From Rhodovulum marinum (GTDB taxonomy: Bacteria; Pseudomonadota; Alphaproteobacteria; Rhodobacterales; Rhodobacteraceae), in contig NZ_SLXP01000003.1 of the NCBI RefSeq assembly GCF_004343075.1, forward strand, positions 62,001 to 126,000: 64,000 nucleotides of DNA, read 5' to 3'. This document shows positions 1-64,000 of the stretch, one piece after another. Every line of letters starts with the position of its first letter. Positions within the stretch are counted from its first letter, which is position 1. Under the pieces are notes generated by a model. The model made no database searches. It was not told where the DNA came from and worked only from the letters and a program-made list of their open reading frames with translations. The position numbers were made by a program, and so were the translations under genes.

Positions 1-403
1 CTCCGACCTTGTCGTGACGGGCAATCTCAAGACCACCGGCGACATCCAGATCGAAGGCACGATCGACGGCGACATCCAGGCCCACCTGCTGACCGTTGGC
101 GAAAACGCCACCGTCCGCGGCGAGGTGATGGCCGATGACGTCGTGATCAACGGTCGGGTGATCGGCAAGGTGCGCGGCCTCAAGGTGCGCCTGACCTCGA
201 CCGCGCGGGTCGAAGGCGACATCATCCACAAGACCATCGCGATCGAAAGCGGCGCCCATTTCGAAGGGTCGGTCCAACGTCAGGACGATCCGCTGAACAC
301 CGGCAAGCGCGGCGCGCCCATTCCGGGCGCCAAGCCGCCGCATGTCCTTGGCGACGGCAATCCTGGCCAGAAACCGGCCGAAAACACCGCCACCAAGGGC
401 TGA
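1..403 (+). CDS. bactofilin (5' end outside window)
   Basis: Bactofilins are cytoskeletal proteins that polymerise without nucleotides and often scaffold cell-wall enzymes. The reading frame is open to the left edge (Ser-Asp-Leu before the GTG at 14), so the true start is outside the window. The visible part is the family's beta-helix core: successive rungs such as GDIQIEGTIDGDI, ATVRGEVMADDVVI and ARVEGDI, with the typical ending in which a rung carrying HKTIAIESGAHFEG is followed by a disordered Pro/Gly-rich tail of about 35 residues. The family call is firm. A peptidase M23 gene commonly lies upstream in related genomes, but that position is outside the window. Confidence 0.9.
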   Translation, partial: SDLVVTGNLKTTGDIQIEGTIDGDIQAHLLTVGENATVRGEVMADDVVINGRVIGKVRGLKVRLTSTARVEGDIIHKTIAIESGAHFEGSVQRQDDPLNTGKRGAPIPGAKPPHVLGDGNPGQKPAENTATKG

Positions 404-424
404 GTTCTCCAGGGAGGGGGAGAC

Positions 425-458
425 GGGGGCCCCGCGCCGGAAGCGGCCGGGGCCTCCG
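425..458 (+). terminator. GC hairpin after bactofilin
   Basis: A GGCCCCG...CGGGGCC stem (428-434 with 448-454) is extended inward by GCC/GGC, about 22 bases after the bactofilin stop. There is no T-run, so it is a terminator-like hairpin rather than a canonical intrinsic terminator. Confidence 0.4.
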
Positions 459-560
459 CACGTCCAGTGCTTGCGTTTGCGGACGGCCGAAACGAACCGG
501 AAAACCGCAACATGTCCTCGCCCCTGATACGGGGATGTCGGGTCGTGCAATAACCGGGAG

Positions 561-582
561 TCCTGTCGCTGGTGGGACAGGA
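561..582. repeat. TCCTGTC inverted repeat in a gene-free stretch
   Basis: TCCTGTC and GACAGGA form a perfect 7-bp stem around an 8-base loop. It is between the bactofilin gene and the convergent pilin-like gene, in a 275-base stretch (404-678) where I see no coding region. It may be a 3' end structure for either gene. Confidence 0.35.
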
Positions 583-678
583 GTTCATATAAGACCGACC
601 CGTGCCGCGATAGCCCATCGATCCCGTCATCCATGTCCCGATGGCCTCGGCTTGCCCGCTGGCCTTACGCCCCCGCGC

Positions 679-885
679 TCAGTCGATTGGTGGCGAGAGC
701 GGTTGGACCTCGCCCGCCTCCAACACACCGGCGATCTCGTCCGCGACGTGGCCGCTGCCGCCCCGTAGCAGTGGAATGATACCCAGGCACAGGCTGGACA
801 CCAGTGCCGTAAGCATCACCCATTCGACGCTCACGGCACCGGCTTCGTTCAGGCTAAGCCGCCTGAATGATTTGCTGAAATTCAC
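679..885 (-). CDS. Flp-pilin-like small membrane protein
   Basis: This is a 68-residue protein starting at GTG. A basic N-terminus is followed by the segment AGAVSVEWVMLTALVSSLCLG and a hydrophobic stretch. An acidic residue two before a 20-residue hydrophobic helix is the pattern of Flp/type IVb pilins, and the Rhodobacteraceae versions often read DEDGAVTVDWVVLTAA at this point. No prepilin peptidase or tad secretion gene is next to it, so it may be a solitary pilin-like protein rather than a structural pilin. The family is inferred from this motif alone. Confidence 0.6.
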   Translation of the reverse strand: MNFSKSFRRLSLNEAGAVSVEWVMLTALVSSLCLGIIPLLRGGSGHVADEIAGVLEAGEVQPLSPPID

Positions 886-1067
886 TTGCTACCCCACCAC
901 TCGGAAAGACATCGAAGAATGCCTGATCGAAACCTGTCCCGAACACGACCGGAACAGGGCCAAACTAGGGTGGAAATGCGGCGAATTCAGGGAATGAACC
1001 GCAGTTATCCGGAAACGATCCCGACACGCGCGCCAGGACTGTCCGCGCCGAGGCGGCGGATCACGTC

Positions 1068-2195
1068 CTATTCGTCGGCCTGCGCCTCGGCCCGGCTCTT
1101 GCCGGCCACGTCAAGCGCCAGCGTCGCCGCCATGAACTGGTCCAGATCGCCATCCAGAACGCCCGATGTGTCCGAGGTTTCCACCCCGGTGCGCAGGTCC
1201 TTGACCATCTGATAGGGCTGCAGCACGTAAGACCGGATCTGGTTGCCCCAGCCGGCCTCGCCCTTGGCCTCGTGCTGGGCGGTGATCTCGGCGTTCCGGC
1301 GGTCCAGTTCCAGCTGGTACAGACGCGACTTCAGCGCCTTCATGGCGATGTCGCGGTTCTGGTGCTGGGATTTCTCGGAACTCGTCACGACGATCCCGGT
1401 GGGAATATGGGTGATCCGTACGGCGGAGTCGGTGGTGTTGACGTGCTGCCCCCCGGCCCCGGACGAACGGTAGGTGTCCACCCGGATGTCGGACGGGTTC
1501 ACCTCTATCTCGATATTGTCGTCGACCACCGGGTAGACCCAGACCGAGCTGAACGAGGTATGCCGCCGCGCCGCGGAATCGTAGGGCGAGATGCGCACCA
1601 GCCGGTGCACACCCGATTCCGATTTCAACCAGCCATAGGCATTGTGCCCGGTAATCTTGTAGGTCGCCGACTTGATCCCGGCCTCTTCCCCCGCGCTTTC
1701 CGATTGCAGCTCGACCTTGTAGCCGTGCTTTTCGGCCCAGCGGACATACATCCGCGCCAGCATGCTGGCCCAGTCGCAGCTTTCGGTGCCGCCCGCGCCC
1801 GCGTTGATCTCGAGGAAGGTATCGTTGGCATCCGCCTCGCCGTCCAGCAGCGCCTCGAGCTCTTTCTGTGCGGCCTTCTCCTTCAGCGCCTTCAGCGCCG
1901 CCTCGGCCTCGGTCACGACCTCCTTGTCGCCCTCCATCTCGCCCAGTTCGATCAGTTCGATATTGTCGTCCAGATCGCGGCGGATGGCCTTGTAGGTGTC
2001 GATCGCATCGACCAGCGCCTGGCGCTCGCGCATCAGTTTCTGCGCGCGCTCGGGATCGTTCCACAGGTCGGGATCCTCGGTCATCGCGTTGAACTCTTCC
2101 AGCCGGTGCTCGGCCGTGTCCCAGTCCATCCGCTGTGCCAGAAGCTTCAGCGACTTGCGAATGTCCTCGACGGTGTTCTGCGCCTCTGCACGCAT
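1068..2195 (-). CDS. prfB: peptide chain release factor 2
   Basis: RF2 releases the finished peptide at UGA and UAA codons. The 375-residue reading starts at ATG 2195 ([16 protein letters not shown]); the frame is open further upstream, but that part is not RF2-like. The GGQ motif (residues 248-250, in [14 protein letters not shown]) contacts the peptidyl-transferase centre. The stop-codon-recognition tripeptide, SPF in Escherichia coli, reads SPY here ([16 protein letters not shown]). The gene is one uninterrupted frame, so it lacks the programmed +1 frameshift that autoregulates many RF2 genes. It follows mrcA on the same strand with a 96-base gap. Confidence 0.96.
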
Positions 2196-2248
2196 GGAGC
2201 CAGTGCCCTTTTCAAGCTGTCGTCCGACGGTATCAGGTGGGGGTGATA

Positions 2249-2269
2249 GCCCGCCCTGCAAGGACGGGC
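2249..2269 (-). terminator. hairpin between mrcA and prfB
   Basis: On the minus strand GCCCGTCC pairs with GGGCGGGC (one G-T pair) around a TTGCA loop, just after the mrcA stop. No U-run follows, so it may only dampen read-through into prfB or protect the mrcA 3' end. Confidence 0.4.
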
Positions 2270-2291
2270 AAGCCGTGAGCCGAGCACCGCG

Positions 2292-4823
2292 CTAGTAGAG
2301 CCCGCCCGAGGACAGCGTTCCGAAATTGGCCTTGGGGCCTACAACCGCCTTGCGGCCGGTCGAGGTCGTCACCTCCTGCGCGGGCGCGGCAGGGTCCGGT
2401 TCCCCCTCGCCGCGGCCGAACAGCGGCAGGTCGGACCCCATCGCGAACCCGCCATCGACCAGCGCGCCCAGCCCGAAGATCGGTTCCTCTCCCAGGCGGA
2501 AATACTCGGCCACGACGTGTTCGCCCTGCGCGTCATCGGGAAGGCGCGCACCGGAATAGCGGTCGATCTTGATGAAACGCCCGCCCGGCGGCACCTTGAA
2601 CGGCCCGCCGCCGTATTTCGCAGTGGCCTTCTGCATGAACTCGTTGAACACCGGCGCGCACAGCGTGCCGCCCGCCGCCCGCGCGCCCAGAGATCGCGGC
2701 CGGTCATAGCCCATGTAGCAGCCCGCAACGATGTTCGAGGTAAAACCGACGAACCAGACGTCGCGCGCGTCGTTCGTGGTGCCAGTCTTGCCCGCGGTCG
2801 GCACACCGAGATTGATACGTCCCGCCGCGGTGCCGCGTTCGACCACGCCGCGCATCATCGAGGTCAGCTGATAGGCGGTGATCGCGTTCATCACCCTTTC
2901 GCGGTCCGACACGATGGTGGGCGCGACGCCGGGCGGCAGGTTCGGGTCGCCGCAATCGACACAATCGCGCGTGTCGTGCCGATAAACCGTCGTGCCCCAC
3001 CGGTCCTGCACCCGGTCGACCAGCGTCGGCTCGACCCGTTCGCCGCCATTGGCGAACATCGCGTAAGCCGCCACCATCCGGTAAAGCGTGGTCTCCTGGC
3101 TGCCAAGCGCATTAGCCAGGAACGGTTCCAGCCGGTCGTAAACACCGAAGCGTTCGGCATAGCCGGCCACGGTTTCCATCCCGATTTCCTTGGCCAGCCG
3201 CACGGTCATCAGGTTGCGCGACCGCTCGATCCCGGTGCGGAGCGGCGCGGGCCCATAGAACCGGTTCGAGGCGTTCTTGGGCCGCCAGACACCGCCGCCC
3301 GTATCCACCTCGATCGGCGCGTCGATGATGATCGTGGCCGGCGTGAACCCGCTGTCCAGCGCCGCGGCGTATACGAAGGGCTTGAAGGACGAGCCGGGCT
3401 GGCGCGTGGCCTGCGTGGCGCGGTTGAACACCGAGTGCTGGTAGGAAAACCCGCCCTGCATCGCCAGCACGCGGCCGGTATTGACGTCCATCGCAACGAA
3501 CCCGCCCTGCACCTCGGGCACCTGGCGCAGGGTCCAGCGGATGAAACTGCCATCATCATCCGACACCATCCGGCGCACATGGACGACGTCGCCTGGCTCG
3601 AAATTCTGGAACAGGTCACCCTTGAACCACGAGGTATCCGTTCGCGGCACCTCCTGTGTGCCCTCCACGCCCTCGACCCCGATCACCAGGCGCTGATCCT
3701 CGACACCCAGCACCACGGCCGGCAGCCAGGGCGTTTCCAGATCGATGTCGCGGGCCACATCGACGGCGGACAGCGCCTCGCGCCAGGCGGCCTCGTCGCC
3801 CAGCGTGGCCGGATCGATCCTCTTGCCAGTGCCGCGCCACACGCCCTGCCCGCGGTCGAAATCCTCCAACGCGCGGCGCAGGGCCTTGGCGGCCTCGACC
3901 TGCATCTCGGGGTCGATGGTCGCACGGATCGTCAGGCCGCCGCCGAAGAACTCGCCCTCGCCGAAATCCTCGGACAGCTGGCGGCGGATCTCGTCGGTGA
4001 AATAATCGCGCGGCGGCAGGCTGACCGAGAACGGCGGGTAATCGCCATTCTGCACCGTTTTCAAAGGCGCGGCCTTGGCCGCCTCGTAGGCGGCCTGATC
4101 CAGGTAGCCATTGTCGAACATCTCGCGCAGCACATAGTCGCGCCGCTCGATCGCGCGATCCCTGGCGCGGACCGGATGGTACGTCGACGGCGCCTTGGGC
4201 AGCGCGGCCAGATAGGCCGCCTCCTGCGGTTCCAGCTGGGCCAGCGTCTTGTTGAAATAGGTCTGCGCGGCGGCCGCCACGCCATAGGAATTCTGCCCCA
4301 GGAAGATCTCGTTGAGATAGAGTTCAAGGATCTTGTCCTTGCTCAGCGTCTTCTCGATCCGGGTGGCGAGGATCAGTTCCTTGATCTTGCGCTCGCCCGT
4401 GCGTTCCCCGCCCAGGAGGAAGTTCTTCATCACCTGCTGGGTGATGGTCGAGGCGCCCCTCAGCGTCTCGCCCCGGCTTTGCACCGCCTCGACGATGGCC
4501 GCCACGATCCCGCGCGCGTCATACCCCTTGTGCGTGTAGAAATTCTTGTCCTCGGCCGAGATGAAGGCCTGTTTCACAAGGTCGGGGATTTCCTCGGCCG
4601 AGGCGAACAGACGGCGTTCATCGGCGAATTCGTCGATCAGGCGACCCTCGCCGGAATAGATCCGGCTGATCGTCTTGGGCTGGTAGCTGGCCAGGTCCTC
4701 GTGGTCGGGCAGATCGCGGGCATACATCCAGAAGATCGCGCCGATCATCATCGCGGTGCCGATAAGGCCCAGGGTGATGAAGGTATACACCACCCCGAAC
4801 GCATTTAGGATGAACCGGATCAC
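2292..4823 (-). CDS. mrcA: penicillin-binding protein 1A
   Basis: This is a bifunctional class A PBP that polymerises lipid II and cross-links peptidoglycan at the inner membrane. I chose the GTG at 4823 (843 residues): it has an AGGG-like ribosome site and is followed at once by the membrane anchor (FGVVYTFITLGLIGTAMMIG). The glycosyltransferase family 51 motifs are EDKNFYTHKG and ASTITQQ. The transpeptidase motifs are SSFK (nucleophile in PGSSFKPFVY), SRN and KTGT (AGKTGTTNDARDVWF). A large inserted OB-like region separates the two domains, as in other PBP1A proteins. The gene is downstream of a cell-wall amidase in the same orientation, so envelope genes are grouped here. Confidence 0.95.
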   Translation of the reverse strand: MIRFILNAFGVVYTFITLGLIGTAMMIGAIFWMYARDLPDHEDLASYQPKTISRIYSGEGRLIDEFADERRLFASAEEIPDLVKQAFISAEDKNFYTHKGYDARGIVAAIVEAVQSRGETLRGASTITQQVMKNFLLGGERTGERKIKELILATRIEKTLSKDKILELYLNEIFLGQNSYGVAAAAQTYFNKTLAQLEPQEAAYLAALPKAPSTYHPVRARDRAIERRDYVLREMFDNGYLDQAAYEAAKAAPLKTVQNGDYPPFSVSLPPRDYFTDEIRRQLSEDFGEGEFFGGGLTIRATIDPEMQVEAAKALRRALEDFDRGQGVWRGTGKRIDPATLGDEAAWREALSAVDVARDIDLETPWLPAVVLGVEDQRLVIGVEGVEGTQEVPRTDTSWFKGDLFQNFEPGDVVHVRRMVSDDDGSFIRWTLRQVPEVQGGFVAMDVNTGRVLAMQGGFSYQHSVFNRATQATRQPGSSFKPFVYAAALDSGFTPATIIIDAPIEVDTGGGVWRPKNASNRFYGPAPLRTGIERSRNLMTVRLAKEIGMETVAGYAERFGVYDRLEPFLANALGSQETTLYRMVAAYAMFANGGERVEPTLVDRVQDRWGTTVYRHDTRDCVDCGDPNLPPGVAPTIVSDRERVMNAITAYQLTSMMRGVVERGTAAGRINLGVPTAGKTGTTNDARDVWFVGFTSNIVAGCYMGYDRPRSLGARAAGGTLCAPVFNEFMQKATAKYGGGPFKVPPGGRFIKIDRYSGARLPDDAQGEHVVAEYFRLGEEPIFGLGALVDGGFAMGSDLPLFGRGEGEPDPAAPAQEVTTSTGRKAVVGPKANFGTLSSGGLY

Positions 4824-4956
4824 GCTGTCCCTACCCTTGCCGTTCGCATTGCCCTGTATACGCGCCGACCCGCGCCGGGTCAAAAACGAAGGCCGCGGGC
4901 CGCGCCGTTTGACGCCATGCCAACGGTCACATCGCCGGGAGGTCGCGCCATCCCCC

Positions 4957-6192
4957 CTAGCGGCGCAGCAAGTCCGCCTGCGCGGCGTCCTCGGCCGCCC
5001 AGGCATCCAACGCGCCCGCAATGCCTGCGATCGCCCGGGCCCGCCACGCGGGCGACACCAGGTTCGCGCGGTCGGTTTCCGATGACAGGAACCCCAGTTC
5101 AACCAGCACCGAGGGGATGTCGGGCGATTTCAGCACCGAGAACGCCGCCGACAGCCGCGGCCGCTTGTGCAGGCGGCCGACATTTGCGCGCAGACCCGCG
5201 ACGATCGCCTCGGCCAGCCGGTCCGACCGCGGCGCGGTCTCGGTGCGGGCGAGGTCCATCAGCACGGTCGCGATCTCGTCGTCCTTGTCGGTCAGGTCGA
5301 CCCCCGCCAGCAGCGCGTCCCGGTCGTGGCGTTCGGCCAACAGCGCCGAGGCCTCGTCGGACGCAGTTTCCGACAGGGTGTAAACGGTCGCCCCCGTGGC
5401 ATGCCCATCGGCCAGCGCGTCGGCATGCAGCGACAGGAAGACGTCCGCCTGTGCGGCGCGCGCGATGTCGATCCGGGTTTCCAGCGGCACGAAATGGTCG
5501 CCGTCTCGGGTCAGGACAGGGTCGTGCCCGGCCCGCGTCAGCGCCTCGGCCAGTTCGCGGGCCAAGGTCAGCATCAGGTCGGCCTCGCGCAGCCCTTCGC
5601 GCTCGGCGCCCGGGTCGATGCCGCCATGGCCCGGGTCGATCACGACGCGCAGTGGCCGGGTGCCATCCTGCCGGGGCCGCGGCGGGACCAGAACCTCGGC
5701 CGGCGGCAGACCCCACAGCGCGGCCTCGGGCGGACGGCTCGCCGCGGCGAATTCGCCCGGGTCGGCTGGCCCAAGCACCACCGCCAGGCGTGCCACCCCC
5801 GTGACCGGATCGCGCGGCATCTCGGCGGTTTCGATGGTAAAGGGACCGGCCAGTTCCAGAACCAGCCGCGACCAGCCGGGCCGTACCGCCCCGGCCCTCG
5901 CGCCGCGAACCTTGCCCGTGGAGATCAACGCCGCAGGATCGGCACCGCGCCAATCGACCTCGCGGAAATCGGCGACCAGCCGCGGCGGCGTGTCCAGCGT
6001 GTAGACCCGATAGGGCACGGGCTGCGACAGCGCCAGCGTGATCCTCAGCCCCGGCCCGTCCTCGGCCACCGCCGAATGTGCCATGTCCGGCCGGGCGAGC
6101 GCCGTCAGCCCCTCGGCCACCGCCGGGCACAGTCCGACCGGCGACACCAGCGTAGCCAGCGCAAGGCGCAGGAGGATTACCGAAAGTCGCAT
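4957..6192 (-). CDS. N-acetylmuramoyl-L-alanine amidase, AMIN domain
   Basis: This is a zinc amidase that cuts the amide bond between MurNAc and the stem peptide during septum splitting. The 411 residues begin with a signal peptide ending near CPAVAEG. An AMIN domain (about residues 40-150) follows, which in this family targets septal peptidoglycan, and then an Amidase_3 domain. Zinc and catalytic residues are visible in DPGHGGIDPG, EREGLREADL, FLSLHADA and VLVELGFLS. It precedes mrcA by 133 bases. It is AmiC-like in architecture, but I do not assign one of the E. coli ami symbols. Confidence 0.93.
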   Translation of the reverse strand: MRLSVILLRLALATLVSPVGLCPAVAEGLTALARPDMAHSAVAEDGPGLRITLALSQPVPYRVYTLDTPPRLVADFREVDWRGADPAALISTGKVRGARAGAVRPGWSRLVLELAGPFTIETAEMPRDPVTGVARLAVVLGPADPGEFAAASRPPEAALWGLPPAEVLVPPRPRQDGTRPLRVVIDPGHGGIDPGAEREGLREADLMLTLARELAEALTRAGHDPVLTRDGDHFVPLETRIDIARAAQADVFLSLHADALADGHATGATVYTLSETASDEASALLAERHDRDALLAGVDLTDKDDEIATVLMDLARTETAPRSDRLAEAIVAGLRANVGRLHKRPRLSAAFSVLKSPDIPSVLVELGFLSSETDRANLVSPAWRARAIAGIAGALDAWAAEDAAQADLLRR

Positions 6193-6269
6193 GTCTGCCC
6201 GATCTCATTTTTTTTTCGCCAGCATAACGCAGGACGCGCCGAGGCGGAACCGCGCGCGACCGCCCCGGG

Positions 6270-6303
6270 AAAAACGAAACGGCCGCCCCAAGGGACGGCC
6301 GCC
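6270..6303 (-). terminator. intrinsic terminator of sodB
   Basis: On the minus strand GGCCG-CCC pairs with GGG-CGGCC (one bulged T, TTG loop), and GTTTCGTTTTT follows. It starts about 20 bases after the sodB stop and separates it from the amidase gene. Confidence 0.8.
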
Positions 6304-6323
6304 GATCCGTGATGACGCGCAGC

Positions 6324-6932
6324 TTAGGCGTTCGACAGACGCTCGGCCACGTTTTCCCAGTTCACCAGGTGGTCGAGGAAGTTCGTCAGATACGCCGGGC
6401 GCTTGTTGCGGAAGTCGATGTAGTACGAATGTTCCCACACGTCGCAGCCCAACAGCGCTTTCTGGTCAAAGCACAGCGGGTTGACGCCGTTCTCGGTCTT
6501 GGTGACCTTCAGCGTGCCGTCGGTATCGACCACCAGCCAGCACCAGCCCGACCCGAACTGTCCTGCACCGGCCGCCGAGAACTCTTCCTTGAACTTCTCG
6601 ACCGACCCGAAGGCGTCCTTGATGCGTGCCTCCAGTTCAGAGGGCATGGCCGATTTGCCCGGCCCCATCATCTCCCAGAACTGGCAGTGATTCCAATGCT
6701 GCGAGGCATTGTTGAAGATGCCGTTCTGGGCAACGGCGCCCTTCTGGTAGGTGCCCTTGACGATGTCCTCGACGGGCTTTCCTTCCCACTCGGTCCCCGC
6801 GATCAGCTTGTTGCCGTTGTCGACATAGGCCTTGTGGTGCAGGTCGTGGTGATACTCCATCGTCTCCTTCGACATGCCCAGGTCGGCAAGCGCGTCATGG
6901 GCATAGGGAAGGTCGGGAAGTTCGAAAGCCAT
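6324..6932 (-). CDS. sodB: superoxide dismutase, Fe type
   Basis: It dismutates superoxide in the cytoplasm. I chose ATG 6932 (MAFELPDLPYAHDAL, 202 residues) because an AAAAGGGGGG ribosome site directly precedes it; the frame is open 11 codons further. Metal ligands are His in MEYHHDLHHKAY, His in ASQHWNHCQFW, and Asp/His in CDVWEHSYY. The Gln in NNASQHWNH occupies the position typical of Fe-SOD (AAQVWNH); Mn enzymes carry theirs elsewhere. Metal use is inferred from this residue. It has its own probable promoter inside the end of soxG and its own terminator. Confidence 0.93.
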   Translation of the reverse strand: MAFELPDLPYAHDALADLGMSKETMEYHHDLHHKAYVDNGNKLIAGTEWEGKPVEDIVKGTYQKGAVAQNGIFNNASQHWNHCQFWEMMGPGKSAMPSELEARIKDAFGSVEKFKEEFSAAGAGQFGSGWCWLVVDTDGTLKVTKTENGVNPLCFDQKALLGCDVWEHSYYIDFRNKRPAYLTNFLDHLVNWENVAERLSNA

Positions 6933-6972
6933 GGGGCCCCCCTTTTGGTTAATGATCTGCGTCACTTTGCCC

Positions 6973-7002
6973 TAGATGGAGGCGCTTCGGGGGGAAGGTC
7001 AA
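6973..7002 (-). promoter_or_regulatory. probable sodB promoter
   Basis: On the minus strand CTTGACC gives a -35 TTGACC (6997-7002) and CATCTA a -10 (6973-6978), with an 18-base spacer. It overlaps the soxG 3' end and lies about 40 bases before the sodB start. Confidence 0.45.
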
Positions 7003-7574
7003 GCCCCGTCGGGGAAATAGCCCACCGCCGAGCCGGGCGCCGCCGCCCCGGCCAGAAGGTCGAAGACATACCCCGCCACCGAGCGGAAACAGACCAGCGT
7101 AAAGCCGTCCTCCCCCGCCCCGATCGCCACCGGCACCTGGGCCAGCCGCGTGCGGCGGAACATGCCCGGCGGAAACGCATCCGGCGCCATGTCTGCGGGC
7201 GTCAGCTTGGCCAAAACCTCGCGCGCCTGCGGCCCCGAGACGCGAAAGACGGCGCGGGCGTCCGACACGTCTGCGGCGGTGGCGTGCAACCCTTTCAGCG
7301 CCGCCTCCAGCGCGGCAACAGCGACCGCGGCCTGCCCATGGGGCACGAACAACAACAGCTCGTCGGGCGACATCCAGGCCGCGCCGCGCCCCTCTGCATT
7401 GAACCAGCCAAGCGGCCCGGGCACAGGACCCCCCGCCACGGTCTTGACCGCGGTCCCGACCTTGCGGGCAGTGAGGTCCGCGCGCAGCGTGACCATGCCC
7501 TGAACCGGCGCTTCCTCGATGGTGGCGATCCCGTCGAACCGGGCACCGGCCAGTGCGGTGACTGCGTCAGACAT
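6999..7574 (-). CDS. soxG: sarcosine oxidase, gamma subunit
   Basis: This is the smallest folate-domain-like subunit (191 residues) of heterotetrameric sarcosine oxidase, which converts sarcosine, O2 and tetrahydrofolate to glycine, H2O2 and 5,10-methylene-THF. The sequence has the GcvT-like features of SoxG (FRVSGPQAREVLAKL and a C-terminal RSVAGYVFDLLAG). It is the last gene of the operon and overlaps soxA by 8 bases, so the two are translationally coupled. The call relies on context as well as sequence, because gamma subunits diverge quickly. Confidence 0.92.
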   Translation of the reverse strand: MSDAVTALAGARFDGIATIEEAPVQGMVTLRADLTARKVGTAVKTVAGGPVPGPLGWFNAEGRGAAWMSPDELLLFVPHGQAAVAVAALEAALKGLHATAADVSDARAVFRVSGPQAREVLAKLTPADMAPDAFPPGMFRRTRLAQVPVAIGAGEDGFTLVCFRSVAGYVFDLLAGAAAPGSAVGYFPDGA

Positions 7575-10500
7575 TCTGCTTCTCCCCTTCCGGGTCGTAG
7601 AACACGGGGCTGACGATGCGCGCCTTGACCGTGGTGCCGTCGGTGCGCGCGAACTCGATCACCTCGCCCATCCGTTCGGGTCCGCTCTTTACCAGCCCCA
7701 TCGCGATCCCGCGCCCCAGCGTCGGCGAATGATAGGTCGACGTCACCCGCCCCTGCACGTTGCGCTGGCCGTTGGCGTTCTTGCCCCCGGCCACCGCGTA
7801 GGCGCCATCGGGCAGGACCGAACCGTCCAGCGTCGACAGGCCGACCAGTTTCCAGCGGTCGGGATCGGTCATGTGAGAACGTTCCTGTGCGCGCTTGCCG
7901 ATGAAATCGTCCTTCTTCTTCGACACCGCCCAATCAAGGCCAAGGTCCTGCGGAATCACGGTTCCATCGGTCTCGTCCCCGATCATGATGAACCCCTTTT
8001 CGGCGCGCATGACGTGAAGCGCCTCGGTGCCGTAGGGCATCACGCCCAGATCGGCGCCGGCGGCCAGGCACGCATCCCAGAGTTCGCGGCCTCGGCCCGC
8101 CGGCACGGCAACCTCGAAGCTGAGTTCGCCAGAGAAAGAAATGCGGTAGACCCGAACCGGGATGCCGCCCAGCGTGCCTTCGGCCCAGCCCATGAAGGGC
8201 AACGCGTCCTTGGACAGGTCGATATCGCCCCCCAGTTTCTCGAGCAATGTCCGTGCCTTGGGGCCAACCACGGCGACCTGGGCATATTGTTCGGTCAGGT
8301 TGACCACGTGCACCTTGAGGTCCCACCACTCGGTCTGAAGCCATTCCTCCAGGTGCTGGTGAATGTGATCCGCACCGCCCGAGGTGGTGTGACACAGGAA
8401 GCTGTCGTCGGTCAGGCGGGCGACGACGCCGTCGTCCATGAGGAAACCGTTTTCGGAACACATCAGGCCGTACCGGCAGCGGCCGGGTTTCAGCGTGGAC
8501 ATCATGTTGGTGTAGACGAGATCGAGGAATTTCCCCGCATCCGGCCCCTTGACCAGCAGCTTGCCCAATGTAGAAGCGTCCAGCAACCCCACGTTTTCAC
8601 GTGTATTTTTCACCTTCCGCCCAACCGCGTCGGCCACCGTCTCGCCCTTGCGCGGATAGCAGTAGGGGCGGTGCCATTGAGCGACGGGTTCGAAACGGGC
8701 GCCGTTTTCGACGTGCCAGGCGTGGATGGGCGTTCGGCGCAGGGGTTGGAAGGTCTTTCCACGCGCCTCGCCGGCGATCGCGCCAAGGGTCAGGGGCGTG
8801 TAGGGCGGGCGGAAAGTGGTGGTACCGACCTGCGGGATCGCCTCGCCCAATGCATCAGCAAGGATCGCCAAGCCATTGATGTTGCTAAGCTTGCCCTGAT
8901 CGGTCGCCATGCCCAGCGTGGTATAGCGCTTGGTGTGCTCGACGCTTTCATACCCCTCGCGCGCCGCCAGCTGGACGTCCGAAACCTTTACGTCGTTCTG
9001 GTAATCGAGGAACATTTTCATCCGCGCAGCAGGCTCGGCCCGGCGCGGCATGACCCATATGAATTCCATATGATTCTCATATGAATCCGATATGACTTTT
9101 TCGCGGATCTCGGCCTTGAACCCGACCGCCTGCGCCGCCGTAGCCCCGGCCCGTCCGGCATCGTTCAGACACTCCCCGGACCGCAGCGCGCCCGAAGCCG
9201 CGCCCGCGGGAACGACGAAGGGGCGACCGTCCGCCCCGGTCGGTGCCCGGTCGGGGTCGGGACGGAACATGCCGAACCGCTCGTCCCAGGTCAGCTTGCC
9301 GCCGCAATGGGACCAAAGGTGCACCACCGGCGACCAGCCCCCCGACATGGCGACCGCGTCGCAGGCGATGATCTCGGACGGCATGGCCAGCCCGTTCACC
9401 GGGCCGATGCCGACGCCGGTCACGCGCTTGCCGCCCTTGACCTTGACCACGGCCATGCCCGTCCGCACCGGCACACCGCGCGCCCGCACGGCCTGGGGCA
9501 AGGGACCGTCGGCGGTGTCGCGGGCGTCGACGATGGCGGGCACCGTCAGCCCCGCGTCCAGAAGCGTCAGCGCGGTGCGATAGGCGTCGTCGTTGTTCGT
9601 GACGATCACCGTGCGCCCACCGGGCGCGACGGCCCAGTTCACCACGTAATCGCGCACCGCCGAGGCCAGCATCACGCCGGGAACGTCATTGCCGGGGAAG
9701 GCCAGCGGACGTTCGATGGCCCCCGTGGCGGTGACGATCTGTTTCGCCCGGATCTTCCACAGCCGATGGCGGGGCCCGGGCGCATCGGGGGCGTGGTCGG
9801 TCAGCCGTTCATGGGCCAGCACATAGCCATGGTCATAGACACCGGCGGCCTGACAGCGCAGGCGCAGCGTCACGTTTTCCATCTTTTCAAGATGTTGCAG
9901 GGCGTCCTTGACCCATTCTTCGGGCGACTGCCCGTCGATCTGCCCGCCATCCACGGGGGCGCGCCCGCCCCAATGGGCGGCCTGCTCGACCAGCAGCACG
10001 CGCGCGCCCGCCCGGCCCGCGACCAAAGCGGCCTCGATGCCCGCGACGCCACCGCCGACCACCAGAACATCCACATGGGCGTGGAAATGTTCATAGGTGT
10101 CGGGGTCGGCCTCGGTCGGAGCGCGGCCCAGGCCCGCGGACTGGCGGATGACGGGTTCATAGACATGCTTCCAGAAGGCGCGCGGCCAGAGGAAGGTCTT
10201 GTAATAGAAGCCCGCGGGCAGGAACCGGGCCAGCCGCGCGTTCAGCGCGCCGATGTCGAACTCCAGCGAGGGGAAACGATTCTGGCTTTCGGCCACCAGC
10301 CCGTCGAAAAGTTCCGTCATCGTGGCGCGCTGGTTCGGTTCGAACCGGCCGCCCGTGCCAAGGCCCACCAGCGCGTTCGGCTCCTCGGCCCCCGAGGCGA
10401 TCAGCCCGCGCGGGCGGTGATACTTGAACGACCGACCGACCAGCATGCGGTCATTGGCCAGAAGGGCCGCGGCCAGCGTGTCGCCAGCAAAGCCGGCATG

Positions 10501-10578
10501 CTCGGCCCCGTCGAAGGTGAAGCGGCAGGGGGCGGCGCGGTCGATCAGCCGGCCGCCGGTATCGAGGCGAAAGCTCAT
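7567..10578 (-). CDS. soxA: sarcosine oxidase, alpha subunit
   Basis: The 1003-residue alpha subunit of the heterotetramer carries NAD+ and the tetrahydrofolate site. The start at ATG 10578 overlaps the soxD stop (ATGA). The N-terminus has a ferredoxin-like fold region (FTFDGAEHAGFAGDTLAAA); the dinucleotide-binding motif is VLVVGGGVAGIEAAL, near residue 170. The C-terminal half is a GcvT-type aminomethyltransferase domain (VGLLDASTLGKLLVKGPDA onward). In the junction between the two halves (positions 9056-9099) the coding sequence is an 11-bp tandem repeat, unusually AT-rich for this gene. The frame stays open across it. Confidence 0.95.
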   Translation of the reverse strand: MSFRLDTGGRLIDRAAPCRFTFDGAEHAGFAGDTLAAALLANDRMLVGRSFKYHRPRGLIASGAEEPNALVGLGTGGRFEPNQRATMTELFDGLVAESQNRFPSLEFDIGALNARLARFLPAGFYYKTFLWPRAFWKHVYEPVIRQSAGLGRAPTEADPDTYEHFHAHVDVLVVGGGVAGIEAALVAGRAGARVLLVEQAAHWGGRAPVDGGQIDGQSPEEWVKDALQHLEKMENVTLRLRCQAAGVYDHGYVLAHERLTDHAPDAPGPRHRLWKIRAKQIVTATGAIERPLAFPGNDVPGVMLASAVRDYVVNWAVAPGGRTVIVTNNDDAYRTALTLLDAGLTVPAIVDARDTADGPLPQAVRARGVPVRTGMAVVKVKGGKRVTGVGIGPVNGLAMPSEIIACDAVAMSGGWSPVVHLWSHCGGKLTWDERFGMFRPDPDRAPTGADGRPFVVPAGAASGALRSGECLNDAGRAGATAAQAVGFKAEIREKVISDSYENHMEFIWVMPRRAEPAARMKMFLDYQNDVKVSDVQLAAREGYESVEHTKRYTTLGMATDQGKLSNINGLAILADALGEAIPQVGTTTFRPPYTPLTLGAIAGEARGKTFQPLRRTPIHAWHVENGARFEPVAQWHRPYCYPRKGETVADAVGRKVKNTRENVGLLDASTLGKLLVKGPDAGKFLDLVYTNMMSTLKPGRCRYGLMCSENGFLMDDGVVARLTDDSFLCHTTSGGADHIHQHLEEWLQTEWWDLKVHVVNLTEQYAQVAVVGPKARTLLEKLGGDIDLSKDALPFMGWAEGTLGGIPVRVYRISFSGELSFEVAVPAGRGRELWDACLAAGADLGVMPYGTEALHVMRAEKGFIMIGDETDGTVIPQDLGLDWAVSKKKDDFIGKRAQERSHMTDPDRWKLVGLSTLDGSVLPDGAYAVAGGKNANGQRNVQGRVTSTYHSPTLGRGIAMGLVKSGPERMGEVIEFARTDGTTVKARIVSPVFYDPEGEKQNV
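9056..9099. repeat. 11-bp tandem repeat inside soxA
   Basis: Four units of 11 bases start at 9056, 9067, 9078 and 9089. Three begin CATATG and the fourth GATATG, and the consensus is CATATGAATYC. The patch is AT-rich in a GC-rich gene and encodes part of the linker (DSYENHMEFIW) ahead of the folate domain. Confidence 0.8.
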
Positions 10579-10904
10579 GCGCCGCCCTCCCATTCGAAGC
10601 CGGGATGTTTCGCGGCGATCCTGTCGAGAATGTCCCGGGGCGGTTCGGTAACCTGCGCGGAATAGGTTCCGAACACTTCCAGCGTGACGGTGTCGCGCGC
10701 GGCATGGAACCACTTGCCGCAGCCATGGGCGTGGCGCCAGCGTTCGAAATGCACGCCCTTGGGGTTCTTGCGGTGGAACAGGTAGGATTCGAACGTGGCA
10801 TCGTCCGAGCCGGGGCCGAAGCGCGTCAGGTGCGCCTCGCCGCCCGGGGCCAGTTCGGTTTCGTCCGCGGCCACGCCGCAGACGGGACAGGTCAACAGAA
10901 GCAT
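10575..10904 (-). CDS. soxD: sarcosine oxidase, delta subunit
   Basis: This is a small zinc-binding subunit (109 residues) of heterotetrameric sarcosine oxidase. The zinc ligands of the family are visible as Cys6 and Cys9 (TCPVCG) and the later His and Cys in RHAHGCGKWFH. The tail FEWEGGA ends in an ATGA overlap with soxA. The order soxB-soxD-soxA-soxG matches characterised operons, apart from the extra small gene just upstream. Confidence 0.95.
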   Translation of the reverse strand: MLLLTCPVCGVAADETELAPGGEAHLTRFGPGSDDATFESYLFHRKNPKGVHFERWRHAHGCGKWFHAARDTVTLEVFGTYSAQVTEPPRDILDRIAAKHPGFEWEGGA

Positions 10905-10961
10905 GGCGCCCCCTCGGTCTGGAAATCGGTCAGACGGGAGAGGGCGCGGGCCTGCGCCCCC

Positions 10962-11126
10962 TTATTCTTCGGGCAGCGGGTAGACCTGGACAGTCTTGTT
11001 GCCGTCGCCGCCGTAGATCTGCGCACCCACGACGCCGAAGAAGATCGGCACCAGAAGGCCGGCAACGATGCCGATCCACTTGGCGGCGGATTCAGGAACG
11101 ATGACGTCGTACTTGTCGTCGGACAT
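10962..11126 (-). CDS. 54-residue membrane protein in the sox operon
   Basis: I do not recognise this family. The chosen start is ATG 11126 (MSDDKYDVIVPESAAK), which has a GGAGAG ribosome site 8 bases upstream; an earlier in-frame ATG at 11156 lacks one. The protein has an acidic N-terminus, one hydrophobic helix (IGIVAGLLVPIFFGVVGAQI) and a short polar C-terminus ending PLPEE. It lies between soxB (163-base gap) and soxD (57-base gap) on the same strand, so it is probably co-transcribed. A role in anchoring or assembling the otherwise soluble oxidase at the membrane is only a guess. Confidence 0.7.
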   Translation of the reverse strand: MSDDKYDVIVPESAAKWIGIVAGLLVPIFFGVVGAQIYGGDGNKTVQVYPLPEE

Positions 11127-11229
11127 GGGCGGCTCTCCGAATTGCGTTTGGGCCACGTTATGCGAGGCGTCCGGGGCCGCGTCAAGGCGACCAAACGCGC
11201 ACGGGGGCTGCCTGCGACAGTGCGGCCCA

Positions 11230-11253
11230 GGGCGGTCGGCGCCCGACCCGCCC
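11230..11253 (-). terminator. intercistronic hairpin after soxB
   Basis: GGGCGG-TCGG pairs with CCGA-CCGCCC (one bulged C) in the 163-base gap between soxB and the small membrane gene. It has no U-run, so partial attenuation or mRNA protection fits better than full termination. Confidence 0.4.
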
Positions 11254-11289
11254 GGTTTCGGCGCGGCGTGATGCGAAGGACGGGCCCGG

Positions 11290-12537
11290 TCAATGCGCCA
11301 CCCCCGCGGCCACGCTTTCGTCGATGAAGCGGCCCTCGCGGAAGCGGTCGAGCCCGAAGGGCGCGGCCAGTGGCCCGGGTTCGCCCCTGGCCACCAGTTC
11401 GGCCATGGCCCAGCCCGAGCCGGGGATCGCCTTGAACCCGCCGGTGCCCCAGCCGCAATTGATGAAACAATTGCCCAGGGGCGTCTTCGACAGGATCGGC
11501 GAGCGGTCGCCGGTCATGTCGACGATGCCGCCCCACTGGCGCAGCATTTTCAGCCGGGTGATGATCGGGAAGGTCTCGCACAGCGCGCGGACGGTTTCCT
11601 CGATATGGTGGAAGCTGCCGCGCTGGGTGTAGTTGTTGAACCCGTCAGCGCCGCCGCCGATCACCAGTTCGCCCTTGTCCGACTGGCTGAGATAGCCGTG
11701 GACGGTATTGGCCATGACGACGACGTCGATCACGGGCTTAATCGGTTCGGAAACCATCGCCTGAAGCGCCACGGATTCGATGGGCAGGCGGAACCCGGCC
11801 ATGTCCGCCAGAACGCCGGAATGGCCGGCCACGACGATCGCCAGCTTGCCGCAGGTGATGGCGCCCTTGGTGGTCTCGACGCCGGTGACCTGGCCTGCCT
11901 TTTGCCGGATCGCCGTCACCTCGCTTTGCTGGAGGATGTCCATGCCCATGGCCGAACAGGCCCGCGCATAGCCCCAGGCAACCGCGTCATGGCGCGCGGT
12001 GCCGCCGCGGGGCTGCCAGAGCGCGCCGAGGACCGGGTAGCGCGGCCCGTCGATGTTCATGATCGGGCAGAGTTCCTTGACCCGCTGCGGCCCGATATAC
12101 TCGGTCGGGATGCCCTGGAGGGCGTTGGCATGCGCGGTGCGTTTCCAGCCGCGGACCTCGTGTTCGGTCTGGGCCAGCATCAGCACGCCGCGGGGGCTGA
12201 ACATGACGTTGTAGTTCAGGTCCTGGGACAGGTCCTCGTAGAGGCTGCGCGATTTCTCGTAGATCGCGGCCGAGGGGTCCTGCAGGTAGTTCGAACGGAT
12301 GATCGTGGTGTTGCGGCCCGTGTTGCCGCCACCCAGCCAGCCCTTCTCGATCACCGCCACGTTGCGGATGCCGAAGCGTTTCCCGAGATAATAGGCGGTC
12401 GCCAGCCCATGCCCGCCCGCGCCCACCACGATCACATCATAGTGAGATTTCGGCGCCGGAGAGGTCCAGGCCCGTTCCCACCCGGCGTGATAGCGCATCG
12501 CTTCGCGGGCGACGGCGAAGGCGGAATAGCGTTTCAT
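11290..12537 (-). CDS. soxB: sarcosine oxidase, beta subunit
   Basis: This is the flavin subunit that oxidises sarcosine; the family binds FAD and covalent FMN. At 415 residues it has the usual length. The start at ATG 12537 (MKRYSAFAVAREAM) is preferred over the longer open frame because the upstream part is not SoxB-like. The FAD motif is YDVIVVGAGGHGLATAYYLG (about residues 33-52), and GGNTGRNTTIIRSNY is characteristic of the family. The C-terminal GTGGFKAIPGSGWAMAEL closes the flavin site. It is the first gene of the operon and divergent from ccmI across 202 bases. Confidence 0.95.
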   Translation of the reverse strand: MKRYSAFAVAREAMRYHAGWERAWTSPAPKSHYDVIVVGAGGHGLATAYYLGKRFGIRNVAVIEKGWLGGGNTGRNTTIIRSNYLQDPSAAIYEKSRSLYEDLSQDLNYNVMFSPRGVLMLAQTEHEVRGWKRTAHANALQGIPTEYIGPQRVKELCPIMNIDGPRYPVLGALWQPRGGTARHDAVAWGYARACSAMGMDILQQSEVTAIRQKAGQVTGVETTKGAITCGKLAIVVAGHSGVLADMAGFRLPIESVALQAMVSEPIKPVIDVVVMANTVHGYLSQSDKGELVIGGGADGFNNYTQRGSFHHIEETVRALCETFPIITRLKMLRQWGGIVDMTGDRSPILSKTPLGNCFINCGWGTGGFKAIPGSGWAMAELVARGEPGPLAAPFGLDRFREGRFIDESVAAGVAH

Positions 12538-12739
12538 GGCAACAGGCACCCCCTTGTTTGACGGGCTTTCGCCGGCCCCTTCATGCACCGGGACCGGCCC
12601 CGCCCCCTGCCCGCCAGCGGCATGCCATCGAAGGAACGCGACATGGGGCGGCGCGGGCGGCGGCCGGGCGCTTTGCCCTTCCGATTCCGGCCCGCCCGTA
12701 ATAGATCGGCGGGTGAGGCAGAAAAAGGGGTGGAACCTC

Positions 12740-13981
12740 ATGGTATTCACGTTCGTCGCCCTGGGGCTTGCCGCGGTGATCGCGGCGCTGTTGACCGTCA
12801 CGCTGATCCGCGGCCGGTCCGGCGACGAGCCGCCCGCGGCCTATGACCTGCGCGTCTATCGCGAGCAGCTGCGCGAGGTGGACAGGGACCTGGCCCGCGG
12901 CGTCATCACCGAGGAAGAGGCCGGGCGCATCCGCACCGAGGTGTCGCGCCGGGTGCTGGAGGCCGACCGCAAGCTGAAGGACCAGTCGGGCGGCACCCAG
13001 GCCCCCCGCACGGTCAGCCTGGTCACCGGCACGCTGGTTCTGGCGCTGCTGCTGGGCGGGGCCTGGGCCATCTACAGCCGGATCGGTGCGCCGGGCTTTG
13101 CCGACCAGCCCCTCAAGACACGCCTGGCCGACGCGGCGGAGTTCCGCGCCGAGCGGATGCGCCAGGCCCAGGCCGAGGCCGAGGCGCCGCCGATCCCGAT
13201 GCCGCCCCCCGACCCCGAGCACCTGAAACTGGTCGACCGGCTGCGCGCGGTGGTGGCCGAGCGCGGCGACGACCTGCGCGGTTTCCTGCTGCTGGCCCGC
13301 AACGAGGCCGCGCTGGGCAATTTCGACGCCGCCTATGCCGCCCAGTCGAAGGCCATCGAACTGAAGGACGGTCGCGCCACCGCCGAGGATTACGCCACCA
13401 TGGCCGACATGATGGTACTTGCCGCGGGCGGCTATGTCTCGCCCGAGGCGGAGGGCGTGCTGGAAAACGCGCTGAACCGCGACCCGAGGAACGGCACGGC
13501 GCTGTATTACTGGGGGCTGATGCATATCCAGACCGGCCGTCCCGACATCGCCTTTCGCGTGTGGCGCGAATTGCTGAGCGTGTCCGAGGCTGGCGATCCG
13601 TGGCTGGAGCCCGTGCGCAACCAGATCGCGGACCTGGCGTGGTATGCGGGCGATGACGACTATACCCCGCCGCCCCTGCCCGAAGGCGCGGCCCCCGGCC
13701 TGCGCGGCCCCTCGGCCGAGGACATGGAGGCCGCCGCCGAGATGACGCCCGAACAGCGCCAGGAGATGATCCGCAACATGGTCGCGGGCCTGTCCGACCG
13801 GCTGGCGCGCCAGGGCGGCAGCCCCGAGGAATGGGCACAGCTGATCCGCGCGCTGGGCATCCTGGGCGATACCGGGCAGGCCGGTGCGATCTGGGCCGAG
13901 GCGCAACAGGTCTTCGGCCCGCATCCAGAGGCGCTGGACACCGTGCGCGCGGCCGCCCAGGCCGCCGGCGTCGCCGAGTGA
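12740..13981 (+). CDS. ccmI: cytochrome c biogenesis protein CcmI
   Basis: CcmI presents apocytochrome c to the haem ligation complex in the periplasm. The 413 residues start at ATG 12740, which has an AAGGGG ribosome site. An N-terminal membrane helix (VFTFVALGLAAVIAALLTVTLI) is followed by a cytoplasmic coiled region (YREQLREVDRDLARGVITEEEAGRIR, the CcmI signature), a second helix (LVTGTLVLALLLGGAWAIYS) and a periplasmic TPR domain (about residues 165-300). It is the first gene of a tightly overlapping operon with ruvX. The octaheme cytochrome at 29.5-31.2 kb would be one client of this pathway. Confidence 0.92.
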   Translation: MVFTFVALGLAAVIAALLTVTLIRGRSGDEPPAAYDLRVYREQLREVDRDLARGVITEEEAGRIRTEVSRRVLEADRKLKDQSGGTQAPRTVSLVTGTLVLALLLGGAWAIYSRIGAPGFADQPLKTRLADAAEFRAERMRQAQAEAEAPPIPMPPPDPEHLKLVDRLRAVVAERGDDLRGFLLLARNEAALGNFDAAYAAQSKAIELKDGRATAEDYATMADMMVLAAGGYVSPEAEGVLENALNRDPRNGTALYYWGLMHIQTGRPDIAFRVWRELLSVSEAGDPWLEPVRNQIADLAWYAGDDDYTPPPLPEGAAPGLRGPSAEDMEAAAEMTPEQRQEMIRNMVAGLSDRLARQGGSPEEWAQLIRALGILGDTGQAGAIWAEAQQVFGPHPEALDTVRAAAQAAGVAE

Positions 13982-14457
13982 GCGTCTTCGACACGCCCGA
14001 GACCTTTGCCGCCGCCCTGCCCCGCCACGGCGCGCTGGTGGGGCTGGATTTCGGGGAAAAGACCGTGGGCGTGGCGGTGTCGGACGCGTTCCGGTCGGTC
14101 GCGACACCGCTGGAGACGATCCGCCGCAAGAAATTCACGCAGGACGCGGCGCGCGTTCTGGAGATCGCCGGGGGGCGATCGGCGGCGGGCCTGCTGCTGG
14201 GCCTGCCGCGCAACATGGACGGGACCGAGGGGCCGCGCTGCCAGTCGACCCGCGCCTTTGCCCGAAACCTGTCGCGGCTGACCGACCTGCCCATCGGGTT
14301 CTGGGACGAACGCCTGTCGACGGTGGCCGCCGAACGCGCGCTGCTGGAGGCCGACGCCTCGCGCAAGCGCCGCGCGGAAGTGATTGACCACGTGGCGGCG
14401 GGCTATATCCTGCAAGGGTTCCTTGACCGATTGCGCCATCTGAAGGACGCGCCATGA
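13978..14457 (+). CDS. ruvX: Holliday-junction-resolvase-like YqgF/RuvX
   Basis: This is an RNase-H-fold nuclease implicated in 16S pre-rRNA 5' processing and named as a putative Holliday junction resolvase. The start is a GTG that overlaps the ccmI stop as GTGA; the protein is 159 residues. Family motifs are GLDFGEKTVGVAVSD (first catalytic Asp), GLPRNMDGTEGPRC and WDERLSTVAAER (acidic residue), then EVIDHVAAGYILQ (C-terminal Asp). It overlaps the next gene by 4 bases, so translation is coupled along the operon. Confidence 0.94.
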   Translation: MSVFDTPETFAAALPRHGALVGLDFGEKTVGVAVSDAFRSVATPLETIRRKKFTQDAARVLEIAGGRSAAGLLLGLPRNMDGTEGPRCQSTRAFARNLSRLTDLPIGFWDERLSTVAAERALLEADASRKRRAEVIDHVAAGYILQGFLDRLRHLKDAP

Positions 14458-14663
14458 GCGAAGACCGCCCCTCCCGCGTCGCGGGCGCCATCGAAAGCCC
14501 CTGCACGCGGGTCTGCGTGGTCGACCCGAAAAGCCGGCTGTGCACGGGATGTTTGCGGTCGATCGACGAGATCACCGCGTGGACCCGGATGAGCCCCGCC
14601 GAGCGGCGCCAGATCATGGGCGAGTTGCCGGGCCGCCGCGGGCTGCCGGGCGGCGCAGGCTGA
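14454..14663 (+). CDS. DUF1289 small Cys-rich protein
   Basis: This is a 69-residue protein with the DUF1289 pattern SPCTRVCVVDPKSRLCTGC followed by TRMSPAERRQIM. The four cysteines (Cx3C...Cx2C) suggest a bound metal or Fe-S cluster. The function is unknown in the family. It overlaps ruvX by ATGA and ends the ccmI-ruvX operon. Confidence 0.88.
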   Translation: MSEDRPSRVAGAIESPCTRVCVVDPKSRLCTGCLRSIDEITAWTRMSPAERRQIMGELPGRRGLPGGAG

Positions 14664-14725
14664 GGTTTTTCAACGCCCGACCGCGTGGTTTCGGGTTTCG
14701 CCCCGGCTGTCGCCGGGCCGACCCG

Positions 14726-14778
14726 CGCGGGGGGCGCCGCCCCCCGCGACCCCCCGGGGTATTTGAGCCAAGAAGAAG
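14726..14778 (+). repeat. hairpin-GTATTTG element, copy A
   Basis: A perfect 9-bp stem CGCGGGGGG/CCCCCCGCG with a CGCCG loop (14726-14748) is followed by ACCCCCCGGGGTATTTG and then CAAGAAGAAG. It is about 60 bases after the DUF1289 stop and 42 before the convergent aroB stop. Copies B (20643) and C (50926) share the same layout and orientation. Confidence 0.75.
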
Positions 14779-14819
14779 ATCGACGCGGAATCGGGCGGCG
14801 ATGGCCCGCCGCCTGCCGG

Positions 14820-15950
14820 TCAGGGGCGGCGCGTTGCGAGCGCGTCGGCCAGCATGCTGCGCAAGAGGGCCGCGTCGATGTCGGAGGTAACGAAGGCCCG
14901 GCCGATGCCGCGGGCGAGGATGAAGCGCACCCGCCCGTCCTGCACCTTCTTGTCCTGCGCCATCAGGTCGATCAGCGCGTCGGCCTCGGGCAACGCGCCG
15001 GGGATGTCGGCGAGGTCTTTCTTCATGCCCATCGCGGCGAGGTGGGCGCGGACGCGGGAGGGGTCTTCCTGGGAACAGAGGCCCATGCGGGCCGACAGCT
15101 CGAACGCCAGCGCGCAGCCGATGGCCACGCCCTCGCCATGCAGGAGCCGGTCGGAATAGCCGGTCGCGGCCTCGAGCGCGTGGCAGAAGGTGTGGCCGAG
15201 GTTCAGAAGCGCGCGGTCGCCCTGTTCGGTTTCGTCACGCTCGACGATGGCGGCCTTCATCTCGCAGGAGCGGCGCACGGCGTGGATGCGCGCGGCCATG
15301 TCGCCCGCGGCCAGCGCGGGGCCGTTCGCCTCGAGCCAGTCGAAGAAGGCGGCATCGCCCAGGAGGCCGTATTTCACCACCTCGCCGTAGCCGGCCAGGA
15401 AATCGCGCGGGGCCAGCGTTTGCAGCACGCCGGTATCGGCCAGCACCAGGCTGGGCTGGTGGAAGGCGCCGATCAGGTTCTTGCCGAGGGGGGAGTTGAT
15501 GCCGGTCTTGCCGCCGACCGAGCTGTCGACCTGTGCCAGAAGCGTGGTGGGCACCTGCACGAAGCGCACCCCGCGGCGCAGCACCGCCGCGGCGAACCCC
15601 GCGAGATCGCCGATCACGCCCCCGCCGAGTGCCACCACCATGTCGCGGCGTTCGACCTTTTGTTCGATCAGCCATTCCACGGCGCGCGAGAATTGCGGCC
15701 AGCCCTTGGTCGCCTCGCCGGGGGGAAGGGCGAGCGCGGGGGCCTCGTCGATGCCGGACGCGGCGAGGCCCGCGCGCAACGCGTCGAGGTGCAGCGCGGC
15801 GACGGTTTCGTCGGTCAGGATCGCGACGCGGGGGCGCGCGAGCAGCGGGCCGATCTCGGCGCCGGCGCGCGCCAGAAGGCCCGGGCCGATGCGGATGTCA
15901 TAGGCGCGGCCCGGCAGGGCCACATGCACGGTTTCAACAGCCTGGGTCAC
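14820..15950 (-). CDS. aroB: 3-dehydroquinate synthase
   Basis: It converts DAHP to 3-dehydroquinate, the second step of the shikimate pathway, using NAD+ and a divalent metal. The start is GTG 15950, which overlaps the aroK stop as GTGA, giving 376 residues. Motifs are GGGVIGDLAGFAAAVLRRGV (NAD loop), PTTLLAQVDSSVGGKTGIN, and the metal ligands Glu in GYGEVVKYG, His in LNLGHTFCHALE and His in LLHGEGVAIG. The aroK-aroB order is the usual proteobacterial pairing. Confidence 0.96.
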   Translation of the reverse strand: MTQAVETVHVALPGRAYDIRIGPGLLARAGAEIGPLLARPRVAILTDETVAALHLDALRAGLAASGIDEAPALALPPGEATKGWPQFSRAVEWLIEQKVERRDMVVALGGGVIGDLAGFAAAVLRRGVRFVQVPTTLLAQVDSSVGGKTGINSPLGKNLIGAFHQPSLVLADTGVLQTLAPRDFLAGYGEVVKYGLLGDAAFFDWLEANGPALAAGDMAARIHAVRRSCEMKAAIVERDETEQGDRALLNLGHTFCHALEAATGYSDRLLHGEGVAIGCALAFELSARMGLCSQEDPSRVRAHLAAMGMKKDLADIPGALPEADALIDLMAQDKKVQDGRVRFILARGIGRAFVTSDIDAALLRSMLADALATRRP

Positions 15951-16492
15951 GCCACCTCCAGCACGTCGGGCCGGGACAGCAGCGCGTCGCACACCCTGTC
16001 GGCCATGTCCTCGATCGAATAGCGCGGGTCGGCCCGGACAGCCAGATCGGCCAGCGCGTAGAACGGTTTGCGCGCGTGATACAGCTGCGCGAGCGTGCCG
16101 CGGGGATCGTCGGTGCGCAACAGCGGGCGGGTGGTCTTGTGCCGCACGCGGTTCCACAACAGGTCGAGATCGGCATCGAGCCAGACCGACACGCCCCGGG
16201 CCGAGATCGCGGCCCGGTTCGCCGCCGACAGGAACGCCCCGCCGCCGGTCGACAGCACCGCCGGTTCCTCGTCCAGAAGGCGGGCGATGACCTGCGATTC
16301 CTTCTCGCGGAAGAACGCCTCGCCGTCGCGTTCGAAAATCTCGGCGATGGTCATGTTCGCGGCCTTGACGATCTCGGCATCCGAATCGCGGAACGGCACG
16401 TCGAGCTTGCGCGCGAGTGCGGTGCCCACGGCGGTCTTGCCCGCGCCCATCAGCCCCACCAGGGCGATGGTTTTCTTCAGCCGTGCCGCCAC
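15947..16492 (-). CDS. aroK: shikimate kinase
   Basis: It phosphorylates shikimate with ATP. The Walker A motif is GLMGAGKTAVG, the shikimate-binding Asp-Arg region is FRDSDAEIVK with FREKESQVI, and STGGGAF is the third substrate loop. The chosen start is GTG 16492 (then AARLKKTIAL, 181 residues), with GGGAGG nine bases upstream; it gives the short N-terminus usual in the family. The frame is open to a TTG at 16534, which would add 14 residues, so the N-terminus is uncertain. It overlaps aroB by 4 bases. Confidence 0.92.
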   Translation of the reverse strand: MAARLKKTIALVGLMGAGKTAVGTALARKLDVPFRDSDAEIVKAANMTIAEIFERDGEAFFREKESQVIARLLDEEPAVLSTGGGAFLSAANRAAISARGVSVWLDADLDLLWNRVRHKTTRPLLRTDDPRGTLAQLYHARKPFYALADLAVRADPRYSIEDMADRVCDALLSRPDVLEVA

Positions 16493-16614
16493 CTCCGGCA
16501 ACCTCCCGCCAAGTTGCGAATTTCGGCCCTTCAATGGCGTGAACTTGGCCCGAATGCCAGTTATAATCGGATCAAAGCGGGAAACGCGCGAACGGACAAG
16601 GAAGGCAGAGCAGT

Positions 16615-16749
16615 ATGGTGCGGCTACTCAAGGCACTGATCTTTCTGGTAATCGTGGGGTTCATCGGGCTGGTGGGCTTTGCCTATCTGGGCGACATGAC
16701 GCCCCAGCAGGCCGAGGTGAAGGAAAGCCGGACACTCGATGTGGACTAG
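16615..16749 (+). CDS. 44-residue single-helix membrane protein
   Basis: This short gene has a GGAAGG ribosome site and starts at ATG 16615. The product is one basic-flanked hydrophobic helix (LLKALIFLVIVGFIGLVGFAYL) plus a polar tail ending TLDVD. It overlaps the next gene by 11 bases, which argues for genuine, coupled translation. I do not know the family; a small accessory to the following exported protein is possible. Confidence 0.65.
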   Translation: MVRLLKALIFLVIVGFIGLVGFAYLGDMTPQQAEVKESRTLDVD

Positions 16750-18283
16750 ACCGCGCCCGGCGCTGGTCGGGCTGGCCCTGGCGTGCGGCGCCATCGCGGG
16801 GCCGGCGGCGGCGGAAAAGCCGCTGTCGGCGATCGACTGGCTGTCAGATTCGGTGACCCAGCCGGCGGTGCGCGCGGCCCCGCCGGCGCTGAGCCCGGGG
16901 CCCCGCACCGAGCCGATCGAGGTCACCCCCCTGACGGGCACCAGCGCGGATGCGGTGGGGTTGCTGCCGGCGCAGGTTTCGGGGCTGCCGCGCGACCTGT
17001 GGGGGCCGGGCCGGCCGGCCGAGATCGCCCGGGCGATCCGCGCCGAGCGGGTGGACACCCTGCCCGCGATCCAGGCGCTGCTGTTCACGCTGTTGCTGTC
17101 GGAACTGGACCCGCCGGAGGGCGCGCGGGCGGACAAACGCGGCGTGCTGTTGCTGGCGCGGCTGGACAAGCTGCTGGACCTGGGCGCGCTGGACCAGGCG
17201 CAGGCGCTGGTGGAACGCGCGGGGCCGACCGACCCGGAACTGTTCCGCCGCTGGTTCGACATCTCGCTTTTGACCGGGCAGGAGGACCGCGCCTGCGCGG
17301 CGATGCGCGCCACGCCCGACGTGGCGCCGACCTTTCCGGCGCGGGTGTTCTGCCTGGCGCGCGGCGGCGACTGGAATGCCGCGGCGCTGACGCTGGAGAC
17401 GGCGCGCGCTCTGGGCTTCATCAGCGACGAGGACGACGAGTTGCTGGCGCGGTTCCTGGACCCGGAACAAGCCGAGGGCGCCCCGCCCCTGCCCGCGCCG
17501 ACGCGGCCCAGCCCGCTGATCTTTCGCATGCGCGAAGCGGTGGGCGAGCCGTTGGCCACCACGCGGCTGCCGCTGGCCTTTGCGCGGTCCGACCTGCGGT
17601 CGAACGCGGGCTGGAAGGCGCGGATCGAGGCGGCGGAGCGGCTGGCGCGCACCGGGGCGCTGCCGCCGAACCAATTGCTGGGCATCTGGACCGAGCGGAA
17701 ACCGGCGGCCTCGGGCGGGCTGTGGGACCGGGTCGCCGCGCTGCAGGCGTTCGACGTGGCGATGCTGGCGGGCAAGCCGGGGCCGGTGGCGCGTGCGCTT
17801 GGCCCGGCCTGGGCGGCGATGGTGGCGGCCGAACTGGAGGTGCCGTTCGCCCAGCTTTACGGCACGCGCCTGGCCCGGTTGGAGCTGGAGGGAGAGGCGG
17901 CGCGGCTGGCCTTTCGGATCGGGCTTTTGGGCGACGACTACGAGGCGATCGCGCAGGCCCGACAGCCCGCCAGTGCCGAGGAAGGATTCCTGATCGCGCT
18001 GGCCACCGGCGAGCTGGACGGGGTGTCGCCGCCCGATCCGCTGGGCGCGGCGCTGATCGACGGGTTCGGGCCGGGGGCCGATCCGGGCGCGGCGCAACTT
18101 CGGCTGCTGGCCGACGGGCGGTTGGGCGAGGCGATCCTGGCCGCGATCGACCTGATCACCGATGGCGCGCGCGGCGATATCGGCGATGTCACCCGCGCCC
18201 TGGCCGTGCTGCGCAAGGTGGGGCTGGAATCGGTCGCGCGGCAAAGCGCGCTGCAACTGATGCTGCTGGAGCGGCGGGGATGA
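16739..18283 (+). CDS. exported alpha-helical protein, unknown function
   Basis: This is a 514-residue protein with a signal peptide (PALVGLALACGAIAGPAAAE) and no domain I can name. The mature part is rich in Ala, Leu and Arg, with repeated helical segments such as LLLARLDKLLDLGALDQAQALVERAG and GFISDEDDELLARFLD, which resembles a TPR-like or solenoid fold. The paired cysteines in EDRACAAMRATPDVAPTFPARVFCLARGG may form a disulfide. It lies between a small membrane protein and xerD with overlaps on both sides (11 and 4 bases). Similar genes beside xerD are, as far as I recall, common in Rhodobacteraceae. Function unassigned. Confidence 0.8.
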   Translation: MWTRPRPALVGLALACGAIAGPAAAEKPLSAIDWLSDSVTQPAVRAAPPALSPGPRTEPIEVTPLTGTSADAVGLLPAQVSGLPRDLWGPGRPAEIARAIRAERVDTLPAIQALLFTLLLSELDPPEGARADKRGVLLLARLDKLLDLGALDQAQALVERAGPTDPELFRRWFDISLLTGQEDRACAAMRATPDVAPTFPARVFCLARGGDWNAAALTLETARALGFISDEDDELLARFLDPEQAEGAPPLPAPTRPSPLIFRMREAVGEPLATTRLPLAFARSDLRSNAGWKARIEAAERLARTGALPPNQLLGIWTERKPAASGGLWDRVAALQAFDVAMLAGKPGPVARALGPAWAAMVAAELEVPFAQLYGTRLARLELEGEAARLAFRIGLLGDDYEAIAQARQPASAEEGFLIALATGELDGVSPPDPLGAALIDGFGPGADPGAAQLRLLADGRLGEAILAAIDLITDGARGDIGDVTRALAVLRKVGLESVARQSALQLMLLERRG

Positions 18284-19215
18284 GCCGGGACGCGGCGCGC
18301 TGGATCGCGACCTTCCTGGAGGCGCAGGCCGCCGAGCAGGACGCCGCGACCAACACCCAGCTGGCCTATGCGCGCGACCTGAAGGCCTTTGCCGACTGGC
18401 TGGGCGCCCGCGGGCAGGGATTCGAGGCGGTGCGCGAACGCGACATCACCGCCTACCTGGTGGCCTGCGAGGCCGAGGGGTTGGCGGTGTCGACCCGGGC
18501 GCGGCGGCTGTCGGCGATCAAGCAGCTGTTCCGATTTGCCTATGACGAGGGCTGGCGCGGCGACAACCCGGCCTTGCAGATCAAGGGGCCGGGCAAGGCG
18601 CGCCGCCTGCCGAAGACCCTGAGCCACGAGGAGGTCGACCGCCTGCTGGCCGCCGCCGAGGCCAGCCCGCGCGAAGCGCTGCGCAACACCTGCCTGGTGC
18701 AGGTGCTGTATGCCACGGGGATGCGGGTGAGCGAGCTGGTCTCGCTGCCGGTGGCGGCGGCGCGGGGCGATCCGCGGATGCTGCTGATCCGGGGCAAGGG
18801 CGGCAAGGAACGGATGGTGCCGCTGTCGCCGCCGGCGCGCGCGGCACTGGCGGCCTGGCTGGTGCAGCGCGACGCCGCCGAGGAAGCCGCCCGCGCGAAT
18901 GGCGTGGCGCCCAGCCGGTTCCTGTTCCCCTCGCGCGGCAAGCTGGGCCACCTGACGCGGCACCGGTTCTATTCCCTGATCAAGGAGATCGCGGTTGCCG
19001 GCGGCATCGATCCGGCCAAGGTCACGCCGCATACGTTGCGCCATGCCTTTGCCACGCACCTGCTGGCGGGCGGCGCGGACCTGCGCTCGATCCAGACGCT
19101 TTTGGGGCATGCGGATGTCTCGACGACCGAGATCTATACCCATGTTCTGGACGAACGGCTGAAAAGGCTGGTTCTGGAGCATCACCCGCTGGCCCGCGAG
19201 ACCGACGCGACTTGA
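18280..19215 (+). CDS. xerD: tyrosine recombinase XerD
   Basis: With XerC it resolves chromosome dimers at dif. The 311 residues include an N-terminal SAM-like core-binding domain (FLEAQAAEQDAATNTQLAYARDL) and a catalytic domain with Arg149 (GMRVSELVSLP), Lys (RGKGGKERMVPL), HTLRHAF, LGHADVSTT and nucleophile Tyr286 (EIYTHV). The start overlaps the preceding stop by ATGA. The context is chromosomal housekeeping, with no att sites or phage genes nearby, so it is Xer rather than an element integrase. Confidence 0.94.
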   Translation: MSRDAARWIATFLEAQAAEQDAATNTQLAYARDLKAFADWLGARGQGFEAVRERDITAYLVACEAEGLAVSTRARRLSAIKQLFRFAYDEGWRGDNPALQIKGPGKARRLPKTLSHEEVDRLLAAAEASPREALRNTCLVQVLYATGMRVSELVSLPVAAARGDPRMLLIRGKGGKERMVPLSPPARAALAAWLVQRDAAEEAARANGVAPSRFLFPSRGKLGHLTRHRFYSLIKEIAVAGGIDPAKVTPHTLRHAFATHLLAGGADLRSIQTLLGHADVSTTEIYTHVLDERLKRLVLEHHPLARETDAT

Positions 19216-19269
19216 ACGGGCGGCCCGCCGCCCCCATAACCTTGCCGGAACGCAGAACCAGAGAGAGTG

Positions 19270-20577
19270 ATGGACAGCCCTGCCCCGCTGCTTGACGCGG
19301 CCTTTTTCGTGACCATCGGCGCGATCGTCGCGCTTTTGTTGCTGTCGGCCTTTTTCTCGGGCTCGGAAACCGCGCTGACCGCGGCCTCGCGCGGGAAGCT
19401 GCGCTCGCGCGCGGATCGCGGCGACAAGGGGGCCGAGACCGCGCTGAAGATCACCGAGGACAACGAGCGGCTGATCGGCTCGGTGCTGCTGGGCAACAAC
19501 ATGGTGAACATCCTGGCCGCCTCGCTGGCGACCGCGCTGTTCACCCGGCTGTTCGGCGAAAGCGGGGTGGCGCTGGCCACGCTGGTGATGACGCTGCTGG
19601 TGCTGATCTTTGCGGAAGTCCTGCCCAAGACCTATGCGATCACCAATGCCGAAACCGCCGCCGCGCGGGTGTCGCCTCTGATCCGCGTGGTGGTGATGGT
19701 GTTCTCGCCGGTCGTCTCGGCGGTGCGCGCGCTGGTGCGCCAGATCCTCGCGCTGTTCGGGGTCAAGACCGATCCCGACAGCCAGATCCTGGCGGTGCGC
19801 GAGGAGATCGCGGGCGCGCTGCAGCTGGGCCATTCCGAGGGGATCGTCGAGAAGGAAGACCGCGACCGCATCCTGGGCGCGCTGGACCTGGGCGAGCGGA
19901 CGGTCGAGGAGATCATGCTGCACCGCTCCAAGATCGAGATGATCGACGCGGACGAGGCGCCCGAAACGATCCTGTCGCAATGCCTGGAAAGCGCGCATAC
20001 GCGGCTGCCGCTGTTCCGCGGCGACCCCGAGAACATCGTCGGCGTGATCCACGCCAAGGACCTGCTGCGCGCGATGGACAAGCTGCTGCGCGGCCCCGAT
20101 GCCAGCGCCGAGAAGCTGAAGGAATTCCGCGTGCTCGACGTGGCGATGAAGCCCTATTTCGTGCCCGAGACGACGACGCTGGACGACCAGATGCGAGAGT
20201 TCCTGCGCCGACACACCCATTTCGCGCTGGTGGTCGACGAGTACGGCGCCCTGAGGGGGCTGATCACGCTGGAGGACATCCTGGAGGAGATCGTGGGCGA
20301 GATCACCGACGAGTTCGACGTCGACGCGGAACACCCGCTGCGGCGCACCGAGGACGGCGCGGTGCTGGTCGACGGGGCGATGACGATCCGCGACCTGAAC
20401 CGCGCGATGGACTGGGCGCTGCCCGACGAGGAGGCGAACACGATCGCGGGGCTGGTGATCCACGAAGCGCAGTCGATCCCGACCCAGGGGCAGGTGTTTT
20501 CCTTCCACGGATTCCGCTTCGAGGTGCTGCAGCGCCAGGCGAACCGGATCACCCGGCTGAAGATCCGGCCACTTTAG
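19270..20577 (+). CDS. CNNM/CorC-family transporter-associated protein
   Basis: This is a membrane protein of the DUF21-CBS-CorC_HlyC family, linked in other bacteria to magnesium or cobalt transport and stress. An N-terminal DUF21 region with about four helices (FFVTIGAIVALLLLSAFFSG, SETALTAASR) is followed by two CBS domains (about residues 200-330, HRSKIEMIDADE to FALVVDEYGALRGLITLED) and a C-terminal transporter-associated domain. ATG 19270 is preferred; a GTG lies one codon before. The length is 435 residues. It is 54 bases after xerD, so probably in the same operon. Confidence 0.9.
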   Translation: MDSPAPLLDAAFFVTIGAIVALLLLSAFFSGSETALTAASRGKLRSRADRGDKGAETALKITEDNERLIGSVLLGNNMVNILAASLATALFTRLFGESGVALATLVMTLLVLIFAEVLPKTYAITNAETAAARVSPLIRVVVMVFSPVVSAVRALVRQILALFGVKTDPDSQILAVREEIAGALQLGHSEGIVEKEDRDRILGALDLGERTVEEIMLHRSKIEMIDADEAPETILSQCLESAHTRLPLFRGDPENIVGVIHAKDLLRAMDKLLRGPDASAEKLKEFRVLDVAMKPYFVPETTTLDDQMREFLRRHTHFALVVDEYGALRGLITLEDILEEIVGEITDEFDVDAEHPLRRTEDGAVLVDGAMTIRDLNRAMDWALPDEEANTIAGLVIHEAQSIPTQGQVFSFHGFRFEVLQRQANRITRLKIRPL

Positions 20578-20600
20578 GGGGGCGGGGCGCTCCCGCCCCC
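20578..20600 (+). terminator. hairpin directly after the CorC-family gene
   Basis: GGGGGCGGG and CCCGCCCCC form a perfect 9-bp stem around GCGCT, starting at the base after the stop codon. No T-run follows, but the stem is very stable. Confidence 0.6.
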
Positions 20601-20642
20601 GGCCTGCGCGCGGCTGCGCCGCGCTTGTCCGGCGTTGGGCGT

Positions 20643-20698
20643 GGCGCGGCCCTAGCGGGCCGCGCCGCCTCCGGCGGGAGTATTTGGACAAGGAAAAG
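20643..20698 (+). repeat. hairpin-GTATTTG element, copy B
   Basis: A perfect 10-bp stem GGCGCGGCCC/GGGCCGCGCC (TAGC loop, 20643-20666) is followed by CCGGCGGGAGTATTTG and a CAAGGAAAAG tail. It lies between convergent genes and has the layout of copies A and C. Confidence 0.75.
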
Positions 20699-20801
20699 CC
20701 GGGGGCAATGCGTTCGGCCGGCCACGGGCGCCAAACCGCACGAAGTGCCAGAAGGCTTGCGCCGAAGGCGCGCAATTTGATGGGCGGCGGATGGCGTGGG
20801 G

Positions 20802-22337
20802 TCAGCGCCCCTTGAACAGCCCGCCGAGGATACCGCGCACCAGGCGTTTGCCGGTGGTGCCGGACAGCTCCTTGATCAGCGCCTGGCCGAGCGCCGCGCC
20901 GAGGCTGTCGGGGCTATCGCGGCGGCGGCCGGTGCTGGACCGGCTGCCCGAGTAGCGCCGCGCGCTGCGATATTCGCGTTCGGCCGCTTCCGCCTCGGCC
21001 TCGCGCTGCTCGGCCTCTTCGGCGGCCCGGGCGGCGGCCTCGGCGCGGCGGGTGAGCATCTCGTGCGCCGAGTCGCGGTCGATCGCGCGGTCGTATTTTC
21101 CGGCCATGGGCGATGTGGCCATCAACAGCGCCCGCGCCCCCGCGTCGAGCGGCCCCAGTTGCGAGGCCGGCGGGCGGATCAACGTGCGCTGGGCCATGCC
21201 GGGCACGCCCTTGTCCCCGAGGAAGGATGTCACCGCCTCGCCCACGCCGACCTCGCGGATCGCGGTGGCGGTGTCGAAAGCGGGGTTGTCGCGATAGGTT
21301 TCGGCGGCGCGTTTCAGCGCCGTGCGGTCGCGCGCGGTGAACGCGCGCAGCGCGTGCTGCACGCGGTTGCCGAGTTGGCCGAGGATGTCCTCGGGGACGT
21401 CGTCGGGATTCTGGGTGATGAAATAGACCCCCACCCCCTTGGACCGGATCAGGCGGGCGACCTGTTCGACCTTGTCGACCAGCGCCTTGGGCGCGTCGTC
21501 GAACAGCAGGTGCGCCTCGTCGAAGAAGAACACGAGGCGGGGCTTGTCGGGATCGCCCACCTCGGGGAGTTCCTCGAACAGTTCGGACAGCAGCCACAAC
21601 AGGAAGGTCGCATAAAGCCGCGGCGCCCCCATCAGCGCATCGGCGGCCAGGATGTTGATCCGCCCGCGGCCGTCCGGGTCGACCTGCATCAGGTCGGACA
21701 ACTCCAGCGCGGGTTCCCCGAAGAGCCGTGCGCCGCCCTGGTTTTCCAGCACCAGCAGCCGGCGCTGGATCGCGCCCACGGAACTGGCCGCGACATTGCC
21801 GTAGCTGAGCGACAGCGTTCCCGCATTCTCGCCCACGAAGGCGAGAAGCGCGCGCAAGTCGTCGAGGTCGAGCAGCGGCAGGCCTTCGTCGTCCGAGACC
21901 CGGAAGGCGATGTTCAGCACGCCCTCCTGCACCTCGTTGAGTTCCAGGAGCCGCGAGAGCAGCAGCGGCCCCATCTCGGCCACGGTGGTGCGCACCGGGT
22001 GGCCCTGTTCGCCGAACAGATCCCAGAACGTCACCGGGAAGGCGGCATAGGCGTAATCGGCGAAACCGATTTTCCGGGCCCGCGACTGGAATGCGTCGTG
22101 CAGCTTGAAATCGGCGCGGCCCGCGGCGGCCAGCCCCGACAGGTCACCCTTGACGTCGGACAGGAAGACCGGGACGCCCGCCGCCGAGAAGCCCTCGGCC
22201 ATGATCTGCAGCGTCACGGTCTTGCCGGTGCCGGTGGCGCCCGCGATCAGCCCGTGGCGGTTGGCATAATCGAGCCGCAGCTGCTGGGGCGTTGCGTAAT
22301 CCGGCCCGCCGCCGCCGATAAACATATGTCGAGACAC
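20802..22337 (-). CDS. HerA-like ATPase (DUF853, YjgR type)
   Basis: This is a 511-residue FtsK/HerA-superfamily ATPase. Walker A is [12 protein letters not shown] near the N-terminus and Walker B is [15 protein letters not shown]; an arginine-finger-like region ([19 protein letters not shown]) follows. The C-terminus is a charged coiled coil ([21 protein letters not shown]) with a basic Ser/Arg-rich tail. DUF853 proteins are widespread and poorly characterised; DNA pumping is inferred from the fold. No NurA-like nuclease is adjacent, so this is not an archaeal-type end-resection pair. Confidence 0.9.
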
Positions 22338-22459
22338 GCTTTTCCGTTCCTCCCGCGATCGGCCTGACCTGACAATACTTATTTAACCAATTGGTGCGAG
22401 TCTGAATTCATCCCGTTGACCGGGCCCTGGCCCGGGCGGGTCTTCCTCCCTGATGGACT

Positions 22460-22488
22460 GGCCGCATCCTCGTGATGCGGCCTTTTTT
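22460..22488 (+). terminator. orphan intrinsic terminator 1
   Basis: GGCCGCATC and GATGCGGCC form a perfect 9-bp stem (loop CTCGT), followed by six T. No plus-strand coding gene ends upstream: herA points the other way. It therefore ends an unseen transcript, or read-through from further left. Confidence 0.85.
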
Positions 22489-22529
22489 CCTGCGCCGATG
22501 GGCCGCTTTGGGGGCCGTTTCATTGGCTG

Positions 22530-22558
22530 TTGACGGCTGTAGACAAAGCCCGTAGCCT
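22530..22558 (+). promoter_or_regulatory. probable promoter ahead of orphan terminator 2
   Basis: A -35 TTGACG (22530-22535) and a -10 TAGCCT (22553-22558) are separated by 17 bases. The predicted start near 22565 would make a transcript of about 70 nt ending at terminator 2, or lead into ialB by read-through. Confidence 0.45.
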
Positions 22559-22564
22559 GCCGCC

Positions 22565-22635
22565 CATCAAAAGGTCGGCCCGTCCGACAGGGAGCAAGAA
22601 AACTTGGGAAAAGGGCTGCGTTGCGGCCCTTTTTT
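22565..22635 (+). ncRNA. candidate small RNA or attenuated leader of ialB
   Basis: This segment runs from a predicted promoter to an intrinsic terminator. It holds a small hairpin (GTCGG/CCGAC, 22574-22588), an A-rich single-stranded stretch (GCAAGAAAACTTGGGAAAAG) and the terminator stem GGGCTGC/GCGGCCC with T6 (22613-22635). That layout fits a short Hfq-type small RNA. The gap 22338-22741 has no other coding region I can support. It could instead be the 5' leader of ialB. Confidence 0.35.
22613..22635 (+). terminator. orphan intrinsic terminator 2
   Basis: GGGCTGC pairs with GCGGCCC (one T-G pair, GTT loop), followed by six T. It lies 106 bases before the ialB start and has no coding gene in front of it on this strand. 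Confidence 0.8.
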
Positions 22636-22741
22636 CTTGGGTGCCGCGGGGTGCGGCCACCGCCCCCGAGATTGCCCCCTGACAGCTTCGCGCCGGCATG
22701 GTAGATCGGCGCCGAGCAACAGCGAAAAAGGCAGGCACACC

Positions 22742-23386
22742 ATGCGTGAACTTCTCAAACCCCTCGGGCTGGCGGCGCTGGTCGCGCTGAGCGGACCGGC
22801 CTTCGCCCAGGACACGGCGACGCCCGCGGCCCCGCAAACCGACAGCGCGACGCCGCCGGTGGCCGATACGGCCCAGATCGACGGGCTGCCGATGGGTGAG
22901 AGCGAGGCCGAAACCGCCGCCCCGGCGCAGCCGCAGGCCTATGTGAAGGACACCTTCAACGACTGGCGCGTGGTCTGCGTCAAGGGGCCCGAGGATCGGG
23001 AATCCTGCAACATGCAGCAATTGCTGCGCGACGACAACGACAACCCGGTCAGCCAGGTCTCGATCGCGCCGCTGCCCCCCGCGGCCGCCCCGCGCGCGGC
23101 CGCCGTCGAAATCGCCACGCCGCTGGAAACGCTGCTGAGCGAGGACCTGCGGCTGGCCGTGGACAGCAGCGCGGCCAAGCGCTATCGCTTCTCGTTCTGC
23201 ACCCCGCAGGCCTGTTATGCCCGCTTCGCGCTGAGCGCCGAGGACGTCGCGGCATTCAAGGCCGGAAAGGCCGCGACGGTGACCATCGTGCCGCTGATGG
23301 CGCCGGACCAGACCGCCAAGATCACCATGTCGCTGTCGGGTTTCACCGCGGCCTATGACAGCGTGCTGGCGCTGTTCTCGGAATAG
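22742..23386 (+). CDS. invasion-associated locus B family protein
   Basis: This is a 214-residue exported protein. The start at ATG 22742 is followed by a signal peptide ending at GPAFAQ. A Pro/Ala/Thr-rich linker comes next, then the IalB domain (DTFNDWRVVCVKGPEDRESC). Two cysteine pairs (VCVKGPEDRESC and FCTPQAC) probably form disulfides. The family is named after Bartonella IalB; in free-living alphaproteobacteria its role is unknown, and the name should not be read as evidence of virulence. Orphan terminators upstream may control its expression. Confidence 0.88.
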   Translation: MRELLKPLGLAALVALSGPAFAQDTATPAAPQTDSATPPVADTAQIDGLPMGESEAETAAPAQPQAYVKDTFNDWRVVCVKGPEDRESCNMQQLLRDDNDNPVSQVSIAPLPPAAAPRAAAVEIATPLETLLSEDLRLAVDSSAAKRYRFSFCTPQACYARFALSAEDVAAFKAGKAATVTIVPLMAPDQTAKITMSLSGFTAAYDSVLALFSE

Positions 23387-23468
23387 GTCTCTGGATTCCC
23401 TGCCCCCGCGCGTCGCACCCCGGCGCGCGGCGGCAGGCCGGCCATTCCGATGGAAACGATCGGCGCCC

Positions 23469-24677
23469 TCAGACCCGGCGCAGCGCCAGCACCGCGTTCA
23501 GCCCGCCGAAGGCAAAGGCGTTCGACAGCGCCACGTTGACCCGGGCCTCGCGCGCGACGTTGGGCACCACGTCCAGCGTGCATTCGGGGTCGGGTTCCTC
23601 GTAGCCGATGGTGGGCGCCACCACGCCGTCCTTCAGCGCCATGATACAGGCCAGGAGTTCCACCGCGCCGGTGCCGCCGATCAGGTGACCATGCATCGAC
23701 TTGGTGGACGAGATCATCAGCCGGTCGGCATGCGGGCCGAACACGTCGGCGACCGCGGCGCATTCGGTCTTATCGTTGGCGGCCGTACCGGTGCCGTGGG
23801 CGTTGATATAATCGACATCGCCCGGGTTCAGCCCGGCATCGCGCAGCGCGCCGGAAATCGCCCGTGCCGCGCCCTGGCGCGAGGGCATCACGATATCCGA
23901 GGCGTCCGACGTCATCGCGAAGCCGATCACCTCGGCCAGGATCTCGGCCCCGCGCGCGCGGGCGTGCTCGTACTCCTCGAAGACGAAGACCGCCGCGCCC
24001 TCGCCCTGGACCATGCCGTTGCGGTTGGCCGAAAACGGGCGGCAGGCGTCCTTCGACATCACGCGCAGCCCTTCCCAGGCCTTGATGCCGCCGAAGCACA
24101 GCATCGATTCCGACCCGCCGGTGACGATCACGCGGCTGAGCCCCGTGCGGATCAGCTGGAACGCCTGGCCCATCGCGTGGTTCGACGACGCGCAGGCGGT
24201 GGCCACGGTGAAGGACGGCCCGCGCAGGTTGTAGGTCATCGAGACGTGGCTGGCGGCCGCATTGTTCATCAGCTTGGGCACCACGAAGGGATGAACGCGG
24301 TTCTTGCCCTCTTCGTAAACCGAGCGGTAATTCTCGTCGAGCGTGGTCATGCCCCCGCCCGAGGTGCCCAGCACGACGCCCGCCTCGTGGGACAGCTCGC
24401 CGCAGAAATCCAGGCCCGATTGCGCGATCGCCTCGCGCGCGGCCATCAGCGTGAACTGGGTGAAGCGGTCATAAAGCGCGATCTGCTGGCGGTTGAAATG
24501 GTCCTCGGGGTCATAGCCACGCACCTGGCCGCCGATGCGGATCGACAGGCGGTCCAGGTCGCGAATGTCCAGCTCGCCGATGCCGCAGCGCCCCTCGCGG
24601 AACGCCTGGAGCGTCTGCGGCACGTCATGGCCGAGGGCGTTGATCGTGCCCTGGCCGGTGATGACGACGCGCCTCAT
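23469..24677 (-). CDS. beta-ketoacyl-ACP synthase, FabF/NodE type
   Basis: This is a condensing enzyme of 402 residues. The catalytic Cys is in TVATACASSNHAMG and the two His are in NAHGTGTAANDKTE and KSMHGHLIGGTGA, the KAS II arrangement. It starts at ATG 24677, overlapping the ACP stop by ATGA. The tight pairing with a dedicated ACP and the position behind lpxD suggest a special acyl chain, for example a lipid A or outer-membrane fatty acid, rather than bulk synthesis. That is inference; it could also be a NodE-like accessory enzyme. Confidence 0.9.
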   Translation of the reverse strand: MRRVVITGQGTINALGHDVPQTLQAFREGRCGIGELDIRDLDRLSIRIGGQVRGYDPEDHFNRQQIALYDRFTQFTLMAAREAIAQSGLDFCGELSHEAGVVLGTSGGGMTTLDENYRSVYEEGKNRVHPFVVPKLMNNAAASHVSMTYNLRGPSFTVATACASSNHAMGQAFQLIRTGLSRVIVTGGSESMLCFGGIKAWEGLRVMSKDACRPFSANRNGMVQGEGAAVFVFEEYEHARARGAEILAEVIGFAMTSDASDIVMPSRQGAARAISGALRDAGLNPGDVDYINAHGTGTAANDKTECAAVADVFGPHADRLMISSTKSMHGHLIGGTGAVELLACIMALKDGVVAPTIGYEEPDPECTLDVVPNVAREARVNVALSNAFAFGGLNAVLALRRV

Positions 24678-24940
24678 GCCTTCTGGTCGGCCACCAGCCC
24701 CTCGACGGCCCGGACGATGGCCGCGACCGACGAAATGTCGAACTCGCTTTCCGAAGGGTCGTTGGCGTTGAACGGCACCTGGATGTCGAAGGCCTCTTCG
24801 ATGGCGAAGATCGATTCCACGAGGCCCAGGCTGTCGATCCCGAGATCCTCGAGCGTCGAGTCCATCTTGACGTCCGAGGGTTCGAGCACGGCCTGCTCGG
24901 CGATGATCCCGATCACCTTGTCCTTCACGCTGTCCGCCAT
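24674..24940 (-). CDS. specialised acyl carrier protein
   Basis: This is an 88-residue ACP with the phosphopantetheine Ser37 in EDLGIDSLGLVESIFAIEE. It is longer than housekeeping AcpP and has a NodF-like middle (VPFNANDPSESEFDIS). It is translationally coupled to the downstream ketosynthase (4-base overlap) and lies 36 bases after lpxD. The inference is that it carries the product of that ketosynthase to one acyltransferase. Confidence 0.88.
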   Translation of the reverse strand: MADSVKDKVIGIIAEQAVLEPSDVKMDSTLEDLGIDSLGLVESIFAIEEAFDIQVPFNANDPSESEFDISSVAAIVRAVEGLVADQKA

Positions 24941-24976
24941 GGGGCTGCCTCTCTGCCGCGTCTTGCCTGCGTGGAT

Positions 24977-26068
24977 TTAGTCGCTCTGTCCAAGCTTTGA
25001 AACCGCTTTTTGCAACTCGGCGACCTGCGCGAAAAGCCGCGGCAGGCGGCGCAGGCCCTTGTAGGCCTCGACATGGGTTTCCATGCGCATCGCCGGATAG
25101 CCGAGCAGCACGCGGCCCTTGGGCGCGTTGGTGAAGATCTTGGTCGCACCGCCCGCGATCACGTCGTCGCCGACGAAGATGTTGTCGTTGACGCCGACCT
25201 GGCCGGCGAACACCACCCGGTCGCCTATGCGCACCGATCCGGCGACGCCGACCTGCCCGCACAACAGGCAATCGCGGCCGATCTCGACGTTGTGGCCGAC
25301 ATGGACGAGGTTATCCAGCTTGGTCCCCGCGCCGATCCTTGTGTCGCGGATCGTGCCGCGGTCGATGCAGGTGTTGGCGCCGATTTCGACGTCATCGCCG
25401 ATGCTGACCGCGCCCAGCGAATGGATGCGCGTCCAGCTTTGGGCGCCCGCCGCGCCGGCATCGCCCAGGCTTTCGCGGACATTCTCGACCGCCGACTTCT
25501 CGGGCGTGACGAAGGAAAAGCCGTCTGCACCGATCACCGCGCCGGGTTGCACGATGACCCGGTCGCCCAGCGTCACCCGCGCGCCGATCTTGACGCCATG
25601 AAGGATCAGCGCGTCCGCCCCGATGCGCGCATCCTCGGCGACGATGGCCTGGGCGGCGATGCGGGCACGGGGGCCGATGGTGACGCGCGGACCGATCACC
25701 ACCAAAGGGCCGATGGCCACGCCCGGGCCGATCTCGGCGGTGGGGTCGATGACGGCGGTGGGGTGGATGCCGGGGGCGATTTCGGGACCGGGGTCCATCA
25801 GCCGGGTCAGCCCCGACATCGCGTAACGCGGACGCGGCACGAAGATCGCGCCGCGCAGCCCCAGCGCGCGCCAATCCGCACCGTCCCACAGGATCGCCGC
25901 CTGCGCCGCCCCCTGCGCCAGGCCGTCGGCATATTTCGGCTGCATCGCAAGCGCCAGCGCGTCGGGCCCGGCCTCGGACGGTTCGGCGGCGCGGGTTATG
26001 CGCAGCGCGCCGTCGCCCTCGACCCGCGCCCCCAGCGCGGTCGCGATTTCGTCGAGTGTGAACGCCAT
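24977..26068 (-). CDS. lpxD: UDP-3-O-acylglucosamine N-acyltransferase
   Basis: It adds the amide-linked 3-hydroxyacyl chain to UDP-3-O-acylglucosamine in lipid A synthesis. The 363 residues have an N-terminal uridine-binding domain ([19 protein letters not shown]) and a left-handed beta-helix of hexapeptide repeats (about residues 100-320, such as [20 protein letters not shown]). The catalytic His is in [12 protein letters not shown], and a C-terminal helix follows. In many genomes lpxD is in the bamA-fabZ-lpxA-lpxB cluster; here it stands apart, with an ACP and a ketosynthase instead. Confidence 0.95.
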
Positions 26069-26129
26069 GCCGGCCCCCTGCCCTTGGCCGCCGCGGTCTG
26101 TCCCGCGCGGCCGGTTCTGGGCCCGGGGT

Positions 26130-27737
26130 TTACCCCCGAACCGGGGCAAGCGCCACCCCGGCCGCCTGCAGCGCGTCGAATATCGCGGCGTCACGGCCAT
26201 AGACGTCGCGGCGGTACTGCATGTGCCCCTTGGGGTCTGTCACCGCGGTGCGATAGATGATGTGCACGGGCAGCGGGCGCACCAGATCCACCCGCGTCTC
26301 GCGCCCGGTGGCAAGCTTGGCCGCGAAGAAGCCCTTGGGGTCGTCGGTCTGCGTGGCAAGCAGCGCATAGGCGAAATCGAACGGGTCGCCCAGCCGGATG
26401 CAGCCATGGCTGAAGGTGCGCACCTCGCGGTCAAACAGGGATTTCGACGGCGTGTCATGCAGGTAGATGTTGTAGGGGTTGGGGAACATGAACTTGACCA
26501 GCCCCAGCGCGTTGCGCGTCGACGGCGGCTGTTTCAGGTCGAAGGGAAAGTTGCGCGCGTTGTAGCGGGCAAAGTCGATGGCGCCGCGGCTGACCACCCG
26601 GCCACTGCCATCGACAAGCTGCAGGTAGCCATGGGCGTTGGGGTTGGCCTGCATCTTGGGCAGGTATTCGTTGACCGCGATGGACCGGGGCACGTTCCAG
26701 GTGGGGTTGATCACCATGTGTTCCATCACGTCCGAGAATTCCGGCGTGCGCTGGTCGGCACGGTTCTTGCCCACGACCGAGCGGGTCTGGAACACGGTTT
26801 CGCCCTGTTCGATGATGCGGGCGTGGAAATCGGTGATGTTGACCAGCACGTGCCGGTCGCCGCGATCGTTGCCCAGCCAGCGCTCGCGCTCCATCGCGAC
26901 GAGAACGGATTTCAGGCGATCCTCGGCGGAGACGTTGATTTCGTCCACGGTGCCGGCCCCGGCGACGCCGTCGGCCTGAAGCCCGTGATCGAGCTGGAAC
27001 GCCTGCACCGCCTTTTGCAACGCGGCATCATAGGTGGCGGTGGCGCTGCGGGCGAGATAGCCCATGGCGATCATGCGGTTGCGCAGCGCGACGACGGCGG
27101 CGCCGGACTGGCCCGGGCGCAGGCTGCCGCGCGGCACCGGTGCGCCCCAGCCCCCCTCGGCCACCAGGGTTTCCAGCCGCAGCTTGGCGCGCATCAGGCG
27201 GGCATATTCGGGGCTGCGGGGTGCAAGGCCGCGCAGATAGCCGCCGGGGTTGGGCGCGGCGGCGATACCGGCCAGCAGTTCGGCGGGATCGGGACGGGCG
27301 ACGTCGCGCTTGATGTCGCCGACCACCCGGCGCGGGTCCAGCACGCCCGAGCTGACGTCATGGGCATAGGACAGGAACATCCGCGTCGCCTCGACCTCGG
27401 CGCGGCCGATATCGCGCAGGGTACGGGCCCCCCGGAACAGGTCGATCAGCGCGCGGGCGTCGTAGCGGGCCGCGGGCAACCCGTGGTCGGCCGCATGCGA
27501 CAGCGCGGTCAAAAGGGCCGTGCGGCGTTCGGCCGCCTCGGCCGAGGTCCAGAACGGGGCGTAGTCTCGGTCCCGGTAGAACCCTGCGATGGCGTCATCC
27601 TGGGCCGCGGCCTCGGCGACGGCCTGGCGGAACGCGGTCAGTTCCATCGCCGCATCGGCGGGCGCCGGGCCGGTCAGACCCAGCACGACCGCCGCGGCAG
27701 CGGCCAGAAGACCGCAGCGCAGATCAAGAAATTGCAT
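26130..27737 (-). CDS. L,D-transpeptidase, YcbB/LdtD type
   Basis: It makes 3-3 cross-links in peptidoglycan from tetrapeptide donors. The 535 residues begin with a signal peptide ([20 protein letters not shown]) and a scaffold region, then a peptidoglycan-binding domain ([23 protein letters not shown]) and a YkuD domain with the catalytic motif [14 protein letters not shown] 27737 is preferred to the TTG one codon earlier. It is divergent from the DUF882 peptidase-like gene, so a builder and a possible cutter of the wall share one intergenic region. Confidence 0.92.
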
Positions 27738-27952
27738 CAACCCTTTTCCCCGTCAGGCTTTCCGGTCGCGAGCACGAAGCCGAGCATCGGCCAATCCACG
27801 CCCCCTGTCCACAAACAAATCGGCAAGTCGCCGCCGATGCGACCGGCGCTGTTGCAGGAAATCAGCGTCGGCCAAAAATCACCGTAAGACGCAAAAATGA
27901 GCAAATTCTTGCCGGTTTCAGGGGCGGCGCCCCTCATGCGGCGAATCGAGCC

Positions 27953-27981
27953 TTGGCCGAAAACGGCGAATGTGCGATAGA
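27953..27981 (+). promoter_or_regulatory. possible promoter of the DUF882 gene
   Basis: TTGGCC (27953-27958) and GATAGA (27976-27981) are 17 bases apart, 85 bases before the start. The 329-base divergent gap 27738-28066 contains no coding region I can support; this is its best plus-strand promoter match. Confidence 0.3.
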
Positions 27982-28066
27982 CGCTGCAGGCCGGCACCGT
28001 CGGTCTGAGGCAAAAAACGCCGTGAAATCGCGGCATTGGAACGAAACTGGGGCGGGCGGAGACATA

Positions 28067-28633
28067 ATGAACATGACCACTACCGGCATCTCGCGCCGCG
28101 GTCTCCTGACTGCGTTCGCGGCGACCACTGTTGCGGCTGCACCGACCTTCGCAAACGCGTTCGGCCTTCTTCGAGGGGCGGGCGACATTCGCCGGATCCG
28201 GATGTATTCCGGCCGCACGGGCGAAAGCATCGACACGATCTACTGGATCGAGGGCGAGTACATCAAGGACGCCATCAAGGAGATCAACCATTTCATGCGC
28301 GACTGGCGCACGGATTCGGTAATCTCGATCGACGTGCGCAATGTGGACATCATGGCAGCGGCCCATGGCCTGCTGGATGTCGACGAGCCCTACATGCTGT
28401 TGTCGGGCTATCGCAGCCCGCAGACCAACGCGATGCTGCGTTCGCGGTCGCGGGGCGTGGCCAAGAATTCGCTGCACATGAAGGGCCAGGCGGCCGACCT
28501 GCGGCTGAAAAGCCGGTCGGTGGGCCAGATGGCCAAGGCCGCGGGCGCGTGCCACGCGGGCGGCGTCGGGCGCTATTCAAAGTCGAACTTCGTGCATATG
28601 GATTGCGGTCCGGTGCGCAGCTGGGGGGCCTGA
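28067..28633 (+). CDS. DUF882 / M15-like murein peptidase, Tat-exported
   Basis: This is a 188-residue protein starting MNMTTTGISRRGLL, with a twin-arginine signal followed by AAPTFANA. The DUF882 (YcbK/MepK-like) domain shows the zinc-site pattern of M15 peptidases: SGYRSPQTNAMLR, SLHMKGQAADL and FVHMDCG. The E. coli relative MepK cleaves 3-3 cross-links, which fits its divergence from an L,D-transpeptidase that would make them. The substrate is inferred from that relative and this neighbour. Confidence 0.87.
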   Translation: MNMTTTGISRRGLLTAFAATTVAAAPTFANAFGLLRGAGDIRRIRMYSGRTGESIDTIYWIEGEYIKDAIKEINHFMRDWRTDSVISIDVRNVDIMAAAHGLLDVDEPYMLLSGYRSPQTNAMLRSRSRGVAKNSLHMKGQAADLRLKSRSVGQMAKAAGACHAGGVGRYSKSNFVHMDCGPVRSWGA

Positions 28634-28800
28634 TCCCCAGATCGGCACCGCCGCGAGTCCATCGGAAAAGGCGCTCCATCGCGGGCGCCTTTTCCGTTTG
28701 GCACGCCCCTTGCCCCGGCGGGCGGCGGCCCTGCCCCAATGACACGCGGCGCGCCCGTTGTGGCGCGCCGCGGCTAGGGGCACATGGCGGGCGGGTGTGG

Positions 28801-29520
28801 CTAGTCGACCAGCCGCCAGGTTTCGTGGCGTTCCAGATAGGCCTCCTGCTCGGGGGTCAGGGCCACCGTCTCGGTGCCGACGACCATGGGGCGCACACCT
28901 TCGCGGAAGGAATGCCCGATGGTCAGCAGGTAGACATGCAGGATGACGAAGCCGGCCACGATATAGGCGACCGCAAGGTGGATATTGGCCACCACTTCCA
29001 GCCAGAACGGCGCGTTGGGCAGGGTTTCCCAGAAATTGTAGGTCAGGTAGACCAGCCCGGACCCCCAGACCAGCGGGAAGATCACCGTCTTGAGCGCGGC
29101 ATAGGCCAGCGCCTGAAGCGGGTTGAGCCGTTGGCCAAGGCTTTTCTGGTAGGGGTGGTGTTCGCCCTTGAACACGCCGAACGCATAATAGCGCGCCACC
29201 GCGAACAGGCCCACCACCCGCGGCAGGAAGACCTTGTAATTTCCGGTGGTGAACAGCCAGAAGGTGGCGAAGACCCACAGCAAGAGCAGCGCCAGCGCCA
29301 CCAGCGTGTGCAGGCGCACCGCCAGTTCGAAGCTGATCAGGTTGTGCACGCCGTTCATGCCCAGCCCGGTGAACATCAGGATCATGATCGAGGCGGCTTG
29401 GCTCCAGTGCCAGAGCCGCTCGAACCGGGGGTAGATCATCACCTCGCGTTCGGCGCAGTCGGGGCACGGGGTCAGGCCGCGCTCGAACGGGGCCGGGGGT
29501 TTCGTGGTCTGGTCAGTCAT
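28801..29520 (-). CDS. membrane cytochrome b, partner of octaheme cytochrome
   Basis: This is a 239-residue protein with about four to five membrane helices and four conserved-looking histidines in them (RLWHWSQAAS, VRLHTLVALA, ANIHLAVAYI, VILHVYLLTI), the pattern of a di-haem cytochrome b561-like quinone module. The N-terminus has a CPDC pair of unknown role. It overlaps the octaheme cytochrome gene by 8 bases and is translated after it. The likely role is to pass electrons between the quinone pool and the periplasmic octaheme protein. Confidence 0.85.
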   Translation of the reverse strand: MTDQTTKPPAPFERGLTPCPDCAEREVMIYPRFERLWHWSQAASIMILMFTGLGMNGVHNLISFELAVRLHTLVALALLLLWVFATFWLFTTGNYKVFLPRVVGLFAVARYYAFGVFKGEHHPYQKSLGQRLNPLQALAYAALKTVIFPLVWGSGLVYLTYNFWETLPNAPFWLEVVANIHLAVAYIVAGFVILHVYLLTIGHSFREGVRPMVVGTETVALTPEQEAYLERHETWRLVD

Positions 29521-31153
29521 GGTTCATCCCTCCCTTTCCGCCGCGGGCCACGACCCGGATCACCGTGTGCAGCAGCACGCCCGAGGCCATCGCCAGGAAG
29601 AAGGCAATACCGATCAGCGCGCCACGGCTGGTGGGGTTGGAGCCGGGCATGTAGACGCCCGCAAGGCCCGCCATGCGCCCGTCCTGGGCGTGGCATTCGC
29701 GGCAGGCGACCGCGTCCTCGGCCGGGGCCACCATGTGGGTGATCGGCCAGTACATGTAGGTATCGACGAAGCCGTATTCGCCCGAATACTCGGCCCCCGC
29801 GGCCTTCATCCCGGCCTCGATCGCCTTGGCCCAGTCGAAATTGGTCCAGTAGGCTGTGTCGGTCGTCGGCCCCCAGACATTGGAATAGACGAGGTGGTTC
29901 AGCCCGCTGTCATAGGCCTGGCGTCCCTCCATCCGCTTGAACGGCCAGATCCGCGACCGCCCGTCATCGGGGCTGCCCTCGATGCGGTTGATCTCGACGA
30001 CCTGGGTGGGGTCGATGACCTGGTCGGTGGCGGTGTATTCGACCTGGCCGTTGAACCAGGCGTAATAGGGCACGACATTCTCGCCGTATTCGAAATCGCC
30101 CTTGGTGGCGAGGTAGGTGTGCAACTCCTTGCCGTCGCCTTGGGTGTATTCGTTCAGGTGCAGCGGGTGGCCGTGTTCGTCCATCTTGCCGGCGGTGGAC
30201 CAGTCCCAGCGCGTCTTGGTGGCGATGCCGCCGCGGGCAAAGCTGGGGATGTGGCAGGTCTGGCAGGCGACGCGGTCGACATGGTCGTTCAGCTTCATGC
30301 CGGTCACGGAGAACGCGTCATGCGGGCTGTTGCCGTGGCAGCTTTCGCAGGTGGCGACATCCTTGCGCATCATGCCGGGCTTGCCGGTGCCCTCGAGGTC
30401 CATCGCCTGGACGTCGTAGCGCGAGCCCGCGAAGACATGCTTGTCGGAATGGTGGCAGGTCTCGCAGGTGAAATTCTCGCCGTCCTCGGACATGTGGACG
30501 TCGACATCAAGCGGCGGGTGATACAGCGCCGACGACAAATCGCCGTGTTTCACGTTGTCGCCGCCCCCGCCGTAGAAATGGCAGGACCCGCAATTCTCGC
30601 GGGTGGGCTGGCCCACGCTTTGCGCGGCCTTCTTGAGGTCGACCGCCCAGGCATCGGCGCCGGTTATGGTCTTGCCCTTCGCCTCCATCGGCGGGTGGCC
30701 GGCGGCGGAGTCAAGCTTGGCGTATTGCCCCGAGGTGTCGTGGCAGACCAGGCAATCGACCGCGGCGTCCTGGGCCGGCGGAGGCTCGCTCATGTCGGTC
30801 CAGCCATATCCGACGTGACACGAGGTGCAGCGCGGTTCGTTCGAGGCGACGTTGCCGCAGAACGAGTTGACCACGTGGCTTTTGCCCAGAAGCTGGCCGG
30901 TCGAGGGGTTCTCGAATTCCCATTTCCAGTGGACCGAGTGCTTGACCTGCGTCGCGGCCTCGGTGTGGCAGGACAGGCAGGCCTCGGTCACTTCGGGACC
31001 GGAGGCGAAATCCTTCTGCAATTCCTTGAGCTTGGAATGATCCGTGGTGCTTTCGGAAATCTGCGGGGCGCTGTCCTGCGCGGCCGCGCCGAATGCGCCC
31101 ACCAGCCCGATGATCGCGGCCAATCCTGCCGCCCGCAGTCCAAATCTGCGCAT
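29513..31153 (-). CDS. octaheme cytochrome c, tetrathionate reductase (Otr) family
   Basis: This 546-residue exported protein has eight CXXCH haem sites: CLSCH, CTSCH, CLVCH, CGSCH, CETCH, CESCH, CQTCH and CRECH. The start at ATG 31153 has a GGGAGG ribosome site and gives a signal peptide ending near AFGAAAQ. A C-terminal helix (ALIGIAFFLAMASGVLLHTVI) anchors it in the membrane, unlike soluble Shewanella Otr. Shewanella Otr reduces tetrathionate, nitrite and hydroxylamine in vitro; the substrate here is unknown. It is coupled to a cytochrome b gene, so a quinone-linked oxidoreductase is likely. Confidence 0.88.
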   Translation of the reverse strand: MRRFGLRAAGLAAIIGLVGAFGAAAQDSAPQISESTTDHSKLKELQKDFASGPEVTEACLSCHTEAATQVKHSVHWKWEFENPSTGQLLGKSHVVNSFCGNVASNEPRCTSCHVGYGWTDMSEPPPAQDAAVDCLVCHDTSGQYAKLDSAAGHPPMEAKGKTITGADAWAVDLKKAAQSVGQPTRENCGSCHFYGGGGDNVKHGDLSSALYHPPLDVDVHMSEDGENFTCETCHHSDKHVFAGSRYDVQAMDLEGTGKPGMMRKDVATCESCHGNSPHDAFSVTGMKLNDHVDRVACQTCHIPSFARGGIATKTRWDWSTAGKMDEHGHPLHLNEYTQGDGKELHTYLATKGDFEYGENVVPYYAWFNGQVEYTATDQVIDPTQVVEINRIEGSPDDGRSRIWPFKRMEGRQAYDSGLNHLVYSNVWGPTTDTAYWTNFDWAKAIEAGMKAAGAEYSGEYGFVDTYMYWPITHMVAPAEDAVACRECHAQDGRMAGLAGVYMPGSNPTSRGALIGIAFFLAMASGVLLHTVIRVVARGGKGGMNHD

Positions 31154-31188
31154 GTCGGTCCCTCCCGCCGCGCGGTTTCGCACGACTC

Positions 31189-31208
31189 ATGTATTCTAAG
31201 GTATACAT
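31189..31208. promoter_or_regulatory. ATGTAT-N8-ATACAT inverted repeat, possible operator
   Basis: This perfect 6-bp inverted repeat overlaps the predicted -10 box of the octaheme cytochrome promoter, 36 to 55 bases before its start codon. The position would suit a repressor. No regulator gene is adjacent. Confidence 0.45.
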
Positions 31209-31230
31209 AAAACGAAACCTGCATCGACAA
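31202..31230 (-). promoter_or_regulatory. probable promoter of the octaheme cytochrome operon
   Basis: On the minus strand, TTGTCG (31225-31230) and TGTATA (31202-31207) are separated by 17 bases, in an AT-rich patch of an otherwise GC-rich region. Confidence 0.5.
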
Positions 31231-31431
31231 AACAAGTTATAACCGTTTTAAACCGGGTCACTGCGTCGCAGTCCCCGCGGGGCTGGAAACGCGCGGGCAT
31301 CTGTGGCTGAATCCCGGTGTCGGGTGGCGGCGACATAAAAGCTTCAAGAGAAACCGCGAAAAGGCTGCCACGAATGCAACGGGCACGGGCATGTCAGAGG
31401 GCCTGCGCCTTTGATCCGAAAGGAGATGTCG

Positions 31432-32649
31432 ATGAAGATTGCGGTTCTCGGCGGCGACGGTTTCTGTGGCTGGCCCACCTCGCTGCACCTGTCCAACCTC
31501 GGCCACGAGGTCCATATCATCGACAACCTCAGCCGGCGCTGGATCGACACCGAACTGGGCGTGCAGTCGCTGACGCCGATGGATTCGATCCAGGAACGCT
31601 GCCGGATCTGGAAGGAAGTGTCGGGCGAGACGATCCGGTTTCACCTGATCGACCTGGCCAAGGAGTATTACCGGTTGCGCGACTGGCTGGCCGAAGAGCG
31701 CCCCGACGCGGTGATCCATTTCGCCGAACAACGCGCCGCGCCCTATTCGATGATCTCGGAGCGGCACAAGATCTATACCGTCGACAACAACATCAACGCG
31801 ACCCACAACCTGTTGGTGGCGATGGTGGAAACCGGCATCGACGCGCACCTGGTGCACCTCGGGACCATGGGCGTCTATGGCTATTCCACGATCGGCGCGC
31901 CGATCCCCGAGGGATACCTGGACGTCAATATCGACACGCCCGACGGCCCCAAGGGGATGGAGATCCTCTATCCCACCCGGCCCGGGTCGGTCTATCACAT
32001 GACCAAGAGCCTCGATCAGATCCTGTTCCAGTTCTACGCCCAGAACGACGGGCTGCGGATCACCGACCTGCACCAGGGCATCGTCTGGGGCACCAATACC
32101 GACCAGACCAAGCGGCACGAACAGCTGGTCAACCGGTTCGACTATGACGGCGATTACGGCACTGTGCTGAACCGGTTCCTGGCGCAGGCGGCGATCGACT
32201 ATCCGCTGACGGTGCATGGCACCGGCGGGCAGACGCGGGCCTTTATCCATATCCAGGACACGGTGCGCTGTATCGAACTGGCGCTGGGGGATGCCCCCGA
32301 GGCCGGCGAGCGGGTCAAGATCTTCAACCAGATGACCGAAACGCACCGGGTGCGCGACCTGGCGGAACTGGTGGCGAAACTGACGGGTGCGAAGATCGCC
32401 TATCTGCCGAACCCGCGGAAAGAGGCCGCCGAGAACGAGTTGCTGGTGAAGAACGACCATTTCCTCGACCTGGGGCTGGAGCCGATCACGCTGGAAGAGG
32501 GACTTTTGACCGAGGTGGTCGAGATCGCGCGCAAGTTCGCCCACCGCGTCGACCGCAGCCGCGTGCCCTGCGTATCGGCCTGGACCCGGGATATCGGCAC
32601 GCGCGTGGTGCGCGACGTCGAGGGCAAGAAGCTCAAGTCCGTGTCGTGA
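31432..32649 (+). CDS. sqdB: UDP-sulfoquinovose synthase
   Basis: It makes UDP-sulfoquinovose from UDP-glucose and sulfite, the head-group donor for sulfolipid SQDG. It is a 405-residue SDR protein with the NAD motif VLGGDGFCGWPTSLHLS at the N-terminus and the catalytic Tyr/Lys pair in VYHMTKSLDQ. I chose ATG 31432 because AAGGAG lies six bases before it; the ATG two codons earlier abuts the ribosome site. The gene starts an overlapping operon with sqdD and sqdC. Confidence 0.95.
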   Translation: MKIAVLGGDGFCGWPTSLHLSNLGHEVHIIDNLSRRWIDTELGVQSLTPMDSIQERCRIWKEVSGETIRFHLIDLAKEYYRLRDWLAEERPDAVIHFAEQRAAPYSMISERHKIYTVDNNINATHNLLVAMVETGIDAHLVHLGTMGVYGYSTIGAPIPEGYLDVNIDTPDGPKGMEILYPTRPGSVYHMTKSLDQILFQFYAQNDGLRITDLHQGIVWGTNTDQTKRHEQLVNRFDYDGDYGTVLNRFLAQAAIDYPLTVHGTGGQTRAFIHIQDTVRCIELALGDAPEAGERVKIFNQMTETHRVRDLAELVAKLTGAKIAYLPNPRKEAAENELLVKNDHFLDLGLEPITLEEGLLTEVVEIARKFAHRVDRSRVPCVSAWTRDIGTRVVRDVEGKKLKSVS

Positions 32650-33482
32650 GCAAGGGAGTGCGGCCCGCGCGCCCGGCGGGCGGGCCCTTCGCCTATGTCA
32701 CGCTGGTCACGAACGCGGATTTCGCGTTGGGGGCCAAGGCCTTGTTGCGGTCTCTTCGCCTGACGGGAACGCCCGCGGATCTGTGCGTTCTGCACACCGG
32801 CGGCGTGCCCGAGGCAAGCCTGGCGCCGCTGGCCGATCTGGGCGCAAGGCTCGTCGAGGTGGACCTGTTGCGACTGTCGGACGCGTTCAACGCCGCCCAT
32901 GCACGGGACCGGCTGCACGGGGTCGCGCCCTTCACCAAGGGCGAGAAACCGGCCTTTCACACGCCGCTCGACAATTTCTGCAAGCTGCGGCTGTGGCAGC
33001 TGGATTACGAGCGGGTGGTGTTCCTGGATGCCGATACGCTGGTGCTGAAGCCCATCGACCGGCTGTTCCATTACCCCGAGTTCTGCGCGGCCCCGAATGT
33101 CTATGAAAGCCTCGCCGATTTCCACCGGATGAATTCCGGCGTGTTCACCGCGCGGCCCCATCCCGAGACCTATCACCGGATGCTGGCCCGGCTGGACGCG
33201 CCGGGCGCGTTCTGGCGGCGGACCGACCAGACATTTCTGCAAGAGTGGTTCCCCGATTGGCACGGGCTGCCGGTGTTCGACAACATGCTGCAATATGTCT
33301 GGCTGAACCTGCCCGCGCTGTGGGATTGGTCGGCGATCCGGGTTCTGCATTTCCAGTACGAGAAACCGTGGCAGGACCACCCCAAGGCCGACCGGCTGCG
33401 CCCGCTGATCGAGCTGTGGCGGGCCTATGAGCGGGGCGCGGATGTTCCCGACCCCACCACCCTGCCCGGCCCCACGCCATGA
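32646..33482 (+). CDS. sqdD: sulfolipid-operon glycosyltransferase, GT8 type
   Basis: This 278-residue GT8/glycogenin-like enzyme has the nucleotide-sugar and metal motif VVFLDADTLVLK and the conserved DNFCKLRLWQL. In Rhodobacter sphaeroides the sqdB-sqdD-sqdC order is established for SQDG synthesis, and SqdD is the proposed sulfoquinovosyl transferase. It overlaps sqdB and sqdC by 4 bases each. Confidence 0.88.
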   Translation: MSKGVRPARPAGGPFAYVTLVTNADFALGAKALLRSLRLTGTPADLCVLHTGGVPEASLAPLADLGARLVEVDLLRLSDAFNAAHARDRLHGVAPFTKGEKPAFHTPLDNFCKLRLWQLDYERVVFLDADTLVLKPIDRLFHYPEFCAAPNVYESLADFHRMNSGVFTARPHPETYHRMLARLDAPGAFWRRTDQTFLQEWFPDWHGLPVFDNMLQYVWLNLPALWDWSAIRVLHFQYEKPWQDHPKADRLRPLIELWRAYERGADVPDPTTLPGPTP

Positions 33483-34354
33483 GCCTGGCCGTCACCGGCG
33501 CGACGGGGCTGGTCGGGCGGTTCTTCGTCGAAGAGGCGCTGGCGCGCGGAGAGCCGGTGACCGTGCTGACGCGGCAGCCGCCCGCGCCGGGGTTCTTTTC
33601 CGGTCCCGTCCGGCACCTGCCCTATGCGCTGGGCGACCGGCCGGACCTGTCGGGGCATGACGCGGTGATCCACTGCGCTTTTGCCCATGTGCCGGGGCGC
33701 TATCGCGGCGGCGAGGGCGACGACCCCGAGGGGTTCGTGCGGGCAAATCTGGACGGCTCGGTCGCCCTGTTCGAGGCGGCGCGCGTGGCGGGCGTGCGTC
33801 ATGTGCTGTTCCTGTCCACCCGCGCGGTCTATGGCGCCTACCCGCCCGGCACCGCGTTGAGCGAGGAGATGCCGCCCCGACCCGACACGCTGTATGGCGA
33901 GGTGAAGGCGCGGGCCGAGGACACCCTGTTCGGGTTGGCGGCCAGGGGCTTCGTGCCGGTGGCGCTTCGGGCGACGGGGGTTTACGGCCCGGCGGGCCCG
34001 GGGCAGCGCCACAAATGGGCCGGTCTGTTCGAGGATTTCCGCGCGGGCCGGCCCATCGCGCCCCGGCGGGGCACGGAACTGCACGGCGCCGACCTGGCCG
34101 CCGCGGCGCGATTGATCCGGCAGGCCCCGGCGGACGCGGTTTCGGGGCGGGCGGTGAACCTGTCGGACATCCTGCTGGACCGACGCGACCTGCTGGCGCT
34201 GGTGGTCGAGGCCGAGGGGATCGGTTCCCCCCTGCCCCCGGCCAGCGACAGCCCGGTGAGTGCCATGAAGACCGACCGGGCGCGGGTGTTGGGCTGGCGG
34301 CCGGGCGGGATGGCACGGCTGCGCGCCACCCTGCCCGATCTCTTGTCCCGCTAG
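33479..34354 (+). CDS. sqdC: NAD(P)-dependent epimerase/reductase, SqdC-like
   Basis: This is a 291-residue extended SDR protein with the dinucleotide motif VTGATGLVGRFFVEEAL, LSTRAVYG and a catalytic Tyr/Lys in TLYGEVKARAE. In R. sphaeroides, sqdC inactivation blocks normal SQDG formation and a sulfoquinovosyl-dihydroxyacetone species accumulates, which points to a reductase. The symbol rests on operon position plus family. Its stop shares the palindrome CTAG with the stop of the convergent zinc-ribbon gene. Confidence 0.75.
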   Translation: MSLAVTGATGLVGRFFVEEALARGEPVTVLTRQPPAPGFFSGPVRHLPYALGDRPDLSGHDAVIHCAFAHVPGRYRGGEGDDPEGFVRANLDGSVALFEAARVAGVRHVLFLSTRAVYGAYPPGTALSEEMPPRPDTLYGEVKARAEDTLFGLAARGFVPVALRATGVYGPAGPGQRHKWAGLFEDFRAGRPIAPRRGTELHGADLAAAARLIRQAPADAVSGRAVNLSDILLDRRDLLALVVEAEGIGSPLPPASDSPVSAMKTDRARVLGWRPGGMARLRATLPDLLSR

Positions 34355-34680
34355 TGTGAGATCATCCAGGGGCGTTTGCCCGGGAAACTCTTGGACCCGT
34401 CGGGGCGGTGCAGCGTGCCGGATTTCTTTTTCGATCCACCCGAGCAACAGGAACAGCCCGCACCGTGGCCCGAGCGTTTCGGTTCGTGTTGCGCGCGTTC
34501 GTTGGTCTCGTGCGCGCGGCGGACGGAACTGCCGACGATGGCGAGTTTCGGCGCCGTGAACAACGCGCGGGGTGCCTCGCCGCCGCAGCAGGGACAGGCG
34601 GCGGGCTTGTCGAAATCGGCCATGGCGGCAAAGCCGGTGAAGGGGCCGCAATCATCGCAGGCGTAATCGTAATAGGGCAT
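34351..34680 (-). CDS. FmdB-type zinc-ribbon protein
   Basis: This is a 109-residue protein with an N-terminal zinc ribbon (MPYYDYACDDCGPFTGF then ACPCCGG) of the FmdB family, a basic middle, and a second Cys cluster (CSCCSGGSKKK). In Methylophilus, FmdB accompanies formamidase and the amide transporter and was proposed to be a regulator. Here it is the last gene after fmdA, 55 bases away and beyond a strong hairpin. Its last base triplet overlaps the convergent sqdC stop. Confidence 0.85.
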   Translation of the reverse strand: MPYYDYACDDCGPFTGFAAMADFDKPAACPCCGGEAPRALFTAPKLAIVGSSVRRAHETNERAQHEPKRSGHGAGCSCCSGGSKKKSGTLHRPDGSKSFPGKRPWMISH

Positions 34681-34701
34681 CGGGGCCTCCGGGTAAGGTC
34701 A

Positions 34702-34727
34702 GGGGGCCGCGCGGTGACACGGCCCCC
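34702..34727 (-). terminator. hairpin between fmdA and the FmdB gene
   Basis: GGGGGCCG and CGGCCCCC form a perfect 8-bp stem around a 10-base loop in the short intercistronic gap. No U-run follows, so attenuation or mRNA stabilisation is more likely than complete termination. Confidence 0.45.
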
Positions 34728-34735
34728 GGGAACGG

Positions 34736-35965
34736 TCAGAGATCGGGGGCCAGCGGCACGTCGATGGACCCGTCGAGATATTTCGTCGGCCCGTCGCTGC
34801 CGGGTTTGACGTCGAACTCGAAGATGTCGGTGGGCAGCCAGAGCGTGGCGCAGGCGTTGGGAATGTCCACCACCCCCGAGATATGCCCCTGCACCGGCGC
34901 GGTGCCGAGGATCGCGTAGGCCTGCGCGCCGGTATAGCCGAATTTCTTGAGGTATTCGATGGCGTTGAGGCAGGCCTGGCGATAGGCGACGTGGACGTCG
35001 AGGTAATGCTGCTTGCCCTGCTCGTCGACGGAAATGCCTTCGAAGATCAGGTAGTCGTCGTATTTCGGCGCGATGGGCGAGGGTTTGAAGATCGGGTTCT
35101 TGATCCCGTATTTCGAGCAACCGTCCTTGATCAGGTCCACCTTGAGGTGCAGCCAGCCGGCCATCTCGATGGCGCCGCAGAAGGTGATCTCGCCGTCGCC
35201 CTGGCTGAAATGCAGATCGCCCATCGAAAGGCCCGCGCCGTCCACGTAGACGGGGAAGTAGATCTTGCAGCCGCGGCTGAGGTCCTTGATGTCGCAATTG
35301 CCGCCATGTTCGCGCGGGGGCACGGTGCGCGCGCCCTCGGCGGCGGCCTTGTCACGCGCCTCGCCCGTCATTTTGCCCATGTGGGCCGACTGGGTGTTGG
35401 GCAGCGCGGCCAGCGGGGGCACGCGGTCGGGATCGGTGTCGACCAGGGCCTTTTCGCGGGTGTTCCACATGTCCAGCATCTTGCGGTCGGGCAGACAGCC
35501 GATCAGACCCGGATGGATGAGGCCCGCGTATTTCACCCCCGGCACGTGGCGCGACGAGGTGAACATGCCGTGGAAATCCCAGATCGATTTCTGCGCCTCG
35601 GGGAAGTGGTCGGTGAGGAACCCGCCGCCGTTCTGTTTCGAGAAGAAGCCGTTGAAGCCCCAGAGCATTTCTTCCTTGGCGCCAATATCGAGGATCTCGA
35701 CCACCAGCAAATCGCCCGGCTCGGCACCCTTCACGCCGATGGGGCCGGACAGGTAGTGCACCTGTTCAAGTTCGACGTCGCGCACGTCGGCGGCATCGTC
35801 GTTGTTGTGGATCTGCCCGCCGGTCCAGTCATAGGTCTCGATCTTGAAATCGTCGCCCGGATCGACCCAGACGGCGATCGGGATGTCGGGGTGCCAGCGG
35901 TTATGCACGCAGTCGTTGGTGTGCGGGCTTTCGCTAAGGTCCACCGAGATGAGGGTATCAGCCAT
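34736..35965 (-). CDS. fmdA: formamidase
   Basis: It hydrolyses formamide to formate and ammonia, and some family members act on other short amides. It is a 409-residue protein of the FmdA/AmdA (acetamidase/formamidase) family, with a start at ATG 35965 after an AGAGGAAG ribosome site. Recognisable stretches are HNRWHPDIPIAVWVDPGDDF, YLSGPIGVKGAEPGDLLVVE, HPGLIGCLP and MGDLHFSQGDGEITFCGAIE. It follows the ABC transporter genes by 32 bases, which supports amides as the imported substrate. Confidence 0.95.
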   Translation of the reverse strand: MADTLISVDLSESPHTNDCVHNRWHPDIPIAVWVDPGDDFKIETYDWTGGQIHNNDDAADVRDVELEQVHYLSGPIGVKGAEPGDLLVVEILDIGAKEEMLWGFNGFFSKQNGGGFLTDHFPEAQKSIWDFHGMFTSSRHVPGVKYAGLIHPGLIGCLPDRKMLDMWNTREKALVDTDPDRVPPLAALPNTQSAHMGKMTGEARDKAAAEGARTVPPREHGGNCDIKDLSRGCKIYFPVYVDGAGLSMGDLHFSQGDGEITFCGAIEMAGWLHLKVDLIKDGCSKYGIKNPIFKPSPIAPKYDDYLIFEGISVDEQGKQHYLDVHVAYRQACLNAIEYLKKFGYTGAQAYAILGTAPVQGHISGVVDIPNACATLWLPTDIFEFDVKPGSDGPTKYLDGSIDVPLAPDL

Positions 35966-35997
35966 GGTCTTCCTCTCTTTCTGCCAGGGTTGAAGGG

Positions 35998-36687
35998 TCA
36001 AACGGACAAGAATTTCGAGACTTTCGCCTCGTCCACGCCCGCGCGCGGGCTGTCATGGACGAAGGTGCCGTTCTCGATCACCATCACGCGATCGGCGACA
36101 TCCAGCGCGAAACTCAGCACCTGTTCCGACACGACGATGGACAGGCCCCGCTGGTCGCGGATGCGGCGCAGGGTCTTGGCCATGTCGCGGATGATGTTGG
36201 GCTGGATGCCCTCGGTCGGTTCGTCCAGCAACAGCACCTTGGGGTTCGAGGCCAGCGCGCGGGCGATGGCCAGCTGCTGTTGCTGGCCGCCCGACAGGTT
36301 GCCGCCGCGGCGCGATTTCATTTCCAGAAGCACCGGGAACAGTTCGTAGATATCGGAGGGCACCTGTTTCCGACCGGTGACGGTCAGGCCGGTTTCGACG
36401 TTTTCCTCGACGGTCATCGCCGAAAAGATCATCCGGCCCTGGGGCACGTAGGCCACGCCGTTGGCGACGCGCTGGTGGGGTTTCATGCCGGTGATCTCGG
36501 CCTGGTCCACGCGGACGGTGCCGCCGGTGGCGGGGACAATCCCCATCAGCGTCTTCATCAGCGTGGTCTTGCCCATGCCGTTGCGGCCCATGATGGCCAC
36601 GATCTCGCCCGGGGCGACGTTCAGGTGCAGGCCGTGCAGGATTTCCGATTGCCCGTAGGCGGCGTGCAGGTCGGTGACGTTCAGCAT
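35998..36687 (-). CDS. urtE: urea/amide ABC transporter ATPase
   Basis: This is a LivF-like ATPase of 229 residues: Walker A GRNGMGKTT, signature LSGGQQQQLAIA, Walker B VLLLDEPTEG. UrtE-type proteins energise urea uptake; next to formamidase the substrate may instead be formamide or another short amide, as for the FmdDEF transporter of Methylophilus. It is separated from urtD by 12 bases. Confidence 0.9.
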   Translation of the reverse strand: MLNVTDLHAAYGQSEILHGLHLNVAPGEIVAIMGRNGMGKTTLMKTLMGIVPATGGTVRVDQAEITGMKPHQRVANGVAYVPQGRMIFSAMTVEENVETGLTVTGRKQVPSDIYELFPVLLEMKSRRGGNLSGGQQQQLAIARALASNPKVLLLDEPTEGIQPNIIRDMAKTLRRIRDQRGLSIVVSEQVLSFALDVADRVMVIENGTFVHDSPRAGVDEAKVSKFLSV

Positions 36688-36699
36688 GGCGCGCGCTCC

Positions 36700-37449
36700 T
36701 CAGTGGCCCAGGTAGACTTCGATGACCTTGGGATCGTTCTTCACCCGCTCCATCGAGCCCTCTGACAGGGTCTTGCCCTGGTGAAGGACCGTGACGCGGG
36801 TCGCGATATCCTCGACGAAGCCCATGTCGTGCTCGATCACGATGACCGAGCGGTGGTCGATGATCCGGTTCAGCAACTCGGCGGTCTTCTTGCGCTCGGC
36901 CACCGACATTCCGGCGACGGGTTCGTCCAGCATCAACAGTTCCGGGTCCTGGATCAGCAGCATCCCGATCTCGAGCCACTGCTTCTGGCCGTGGCTGAGG
37001 AAGGCCGCCTTCTCGTCCAGCAGGTCGGCGAGGAAGATCGTCTCGGCGATCTCGGCGATGCGCTCCTTGACCTCGGCGTCGCGGCGGAAGAACAGCGAGC
37101 CGAACACGCCGTGGCCGCGCGGGAAGCTGAGTTCGAGGTTCTCGAAGACGCTGAGATCCTCGTAGACGGACGGGGTCTGGAACTTGCGCCCGACGCCCGC
37201 CAGGACGATCTGGTCCTCGCGCATGGTCAGCAGTTCCTTGCCCTTGAAGCTGACCGAGCCCGATGTCGCCTTGGTCCGGCCGCAGATCAGGTCGAGGACG
37301 GTGGTCTTGCCCGCGCCGTTCGGCCCGATCATCACGCGGCACTCGTTCGGTTCGACATAGAAGCTGAGGCCGTTGACCGCCTTGAAGCCGTCGAAGGACA
37401 CGGTCAGGTCCTCGACCATCAGCACGAAGTTGGGGTTGTTGTAGTCCAT
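36700..37449 (-). CDS. urtD: urea/amide ABC transporter ATPase
   Basis: This is a LivG-like ATPase of 249 residues: Walker A GPNGAGKTT, a divergent signature LSHGQKQWLEIG, Walker B LLMLDEPVAG and switch His in VIVIEHDMGFV. The LSHGQKQW form is typical of UrtD and separates it from amino-acid LivG. It lies 9 bases after urtC. Confidence 0.9.
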   Translation of the reverse strand: MDYNNPNFVLMVEDLTVSFDGFKAVNGLSFYVEPNECRVMIGPNGAGKTTVLDLICGRTKATSGSVSFKGKELLTMREDQIVLAGVGRKFQTPSVYEDLSVFENLELSFPRGHGVFGSLFFRRDAEVKERIAEIAETIFLADLLDEKAAFLSHGQKQWLEIGMLLIQDPELLMLDEPVAGMSVAERKKTAELLNRIIDHRSVIVIEHDMGFVEDIATRVTVLHQGKTLSEGSMERVKNDPKVIEVYLGH

Positions 37450-37458
37450 GGGGTCACC

Positions 37459-38625
37459 TCACTCGGCTGCGGCCTTGCGGGGCTGGGTCAGGCCCGCGGC
37501 GGTGTCGGGGGATGCGGGGGCGGGTCTGGCCGTGCCGCCTGCGAAAAGCTTTCTCGCCCGCGGCATGATCTGTTCCGACCACAGCCCGGCAAGGCCATTG
37601 GGGAAGGTCATGACGACCGCGATGAACAGCGCGCCGAGGCCCAGGAGCCAGAGTTCGGGAAAGCTTTCGGAGAACGTGGTCTTGGCCCAGTTCACCAGAA
37701 GCGTGCCGTAAACCGCGCCAAGGATCGACAACCGCCCGCCCACGGCCGCGAAGATCACCATCTCGATCGAGGGTACGATGCCGACCAGCGTGGGCGACAT
37801 GAAGCCGACCTGGAGCGTGAACATCGCCCCGCCGATGCCTGCGAAGGCCGCACCCAGGCAGAACACGAAGATCTTGAAGCTGGCCACGTCGTAGCCCGAG
37901 AACCGCACCCGGTCCTCCTGGTCGCGCATGGCGATCAGAAGGCGGCCCAGTTTCGAGCGGCGGACATATTGCGCGGCGAAGAGACAGGCGAAAAGCAGCG
38001 CGCCGTTGACGAAGTAAAGCGCCGTCTTGGCCTCGTCTGTGCGGATGTCCCAGCCGTTCAGGGTGCGCAGGTCGGTGATGCCGTTGACGCCCCCGGTGAA
38101 CCCCTGCTGGCCGATGATCAGGATCGTCAGGATCGCGGCGATGGCCTGGGTGATGATGGCGAAGTAGACGCCCCCCACCCGACGGCGGAACATCGCGACC
38201 CCGACGATGAAGGCAAAGACGACCGGCACCACCACCACCGCCAGCAGGCTGAAGAAGAGCGAGTGGAACGGTTCCCACCACCAGGGCAGCGCGGTGATCT
38301 GGTTCCAGTCCATGAAGTCGGGAATTCCCGGCGTGGACTGGATCGCCGTGTTTTCCGGCGTCGAAGCCTCGAGTTTCAGGAACATTGCCATGCAATAGCC
38401 CCCCAGCCCGAAGAACACCCCCTGCCCGAGGCTGAGGATGCCCCCCGCCCCCCAGCACAGCACCAGGCCGATGGCGACGAAGGCATAGGTCAGGTACTTG
38501 CCGAACAGGTTCAGCCGGAACGGGTCGAGCGCCAGCGGAAGGATCAGGAAGACCACGGCGGCGAGGATGGCGAAATAGACGGCCTCTTCGCGGGTCAGAA
38601 AGCGGTTCTTGCGGTCGGTCTGCAT
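37459..38625 (-). CDS. urtC: urea/amide ABC transporter permease
   Basis: This is a 388-residue LivM-like permease with about ten membrane helices, starting MQTDRKNRFLTREEAVYFAIL. The conserved cytoplasmic loop contacting the ATPase is RDQEDRVRFSGYDVASFKIFVF. A Pro/Ala-rich C-terminal tail (about 30 residues) extends past the last helix. It is 10 bases after urtB. Confidence 0.9.
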   Translation of the reverse strand: MQTDRKNRFLTREEAVYFAILAAVVFLILPLALDPFRLNLFGKYLTYAFVAIGLVLCWGAGGILSLGQGVFFGLGGYCMAMFLKLEASTPENTAIQSTPGIPDFMDWNQITALPWWWEPFHSLFFSLLAVVVVPVVFAFIVGVAMFRRRVGGVYFAIITQAIAAILTILIIGQQGFTGGVNGITDLRTLNGWDIRTDEAKTALYFVNGALLFACLFAAQYVRRSKLGRLLIAMRDQEDRVRFSGYDVASFKIFVFCLGAAFAGIGGAMFTLQVGFMSPTLVGIVPSIEMVIFAAVGGRLSILGAVYGTLLVNWAKTTFSESFPELWLLGLGALFIAVVMTFPNGLAGLWSEQIMPRARKLFAGGTARPAPASPDTAAGLTQPRKAAAE

Positions 38626-38635
38626 CGGGTGTCCC

Positions 38636-39562
38636 TCACTTGCGAAGTTTCAGGGCGAACAGGCCTTGCGGGCGCAGCATCAGGATGCCCACGACCACCA
38701 GGAGCGTCAGGACCTTGGCCATCGAGCCCGAGAGGAAGAATTCCATGATCGACTGGGCCTGGCTGATCGAGAAGGCCGAGGCGATGGTGCCCAGCAGGCT
38801 GCCCGCGCCGCCGAAGACGACCACCAGGAAGGTGTCGACGATGTATTGCTGGCCCGCCGTCGGGCCGGTCGATCCGATCATCGTGAAGGCCGACCCCGCC
38901 ACGCCCGCGACCCCGCAGCCGATGCCGAAGGTCATGCGGTCGGTCCAGGCGGTGTTGATGCCGACGGCATCGGCCATCACCCGGTTCTGGTTGATCGCGC
39001 GCACCTGCCGGCCCCAGCCCGAGCGGAACATCAGCACGTAGATGGCGATCGAGATGCCCACCGCCAGCACCATCACGAAGATGCCGTTGATCGGCACCTC
39101 GATCATGTCGGTCAGCGGCAGCGACCCCATCATCCAGTCGGGAATGGTGACGCCCACCTCGCGCGCGCCGAAGATCGAGCGGTAGAGCTGTTGCAGGATC
39201 AGCGACAGGCCCCAGGTGGCCAGAAGCGTATCCAGCGGGCGCTTGTACAGATGACATATCATCGCCCATTCGACGAACATGCCCAGCGCACCCGCCGCCA
39301 CGAAGGCCAGCGCCATCGCCACGAAGAAATACATCGAGAACAGCGCCGGCATGATGTCGGCGAAGACATGCGACACCAGGTAGGTCACGTAGGCGCCGAG
39401 GATCATGAACTCCCCGTGCGCCATGTTGATCACGCCCATCTGGCCGAAGATGATCGCAAGGCCCAGCGCCATCAGCACGAAGACCGAGAAGAGAATGAGA
39501 CCGGCGAAGCCCTGCATCGCGAAGATCGCGGTCAGCTCGCCCATGGAATATCCGGCAAACAC
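38636..39562 (-). CDS. urtB: urea/amide ABC transporter permease
   Basis: This is a 308-residue LivH-like permease. I chose GTG 39562 (then FAGYSMGELTAIF) because a GGAGG ribosome site lies ten bases before it; the in-frame ATG at 39544 is 28 bases away. The hydrophobic core includes FGQMGVINMAHGEFMILGAY and the ATPase-contact loop VRAINQNRVMADAVGIN. In the true frame there is no large periplasmic insertion, unlike the long UrtB of cyanobacteria and enterics. Confidence 0.9.
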   Translation of the reverse strand: MFAGYSMGELTAIFAMQGFAGLILFSVFVLMALGLAIIFGQMGVINMAHGEFMILGAYVTYLVSHVFADIMPALFSMYFFVAMALAFVAAGALGMFVEWAMICHLYKRPLDTLLATWGLSLILQQLYRSIFGAREVGVTIPDWMMGSLPLTDMIEVPINGIFVMVLAVGISIAIYVLMFRSGWGRQVRAINQNRVMADAVGINTAWTDRMTFGIGCGVAGVAGSAFTMIGSTGPTAGQQYIVDTFLVVVFGGAGSLLGTIASAFSISQAQSIMEFFLSGSMAKVLTLLVVVGILMLRPQGLFALKLRK

Positions 39563-39618
39563 GGGGGCAATTCCTCCTTGAGGCGGGGAACGGATGGACG
39601 GGAAGAGAGGGATCCGAA

Positions 39619-39650
39619 GCGGCCCGGCCCTTGGGACCTGGCCGGGCCGC
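39619..39650 (-). terminator. 11-bp hairpin between urtA and urtB
   Basis: GCGGCCCGGCC and GGCCGGGCCGC pair perfectly around a 10-base loop, 14 bases after the urtA stop, with no U-run. Such structures after substrate-binding-protein genes often leave extra mRNA for the binding protein by blocking 3' exonucleases. Confidence 0.6.
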
Positions 39651-39663
39651 CCGGGTGCGCCGC

Positions 39664-40932
39664 TTACTGGTAGCCTTCCGGGAAGGGATCGGGTTCCACC
39701 AGGTCGGCGGTTTCGTAGACCACCTCGTACTGGCCGTCGGCCTTGGCGCGGCCGACGCGGGTCTTGGACCAGAGATGGTGGTTTTCGTGGACCTTCACAT
39801 AGCCCTCGGGCGCGCTGGTCAGTTCGATCCCCGGGGACGCCTCGCGCACCTTGTCGACATCGAAGCTGCCGGCCTTTTCGACGGCGGCCTTCCACAGCCA
39901 CGGGCCCAGATAGGCGGCCTGGGTGACGTCGCCGATCACCATGTCGTCGCCCCACATCTCCTTGAAGGCCTTGACGAATTCCAGGTTGTTGTCGTTTTCC
40001 AGCGACTGGAAGTACTTCATGCAGGCATAGGCGCCCTCGATGTTCTCGCCGCCGATGCCGCGGATCTCGTCCTCGGTCACGGAAATCGTCAGCAGGATCG
40101 GTTTCTCCTCGGTCATGTCGATGCCCGCGGCCTTGAGCTGCTTGTAGAAGGCCACGTTCGAGCCGCCGACGACGATGGCGTAGATCACGTCCGGTTTGCG
40201 CAGGCGGATCTTGTTGATGACCGAGTTGAACTGGGTGTGGCCGAGCGGATAGTACTCCTCGCCCACGACCTCGCAGCCCTCCATGAAGTTCTCGATATGC
40301 TTGCGGGCGATCTTGTTCGAGGTGCGCGGCCAGATGTAGTCGGAGCCAAGCAGGTAGAAGGTCTTGGCGCCCTTGGTCTGGTTGACCCAGTCAAGCCCGG
40401 CGATGATCTGCTGGGTGGCCTCTTGCCCGGTGTAGATGACGTTGGGCGACTGTTCGAGGCCCTCGTAGAAGGTCGGGTAGTAGAGAAAGCCGTTATACTG
40501 CTCGAATACGGGCAGCACCGCCTTGCGGCTGGCCGAGGTCCAGCAGCCCATGACGGACGCCACCTTGTCGTTGACCAGCAGTTTCTTGGCCTTCTCGGCG
40601 AAGGTCGGCCAGTCGGACGCGCCGTCTTCCTGGATGTACTCGATCTTGCGCCCGAGGATGCCGCCCTGGGCGTTGATCTGCTCGATGGCCAGCTTCTCGG
40701 CCTGCACGGACCCGGTTTCCGAGATCGCCATAGTGCCGGTCACCGAATGCAGGATGCCGATGGTCACGGTGTCGTCGGTGACAGCCAGCCCCGTGGTGTT
40801 GACGGCTGCGGTCGGGAAATCCTGGGCGCGCAGGCCCTTGGGCGCGAACAGCGATGCGGTCAGCGCGGCGCCCCCGGCCAGAACGGCGCGGCGGCTTACA
40901 CCGGGCATGGTCGGTTTGGAAGAATCTGTCAT
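39664..40932 (-). CDS. urtA: urea/amide ABC transporter substrate-binding protein
   Basis: This periplasmic binding protein has 422 residues, with a Tat-like signal (SRRAVLAGGAALTASLFAPKG). It belongs to the UrtA/AmiC-type branch of the Leu/Ile/Val-binding superfamily (TVTIGILHSVTGTMAISETG, GCWTSASRKAVLPVFEQYNG, YIWPRTSNKIARKH). UrtA proteins bind urea and FmdD-type relatives bind short amides; sequence alone does not decide. The downstream formamidase favours formamide. It is the first gene of the operon and divergent from the transporter-kinase fusion across 290 bases. Confidence 0.92.
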   Translation of the reverse strand: MTDSSKPTMPGVSRRAVLAGGAALTASLFAPKGLRAQDFPTAAVNTTGLAVTDDTVTIGILHSVTGTMAISETGSVQAEKLAIEQINAQGGILGRKIEYIQEDGASDWPTFAEKAKKLLVNDKVASVMGCWTSASRKAVLPVFEQYNGFLYYPTFYEGLEQSPNVIYTGQEATQQIIAGLDWVNQTKGAKTFYLLGSDYIWPRTSNKIARKHIENFMEGCEVVGEEYYPLGHTQFNSVINKIRLRKPDVIYAIVVGGSNVAFYKQLKAAGIDMTEEKPILLTISVTEDEIRGIGGENIEGAYACMKYFQSLENDNNLEFVKAFKEMWGDDMVIGDVTQAAYLGPWLWKAAVEKAGSFDVDKVREASPGIELTSAPEGYVKVHENHHLWSKTRVGRAKADGQYEVVYETADLVEPDPFPEGYQ

Positions 40933-41033
40933 CTCGCCTCCTTGTCAGGTCAGTCAGGTCCGTTGCGGGAGAACGGCGAGGTGTCTGCCCTCGCCCCTGA
41001 CAGGAAGGCTCGCAGGAAATGCTGCGCCGCAGT

Positions 41034-41051
41034 ATACGTCGAATGACGTAT
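41034..41051. promoter_or_regulatory. perfect 7-4-7 palindrome, probable response-regulator site
   Basis: ATACGTC-GAAT-GACGTAT is an uninterrupted 7-bp inverted repeat in the gap between urtA and the sensor kinase. LuxR/NarL-type regulators bind comparable short inverted TAC-containing half-sites. Its centre is about 42 bases before the transcription start predicted from TATGAT at 41073, the classic position for an activator contacting polymerase. Confidence 0.6.
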
Positions 41052-41072
41052 GGGAGTGCGCGTTTTTCCACC

Positions 41073-41078
41073 TATGAT
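41073..41078 (+). promoter_or_regulatory. -10 box of the sensor-kinase gene
   Basis: TATGAT matches a sigma-70 -10 element. The bases at the expected -35 position (near 41050) are a poor match and overlap the palindrome, as expected for an activator-dependent promoter. Confidence 0.4.
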
Positions 41079-41222
41079 CCGATTTGTGGAACGTGACCGG
41101 TGCCCGGCCCGAGGGCCGTGCAAAGCGCCGGCACCACAGGGGCACAGGCAGCTGCGAGAACGGTCGGCGAGGATTGCCGCAGCGCGGCATCTTTCGTCGG
41201 CAGACGATGGGGTGAAGGACGC

Positions 41223-44200
41223 ATGCACGTTCCGTTCAGCGCGACCGGCGGCCGGCGTAGCTATAATCGCTGGGTCGCCAACGAGACGATGGAGGATTTC
41301 ACGCTGCGCTTCACCGCGCGGCGGGCCCGCCGCTGGAGCCATGCGCGCGTGGCCAACACGGCGCTCGGCTCGATCTCGTTCCTGGCGCTGGAGGCGATCG
41401 GCGGCGCGATCACGCTGACCTACGGGTTCGATGCGGCGATCATCGCGATCATGCTGGTGGGCGCGGTGCTGTTCCTGACGGGCCTGCCGATCAGCTATTA
41501 CGCGGCCCGCTACGGGGTCGATATCGACCTGCTGACCCGGGGGGCGGGGTTCGGCTATATCGGGTCGACCGTGACCTCGCTGATCTATGCCAGCTTCACC
41601 TTCATCTTCTTCGCGCTCGAGGCGGCGATCCTGGCGCTGGCGCTGGAGCTGTGTTTCGGGATCCCGGTGACGCTGGGCTATATCCTGTCGGCGCTGGTGG
41701 TGATCCCGCTGGTGGTGAACGGGTTTTCCAAGATCTCGGCGTTCCAGACCTGGACCCAGCCGTTCTGGGTGGTGCTGCACCTGATGCCCTTCGTCCTGCT
41801 GGCCTGGGCGGGCACCGACCTGTCGGGCTGGACCGGTTATGAGGGCGTCGATGGCAAGGACGGCGCGACGATCCTGATGATCGGGGCGGCGTCGGGTGTC
41901 GCGCTGTCGCTGATCGCGCAGATCGGCGAGCAGGTGGATTTCCTGCGCTTCCTGCCCGAGCCGAAAACCGCGGCCGAGCGGCGGCGCTGGTGGGCGGCGC
42001 TGCTGGCCGCGGGGCCGGGCTGGTCGGTGCTGGGCGTGACAAAGATGCTGGCGGGGTCGTTCCTGGTGACGCTGGCGGTCGGGGCCGCGGTGCCGCCGAA
42101 GGACGCGACCGACCCCACCCGGATGTACCACACCGCCTTCGAACAGGTGCTGTCCTCGCCCGGGCTGGCACTGGCGCTGACGGGCGGTTTCGTTATCCTC
42201 AGCCAGCTGAAGATCAACGTGACGAACGCCTATGCGGGTTCGATCGCGTGGTCGAACTTCTTTTCGCGGCTGACCCACAGCCACCCGGGGCGGGTGGTCT
42301 GGCTGGTGTTCAACGTGGCCATCGCGCTGATGCTGATGGAACTGGGCGTATTCGGCGCGCTGGAACATATCCTCGGCCTTTACTCCCACGTGGCGCTGGC
42401 CTGGATCGGGGCGCTTACCGCAGACCTGGTCATCAACAAGCCGCTGGGCCTGAGCCCCCGGGGGATCGAGTTTCGCCGCGCGCATCTTTACGACGTGAAC
42501 CCGGTGGGGATCGGCGCGATGGGGGGCGCGGTGATCCTGTCCTTCGTGGCCCATTCGGGGATCATGGGCGAGGTGGCGCAGGCGCTGTCGGCCTTCATCG
42601 CGCTGGCGACGGCCTTCGTCATGGCGCCGGTGATCGCGCGCGCCACGGGCGGGCAGTTCTACATCGCCCGCCCCGCCGCCGAGGCCGCGCCGGCGGCCGA
42701 CACCGGACGCAGCGCCACCTGCGCCTGCAGCATCTGCGAATACCGTTTCGACCCCGAGGACATGACCCATTGCCCGTTCTATGCCGGGCCGATCTGTTCG
42801 CTGTGCTGCACGCTGGACAGTTCCTGCCGGGACAGCTGCAAGCCGCATGGGCGCTTTGACGCGATGGTGGTGCGGACGCTGCATGCCGCCCTGCCCGGCC
42901 CGCTGGCCCGCGCGTTGATGTCCCGGCTGTCGGTCTTCCTGATCGGCACGACGATCCCGGCGGCGATCTTCGGCGGGCTGCTCTTGCTGATCCGGGCGCA
43001 TGCGGACAGCCCCGACCTTGACGCGGTGCTGACGGTGATCTTCTGCACCGCGCTGGTGGTCATCGGCGTGATCGCCTGGACCCTGATCCTGGCCATCGAA
43101 AGCCAGCACAAGGCCCGCGACGAGGCCGACCTGCAGACCCAGCGCCTGGTGCGGGAAATCCGCGCCCATGACCGCACCGATGCCGCGTTGCAGCGTGCCA
43201 AGGAAAAGGCCGAGGCCGCGAACCTGGCCAAGACGCGTTACATGGCGGGCATCAGCCACGAGCTGCGCACGCCGCTGAACGCGATCTACGGCTTTGCGCA
43301 GGTGCTGGAGAACGACCCCGCGCTGCCCGCCGGCCGCCGCGACGCGGTGCGCACGATCCGGCGCGGATCGGAACACCTGGCCGGGCTGATCGAGAACCTG
43401 CTGGACATTTCCAAGATCGAGGCCGGGCGGCTGGACATCTATCGCGACCGGATCAACCTGCCGATCCTCTTGCGCCACGTCACCGAGATCTTCGAGGCGC
43501 CGGCCCGCGAGAAGGGGCTGGATTTCGGCATCCGCACCAGCGGGAACCTGCCCGAATGGATCGATTTCGACGAGAAGCGCCTGCGCCAGATCATCATCAA
43601 CCTGTTGTCGAACGCGATCCGTTATACCGAGAAGGGCTCGGTCTCGCTGAACCTGCATTACCGCAACGAGGTCGCGGTGATCGAGGTGTGCGACACGGGC
43701 ATCGGCATCGCCGCGGACCAGTTGGACCGCATCTGGAAGCCGTTCGAACGGCTTTCGGCCAAGGGCGGATCGGGCACCGGGCTGGGGCTGACGATCACCC
43801 GTCTTCTGGTCGACATCCTGGGCGGCGAGATCACCGTGGAAAGCACCCCCGGCGAGGGCACGACCTTTCGGGTGCGGCTGATGCTGCCTTCGGTCATGCC
43901 CGAAGCCGACCAGCCCCGCGCGGCCTCTGCGGCGCCCGAACGGCTCAAGGCGCGGGGCTATCTGGGGCCGCGCAAGACGATCATGGCGGTCGATGACGAC
44001 CTGGATCACCTGCGGCTGCTGGATACGGCGCTGAAACCCATCGGGTTCCTGGTGCAGACCGTGCCGGATGCGGAAACCGCGCTGGACATCCTGGACGACT
44101 GCGCGCCCGACCTGTTCGTCCTGGATATCGACATGCCGGGGATGGACGGCTGGCAGCTGGCCCGACGGCTGCGCGACCGGCCGGAATACCGCTCGACCCC

Positions 44201-44597
44201 GATCGTGATGGTGACGGGCCATGCGCTGGAGGCGCGGATGCCGGTCGACCGCGAGGGGCTGTACGATGCCTTCGTGGTCAAGCCCTATTCGCTGCGCGAC
44301 GTGCTGGTGCGGCTGGCCGACCTGATGAAGATCGAACTGGTCTTCGAGGATCCGTTCGCCGCCGAGGCCGCGCCCGGTGCGCGGCCGCGCCCGCCCGCCC
44401 GGCCAGAGGTTCTGACCCGGTTGAAAAGCCTGGCCGGGATCGGCCACGCGGCAGGCGTGCGCCGCGAACTGGACGCGCTGGAAGAGGCCCGCGCGCTGGA
44501 ACCGGACGCGCTGGCCCGGCTGCGCGACCGGCTGGCCGAGTTCGACATGGCCGGGCTTCAGCGCCTGGTGGAGGAGATGACCCGCGATGCTGCCTGA
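41223..44597 (+). CDS. NCS1 transporter-histidine kinase-receiver fusion
   Basis: This is a 1124-residue hybrid sensor; the start at ATG 41223 has AAGGA just before it. Residues about 40-470 are a complete NCS1 (purine, cytosine, allantoin or hydantoin) transporter of roughly 12 helices, beginning ETMEDFTLRF and RWSHARVANTALG. Residues 500-539 hold nine cysteines. Two more helices follow (SVFLIGTTIPAAIFGGLLLL; VLTVIFCTALVVIGVIAWTL), then a coiled linker. HisKA has His679 (AGISHELRTPLNAIYG), and the ATPase domain has NLLSNAIRYT, CDTGIGIA and GGSGTGLGLTI. A receiver has Asp968 (VLDIDMPGMDG) and a final 75-residue helical region ends the protein. The family arrangement resembles CbrA and PutP-kinase fusions. 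Its divergence from the amide transporter suggests it senses or transports an N-rich compound. Confidence 0.92.
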   Translation: MHVPFSATGGRRSYNRWVANETMEDFTLRFTARRARRWSHARVANTALGSISFLALEAIGGAITLTYGFDAAIIAIMLVGAVLFLTGLPISYYAARYGVDIDLLTRGAGFGYIGSTVTSLIYASFTFIFFALEAAILALALELCFGIPVTLGYILSALVVIPLVVNGFSKISAFQTWTQPFWVVLHLMPFVLLAWAGTDLSGWTGYEGVDGKDGATILMIGAASGVALSLIAQIGEQVDFLRFLPEPKTAAERRRWWAALLAAGPGWSVLGVTKMLAGSFLVTLAVGAAVPPKDATDPTRMYHTAFEQVLSSPGLALALTGGFVILSQLKINVTNAYAGSIAWSNFFSRLTHSHPGRVVWLVFNVAIALMLMELGVFGALEHILGLYSHVALAWIGALTADLVINKPLGLSPRGIEFRRAHLYDVNPVGIGAMGGAVILSFVAHSGIMGEVAQALSAFIALATAFVMAPVIARATGGQFYIARPAAEAAPAADTGRSATCACSICEYRFDPEDMTHCPFYAGPICSLCCTLDSSCRDSCKPHGRFDAMVVRTLHAALPGPLARALMSRLSVFLIGTTIPAAIFGGLLLLIRAHADSPDLDAVLTVIFCTALVVIGVIAWTLILAIESQHKARDEADLQTQRLVREIRAHDRTDAALQRAKEKAEAANLAKTRYMAGISHELRTPLNAIYGFAQVLENDPALPAGRRDAVRTIRRGSEHLAGLIENLLDISKIEAGRLDIYRDRINLPILLRHVTEIFEAPAREKGLDFGIRTSGNLPEWIDFDEKRLRQIIINLLSNAIRYTEKGSVSLNLHYRNEVAVIEVCDTGIGIAADQLDRIWKPFERLSAKGGSGTGLGLTITRLLVDILGGEITVESTPGEGTTFRVRLMLPSVMPEADQPRAASAAPERLKARGYLGPRKTIMAVDDDLDHLRLLDTALKPIGFLVQTVPDAETALDILDDCAPDLFVLDIDMPGMDGWQLARRLRDRPEYRSTPIVMVTGHALEARMPVDREGLYDAFVVKPYSLRDVLVRLADLMKIELVFEDPFAAEAAPGARPRPPARPEVLTRLKSLAGIGHAAGVRRELDALEEARALEPDALARLRDRLAEFDMAGLQRLVEEMTRDAA

Positions 44598-45510
44598 GAC
44601 ACTTTCCGCGCCGCTGTTGCCCGCCCGCTCGATCGCGCTGGTGATCGACGATGCGCCCGAGACGCTGGGCCTGATCTCGACCGCGCTGGAGGACAACGGG
44701 ATGACCGTGCTGGTGGCGCGGTCCGGCGCCGAGGGGATCGAACTGGCCCGCCGGGTGCGGCCCGACGTGATCCTGATGGACGCGATGATGCCCGGGATGG
44801 ACGGGTTCGAGACCTGCCGCGCGCTGAAATCAGGGCCGCGACCCGAGCCCGCGCCGGTGATCTTCATGACCGGACTGACCGAATCCGAGCATATCCTGAA
44901 GGGGCTGCGCGCGGGCGGGGTCGATTACATCACCAAGCCGGTGGTGGTGGACGAACTGATCGCGCGGATCATCACCCACGTGCTGAACGCGCGCGCCATA
45001 GCCTCGGCGCGCATGGCGCTGGAACAGGCGGGGCAAAGCGTGCTGGCCTTTGCCCCCGACGGGCGGCTGGCCTGGGGCTCGCCGGGGGCGCTGGCGTTGC
45101 TGGAAACCGCCGAGGCGCGCGCCCTGGTCGCCGAAGGCCGCGCCAGCGCGCCGTTGGCCCGCTGGCTGGCGGGGCTGGCCGAACAGCCGATATCGACCGC
45201 CCAGCCTTTTGCCGGGTCCGGGTTCGCATTGAAATACCTGGGCCAGAATCCCGGCGAGATCATGGTACGGATCAAGCGCCATGCCGAGGGCGAGAACGAG
45301 TCCCTGCTGGCCGAGGCCTTCGGGCTGACCGACCGCGAGGCCGAGGTGCTGTTCTGGCTGACCCGCGGCAAGACCAACCGCGACATCGCCGAAATCCTGG
45401 AACTCAGCGCGCGGACGGTGAACAAGCACCTGGAACAGGTGTTCCACAAGATGGGCGTGGACAACCGCACCTCGGCCGCGGTGATCGCCGACCGGCTGCT
45501 GAACGCCTGA
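44587..45510 (+). CDS. LuxR-type response regulator
   Basis: This is a 307-residue protein. The receiver (about residues 15-135) has the acidic pair in ALVIDDAPE, phosphoacceptor Asp65 (ILMDAMMPGMDG), Thr in FMTG and Lys in YITKPV. A middle region (about 145-235, SVLAFAPDGRLAWGSPGALALLE) looks like a degenerate PAS fold. The C-terminal LuxR helix-turn-helix reads LTDREAEVLFWLTRGKTNRDIAEILELS. It overlaps the kinase gene by 11 bases, so the two form a phosphorelay pair. The likely targets are the palindrome at 41034-41051 and the urt-fmd operon. Confidence 0.93.
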   Translation: MLPETLSAPLLPARSIALVIDDAPETLGLISTALEDNGMTVLVARSGAEGIELARRVRPDVILMDAMMPGMDGFETCRALKSGPRPEPAPVIFMTGLTESEHILKGLRAGGVDYITKPVVVDELIARIITHVLNARAIASARMALEQAGQSVLAFAPDGRLAWGSPGALALLETAEARALVAEGRASAPLARWLAGLAEQPISTAQPFAGSGFALKYLGQNPGEIMVRIKRHAEGENESLLAEAFGLTDREAEVLFWLTRGKTNRDIAEILELSARTVNKHLEQVFHKMGVDNRTSAAVIADRLLNA

Positions 45511-45519
45511 GCGGGCACA

Positions 45520-46605
45520 TCAGCCCGGGCCGCCCACGTCCTGCGGCGCGACCGAGACGGATTTCACGACGGCATGCACGGCAACGCCCGGCTCCAGCCC
45601 CAGCGCCTGGGCCGAACGGCGGGTGATCCGCGAAAGCACCCGGCCCGCGGGCGTATCCAGCGCCACCATCGCGCCCGGCCCCCCGCGGCTGCGCACCTCG
45701 TGCACGGTGCCGGGCAGGATGTTCAGCGCCGACAGCCCCTCGGGCCGGGTCCGCGCCAGAAGCACGTCATGGGCGGCGATGCGCACGCGCACCGGGCTGC
45801 CGGGCGCCAGATCGGTGCGCGGCAGGAACAGGGGAACACCGCCCGCGGAAAGTTCGGTCAGCCCGTCGGCATGGTGCGCCACCACCCGGGCCGCGATCAC
45901 CGCGCCGGCCTCGCGCGCGCCGGCGGGCGTCACGGACGGATCGCCCAGCACCTGGGCCGCGGGGCCCTGGCGCAGGACGCGGCCGTCTTTCAGCGCGACG
46001 ACGGTGGTGGCCAGCCGGGCCACCTCGTAGGCCGAGTGGCTGACATAGAGGATCGGCACCGACACCTCGTCGCGCAGCCGTTCGAAATAGGGCAGGATCT
46101 CGGCCTTGCGGTCCTCGTCGAGCGCGGCGAGCGGTTCGTCGGCCAGGATCAGGCGCGGCGCGGACAACAGCGCGCGCCCGATCGCGACGCGTTGTTTCTC
46201 TCCCCCCGAAAGCGCGCCGGGGCGGCGGTCGAGCAAATGACCGATGCCCAGCAGATCGACGACATGGCCCATGTCCTCGCGCGGGGCGTCCTTGGGCGCG
46301 AACCAGCGGCCGAACAGCAGGTTCTGGCGCACCGTCAGGTGCGGGAACAGCCGCCCCTCCTGGAAAATATAGCCCAGCCTGCGGCGATGCGTCGGCAGGC
46401 GGCGGCCGCGGGCGGTGTCCAGCAATATCCAGTCGCCCGCGGCGATGCGGCCCTCGTCGGGGCGCAACAGGCCCGCGACCGCGTTCACGATCGTCGTCTT
46501 GCCCGAGCCAGACCGGCCGAACAGCACCGTGACGCCCGGCGGCGCCTCGAAGCGCACGTCCAGTGCAAATCCCGGGAAGGCGTGGCGCAGCGTGACCTGC
46601 AGCAT
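45520..46605 (-). CDS. modC: molybdate ABC transporter ATPase
   Basis: This is a 361-residue ATPase: Walker A FGRSGSGKTT, signature LSGGEKQRVAIGRAL, Walker B LILADEPLAALDE. The C-terminal part is a MOP (molybdate-binding) domain (SPVRVRIAAHDVLLARTRPEGLSALNILPG), diagnostic for ModC. Its start overlaps the modB stop by one base (TGATG). Confidence 0.95.
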   Translation of the reverse strand: MLQVTLRHAFPGFALDVRFEAPPGVTVLFGRSGSGKTTIVNAVAGLLRPDEGRIAAGDWILLDTARGRRLPTHRRRLGYIFQEGRLFPHLTVRQNLLFGRWFAPKDAPREDMGHVVDLLGIGHLLDRRPGALSGGEKQRVAIGRALLSAPRLILADEPLAALDEDRKAEILPYFERLRDEVSVPILYVSHSAYEVARLATTVVALKDGRVLRQGPAAQVLGDPSVTPAGAREAGAVIAARVVAHHADGLTELSAGGVPLFLPRTDLAPGSPVRVRIAAHDVLLARTRPEGLSALNILPGTVHEVRSRGGPGAMVALDTPAGRVLSRITRRSAQALGLEPGVAVHAVVKSVSVAPQDVGGPG

Positions 46606-47300
46606 CAGCCGCCCCCCACGCGCCGGGCGACCCGGCGCCCGATCACCTCGGACAGCAGGAGCGCGGCCATCGCCACGGCGACCGACACCAGGACCAGCCG
46701 CATAGCGGCCCCCTCGCCGCCCGGCACCTGGAGGAAGGCATAGATCGCGGACGGGACGGTGCGGGTCTGGCCGGGGATGTTCGACACGAAGGTGATCGTC
46801 GCACCGAATTCACCCATCGCCTTGGCGAAGGCCAGGATCGCGCCCGCGACGATGCCGGGCAGGATCATCGGCAGGGTCACGGTCAGGAACACCCAGAGCG
46901 GCGAGGCCCCCAGCGTCGCCCCCGCCTGTTCGAGTTTCGGGTCCACTGCCTCGATCGACAGGCGGATCGCACGGACCATCAGCGGGAAGGCCATGACACC
47001 CGCGGCCAGCGCCGCCCCCGTCCAGCGAAAGGCGAAGACGATGCCAAGATCGGCCAGCGGGCCGCCCACCGGCCCCCGGGTGCCGAAGGTCAGCAGCAGC
47101 AGGTAGCCCGTGACCACCGGCGGCAGGATCAGCGGCAGGTGGACGAGGCCGTTCAAGAGTTGCCGCCCGGGGAATGTCCAGCGCGCAAGGGCATAGGCCG
47201 TGAACACGCCCAGGGGCAGGCTGACCAGCGTGGCCCAGAAGGCGACGCGCAGCGACAGCGCCACCGCCTGCCATTCCTCGGGGCCCAGCCAGTCGCCCAA
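46605..47300 (-). CDS. modB: molybdate ABC transporter permease
   Basis: This is a 231-residue permease with about five to six membrane helices, starting MGDWLGPEEWQAVALSLRVAF. The EAA-type loop contacting the ATPase is EQAGATLGASPLWVFLTVTLP. It lies between modA and modC in the standard order; the modA stop is 4 bases upstream. Confidence 0.94.
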   Translation of the reverse strand: MGDWLGPEEWQAVALSLRVAFWATLVSLPLGVFTAYALARWTFPGRQLLNGLVHLPLILPPVVTGYLLLLTFGTRGPVGGPLADLGIVFAFRWTGAALAAGVMAFPLMVRAIRLSIEAVDPKLEQAGATLGASPLWVFLTVTLPMILPGIVAGAILAFAKAMGEFGATITFVSNIPGQTRTVPSAIYAFLQVPGGEGAAMRLVLVSVAVAMAALLLSEVIGRRVARRVGGG

Positions 47301-47304
47301 GCGC

Positions 47305-48087
47305 CTACTCCGCCAGCATGGTGAAGCCCTGCCGTTCGAAGGCGGCGCGCGCCTCGGGGCCGGTGAGGTAGGCCATGAACGCCGCCTCGGCCGCGGTGTC
47401 TCGGTTGGCCAGGTCGGCGGCGGGATAGACGATGGGGGGGTGGCTGTCGGCGGGGAAGGTGCCGATCACGCGGACCCGGTCCTCGGCGGCGGCATCGGTC
47501 GCGTAGACGATGCCGAGCGGCGCCTCGCCGGCGGCCACCAGCGCCAGTGCGGCGCGGACGTTGTCGGTTTGCGCGACCTGCGGCGCGATCCCGTCCCAAA
47601 GCCCCAGGCTGTCGAGCGCGGCCTTGCCGTAGATGCCGGCGGGCACCGCGTCGACCAGCGCCATGGCCAGGCGCCCCTCGCCCAGAAGGCCCGCAAGGTC
47701 GAGGTCCGGGGCGATCTCGACCGGGGTGGTGTCGGCGTCATGGGCGATCAGGACGATCGCGTTGGAGAGAAGGTCGCGGCGCGTGCCGGGTTCGACCAGC
47801 CCGTCGGCCACGAGCGCGTCCATCCAGCCCGGGTTGGCCGAGATGAAGATATCGGCGGGTGCGCCCTGCTGGATTTGCCGCGCCAGCGCCGACGAGGCGG
47901 CCAGCGACACGGTCAAGGCGTGCCCGGTCGCGGCCTCGAACCCGGTTTCGATCTCGGCCATGGCGTTGGCGAGGCTGGCGGCGGCGAAGACGGTGACATC
48001 GTCCGCGGCGGCCTGCAGGGGGAAAAGCGCGGTGGTCATGGCAAGGGCCAGGGCGGCGGTACGGGACAGGAACGGGCGGACGGGCAT
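47305..48087 (-). CDS. modA: molybdate-binding periplasmic protein
   Basis: This is a 260-residue binding protein, with a start at ATG 48087 and a signal peptide ending PLQAAADD. The ModA pattern is VTVFAAASLANAMAEIETGF, SLAASSALARQIQQGAPADIFISAN and VPAGIYGKAALDSLG, which contribute the oxyanion-binding Ser/Ala/Tyr residues. It is 66 bases after modE. No molybdoenzyme gene lies in the window. Confidence 0.94.
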   Translation of the reverse strand: MPVRPFLSRTAALALAMTTALFPLQAAADDVTVFAAASLANAMAEIETGFEAATGHALTVSLAASSALARQIQQGAPADIFISANPGWMDALVADGLVEPGTRRDLLSNAIVLIAHDADTTPVEIAPDLDLAGLLGEGRLAMALVDAVPAGIYGKAALDSLGLWDGIAPQVAQTDNVRAALALVAAGEAPLGIVYATDAAAEDRVRVIGTFPADSHPPIVYPAADLANRDTAAEAAFMAYLTGPEARAAFERQGFTMLAE

Positions 48088-48153
48088 CGGGGGCGGCCTT
48101 TGCTGGTTATGGTCTGAAAAACATATCGCAGCGCTCCAACGATCCGGCAAGCG

Positions 48154-48537
48154 TTATTTTCCTTCGGACATATCCCTGAGCATCGACTGGATCGTTCCGA
48201 TCCGCGCGGCCCCGGCCTCGGCGGTGATTTCCTCGAGCTTGCGGTAATTGGCCAGCACGGTTTCACCGGCCTCGGTCAGGCGCGCGCCCCCGCCGCGCGC
48301 CCCGCCCCGCGTGCTGTCGACCAGGGGATCGCGGAAGGCGTTATTCATCTCTTCCACCAGTGACCAGGCGCGCTTGTAGCTCATCGCCATGGCGCGGCCC
48401 GCCGCGGCGATGGACCCGGTCTCGCGGATACCTTCCAGCAGGTCGGCCTTGCCGGGGCCCAGCATCGCGTCGGCGCCGAACACGATCCGGATCCGCAGGC
48501 TGGGGGTCTGGTCTGGAGGGGGTGCCGCGCGTGCCAT
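48154..48537 (-). CDS. modE: ModE-like molybdate-responsive regulator
   Basis: This is a 127-residue protein consisting only of the ModE N-terminal winged helix: LRIRIVFGADAMLGPGKADLLEGIRETGSI, AAAGRAMAMSYKRAWSLVEEMN and GGARGGGARLTEAG. It lacks the C-terminal tandem MOP domains that bind molybdate in E. coli ModE, so it may sense molybdate indirectly or act constitutively. It starts the modEABC operon. Confidence 0.88.
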   Translation of the reverse strand: MARAAPPPDQTPSLRIRIVFGADAMLGPGKADLLEGIRETGSIAAAGRAMAMSYKRAWSLVEEMNNAFRDPLVDSTRGGARGGGARLTEAGETVLANYRKLEEITAEAGAARIGTIQSMLRDMSEGK

Positions 48538-48576
48538 GGCCCCGGTATGCCAGCAGCACCGCGCCGCGCGCAAGCG

Positions 48577-49503
48577 CTACGCGCGGCCGCCCAGCGGCCC
48601 GTCATGGCAGCCATAGAGCGCCGCACCGTCATGGGCACGGTCGACATGTTCGAATTCCAGCGTCGAGTGGCCGATCCCGAAGCGGTCCGCCAGCATGGCC
48701 TTGATTGCGGCCTTGACCGTCTCTTGCGCGGGCCAGCCCGCCCCGGTCAGCACCACGTGGCAGTCGAGCGCGGCCGCATGTTCCTGCATCTGCCAGAAAT
48801 GCACGTGGTGCACGCCCGCCACGCCCTCGACCGCGCAAACCGCCGCGATCACCTCGGCATTGTCGATATGGTCGGGGCTGCCCAGCATCAGGGTGCGGAT
48901 CGGGCCGCCGATCTCGGACAAGGCGAGGTAAAGGATGTAAAGCGCGATGCCGATGGTCACCAGCGGGTCGACCAGGCGCCAGTCATAGAGCAGGATCAGC
49001 GCGCCACCCACCATGACCGCGACCGAGGCCAGCGCATCGGAAACGTTGTGCAGGAACAGCGCGCGGATGTTCACGCGGTGCCTTTGCATCGACCAGGTCA
49101 GCGCATCCACCGCCAGCGCCACGCCGGCCACGATGACCACGGTCCATCCGCCGACCTGGGGCGGGTCCACGATCCGCATGGCGCCTTCGTAGATCAGGAA
49201 CAGCCCCAGCAGGACCAACGTGGTGTAGTTGATCAGCGCGGCGACGATCTCGATCCGGCCATAGCCGAAGGTCATGGCGGCATCGGCCGGGCGGCGGGCC
49301 AGCTTGCGCGCGCCATAAGCGATGACCAGCGCGGCCATGTCCGAGAAATCGTGCACCGCGTCGGCGATCAGCGCAAGGCTGCCCGAGGCCAGTCCACCGG
49401 CGATCTGCGCCAGCGTCAGAAGGCCGCTCGCCCAGATCGCAAGCGACACCCGGCGGTCGCCGCTGGCGGGGTCGAGATGGGCATGGGCGTGATCGTGGGG
49501 CAT
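48577..49503 (-). CDS. cation diffusion facilitator (Zn/Co/Cd efflux)
   Basis: This is a 308-residue CDF transporter with six helices. The metal site shows the HxxxD motif patterns ADAVHDFSDMAAL (helix 2) and LFLHNVSDALAS (helix 5). The N-terminus is His-rich (MPHDHAHAHLD), and the cytoplasmic C-terminal domain has HHVHFWQMQEHAAALDCHV. The HD-HD metal site is the zinc-transporting (ZitB/CzcD) type. Confidence 0.92.
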   Translation of the reverse strand: MPHDHAHAHLDPASGDRRVSLAIWASGLLTLAQIAGGLASGSLALIADAVHDFSDMAALVIAYGARKLARRPADAAMTFGYGRIEIVAALINYTTLVLLGLFLIYEGAMRIVDPPQVGGWTVVIVAGVALAVDALTWSMQRHRVNIRALFLHNVSDALASVAVMVGGALILLYDWRLVDPLVTIGIALYILYLALSEIGGPIRTLMLGSPDHIDNAEVIAAVCAVEGVAGVHHVHFWQMQEHAAALDCHVVLTGAGWPAQETVKAAIKAMLADRFGIGHSTLEFEHVDRAHDGAALYGCHDGPLGGRA

Positions 49504-49538
49504 GCACGGCGGGCCGTGGCTGTCTGCCCGGCGGCGGG

Positions 49539-50210
49539 TCAGCCGGGCAGGATGCCCAGCCGTTCGCGCATGAAGGCCAGCGCCACCGACAGGCCGTCGG
49601 GGGCGATGCCGTGGCCGGTGCCCTTCATGATATGGGCGTAGACGTCGAAACCCGCCGCACTCAGCGCGTTGCCTGCCTCGGGCAGGGCTTCGGGTGGCAC
49701 AACGTCGTCGGCATCGCCATGGACCAGCAGAACGGGGGGGCGGGCGACCATTTCATCGGCCAGCAGTTCGGGCGCCAGAAGCCGCCCCGAAAAGCCGACG
49801 ATGCCCGCATAGGCCGGCGCGCGCCGCGCGCCCACGTGCAGCGCCATCATGGTGCCCTGGGAAAACCCCAGGAGAATCGTCTGGCGCGGGCCGACCCCCT
49901 CGTCCTCGGCGACGCGGTCGAGCCAGGCGTTCAGGTCGTCGACGGCGCGCATCATGCCCGCCTCGCTCTGCTCCTCGGAGGAGCCGTCGATCCAGGGGAT
50001 CGGGAACCACTGATAGCCGAAGGGCACCCCGGCACAGGCCTCGGGCGCATCGGGAGACAGGAACGCGGTGCCCGGCATGTGCGGGGCGAGCGGCTCGGCC
50101 AGCCCCAGCAGGTCCGCCCCGTTCGCGCCGTAGCCGTGCAGGAAAATCACCAGCCGCTCGGCCTCGCCCTTGGCCGCGCCCGCGCGGCCCGCCTCCAGAA
50201 CGCGTGTCAC
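49539..50210 (-). CDS. carboxylesterase/phospholipase-family hydrolase
   Basis: This is a 223-residue alpha/beta hydrolase of the Abhydrolase_2 family: oxyanion region FLHGYGANGADLLGLAEPLA, nucleophile elbow GFSQGTMMAL, Asp in LVHGDADDVVPPE, and His in KGTGHGIAPDG. The physiological ester is unknown. It overlaps alkA by 4 bases and is translated after it. Confidence 0.9.
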   Translation of the reverse strand: MTRVLEAGRAGAAKGEAERLVIFLHGYGANGADLLGLAEPLAPHMPGTAFLSPDAPEACAGVPFGYQWFPIPWIDGSSEEQSEAGMMRAVDDLNAWLDRVAEDEGVGPRQTILLGFSQGTMMALHVGARRAPAYAGIVGFSGRLLAPELLADEMVARPPVLLVHGDADDVVPPEALPEAGNALSAAGFDVYAHIMKGTGHGIAPDGLSVALAFMRERLGILPG

Positions 50211-50836
50211 CTGATACCCTCCCGGTCTTTCGCCACACGGTAGTAGGCCCAGAGCGCGCGCGCGGCAACCGCCCGCCAGGGCGCCCAGGGTTCGGCCATA
50301 TCGCGCAGGGCGCGTTCTTTCGGCCGTTCGGGCAAGTCGAACAGGAGCCGCGCCGATTCCTGAAGCGCGAGGTCGGCGGGGGCGAAGACATCGGCGCGGC
50401 CGAGCGAGAACATCGCGTAGATCTCGGCGGTCCAGCGGCCGATTCCGGGCACCTCGACCAGGCGGGCCACGACCTGCTCGGTCGGGGCCGCGCGCAGCGC
50501 AGCATAGTCGATCCCCGCCCCGGCCAGCGCGCGGGCATAGCGGATTTTATGGCGCGACAGCCCGCAGGCGCGCAGATCCTCCTCGGTCGCTGCGGCGATC
50601 GCGTCGGGTTCGGTCAGCCCCGCCGCCTGCAAACGGCCCCAGATCGCATCGGCCGCGGCGACCGAGACCTGCTGGCTGACGATGGCCGAGAGGAGCGCAT
50701 CGAACCCGTCCGTCCGCCGCCGCAGCGGCAGCGGGCCGGTCAGCGCCAGCGCCCGTTCGAAGCGCGGCTCGACACGGACCAGATGCGCCGCGCCCTCGGC
50801 CAGGCAGTCATGGGTTCGGATGATCCGTTCGGACAT
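50207..50836 (-). CDS. alkA: DNA-3-methyladenine glycosylase II
   Basis: It removes alkylated bases by base excision repair. This is a 209-residue HhH-GPD protein: helix-hairpin-helix VEVPGIGRWTAEIYAMFSLGR, then the catalytic Asp in VFAPADLALQ. It lacks the N-terminal domain of E. coli AlkA, as is usual for the short alphaproteobacterial form. A second possible start lies four codons upstream (50848); neither has a clear ribosome site. Confidence 0.88.
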   Translation of the reverse strand: MSERIIRTHDCLAEGAAHLVRVEPRFERALALTGPLPLRRRTDGFDALLSAIVSQQVSVAAADAIWGRLQAAGLTEPDAIAAATEEDLRACGLSRHKIRYARALAGAGIDYAALRAAPTEQVVARLVEVPGIGRWTAEIYAMFSLGRADVFAPADLALQESARLLFDLPERPKERALRDMAEPWAPWRAVAARALWAYYRVAKDREGIR

Positions 50837-50925
50837 GGGGGCGAGCATAGGCCAGGACTGCGGGGCGGCAACAGGCTCGGCCGGATGCGGCGAGGTTGCG
50901 CCCCGGCAATGGCAGCCGCGACCGG

Positions 50926-50973
50926 CCGGGGGCGCTGCCCCCGGACCCCCGGGGTATTTGCACCAAGAAGAAG
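50926..50973 (+). repeat. hairpin-GTATTTG element, copy C
   Basis: A perfect 8-bp stem CCGGGGGC/GCCCCCGG (GCT loop, 50926-50944) is followed by ACCCCCGGGGTATTTG and CAAGAAGAAG. Unlike copies A and B it lies between divergent genes, 73 bases before the MFS gene, so it cannot simply be the terminator of a preceding plus-strand gene. Confidence 0.75.
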
Positions 50974-51046
50974 CAGGGGCGCGAGAGGGGAGGCGGTGGA
51001 TGCGCGCCCCCTTTCCAGCCCGCGCGCCGCGCGCTAGGGAATGCGC

Positions 51047-52267
51047 ATGACCGACGCCGCCCAGCCCCTGCCCGACGCCCGCGCCCGGAAGAACGTCACC
51101 ATTCTCGTGGCCGCGCAGGCGCTCTTGGGCGCGCAGATGCCGATGATCTTCACCATTGGCGGGCTGGCGGGCCAAAGCCTGGCGCCGAACCCGTGCTGGG
51201 CGACGCTGCCGCTGTCGCTGATCGTGCTGGGTTCGATGCTGACCGCGGCGCCGCTGGCGGCGCTGATGCAGCGGTTCGGGCGGCGCGCGGGGTTCATCCT
51301 GGGCACGCTGGGGGGCGCGGCCGGTGGAGCGGTAGGGGCGCTGGGCCTGGTTCAGGGGTCGTTTCCGCTGTTCCTTGCGGGCAGCTTCCTGACCGGCATC
51401 TACCTGTCGGCGCAGGGGTTCTATCGTTTTGCCGCCGCCGACACGGCCGCGGGCGATTTCCAGCCCAAGGCGATTTCCTACGTCCTGGCGGGCGGGCTGG
51501 CGGCCGCGATCATCGGGCCGCAACTGGTCAAGGTGACCGCCGAGGCGATGGTGGTGCCCTTCCTGGGCACATACCTGGCAGTGATCGCGATCAACATCGC
51601 CGGGCCGATCCTGTTCCTGTTCCTCGACATTCCGCGCCCGCCCGTGCGCGACCCGGCGCATCATCACGGCCGCACCCGGGCCGAGATGTTGCGCGACCCG
51701 GCCATCGCGGTGGCGATCATCTGCGCTATGGTGTCCTACGCGCTGATGAACCTGGTGATGACCTCGACCCCCCTGGCGGTGGTGGGCTGCGGATTCGAGA
51801 CCGGGATCGCCGCCGATATCGTAACCGCGCATGTTCTGGCGATGTATGTGCCCAGTTTCTTTACCGGGCACCTGATCGCGCGGCATGGGGCGCAGCGGAT
51901 CGTGGCCCTGGGCCTGGCGATTCTGGCCGCGGCGGGGGGCGTCGCCCTGACCGGGGTCGCGCTGGAGCAGTTCTTCGTGGCGCTGATCCTGCTGGGTGTG
52001 GGCTGGAATTTCGGCTTCATCGGGGCGACCGCGATGCTGGCGCAGGCCCATGGCCCCGAGGAACGCGGCGCGGTGCAGGGGATGAACGATCTGCTGGTCT
52101 TCGGCGGCGTGACGATGGCGTCGCTGGCCTCGGGGGGGTTGATGAACTGTTCCGGCGGGTCCGCGGAACAGGGCTGGGTCGCGGTGAACCTGGCGATGGT
52201 GCCATTCCTGGCACTGGCGGGGGGCGCGCTGATCTGGCTGGTGATGCGGCCCCGCGAGGCCGGTTAG
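51047..52267 (+). CDS. MFS transporter
   Basis: This is a 406-residue protein with about 12 helices. The start at ATG 51047 is preferred because AGGGA lies six bases before it; another ATG two codons earlier abuts that site. Major-facilitator features include the loop 2-3 motif MQRFGRRAGFILGTLGGAAGG and a central cytoplasmic loop with PPVRDPAHHHGRTRAEML. The substrate cannot be inferred; no regulator or pathway gene is linked. Confidence 0.88.
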   Translation: MTDAAQPLPDARARKNVTILVAAQALLGAQMPMIFTIGGLAGQSLAPNPCWATLPLSLIVLGSMLTAAPLAALMQRFGRRAGFILGTLGGAAGGAVGALGLVQGSFPLFLAGSFLTGIYLSAQGFYRFAAADTAAGDFQPKAISYVLAGGLAAAIIGPQLVKVTAEAMVVPFLGTYLAVIAINIAGPILFLFLDIPRPPVRDPAHHHGRTRAEMLRDPAIAVAIICAMVSYALMNLVMTSTPLAVVGCGFETGIAADIVTAHVLAMYVPSFFTGHLIARHGAQRIVALGLAILAAAGGVALTGVALEQFFVALILLGVGWNFGFIGATAMLAQAHGPEERGAVQGMNDLLVFGGVTMASLASGGLMNCSGGSAEQGWVAVNLAMVPFLALAGGALIWLVMRPREAG

Positions 52268-52354
52268 GCCGGGCCGGTGTGCAGCGCCCGGGATAGCGCG
52301 AAGACCGGCCTTTCCCCGCGGCAAATGTACCGCCGCGGCGCCCCAGAAAAACAC

Positions 52355-52382
52355 TTGCGCCCGGTCAGAATCGCAGTATGTT
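52355..52382 (+). promoter_or_regulatory. probable promoter of rpmF-plsX-fabH
   Basis: CTTGCGC gives a -35 TTGCGC (52355-52360) and a -10 TATGTT (52377-52382), with a 16-base spacer. It lies 113 bases before rpmF; no other gene is in this gap. Confidence 0.45.
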
Positions 52383-52494
52383 CCCGGCCTCGCTTGCACG
52401 ATGGGTTGGACGCCGCGCGGAGACGCGCCGAGAGACGCGCTTTCCCAAAAAAGAACACCACCGGGCCCTGGCCCCGAAGGATCGAGGTTGAGAC

Positions 52495-52704
52495 ATGGCT
52501 GTCCCTCAGAACAAAGTCACGCGGTCCCGCCGCAACAATCGCCGCTCGCATGACTCGCTGGTTCCGGGCAACCCGGCCGAGTGCTCGAACTGCGGCGAAC
52601 TGAAACGCCCCCACCACGTCTGCGCGGCCTGCGGCCACTATGACGATCGCGAGATCGTGGCCCAGACCGACGAGTTCGACCTGGACGAAGACGACGCGGC
52701 CTGA
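52495..52704 (+). CDS. rpmF: 50S ribosomal protein L32
   Basis: This is a 69-residue L32. Its zinc site is [18 protein letters not shown] (four Cys), after the basic N-terminus [20 protein letters not shown]. The rpmF-plsX-fabH order is the widely conserved link between ribosome and lipid synthesis genes. Confidence 0.97.
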
Positions 52705-52732
52705 CGCCCGAAATCGGGCCCGCGCGTCGACC

Positions 52733-53836
52733 ATGAATACAGATCACCGTCAGGAGCCGCGCCGCGAGGCCCCGCGCACCGTCATTTCGGTGGACGCGAT
52801 GGGTGGCGATAACGGCCCCTCTGCCGTGGTGGCCGGCCTGGCCAAGGCCGCCACCAAGAATCCCGACATCCGGTTCATCCTGCATGGCCGGCGCGACGAG
52901 CTGGAACGGCTGGTCGCGCGCCGGCGTGTGCTGGAGGACCGGATCGAGATCCGCGACGCCGCCGAGGTTGTCACCATGGACGCCAAGCCCAGCCACGTGA
53001 TGCGGCATGGCCAGGGTACCTCGATGTGGTCGGCGATCGACAGCGTGCGCAATGGCGAGGCGCCGGTCTGCGTGTCCTGCGGCAACACCGGCGCGCTGAT
53101 GTTGCTGTCGATCATGCGGCTGAAGAAGCTGCCCGGCGTGAACCGCCCGGCGATCGCCTGCCTGTGGCCGTCCCGCAGCCCGCAGGGGTTCAACGTGATG
53201 CTGGACGTGGGCGCGGATGTGCGCGCCGATGAACACGACCTGCTGCAATACGCGCTGATGGGAGCGTCCTATGCCCGCAACGGCCTGGGCCTGGAGCGGC
53301 CGCGGGTCGGCATCCTGAATGTCGGCACCGAAGAGAACAAGGGCCGGGCCGAACTGAAGGCCGCCCATGACCTGATCGAGAACGCGGCCGGAACCGGTAA
53401 TTTCGAGTTCGTGGGCTTCGTCGAGGGGGGCGATATCCCGTCCGACCATGTCGACGTGATCGTCACCGACGGGTTTACCGGCAATATCGCGCTGAAGACC
53501 GGCGAGGGCACCGCGCGCCTGATCGGGGATTTCATGCGCGAGGCGTTCAAGGCGACGCCGCTGTCGCGGATCGCGGCGCTTCTGGCGCTGACCTCGCTGA
53601 ACCGGCTGAAGAAACGGATCGACCCGCGCCGGGTGAATGGCGGCGTTTTCCTGGGGCTGAACGGCACGGTGGTGAAATCGCACGGCGCGTCGGATGCGAC
53701 CGGCGTGGCGGCGGCCGTGCGGCTGGCCTTCGAACTGGCGCAGTCGGGCTTTACCGAGCGGCTGGCCGCGCGGGTTGCATCCGCCGGCGGCCCGGTCCAC
53801 GATGCGCCTCGGGACGTGGCCGGGGGCGAGCGGTAG
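52733..53836 (+). CDS. plsX: phosphate acyltransferase PlsX
   Basis: It converts acyl-ACP and phosphate to acyl-phosphate, the donor for PlsY in phospholipid synthesis. The 367 residues carry the family motifs VISVDAMGGDNGP, CVSCGNTGALMLLS, GILNVGTEENKG and VTDGFTGNIALKTGEG. It starts 28 bases after rpmF and is followed by fabH after 2 bases. Confidence 0.96.
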   Translation: MNTDHRQEPRREAPRTVISVDAMGGDNGPSAVVAGLAKAATKNPDIRFILHGRRDELERLVARRRVLEDRIEIRDAAEVVTMDAKPSHVMRHGQGTSMWSAIDSVRNGEAPVCVSCGNTGALMLLSIMRLKKLPGVNRPAIACLWPSRSPQGFNVMLDVGADVRADEHDLLQYALMGASYARNGLGLERPRVGILNVGTEENKGRAELKAAHDLIENAAGTGNFEFVGFVEGGDIPSDHVDVIVTDGFTGNIALKTGEGTARLIGDFMREAFKATPLSRIAALLALTSLNRLKKRIDPRRVNGGVFLGLNGTVVKSHGASDATGVAAAVRLAFELAQSGFTERLAARVASAGGPVHDAPRDVAGGER

Positions 53837-53838
53837 GA

Positions 53839-54810
53839 ATGGTAACAAGGGCCATTGTCAGGGGTGTAGGGCATTACCTGCCGGCGCGCGTCGTCGAGAA
53901 TGCCGAATTCGAAAAGACCCTGGAGACGTCGGACGAGTGGATCCGTACCCGCTCGGGCATCGAACGGCGCCATTTCGCCGCCGAGGGCGAGACGACCTCT
54001 GCCATGGCGATCCGCGCGGCGCAGGCGGCGTTGGCCGATGCGGGCCTGACCCCTGACGATATCGACGCAATCGTTCTGGCCACTTCGACCGCCGATCTGA
54101 CCTTTCCGTCCTGCGCGACCATGGTGCAGGCGGGGCTGGGCATGACGCGCGGCTTTGCCTTTGACGTTCAGGCGGTTTGCGCGGGGTTCGTTTTCGCTCT
54201 GTCGACGGCCAATGCGATGATCGCCACCGGCCAGGCGGCCCGCGTCATGGTGATCGGCGCCGAGACGTTCAGCCGGATCATGGACTGGCAGGATCGCGGC
54301 ACCTGCGTGCTGTTCGGGGATGGCGCGGGCGCGCTGATCCTTGAGGCGGCCGAGGGCGCGGGCGGGTCGGATGATCGCGGGGTGCTGGCGGTCGACCTGC
54401 ATTCCGACGGGCGCCACCGCGAGATCCTGTATGTCGATGGCGGCACCTCGACCGGGACGACCGGCTATCTGCGGATGCTGGGCAAGGAAGTGTTCCGCCA
54501 CGCGGTCGAGAAGCTGGCCGACACCGCCCATGCCGCGTTGCACAAGGCCGGGCTGACGGGCGCCGATGTCGACTGGCTGGTGCCGCACCAGGCGAACCTG
54601 CGGATCATCAAGGCGACCGCCCAGCGGTTGCAACTGCCGATGGACCGCGTGATCGTCACCGTGCAGGACCATGGCAACACCTCGGCCGCGTCGATCCCGC
54701 TGGCGTTGTCGGTGGGCAAGGCCGAGGGCAAGATCCGGCCCGGCGACCTGGTCGTGACCGAGGCAATCGGTGGCGGACTGGCCTGGGGATCGGTCGTTCT
54801 GCGCTGGTGA
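53839..54810 (+). CDS. fabH: 3-oxoacyl-ACP synthase III
   Basis: It starts fatty acid synthesis by condensing acetyl-CoA with malonyl-ACP. In its 323 residues the catalytic triad is Cys114 (DVQAVCAGFVFAL), His in VPHQANLRIIKA and Asn in DHGNTSAASIPLAL. The start codon is 2 bases after the plsX stop. Confidence 0.97.
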   Translation: MVTRAIVRGVGHYLPARVVENAEFEKTLETSDEWIRTRSGIERRHFAAEGETTSAMAIRAAQAALADAGLTPDDIDAIVLATSTADLTFPSCATMVQAGLGMTRGFAFDVQAVCAGFVFALSTANAMIATGQAARVMVIGAETFSRIMDWQDRGTCVLFGDGAGALILEAAEGAGGSDDRGVLAVDLHSDGRHREILYVDGGTSTGTTGYLRMLGKEVFRHAVEKLADTAHAALHKAGLTGADVDWLVPHQANLRIIKATAQRLQLPMDRVIVTVQDHGNTSAASIPLALSVGKAEGKIRPGDLVVTEAIGGGLAWGSVVLRW

Positions 54811-54848
54811 CCCGTCCCGCGCAAAACGCCCCAGCCCCGGCGTTGCTG

Positions 54849-54878
54849 TTGACTCGGAAATTCGTTTGTCTCTAAGGT
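54849..54878 (+). promoter_or_regulatory. probable ihfA promoter
   Basis: TTGACT (54849-54854) and TAAGGT (54873-54878) are separated by 18 bases in a locally AT-rich patch between fabH and ihfA. It gives ihfA and the MerR gene a start independent of the lipid operon. Confidence 0.55.
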
Positions 54879-54921
54879 CTTGTGCAGACGGGGATTTTCG
54901 GATCGCATTGGAGGGGGCGTC

Positions 54922-55233
54922 ATGTCGGGCAACACGCTGACACGTATGGATTTGACCGAGGCCGTATTCCGCGAGGTGGGCCTGTCGCGCAACGAATCCG
55001 CCGACCTTGTGGAAAGCGTGCTGCAGCACATGTCGGATGCGCTGGTGGCCGGCGAGACGGTCAAGATCTCGTCCTTCGGCACGTTCTCGGTGCGTGAAAA
55101 GGCCGCGCGGGTCGGCCGCAACCCGAAGACCGGCGAAGAGGTTCCGATCCTGCCCCGTCGGGTTCTGACCTTTCGCCCGTCGCACCTGATGAAGGACCGC
55201 GTCGCCGCCGGAAATGCCGGGCGGACGGGCTAA
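54922..55233 (+). CDS. ihfA: integration host factor alpha subunit
   Basis: This is a 103-residue DNA-bending protein of the HU/IHF family: [29 protein letters not shown], then [27 protein letters not shown], the beta-arm that intercalates in the minor groove. The start at ATG 54922 follows GGAGGGGG. The [19 protein letters not shown] end is the alpha-subunit pattern. Confidence 0.95.
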
Positions 55234-55245
55234 GGGCCCGGGATC

Positions 55246-56274
55246 ATGGACAAATCCCCCGAAGCCTTTCGCACGATCAGCGAGGTGGCGGCGTGGCTGG
55301 ACACGCCGGCCCATGTGCTGCGCTTCTGGGAAAGCCGGTTCACCCAGGTCAAGCCGGTGAAACGGGCGGGCGGACGGCGCTATTACCGGCCCGCCGACAT
55401 GAGGCTGCTGGGCGGCATCAAGAAACTGCTGCACGAGGACGGGCTGACGATCCGCGGCGTGCAGAAGATCCTGCGCGAAGAGGGGGTGAAGGCCGTCTCG
55501 GCGCTGTCGCCCCCGCTGGAGGAAGGCGCGGCGGGGTTGCTGATCGAGGGCGAGGCCGAACGGCTGGAGGATGGCCCCGCGTCCACGATTACCGGCGCCG
55601 AGTCGGGGATTGGCGCCGACGAGGACGTGGCACCCGAGGCGCCGATGCAGGAAGACGCCGAGGCCGAGATCGAGGAGGCCGAGGTGGTGGCGATCGTCCA
55701 GCGCCCGCGTCCGCGCCCCGAACCGGACGAGGCGATTCTGCCGGGGCTGGACCTGGACGCGCCGCGGGCGAAATCCGAGCCCGCCGCCGCCGGAGCCATC
55801 TCCGAAACCGCACCGGACCCGGAGTCCGCGCCCGAACCGGCGCCCATGCCGACCTTCCGCCGCCATCCGCAGCCCGCCGAGGCGGCATTGGAACCCGCCG
55901 CACCTTCCCCTGCCCCGGCGGCCGCGGCACCCGAATCCGATGCGCCCGAGTCGGCCCAGGACGCTGCGCCTGAGCCGCCTGCGGGGGCCACGCCCGAGCC
56001 CGAACCCGCCGTGCCTGCAATGGCGCCCCCCGCCGCCGCACCCGAACCGGCCGCACCCGCCCCGCTGGGCGTTGATATCGCGCGCACCGATCCGGCCGAC
56101 GACGACCCGGCCTTCATACCGGCAAGCGCCCCGCTCAGGACCTGGATTCGCAGGCCCGCGCTGCGCAAGGCGCTGGCCGAGGACCACCAGGTGGCGGCCC
56201 AGGCGATCAGCCGGCTGCGCACGCTGAACGAGCGGATGCAGGCCGATGATCGGGGCGCAAATCGGCACGGCTGA
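55246..56274 (+). CDS. MerR-family regulator with long Pro/Ala/Glu-rich tail
   Basis: This is a 342-residue protein. Residues about 8-80 are a MerR winged helix ([60 protein letters not shown]). The remaining 250 residues are mostly a low-complexity Ala/Pro/Glu region with no effector-binding domain, followed by a charged C-terminal helix ([26 protein letters not shown]). The position directly after ihfA (12 bases) is conserved in alphaproteobacteria as far as I recall. Target and signal are unknown. Confidence 0.85.
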
Positions 56275-56329
56275 TCGTGGGTTTTGCGACTTGCCCCCGG
56301 CGTCAGACATGGTATGACACGCCCCGTGT

Positions 56330-56406
56330 CGGGCTATGGCGCAGTCTGGTAGCGCGTCCGTCTGGGGGACGGAAGGTCGCAGGTTCAAGTCCTGCTAGCC
56401 CGACCA
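56330..56406 (+). tRNA. tRNA-Pro (GGG anticodon)
   Basis: This is a full cloverleaf: acceptor CGGGCTA/TAGCCCG, D stem GCGC/GCGC, anticodon stem TCCGT/ACGGA with loop CTGGGGG (anticodon GGG, reading CCC and CCU), T stem GCAGG/CCTGC with loop TTCAAGT, discriminator A and an encoded CCA. No integrase or direct repeat of the 3' end is nearby. Confidence 0.96.
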
Positions 56407-56408
56407 TC

Positions 56409-56455
56409 ATCACACCCGCCCGCGCGCCCCTTTCGGGCCGCGGGCGGTGATGTTT
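56409..56455 (+). terminator. terminator after tRNA-Pro
   Basis: CCGCCCGCG (56416-56424) pairs with CGCGGGCGG (56439-56447), an outer ATCA/TGAT extends the stem, and a short TTT follows. It separates the tRNA from dcd. Confidence 0.65.
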
Positions 56456-56494
56456 CCGGGGTCCGCCCGCCCGGGCGCAGTCGGAGGGGATGCG

Positions 56495-57589
56495 ATGACC
56501 GGCACCGGCGTTCTGCCCGCCCAGGATATCCGAAAGCTGATCGAGACCGGCGCGATCGGCCTGGACGCGCCGCTGGCCGAGGGTCAGGTGCAGCCCGCCT
56601 CGCTGGACCTCAGGCTGGGCAATGTGGCCTATCGGGTGCGCGCCTCGTTCCTGGCGGGGGCCGCGCGCACGGTGGCCGAACGGCTTGCCGATTTCGAGAT
56701 GCACCGGATCGACCTTACGGGCGGAGCCGTGCTGGAAAAGGGCTGTGTCTATGTCGTGCCGCTGATGGAACGGCTGGCCCTGCCCGACGACATCCAGGCG
56801 GTGGCCAACGCCAAAAGCTCGACCGGGCGGCTGGACCTGCTGACCCGCGCGATCACCGATGGCGGGGTCGAATTCGACCGCATCCGCCCCGGCTATAACG
56901 GACCGCTTTACGCGGAGATCTGCCCCCGGTCGTTCTCGGTGCTGGTGCGGCCCGGGCAGCGGCTGAACCAGGTGCGGTTCCGCCGCGGCCAGGCGGTTCT
57001 GAGCGATGCCGAGCTGCAGGCGCTGCATGACCGGGTGCGGCTGGTCGCGGGCGGCCCGGCGGTAATCTCGGAAGGGCTGGGCTTTTCGGTCGATCTGAGA
57101 CCGGGCGACGGCGACCTCGTGGGCTATCGCGCCAAGCCGCATTCGGGGGTGATCGACCTGGACCGGATCGGCGCCCATGACCCGGCAGAGTTCTGGGAGG
57201 AGCTGCGCACCGACAAGGGCCGGATCATCCTCGACCCCGGCGCCTTCTATATCCTCGTCAGTCGCGAATCGGTGCATATCCCGCCCGATTACGCCGCCGA
57301 AATGGCGCCCTACCTGGCGATGGTGGGCGAGTTCCGGGTGCATTACGCGGGCTTTTTCGATCCCGGATTCGGCCATGATGCGGCCGGCGGCACGGGGTCG
57401 CGCGGCGTGCTGGAGGTACGCTGTCACGAGGCCCCCTTCGTGCTGGAACACGGGCAGGTCGTTGGCCGGCTGGTCTATGAACGGATGGCCGCGCGTCCCG
57501 AAACGCTCTACGGCGCGGGGATCGCGTCGAACTACCAGGGCCAGGGATTGAAGCTGTCCAAGCATTTCCGCACACCCCGCGCCGGCTGA
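56495..57589 (+). CDS. dcd: dCTP deaminase, long (two-domain) form
   Basis: It deaminates dCTP to dUTP in thymidylate supply. The protein is 364 residues, nearly twice E. coli Dcd. The first half has the Dcd/dUTPase pattern QPASLDLRLGNVAYRV, ANAKSSTGRLDLLTRAITD and YNGPLYAEICPRSFSVLVRPGQ. The second half repeats the fold (SVHIPPDYAAEMAPYLAMVGEF, HYAGFFDPGFGH, GQVVGRLVYERM). This internally duplicated form is annotated as dCTP deaminase in many alphaproteobacteria; whether both halves are catalytic is unclear. Confidence 0.88.
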   Translation: MTGTGVLPAQDIRKLIETGAIGLDAPLAEGQVQPASLDLRLGNVAYRVRASFLAGAARTVAERLADFEMHRIDLTGGAVLEKGCVYVVPLMERLALPDDIQAVANAKSSTGRLDLLTRAITDGGVEFDRIRPGYNGPLYAEICPRSFSVLVRPGQRLNQVRFRRGQAVLSDAELQALHDRVRLVAGGPAVISEGLGFSVDLRPGDGDLVGYRAKPHSGVIDLDRIGAHDPAEFWEELRTDKGRIILDPGAFYILVSRESVHIPPDYAAEMAPYLAMVGEFRVHYAGFFDPGFGHDAAGGTGSRGVLEVRCHEAPFVLEHGQVVGRLVYERMAARPETLYGAGIASNYQGQGLKLSKHFRTPRAG

Positions 57590-57842
57590 TCCGTTCAAGG
57601 GCGCCGGTTTCCCGGTGAAACCGCGATCGCGTCCGTTCGCCGTACATTCCGGCCAACGGGCGCCGCGGCATATCGGCCCGGACCTGCGCGATCTAGCCGG
57701 GCGGCGCGGGGCAGTCCATGCACCCTTTTTCCCTTCGCCGAAGGCTTGACGCGACGGCGCAAGGCGCCCGCACGCAACGCGATTGCACGCGCCCCGCCCC
57801 GGCGATAGCGTCTGCACAGCGTTTCCGCAGGAGCCCACCACC

Positions 57843-59216
57843 ATGCCCGACACCGCCGCCAATAGCTGGGAAGCCCGCGCCGAGGCTGCGACTTTCTACG
57901 GCTTCACCGACCTGCCCTCGATCCATGCCCGCGGCACGGTCGTGCTGACCCATGGCGAGGGGCCCTATATCGTCGACACCCATGGCCGGCGCTATCTGGA
58001 CGCCAATTCCGGACTTTGGAACATGGTCGCGGGGTTCGACCATGCGGGGCTGGCCGCGGCGGCCAAGGCGCAATATGACCGCTTCCCCGGGTATCACGCG
58101 TTTTTCGGGCGGATGTCGGACCAGACGGTGATGCTGTCGGAGAAACTGGTCGAGGTCTCGCCCTTCGACCGGGGCCGGGTGTTCTATACCAATTCGGGGT
58201 CCGAGGCGAACGACACGCTGGCCAAGATGCTGTGGTTCCTGGCGGGCGCCGAAGGCGCGCCAGAGCGGCGCAAGATCCTGACGCGGGTGAATTCCTATCA
58301 CGGCGTGACGGCCGTTTCGGCCTCGATGACCGGAAAGCCGTATAACGCGCTGTTCGGGCTGCCCCTGCCGGGATTCGTCCACCTGACCTGTCCGCATTAC
58401 TGGCGCGAGGGGCGGCCGGGCGAAACCGAGGGCGAATTCACCGCGCGCCTGGCCGCCGAGCTGGAAGAGGTGATCGCGCGCGAAGGGGCCGAGACGATCG
58501 CGGGGTTCTTTGCCGAGCCGGTGATGGGGGCCGGCGGGGTGATCCCGCCCTCTGCGGGCTATTTCCAGGCGATCCAGCCGATCCTGAAGCGCCATGGCAT
58601 CCCGCTGGTCGCCGACGAGGTGATCTGCGGCTTTGGCCGGACGGGCGAGGTCTGGGGCTGCGAGACCTACGGGTTCGTGCCCGACGCGATCATCAGTTCC
58701 AAGGCGCTGACGGCGGGGTATTTCCCGATGGGCGCGGTGATCCTGGGCTCCGACCTGGCCGACCGGCTGCACGCCGCGGCCGAGGCAGTCGAGGAATTCC
58801 CGCATGGCTTCACCGCCAGCGGACACCCGGTGGGCTGCGCCATCGCGCTGAAGGCCATCGACGTGATCCTGAACGAGGGGCTTCTGGACAATGTGCGCGC
58901 CATGACGCCGCGGTTCGAGGCGGGGATGCAGCGGCTGGCCGAGCATCCCCATATCGGCGAATGGCGCGGCAAGGGGTTGATGGGCGCACTGGAGGCGGTG
59001 GCCGACAAGGCGACCAAGACCCCCTTCCCGTCCGACCTGTCGGTCAGCGAGCGGATCGCCAATACCTGCACCGATCACGGCCTGATCTGCCGGCCCCTGG
59101 GCCAGTCCATCGTTCTGTGCCCGCCCTTCATCCTGACCGAGGCGCAGATGGACGAGATGTTCGACAAGTTGGAGGCGGCGCTGACCCGGGTCTTTGCCGA
59201 GATCGGGGCGGGCTAA
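57843..59216 (+). CDS. class III omega-aminotransferase
   Basis: This is a PLP enzyme of 457 residues, starting at ATG 57843 with AGGAG upstream. Motifs are FYTNSGSEANDTLAKMLW (phosphate-binding), SYHGVTAVSASMTG, LVADEVICGFGRTG (the Asp that contacts the pyridine nitrogen) and SSKALTAGYFPMGAVI (Schiff-base Lys). Close relatives use pyruvate with taurine, beta-alanine, putrescine or other omega-amines; the substrate cannot be fixed from sequence or neighbours. It stands alone between dcd and a convergent operon. Confidence 0.9.
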   Translation: MPDTAANSWEARAEAATFYGFTDLPSIHARGTVVLTHGEGPYIVDTHGRRYLDANSGLWNMVAGFDHAGLAAAAKAQYDRFPGYHAFFGRMSDQTVMLSEKLVEVSPFDRGRVFYTNSGSEANDTLAKMLWFLAGAEGAPERRKILTRVNSYHGVTAVSASMTGKPYNALFGLPLPGFVHLTCPHYWREGRPGETEGEFTARLAAELEEVIAREGAETIAGFFAEPVMGAGGVIPPSAGYFQAIQPILKRHGIPLVADEVICGFGRTGEVWGCETYGFVPDAIISSKALTAGYFPMGAVILGSDLADRLHAAAEAVEEFPHGFTASGHPVGCAIALKAIDVILNEGLLDNVRAMTPRFEAGMQRLAEHPHIGEWRGKGLMGALEAVADKATKTPFPSDLSVSERIANTCTDHGLICRPLGQSIVLCPPFILTEAQMDEMFDKLEAALTRVFAEIGAG

Positions 59217-59428
59217 AGGCGACCGGCGCGGCGGGCCAGCCGAACGGCCTGCCGCGCGCCCTTGGCGGCGGTACGCGCCCGCGCCTCGGCCTTTGGATCG
59301 GGGCTGGCGCCGCGTTGAAGCGCGCGGCGGGCGGCAGCCTCGACCCCGGCCTCGATCCCCTTGTGAAGCAGCGTCCGGACCACCGTCCGGGCGGCCATGT
59401 GCAAAAGATGCGGCGGCAGGATCATCAT
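59213..59428 (-). CDS. 71-residue basic helical protein downstream of scpB
   Basis: I do not recognise a domain. The start is ATG 59428 (MMILPPHLLHMAARTVVRTLLHKG) with GAGGGAC just before it. The product is Ala/Arg-rich and strongly basic (ARARTAAKGARQAVRLARRAGRL), suggesting a nucleic-acid- or membrane-binding helix. It begins 23 bases after the scpB stop, so it is probably the last gene of that operon, and it overlaps the convergent aminotransferase stop by 4 bases. Confidence 0.65.
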   Translation of the reverse strand: MMILPPHLLHMAARTVVRTLLHKGIEAGVEAAARRALQRGASPDPKAEARARTAAKGARQAVRLARRAGRL

Positions 59429-59451
59429 GTCCCTCGCTTGTCGGCCATGGG

Positions 59452-60096
59452 TCAGCTTTCGTCCTCGAACATCTCGGCCTGGCCGTCCTCGCCCGACTCG
59501 TCCTCGTCCGAGGTGCCTGGCATCGGGCGGCTGTCCAGAAGGCCGGCGGCGCGCAGTTCCTTTAGCCCCGGCAGGTCGCGCGCGCTTTCCAGCCCGAAAT
59601 GGTCCAGGAATTCCTCGGTGACGACATAGGTCACCGGGCGGCCCGGGGTCATCCGGCGCCGCCCGAAACGGATCCATTCCAGTTCCAGCAACTGGTCGAC
59701 GGTGCCCCGGCTGACCGAGACGCCGCGGATTTCCTCGATCTCGGCGCGGGTGACCGGCTGGTGATAGGCGATGATGGCCAGCGTCTCGATCGCGGCGCGG
59801 CTGAGCTTGCGCAGTTCGGTGGTTTCCTTCTGCATCAGGAAACCCAGATCGGGCGCGGTGCGAAACGCCCAGGACTCGCCCACCCGGACCAGACGCACGC
59901 CACGCCCCTCGTAGCGGCGCGCCAGATGGGTCAGCGCGAGGGCCGCGTCACAGCCATGGGGCATGCGCGCGTTCAGATCGGCCACGCGCAGCGGCTCGGC
60001 AGAGGCGAACAGGATCGCCTCGACCATGCGCTCCTGCTCGGCCATGGGGGGAGCCTCGAAAAGGCTGTCCTCCTGGTCCCGCTCGCGGTCGGTCAT
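59452..60096 (-). CDS. scpB: segregation and condensation protein B
   Basis: This is a 214-residue kite protein of the SMC-ScpAB complex, with two winged-helix domains (EQERMVEAILFASAEPLRVADL; IETLAIIAYHQPVTRAEIEEIRGVSVSRGTVDQLL) and an acidic C-terminal tail (SDEDESGEDGQAEMFEDES). It overlaps scpA by 4 bases. Confidence 0.95.
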   Translation of the reverse strand: MTDRERDQEDSLFEAPPMAEQERMVEAILFASAEPLRVADLNARMPHGCDAALALTHLARRYEGRGVRLVRVGESWAFRTAPDLGFLMQKETTELRKLSRAAIETLAIIAYHQPVTRAEIEEIRGVSVSRGTVDQLLELEWIRFGRRRMTPGRPVTYVVTEEFLDHFGLESARDLPGLKELRAAGLLDSRPMPGTSDEDESGEDGQAEMFEDES

Positions 60097-60896
60097 CGCG
60101 CCCCCTTCCGGCGGATATGGATCGGCGCGAAGGTGTCGGACTGGCGGATCTCGATCTGGCCCTGCTTGGCCAGTTCCAGGCTGGCGGCGAAATGGGCGGC
60201 GGTGGCGGTGCGCCGGCGCACCGGGTCGGTTTCCCAGCCCTCGGGCAGCCAGGTGACCAGATCGACCCATTCCCCGGCATAGCCCAACAGCCCGCGCATC
60301 CGTTCCAGCGCCTCTTCCATTGTGTAAAGCGCGTCGCGGTCGAAGACGTAGGGCCGGAATTCGTCCTTGGTGCGGATGCGGGCATAGGCCTGCATCAGGT
60401 CCAGAAGGGTCGCGGTATATTCCACCCGGCGGATGCGGGTCACGTCCTCGGGGATGCCGCGCACGAAGAAGTCGCGCCCCTTCTGGTCGCGCCCCATCAG
60501 CCGCGCGGCCGCCGCGCGCATCGCCTCCAGCCGCTCCAGCTGGAACGCGAGGTGGGCGGCCAGTTCCTCGCCCGAGGGGCCGTCTTCCTCGGGATCGGGC
60601 GGCAGCAGGAGACGCGATTTCAGGAAGGCGAGCCAGGCCGCCATCACCAGGTAATCGGCGGCAAGTTCGATCCGCAGCGCCTTGGCCTGTTCGATGAAGG
60701 CGAGATATTGCTCGGCCAGCTGCAGAACCGAGACGCGGCGCAGGTCGACCTTTTGCGTCCGCGCGAGCGTCAGAAGCATGTCCAGCGGACCCTCGAAGCC
60801 CTCGACATCGACGATCAGCGCCTCGGCGGCCAGCCGGGCGGCGACGGGGTCCCGGGCGGGTCCCTCTTCGAAGCGGTCGGGGCCTGTCTCAGGCAT
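60093..60896 (-). CDS. scpA: segregation and condensation protein A
   Basis: This is a 267-residue kleisin: FEGPLDMLLTLARTQKVDLRRVSVLQLAEQYL is the SMC-neck-binding N-terminus, and the C-terminus (VRRRTATAAHFAASLELAKQGQIEIRQ) is the winged helix that contacts the SMC head. The start overlaps the nagZ end by 8 bases. Confidence 0.95.
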   Translation of the reverse strand: MPETGPDRFEEGPARDPVAARLAAEALIVDVEGFEGPLDMLLTLARTQKVDLRRVSVLQLAEQYLAFIEQAKALRIELAADYLVMAAWLAFLKSRLLLPPDPEEDGPSGEELAAHLAFQLERLEAMRAAAARLMGRDQKGRDFFVRGIPEDVTRIRRVEYTATLLDLMQAYARIRTKDEFRPYVFDRDALYTMEEALERMRGLLGYAGEWVDLVTWLPEGWETDPVRRRTATAAHFAASLELAKQGQIEIRQSDTFAPIHIRRKGAR

Positions 60897-61905
60897 CGCG
60901 CCTCTTTCCCAGCAACGCGTCCAGTTCGGCCACCAGCGCCGCGATATCGGAGGGCACCGGCGGGCGGCGGCGCGCCAACGCACGCGCGGCCCGCGCCGCC
61001 CCCTTTTCCCGAAGCGTACCGCTGGCCGTCGCCACCGCTTCCATCTCGGCCAGATTGCCGTTGCAATGCAAGACCGCATCGCACCCGGCCCTGAGCCCGG
61101 CGGTGCAGCGGTCAGCGATGTCGCCCGACAGCGCCTGCATCGAGATGTCGTCGGTCATCAGGAAGCCGTCGAAGCCCAATTCCTTGCGGATGAAGGCGGT
61201 GGCCTCGGGCGAGGTGGTCGCGGGACGGTCGGGATCGAGCGCGTCGTAGACGACATGGGCGGTCATCCCAAGCGGCAGGTCGGCCAGTGCCTTGAAGGCG
61301 GCGAAATCGGTGCCCTCGAGCGCGGCCATCGGCGTCTTGACCCGCGGGAGTGCCAGGTGGCTGTCGACGGTGGCACGGCCATGGCCGGGGATGTGTTTCA
61401 GCACCGGCAGCACCCCGCCCTCCAGCAACCCGTCGGCCACGGCACGGGCGATCTTGGCCACAGGTCCCGGTTCAGTGCCATAACAGCGGTTTTTCAGGAT
61501 GGCGTGGGTTTCGGGCCGGGCGATATCGGCCAGCGGCGCACAGTTCACGTCGATGCCCATCCAGTGAAGTTCGCGTGCGATCAACCGCGAGCGCAGGAAC
61601 ATCGAGCGCGCGGCATGCTGGGGCCCGACGGCGGCGATCTGGTCGGCCGCGGGCGCCCAGGGGCGCCAATGCGGCGGGTTCAGGCGCTGCACGCGGCCGC
61701 CTTCCTGGTCGATCAGGATCGGCGCGTTGCGCCCGACAGTGTCGCGCAGCGCGTCGGTCAGGCCGCGCAACTGGGCGGGGTCCTTGATGTTGCGCGCGAA
61801 CAGGATGAAACCCAGCGGGTTCGCCTCGGCGAAAAAGCGCCGCTCGGCCGCAGTCAGCGCGGGACCGGAACAGCCGAGGATGAAAGCCCCGGCGCGGTCC
61901 TTCAC
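60889..61905 (-). CDS. nagZ: beta-N-acetylhexosaminidase
   Basis: It removes GlcNAc from muropeptides during peptidoglycan recycling. It is a 338-residue GH3 enzyme with the NagZ dyad motif KHIPGHGRATVDSH and nucleophile Asp in FLMTDDISMQALSG. I chose GTG 61905 because it overlaps the stop of the SPOR gene as GTGA; the frame is open to a TTG at 61926. Confidence 0.93.
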   Translation of the reverse strand: MKDRAGAFILGCSGPALTAAERRFFAEANPLGFILFARNIKDPAQLRGLTDALRDTVGRNAPILIDQEGGRVQRLNPPHWRPWAPAADQIAAVGPQHAARSMFLRSRLIARELHWMGIDVNCAPLADIARPETHAILKNRCYGTEPGPVAKIARAVADGLLEGGVLPVLKHIPGHGRATVDSHLALPRVKTPMAALEGTDFAAFKALADLPLGMTAHVVYDALDPDRPATTSPEATAFIRKELGFDGFLMTDDISMQALSGDIADRCTAGLRAGCDAVLHCNGNLAEMEAVATASGTLREKGAARAARALARRRPPVPSDIAALVAELDALLGKRRDA

Positions 61906-62840
61906 CGGGCCACTACCGGGATGCAATCGGCACCCTCGGCCATCAGCGCGGCACAGAAGCGGCGCGCATCCGCGATATCGGCAAAGCCCGCCGCGCGCAG
62001 CCGGTAGAAGGTGCGCCCGCCGCCCTCGGTTTCCTGGATCACACGGGATTTTTCGTCGAAGAATTCGGCGAAACGGCCCTGGCCTGCCAGCATCTCCCAG
62101 ACGCCGCGCGCCTCGTCGGCGTTGTCGAAGGCGCCCAGTTGCACCAGCGCGGTGCCCGGGATCACGTCGGCCGCGGCCAGTTCCGTTACCCCGCGCGGGG
62201 CAAGCGAAGCGGTTGCGGCAGCGATGGCCGCGCGCGCGGCAAGGTCCACGTCATCGGGCCGGGCCAAGGGCCGCGGCGAATGGCTGAGCGCGCCCTGGGG
62301 CAGTTCGACCAGCGGCAGGACCACCTCTTCGCCGGTTTCGCCGACGACCTCGAAGGGCGCGGCCTCGGCCGCGAGTTCGGGGGCCAGCGCGATCTCATCG
62401 GAGGGGGCCAGCGCCGAGGCCAACGGCTCGGGCGCGGCGATTGACGCCGTCACTTCGGGCAGAGCGGTCAGCTCCTCGGGCGCCAGTTCGGGGCGCGGGC
62501 GGTCTTCGTCGGCGAGGGTCACGGGCCGGGGCGCCAAGCGCAGCGTGTCGGCGGGCGGCGCGGCCTCGCCCTCGGCGGCGACGCGGTTCACCGCAAGGCC
62601 CTGGTGTTCGGCCTGCGCCCCGCCCGGATCCTCGGGGGCGACCCGGATCGGGCCTTCGAGGGCACGCACCACCGGCACGCCGGTGACGTCGCGCACCATG
62701 ATCTGGTAACCCCAGACCGCAAGCCCCGCCACCAGCGAAAGCGAAAGCGCGCCGCCGGCCCAGTTCAGCATCGTCTTGAGCGTCGGCTGCGGATCGCCCG
62801 CAACCGACGCACCGATCGCGTCGAAATCAATATCTGCCAT
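61902..62840 (-). CDS. SPOR-domain membrane protein
   Basis: This is a 312-residue protein: a short cytoplasmic N-terminus, one helix (MLNWAGGALSLSLVAGLAVWGYQI), a long Pro/Ala/Glu-rich periplasmic linker and a C-terminal SPOR domain (GTALVQLGAFDNADEARGVWEML to CAALMAEGADCIPV). SPOR domains bind denuded septal glycan, so a cell-division role is likely. It is between argS and nagZ in a conserved alphaproteobacterial order. Confidence 0.88.
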   Translation of the reverse strand: MADIDFDAIGASVAGDPQPTLKTMLNWAGGALSLSLVAGLAVWGYQIMVRDVTGVPVVRALEGPIRVAPEDPGGAQAEHQGLAVNRVAAEGEAAPPADTLRLAPRPVTLADEDRPRPELAPEELTALPEVTASIAAPEPLASALAPSDEIALAPELAAEAAPFEVVGETGEEVVLPLVELPQGALSHSPRPLARPDDVDLAARAAIAAATASLAPRGVTELAAADVIPGTALVQLGAFDNADEARGVWEMLAGQGRFAEFFDEKSRVIQETEGGGRTFYRLRAAGFADIADARRFCAALMAEGADCIPVVAR

Positions 62841-62921
62841 TGCCGCCTCGTTTCCGGGGCGTCTTTGTCCCCGGTTGGTTGTCTTGCCTGTCTCGACCCC
62901 GGGCGGGTTACGCCTTGTTTT

Positions 62922-64000
62922 TCAGCGCATTTCCTCGACCGGGGTGACGCCAAGAATACCAAGACCGGCGGAAATCACAACGGAAACGGCACGGGCCAGC
63001 GCGATTTTGGCCTGGCTTGTGGCCGGATCGCCCTCTTGCAGGAAGCGCAAACCGGGGTCTTCGTTGCCCTTGTTCCAGAGCGCGTGGAACTCGGACGCAA
63101 GGTCGTAGAGGTAGAACGCGACCCGGTGCGGTTCATGGCTGCGCGCGGCGATTTCCACCAGCCGAGGCCATTCGGCCAGCTTTCTGGCGACCGCGATTTC
63201 GGCCTCGTGGGCAAGCTGTGCCAGGTCGGCGGCGCCAAGCGTCGCATCGTCGGCGGCGATCCCCGCCTCGGCGGCCTTGCGCAGCACCGAATGCACGCGG
63301 GCATTGGCGTATTGCACGTAGAAGACGGGGTTGTCCTTGGACTGTTCCAGAACCTTGTCGAAATCGAAATCCAGGGGCGCGTCGTTCTTGCGCGTCAGCA
63401 TGTGGAACCGAGTGACGTCCGAACCCACCTGGTCGACCACGTCGCGCAGCGTCACGAAGGTGCCCGCGCGTTTCGACATCTTGAAGGGCTCGCCGTTCTT
63501 GAACAGCTTGACCAGCTGCGTTAGCTTGATGTCGAGTGGGACCTTGCCATCGGACAGCGCCGAAACGGCGGCTTTCATCCGTTTGACATAACCGCCGTGA
63601 TCGGCGCCGAATACATCAATAAGCTGGTCGAACCCCCTGGAAATCTTGTCGAAATGATAGGCGATGTCCGGGGCGAAATAGGTCCAGCTGCCATCCGACT
63701 TCATGATCGGGCGGTCCACGTCGTCGCCATGTTCGGTGGACTTGAACAGGGTCTGTTCGCGCGGTTCCCAATCCTCTGGGGTCTTGCCCTTGGGCGGTTC
63801 CAGCACGCCGAGATAGATCAGCCCCTTGTCGCGCAACGCGTCGATCGCGGCCTCGATCCGGCCGGTGCCGTAAAGCGATTTCTCGCTGAAGAACACGTCC
63901 ATCGTGACGCCCAGCGCAGCCAGATCGGCGCGGATCAGGTCCATCATCTTGTCTGTCGCGAAATCGCGGACCTCGGCCAGCCACACCTCCTCGGGTTGGC
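62922..64000 (-). CDS. argS: arginyl-tRNA synthetase (5' end outside window)
   Basis: The frame is open to the right edge; about 360 C-terminal residues are present. ArgS features are [19 protein letters not shown] near the left of the fragment, [19 protein letters not shown], a KMSK loop ([13 protein letters not shown]) and the anticodon-binding DALR domain ([20 protein letters not shown]). It is the first gene, within the window, of the SPOR-nagZ-scpA-scpB series on this strand. Confidence 0.96.

Follow-up and report, generated by a model that had tools for sequence, protein, structure and literature searches.

A predicted urea- or amide-sensing two-component system built on a fusion of an NCS1-type transporter domain with a hybrid histidine kinase in Rhodovulum marinum

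By computational analysis of a 64,000-nucleotide stretch of the Rhodovulum marinum genome (the window, numbered from its first letter), we found a gene in which a transporter domain of the NCS1 type is fused to a hybrid histidine kinase (41223..44597, + strand). The fusion protein probably detects urea or simple amides, e.g. formamide, and switches on genes for their uptake and breakdown. We consider it fairly likely that it belongs to a dedicated two-component system, in which the NCS1 module reads urea or short amides and the adjacent operon is controlled. Urea or amide detection is proposed because of the gene neighbours and of a DNA site common to both promoters.

The gene is a single open frame that translates into 1124 aa. 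The product comprises an NCS1-like transporter domain with 12 helices, counted on a structural model (residues about 40-475; 41340..42647), a cluster of eight cysteines (residues 502-539; 42726..42839), two extra helices in the AlphaFold2 model (568-593 and 599-659; 42924..43199) and three domains detected by Pfam, all on the + strand: HisKA with His679 (670-735; 43230..43427), HATPase_c (783-888; 43569..43886) and Response_reg, a receiver domain with Asp968 (920-1029; 43980..44309). Translation, Pfam and model agree here with a first-pass annotation, which had read the same parts in one uninterrupted frame. Residues H679, N793, N797, G851, G853, D968 and K1020 are identical in 77/77 aligned rows (the window copy and 76 relatives). 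The protein has the elements of a hybrid histidine kinase: the HisKA His, the receiver Asp and Lys, and a HATPase N-box Asn and G-box, which we take to be N793 and N797, and G851 and G853. According to the model, helix 599-659 likely continues as a coiled coil toward HisKA. The cysteines follow the pattern C502-x2-C505...C517...C525-x2-C528-C529...C535-x3-C539, none of the eight is missing from more than one of 151 fused relatives, and the cluster possibly binds metal.

Relatives at 47-89% identity are encoded by 80 genome loci, mostly at full length, so the fusion frame is no accident. In a sample, 76 of 77 matches sit in frames of at least 894 aa, the exception being G430 with 281 aa. An origin by frameshift or misassembly was rejected, as relatives carry the fusion intact. 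Annotations of the kinase among the rows listed include 'ATP-binding protein', 'response regulator' and 'ArcB'. Mean pairwise identity over the 77 rows was 66% for the transporter domain, 71% for HisKA and 63% for HATPase. The transporter domain as the most conserved part was rejected, HisKA and the cysteine cluster being slightly higher.

By itself, the transporter domain had no Pfam or NCBIfam match, and PF02133 was not among the best 25 of 31 weakly matching families for 40 orthologs. A PDB sequence search gave three chance matches with the protein and none with the profile as query. Because Pfam failed for NCS1, fold and profile comparison were used. Foldseek with the AlphaFold2 model (pLDDT 84.9, pTM 0.85) ranked CodB and Mhp1 in the first five places among PDB entries, with E 1.4e-9 to 3.5e-7 and a target TM of 0.66-0.75; matches to other families began at E 4.5e-6, and SSS structures ranked under NCS1 structures. 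Compared profile to profile with 27 NCS1 proteins defined by Pfam, the domain had a probability of 98.8 and E 4e-17 over 377 columns, and hhalign against ten SSS proteins gave 0.5%. An input domain of the SSS/SLC5 type was rejected on these hhalign and Foldseek results. One unfused relative, 44% identical, exceeds the Pfam NCS1 cut-off (37.7 vs 23.5 bits), and the five others scanned fall short of it (1/6 passes). The modelled transporter domain has a LeuT-type fold that is nearest to CodB and Mhp1. The NCS1 identity given in the first-pass annotation is retained on fold, on profile comparison and on the 44%-identical unfused relative.

The kinase gene and a LuxR-type regulator gene are divergent from urtABCDE-fmdAB. 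The regulator (44587..45510, + strand; REC + LuxR/GerE, Pfam Response_reg and GerE) shares 11 bp with the 3' end of the kinase gene, which it overlaps. An adjacent regulator gene was present in 76/80 loci and in 152/156 of a larger set, limited to loci with at least 4.3 kb of sequence from the kinase start; its position and domains make it the likely partner regulator. On the - strand, urtA encodes an amide/urea-binding protein (39664..40932; Pfam Peripla_BP_5, E 3e-130). The permease genes urtB (38636..39562; start codon assumed) and urtC (37459..38625) and the ABC ATPase genes urtD (36700..37449) and urtE (35998..36687) were assigned by ortholog annotation and tblastn. They are followed by the formamidase gene fmdA (34736..35965; start codon assumed), whose product scored 772.9 bits against the NCBIfam equivalog FormamaseFmdA (cut-off 500), and by the last gene of the operon, for an FmdB-like zinc-ribbon protein of 109 aa (34351..34680; 'zinc ribbon domain-containing protein' at the orthologous position). 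The amide transporter noted beside the fusion at first pass is therefore, by HMM, ortholog annotation and tblastn, urtABCDE with fmdAB.

We surveyed the neighbourhood of the relatives. A UrtA match lay within the stretch in 79/80 loci and an FmdA match in 52/80; L081 of this first set has CstA adjoining and no urt. In a second, mostly evenly drawn sample with stretches up to 20 kb, genes for urea/amide transport, formamidase or urease occurred within about 10 kb in 71/78 fused loci. Seven of the 78 had no urea/amide gene, and in two of these a contig end truncates the stretch. The set of 77 excludes the source genome itself, the unfused G590:C40 and G573 and the fragment G632; L242 brings it to 78. 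The link to urt-fmd genes, expected from the first reading, is confirmed by this survey. Two Klebsiella plasmid loci have formamidase and urt genes adjoining a kinase of this family. For 165 domains, the best tree implies about nine changes from formamidase to urease loci or back, which places the same sensor with either enzyme. The figure is an estimate, the tree being a quick one and some of its branches long (L223, L245, L246); L275 was left out of it, and the count skips 'both' and 'none' loci and includes the unfused rows L244 and L223. The relatives are not independent samples, which is partly allowed for only in the tree and in the family count given below.

The divergent promoter contains a perfect palindrome, ATACGTCGAATGACGTAT (41034..41051, no strand assigned), a predicted response-regulator site. 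No other site without mismatch occurs in the genome of 3.9 Mb. Its core, TACG-N8-CGTA, was found upstream of 115/162 relatives and was missing from the other 47; in control windows it occurred in 0/159, 1/155, 0/162, 1/153 and 1/151 cases. These 162 upstream regions (163 with the window) come from loci with a complete N-terminus and at least 250 bp of upstream sequence. The core was present in 82/103 formamidase-type vs 25/48 urease-type loci. The site was absent from all four loci without regulator (0/4) and from 41/152 loci with one. For 17 of 30 further sites, urtA, fmdA or an amidase gene follows at a distance of 12-101 bp; none of the tested genes follows the other 13. The core thus recurs before detached fmdA or urtA genes. 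Within the family, 198 genomes were surveyed: 9 had the strict site, 7 the fused kinase and 6 both (Fisher p 7.5e-9), and site and kinase were adjacent in all six (own genome included). Three of the 9 genomes had the site without the fused kinase, and one of the 7 kinases had no site. A promoter scan found no sigma-70-like site.

Formamidase, aliphatic amidase, urease and urt genes recur in these neighbourhoods, and we therefore favour urea or short amides over nucleobases, hydantoin and allantoin. From the ligands listed at first pass, only the amide is favoured. It is improbable, in our judgement, that the ligand of the NCS1 domain is a nucleobase, hydantoin or allantoin, as the name of the family would imply, and that urt-fmd is controlled because these compounds degrade to urea. 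The NCS1 fold itself would suit such a ligand, as would the 'allantoin permease' and 'cytosine permease' annotations of unfused relatives; moreover, a more distant relative in Paracoccus aminophilus adjoins hydantoinase genes, and L126 has xanthine dehydrogenase-family genes further out. However, in the fused members whose annotated neighbourhoods we inspected, no gene of ring catabolism recurs, and formamidase is not known as a step of purine or hydantoin breakdown.

The substrate pocket, mapped through a single profile alignment, bears on the same question. NCS1 permeases clamp ring substrates between two aromatic residues, as passages of PMC9379551 describe. Mhp1 W117 aligns with F129 of the fusion, which is still aromatic. 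This residue is Phe in 102/103 formamidase-type loci, a point in favour of a ring ligand, but Leu in 34/48 urease-type loci. The second aromatic, Mhp1 W220, aligns with A227, a position at which the five commonest states are aliphatic or Gly; the adjoining residue 228 is Phe in 89/162 relatives and Leu in the window protein. By this alignment, the ring-clamping pair appears weakened in the fusion, with one Phe and an aliphatic residue in the other place. We considered Phe/Leu129 as a ligand switch and rejected it, independent tree pairs being not significant (1.3/6 pairs on average). The correspondence of Phe/Leu129 with formamidase or urease context is a lead only.

The place of Mhp1 Gln121 is taken by Glu in the fusion. 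At the Na2 site, NCS1 permeases have Ser/Thr or Thr/Thr, whereas Mhp1 S312/T313 align with K330/I331; shifting the alignment by one gives L329/K330, likewise without hydroxyls. The pair of hydroxyl side chains on TM8 was thus not found in the aligned fusion. E133, K330, N332 and N335 are kept in 151/151 fused relatives of known context, and E57 is equally invariant in these 151 but Phe in the three unfused relatives compared.

Six of nine unfused relatives examined adjoin urease, formamidase, amidase or the sensor. The unfused gene follows ureG of the urease cluster in a Klebsiella record, precedes ureEFGJDABC in Acinetobacter, is divergent from fmdA-fmdB in Moraxella and precedes an aliphatic amidase gene in Arthrobacter U41. 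In an A. baumannii record it is divergent from the fused kinase, with the palindrome between them. Streptomyces L323 and Arthrobacter L248 and L327 had no urea/amide gene in the stretch fetched. We see an even chance that these proteins represent an undescribed NCS1 branch for urea and short amides. Its unfused members would serve as permeases in some urease clusters (Acinetobacter, Klebsiella) and in formamidase/amidase loci, and one member would have become the input of a dedicated urea/amide-sensing kinase with its own operator in many Pseudomonadota and on Klebsiella plasmids.

The fused protein may itself be a permease that imports urea or amide and reports on this flux, in the manner of CbrA and histidine. 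This is a special form of our preferred explanation, with which its odds overlap, and we hold it to be possible but somewhat doubtful. The SLC5 domain of CbrA imports histidine, and its Na2 site includes a lysine, K196, as stated in parts of PMC13022988; K330 of the fusion aligns with the Na2 place of Mhp1. The unfused relatives in urease clusters also resemble working permeases. Against retained transport, the neighbouring operon encodes an ABC importer that probably takes the same substrates, the A. baumannii record pairs the fused protein with an unfused permease as if transport had been handed over, and the E57 difference separates the 151 fused from the three unfused proteins. Ks-Amt5, moreover, binds ammonium and does not translocate it (described in part of PMC5764959).

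The linkage to urea/amide genes fits ligand sensing and nitrogen-status sensing alike. Both enzyme systems release ammonia, and nitrogen state is therefore a signal common to the contexts seen. The kinase could then sense nitrogen status, ammonium or ion flux, with the transporter domain as membrane anchor or ion sensor, a role to which the invariant Lys330 at the aligned sodium-binding place might lend itself. We regard this as unlikely. The transporter domain is conserved about as well as the kinase core by the identities given above, and the polar pocket residues kept in 151/151 relatives go beyond an anchor's needs. Furthermore, the genome has a single such site, which does not resemble a nitrogen regulon, and unfused members occur in urease clusters as would-be permeases.

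Under the preferred reading of urea or amide sensing, the NCS1-fold domain would bind urea or a short amide of the formamide class, with or without moving it. A domain rearrangement would pass through the cysteine cluster and the two extra helices into the coiled coil and HisKA. Phosphate would reach the adjacent LuxR-type regulator directly, or the internal receiver would serve as a side branch. The regulator would bind the ATACGTC-N4-GACGTAT palindrome and turn on the divergent urtABCDE-fmdAB. In relatives, its targets may be urt genes together with urease, a lone fmdA or the gene of an NCS1 permease that is not fused. The computation shows the architecture, the NCS1 fold, the linkage and an operator-like site that co-occurs with the system; the ligand, the direction of control, DNA binding, phosphotransfer and any retained transport are inferred.

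In the SLC5/SSS-STAC kinases CbrA, CrbS/MxtR and RpuS (the last treated in part of PMC9100948), a LeuT-fold transporter likewise is the kinase input, and these systems, like the one proposed here, control nutrient uptake and use. CrbR resembles the partner regulator in being of the LuxR family and in needing an inverted repeat, but the CrbR sites shown are imperfect repeats of another sequence (passages of PMC5715377). In contrast to CbrA and CrbS, the transporter domain of the fusion is NCS1 and not SSS by hhalign. Pfam found no PAS in the fusion and no domain between residues 480 and 660; the cysteine cluster and two more helices stand in the PAS/STAC place of CbrA, CrbS and RpuS, and the ligand class would differ, too.

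The first-pass statement that known transporter-kinases use SSS/SLC5 domains was incomplete. Amt, the input of Ks-Amt5, is a transporter family different from that of the fusion, and the two are set apart by family. Like the fusion, Ks-Amt5 has a transporter fold as sensor of a small nitrogen compound, joined to a kinase (PMC5764959, in part). CodB and Mhp1, similar in fold and profile, are not fused to a kinase. Nor is the NCS1 permease MetT, which is likened to the fusion by description and takes metformin, a small nitrogen-rich non-ring compound (part of PMC13390362). The Klebsiella UTS (UrtABC/AmiF), a urea transporter cluster with formamidase, resembles the Klebsiella plasmid loci in having formamidase and urt genes; UTS and L243 are likened by gene content, and the text of PMC13060141 on UTS contains neither 'histidine kinase' nor 'two-component'. 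A kinase said to sense ammonia in part of PMC12918730 was set aside.

In the literature searched, we found no earlier description of an NCS1-kinase fusion among transporter-kinases ('transceptors'). Urea and formamide are simple nitrogen sources; to our knowledge, no bacterial two-component kinase that senses urea has been described, and there was none among the literature matches listed. If our explanation is true, transporter-kinases reach beyond SSS and Amt domains, and a new class of ligands is added to those of the NCS1 family. The predicted operator, a unique site in the genome, would make the regulatory claim directly testable, and the pairs of fused sensor and unfused permease would offer a natural test of the change from transporter to receptor.

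The frame at 41223-44597 (+) translates without a stop into 1124 aa, and its start at 41223 agrees with the N-termini of close relatives in an alignment. Pfam assigned domains to the kinase half only (HisKA, 670-735; HATPase_c, 783-888; receiver, 920-1029). Residues H679, N793, N797, G851, G853, D968 and K1020 were invariant in all 77 aligned rows, the window copy counted. Mean pairwise identity over these rows was 66% in the transporter domain, 68% in the cysteine cluster, 71% in HisKA, 63% in HATPase, 45% in the receiver and 37% in the two extra helices. The internal receiver, which keeps its Asp and Lys in 77/77 rows, may act as a phosphate sink; Pfam detected no HPt domain in the kinase protein at E up to 1. 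The first-pass annotation had claimed an NCS1-hybrid kinase fusion in one uninterrupted frame, and both the stop-free frame and the conservation of the fused form among relatives bear this out. We conclude that the fusion is genuine and conserved and makes functional sense.

Residues 1-640 had no Pfam or NCBIfam match, and PF02133 was absent among the best 25 of 31 Pfam families weakly matching 40 orthologs. An AlphaFold2 model of residues 1-660, computed from 40 window and locus sequences (mean pLDDT 84.9, pTM 0.85), shows twelve transporter helices by our count, followed by a small cysteine-bearing part that includes strands and by two more helices. When this model was compared with the PDB by Foldseek, CodB and Mhp1 filled the top five places (E 1.4e-9 to 3.5e-7), with Nramp, SSS and APC transporters ranking below (E from 4.5e-6). 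Compared profile to profile with 27 NCS1 proteins defined by Pfam, the domain reached E 4e-17 and a probability of 98.8 over 377 columns. An SSS-type input domain was rejected, the corresponding comparison with ten SSS proteins reaching only 0.5%. Judged by profile and predicted fold, the input domain is thus NCS1-like and unlike SSS/SLC5, as had been claimed, without a Pfam match. A Pfam search of the R. marinum genome at E 0.001 detected no NCS1 permease.

The regulator gene (REC and LuxR/GerE; 44587-45510) overlaps the end of the kinase gene, and urtA to urtE, fmdA (NCBIfam FormamaseFmdA) and an FmdB-like zinc-ribbon gene run divergently from it. Beyond the regulator, on the other strand, lie molybdate-type ABC genes modC, modB and modA (45520-48150), recognized by eye only. 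In a first set of the best 80 genome loci, which is biased to close relatives, UrtA matched in 79, the regulator in 76 and FmdA in 52. By class, 51 of the 80 loci had urt and fmd, 16 urt and ure, two all three, seven urt only and four none; three of these four lie near a contig end. Devosia-type loci have ureD, ureJ and urease together with urea-transporter genes of the classical kind in place of fmd.

A profile of the transporter domain matched 26 of 385 alphaproteobacterial genomes (R. marinum counted) and 54 of 398 Pseudomonadota genomes (R. marinum and two unfused or fragment-only genomes counted). The wider sample comprised 78 loci: 77 fused places outside R. marinum and one from a cysteine-cluster search. 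In 71 of them, urt, formamidase or urease genes lay in the fetched stretch (23 urt+fmd, 19 urt+fmd+amidase, 12 urt, 10 urt+ure, 4 ure, 3 fmd), and the proposed link with urt-fmd therefore held. Such genes were absent from the stretch in 7/78 loci; a contig end shortens L283 and L310 but not L265, L267, L268 or L273, and the kinase in L275 is truncated. A chemotaxis receptor gene follows the regulator in L273 (4231-6264). In L081, a locus of the first set that also has none of the usual urea/amide genes nearby, a pyruvate symporter CstA gene does so (14381-16447). In four loci (L225, L226, L242, L245) the kinase is short (857-887 aa) and has formamidase and AmiS/UreI-type channel genes as neighbours, while both the usual regulator and the palindrome are missing. 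Klebsiella accounts for 342 of 528 plasmid records matching the transporter domain, and unfused relatives occur in at least two Klebsiella records; in two Klebsiella plasmid loci (L243, L250) the fused kinase, annotated 'ATP-binding protein', accompanies urtABCDE and formamidase.

When formamidase or urease context was mapped on a quick tree of 165 domains, nine changes between the two were needed. Since the same sensor lies beside either enzyme, its signal should be one that the two have in common; urea and formamide resemble each other in size and shape. We strongly infer from this switching and the 71/78 linkage that the ligand class is urea or a short amide. The amide of the first-pass annotation is thereby retained and narrowed, and its nucleobase, hydantoin and allantoin are not favoured.

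The closest unfused relatives carry the annotation 'allantoin permease' or 'cytosine permease', or are listed as hypothetical. One 'cytosine permease' of Klebsiella (L321:6956-8563), 44% identical to the window domain, follows ureG in a urease cluster whose ureC and ureE are separated by an insertion sequence, and is a candidate urea permease. It passed the Pfam NCS1 cut-off (37.7 bits); the five others of six scanned fell below it. Unfused relatives also precede ureEFGJDABC in two Acinetobacter records and an aliphatic amidase gene in Arthrobacter U41, and one is divergent from fmdA-fmdB in Moraxella. In A. baumannii (L326:3335-8611, unannotated there), an unfused paralogous permease is divergent from the fused kinase and regulator, with a TACG-N8-CGTA palindrome between permease and kinase. 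Those of Streptomyces L323 and Arthrobacter L248 and L327 had no urea/amide link in the stretches fetched. Altogether, 6/9 close unfused relatives with context examined adjoin a urea/amide gene or sensor, and 3/9 neither. Two distant ones lie near an amide-binding-type protein gene (L223) and hydantoinase genes (L247). A shortened cysteine tail, CxxC...CxxC, in unfused L247:7113-8741 and L244:11950-13557 suggests that the cysteine cluster may predate the kinase fusion.

Pocket residues were mapped at the sequence level by combining kinase-to-NCS1 and NCS1-to-Mhp1/CodB alignments; residue roles follow the available portions of PMC9379551 and PMC13390362. Mhp1 W117, Q121 and N318 align with F129, E133 and N335, S312 and T313 with K330 and I331, and W220 with A227. 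Replacement of both tryptophans suggests that the ring-clamping aromatics are weakened, not wholly lost. The TM6 mapping at the W220 place is uncertain because the adjoining residue 228, Leu in the window, is Phe in 89/162 relatives. Residues E133, K330, N332, N335, Q328, F53 and E57 were invariant in 151/151 fused relatives of known context, and are common to formamidase and urease loci alike. K330 aligns with the sodium-binding place of NCS1 permeases; in the accessible part of PMC13022988, CbrA likewise has a lysine, K196, at this place.

For each of 163 kinase genes, window counted, we scanned the preceding 330 bp for gapped palindromes. TACG-N8-CGTA was the sole outstanding family (116/163, or 115/162 without the window; best in three single-base shuffles, <=12), although the loci share ancestry and the counts are not independent. 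Control windows in the same loci gave 0/159, 1/155, 0/162, 1/153 and 1/151. The consensus is ATACGTC-R-A-W-T-G-ACGTAT, and the palindrome was more frequent in formamidase-type (82/103) than in urease-type loci (25/48). The window site (41034-41051) is perfect and the sole 16-base core in 64 kb. Across the 3.9 Mb genome it is also the one 18-mer with 0 mismatches; the next best have two, and sites with up to three number 20, versus 30 for a reversed control. The loci (3.3 Mb) hold 30 further sites, of which 17 precede urtA, fmdA or an amidase gene by 12-101 bp, in some cases at a target operon that lies apart from the kinase, and 13 do not. In 198 family genomes, the strict site occurred in nine, the fused kinase in seven and both in six, in all of which the site adjoins the kinase (p 7.5e-9). 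The palindrome was absent from 4/4 loci with the short kinase and no regulator, and from eight unfused-permease loci where no fused kinase was noticed. This distribution indicates that the predicted site goes with the regulator, not with urt or fmd in general. A variant, TACGCC-N4-(G/T)GCGTA, upstream of urtA in three urease-type loci (L234, L292, L083) is perhaps a drifted operator.

The literature matches listed include no paper on an NCS1 kinase and none on a kinase linked to urt-fmd or urt-ure; subscription literature was mostly outside scope and novelty is unproven. A Klebsiella urea transporter paper (PMC13060141) and an amidase-loci paper discuss transporter and enzymes; in the text available from them, 'histidine kinase' is absent from both, 'two-component' from the former and 'response regulator' from the latter. 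We propose that urea or a short amide would bind the NCS1 domain, which may or may not transport it, and that the cysteine segment and the pair of helices would relay the resulting change to the kinase. The regulator would then become phosphorylated and, from the palindrome, control the divergent operon. According to the portions available, the transporter domain transports in CbrA (PMC13022988), whereas that of Ks-Amt5 does not (PMC5764959). The NCS1-kinase fusion is a new variation on this transporter-kinase theme.
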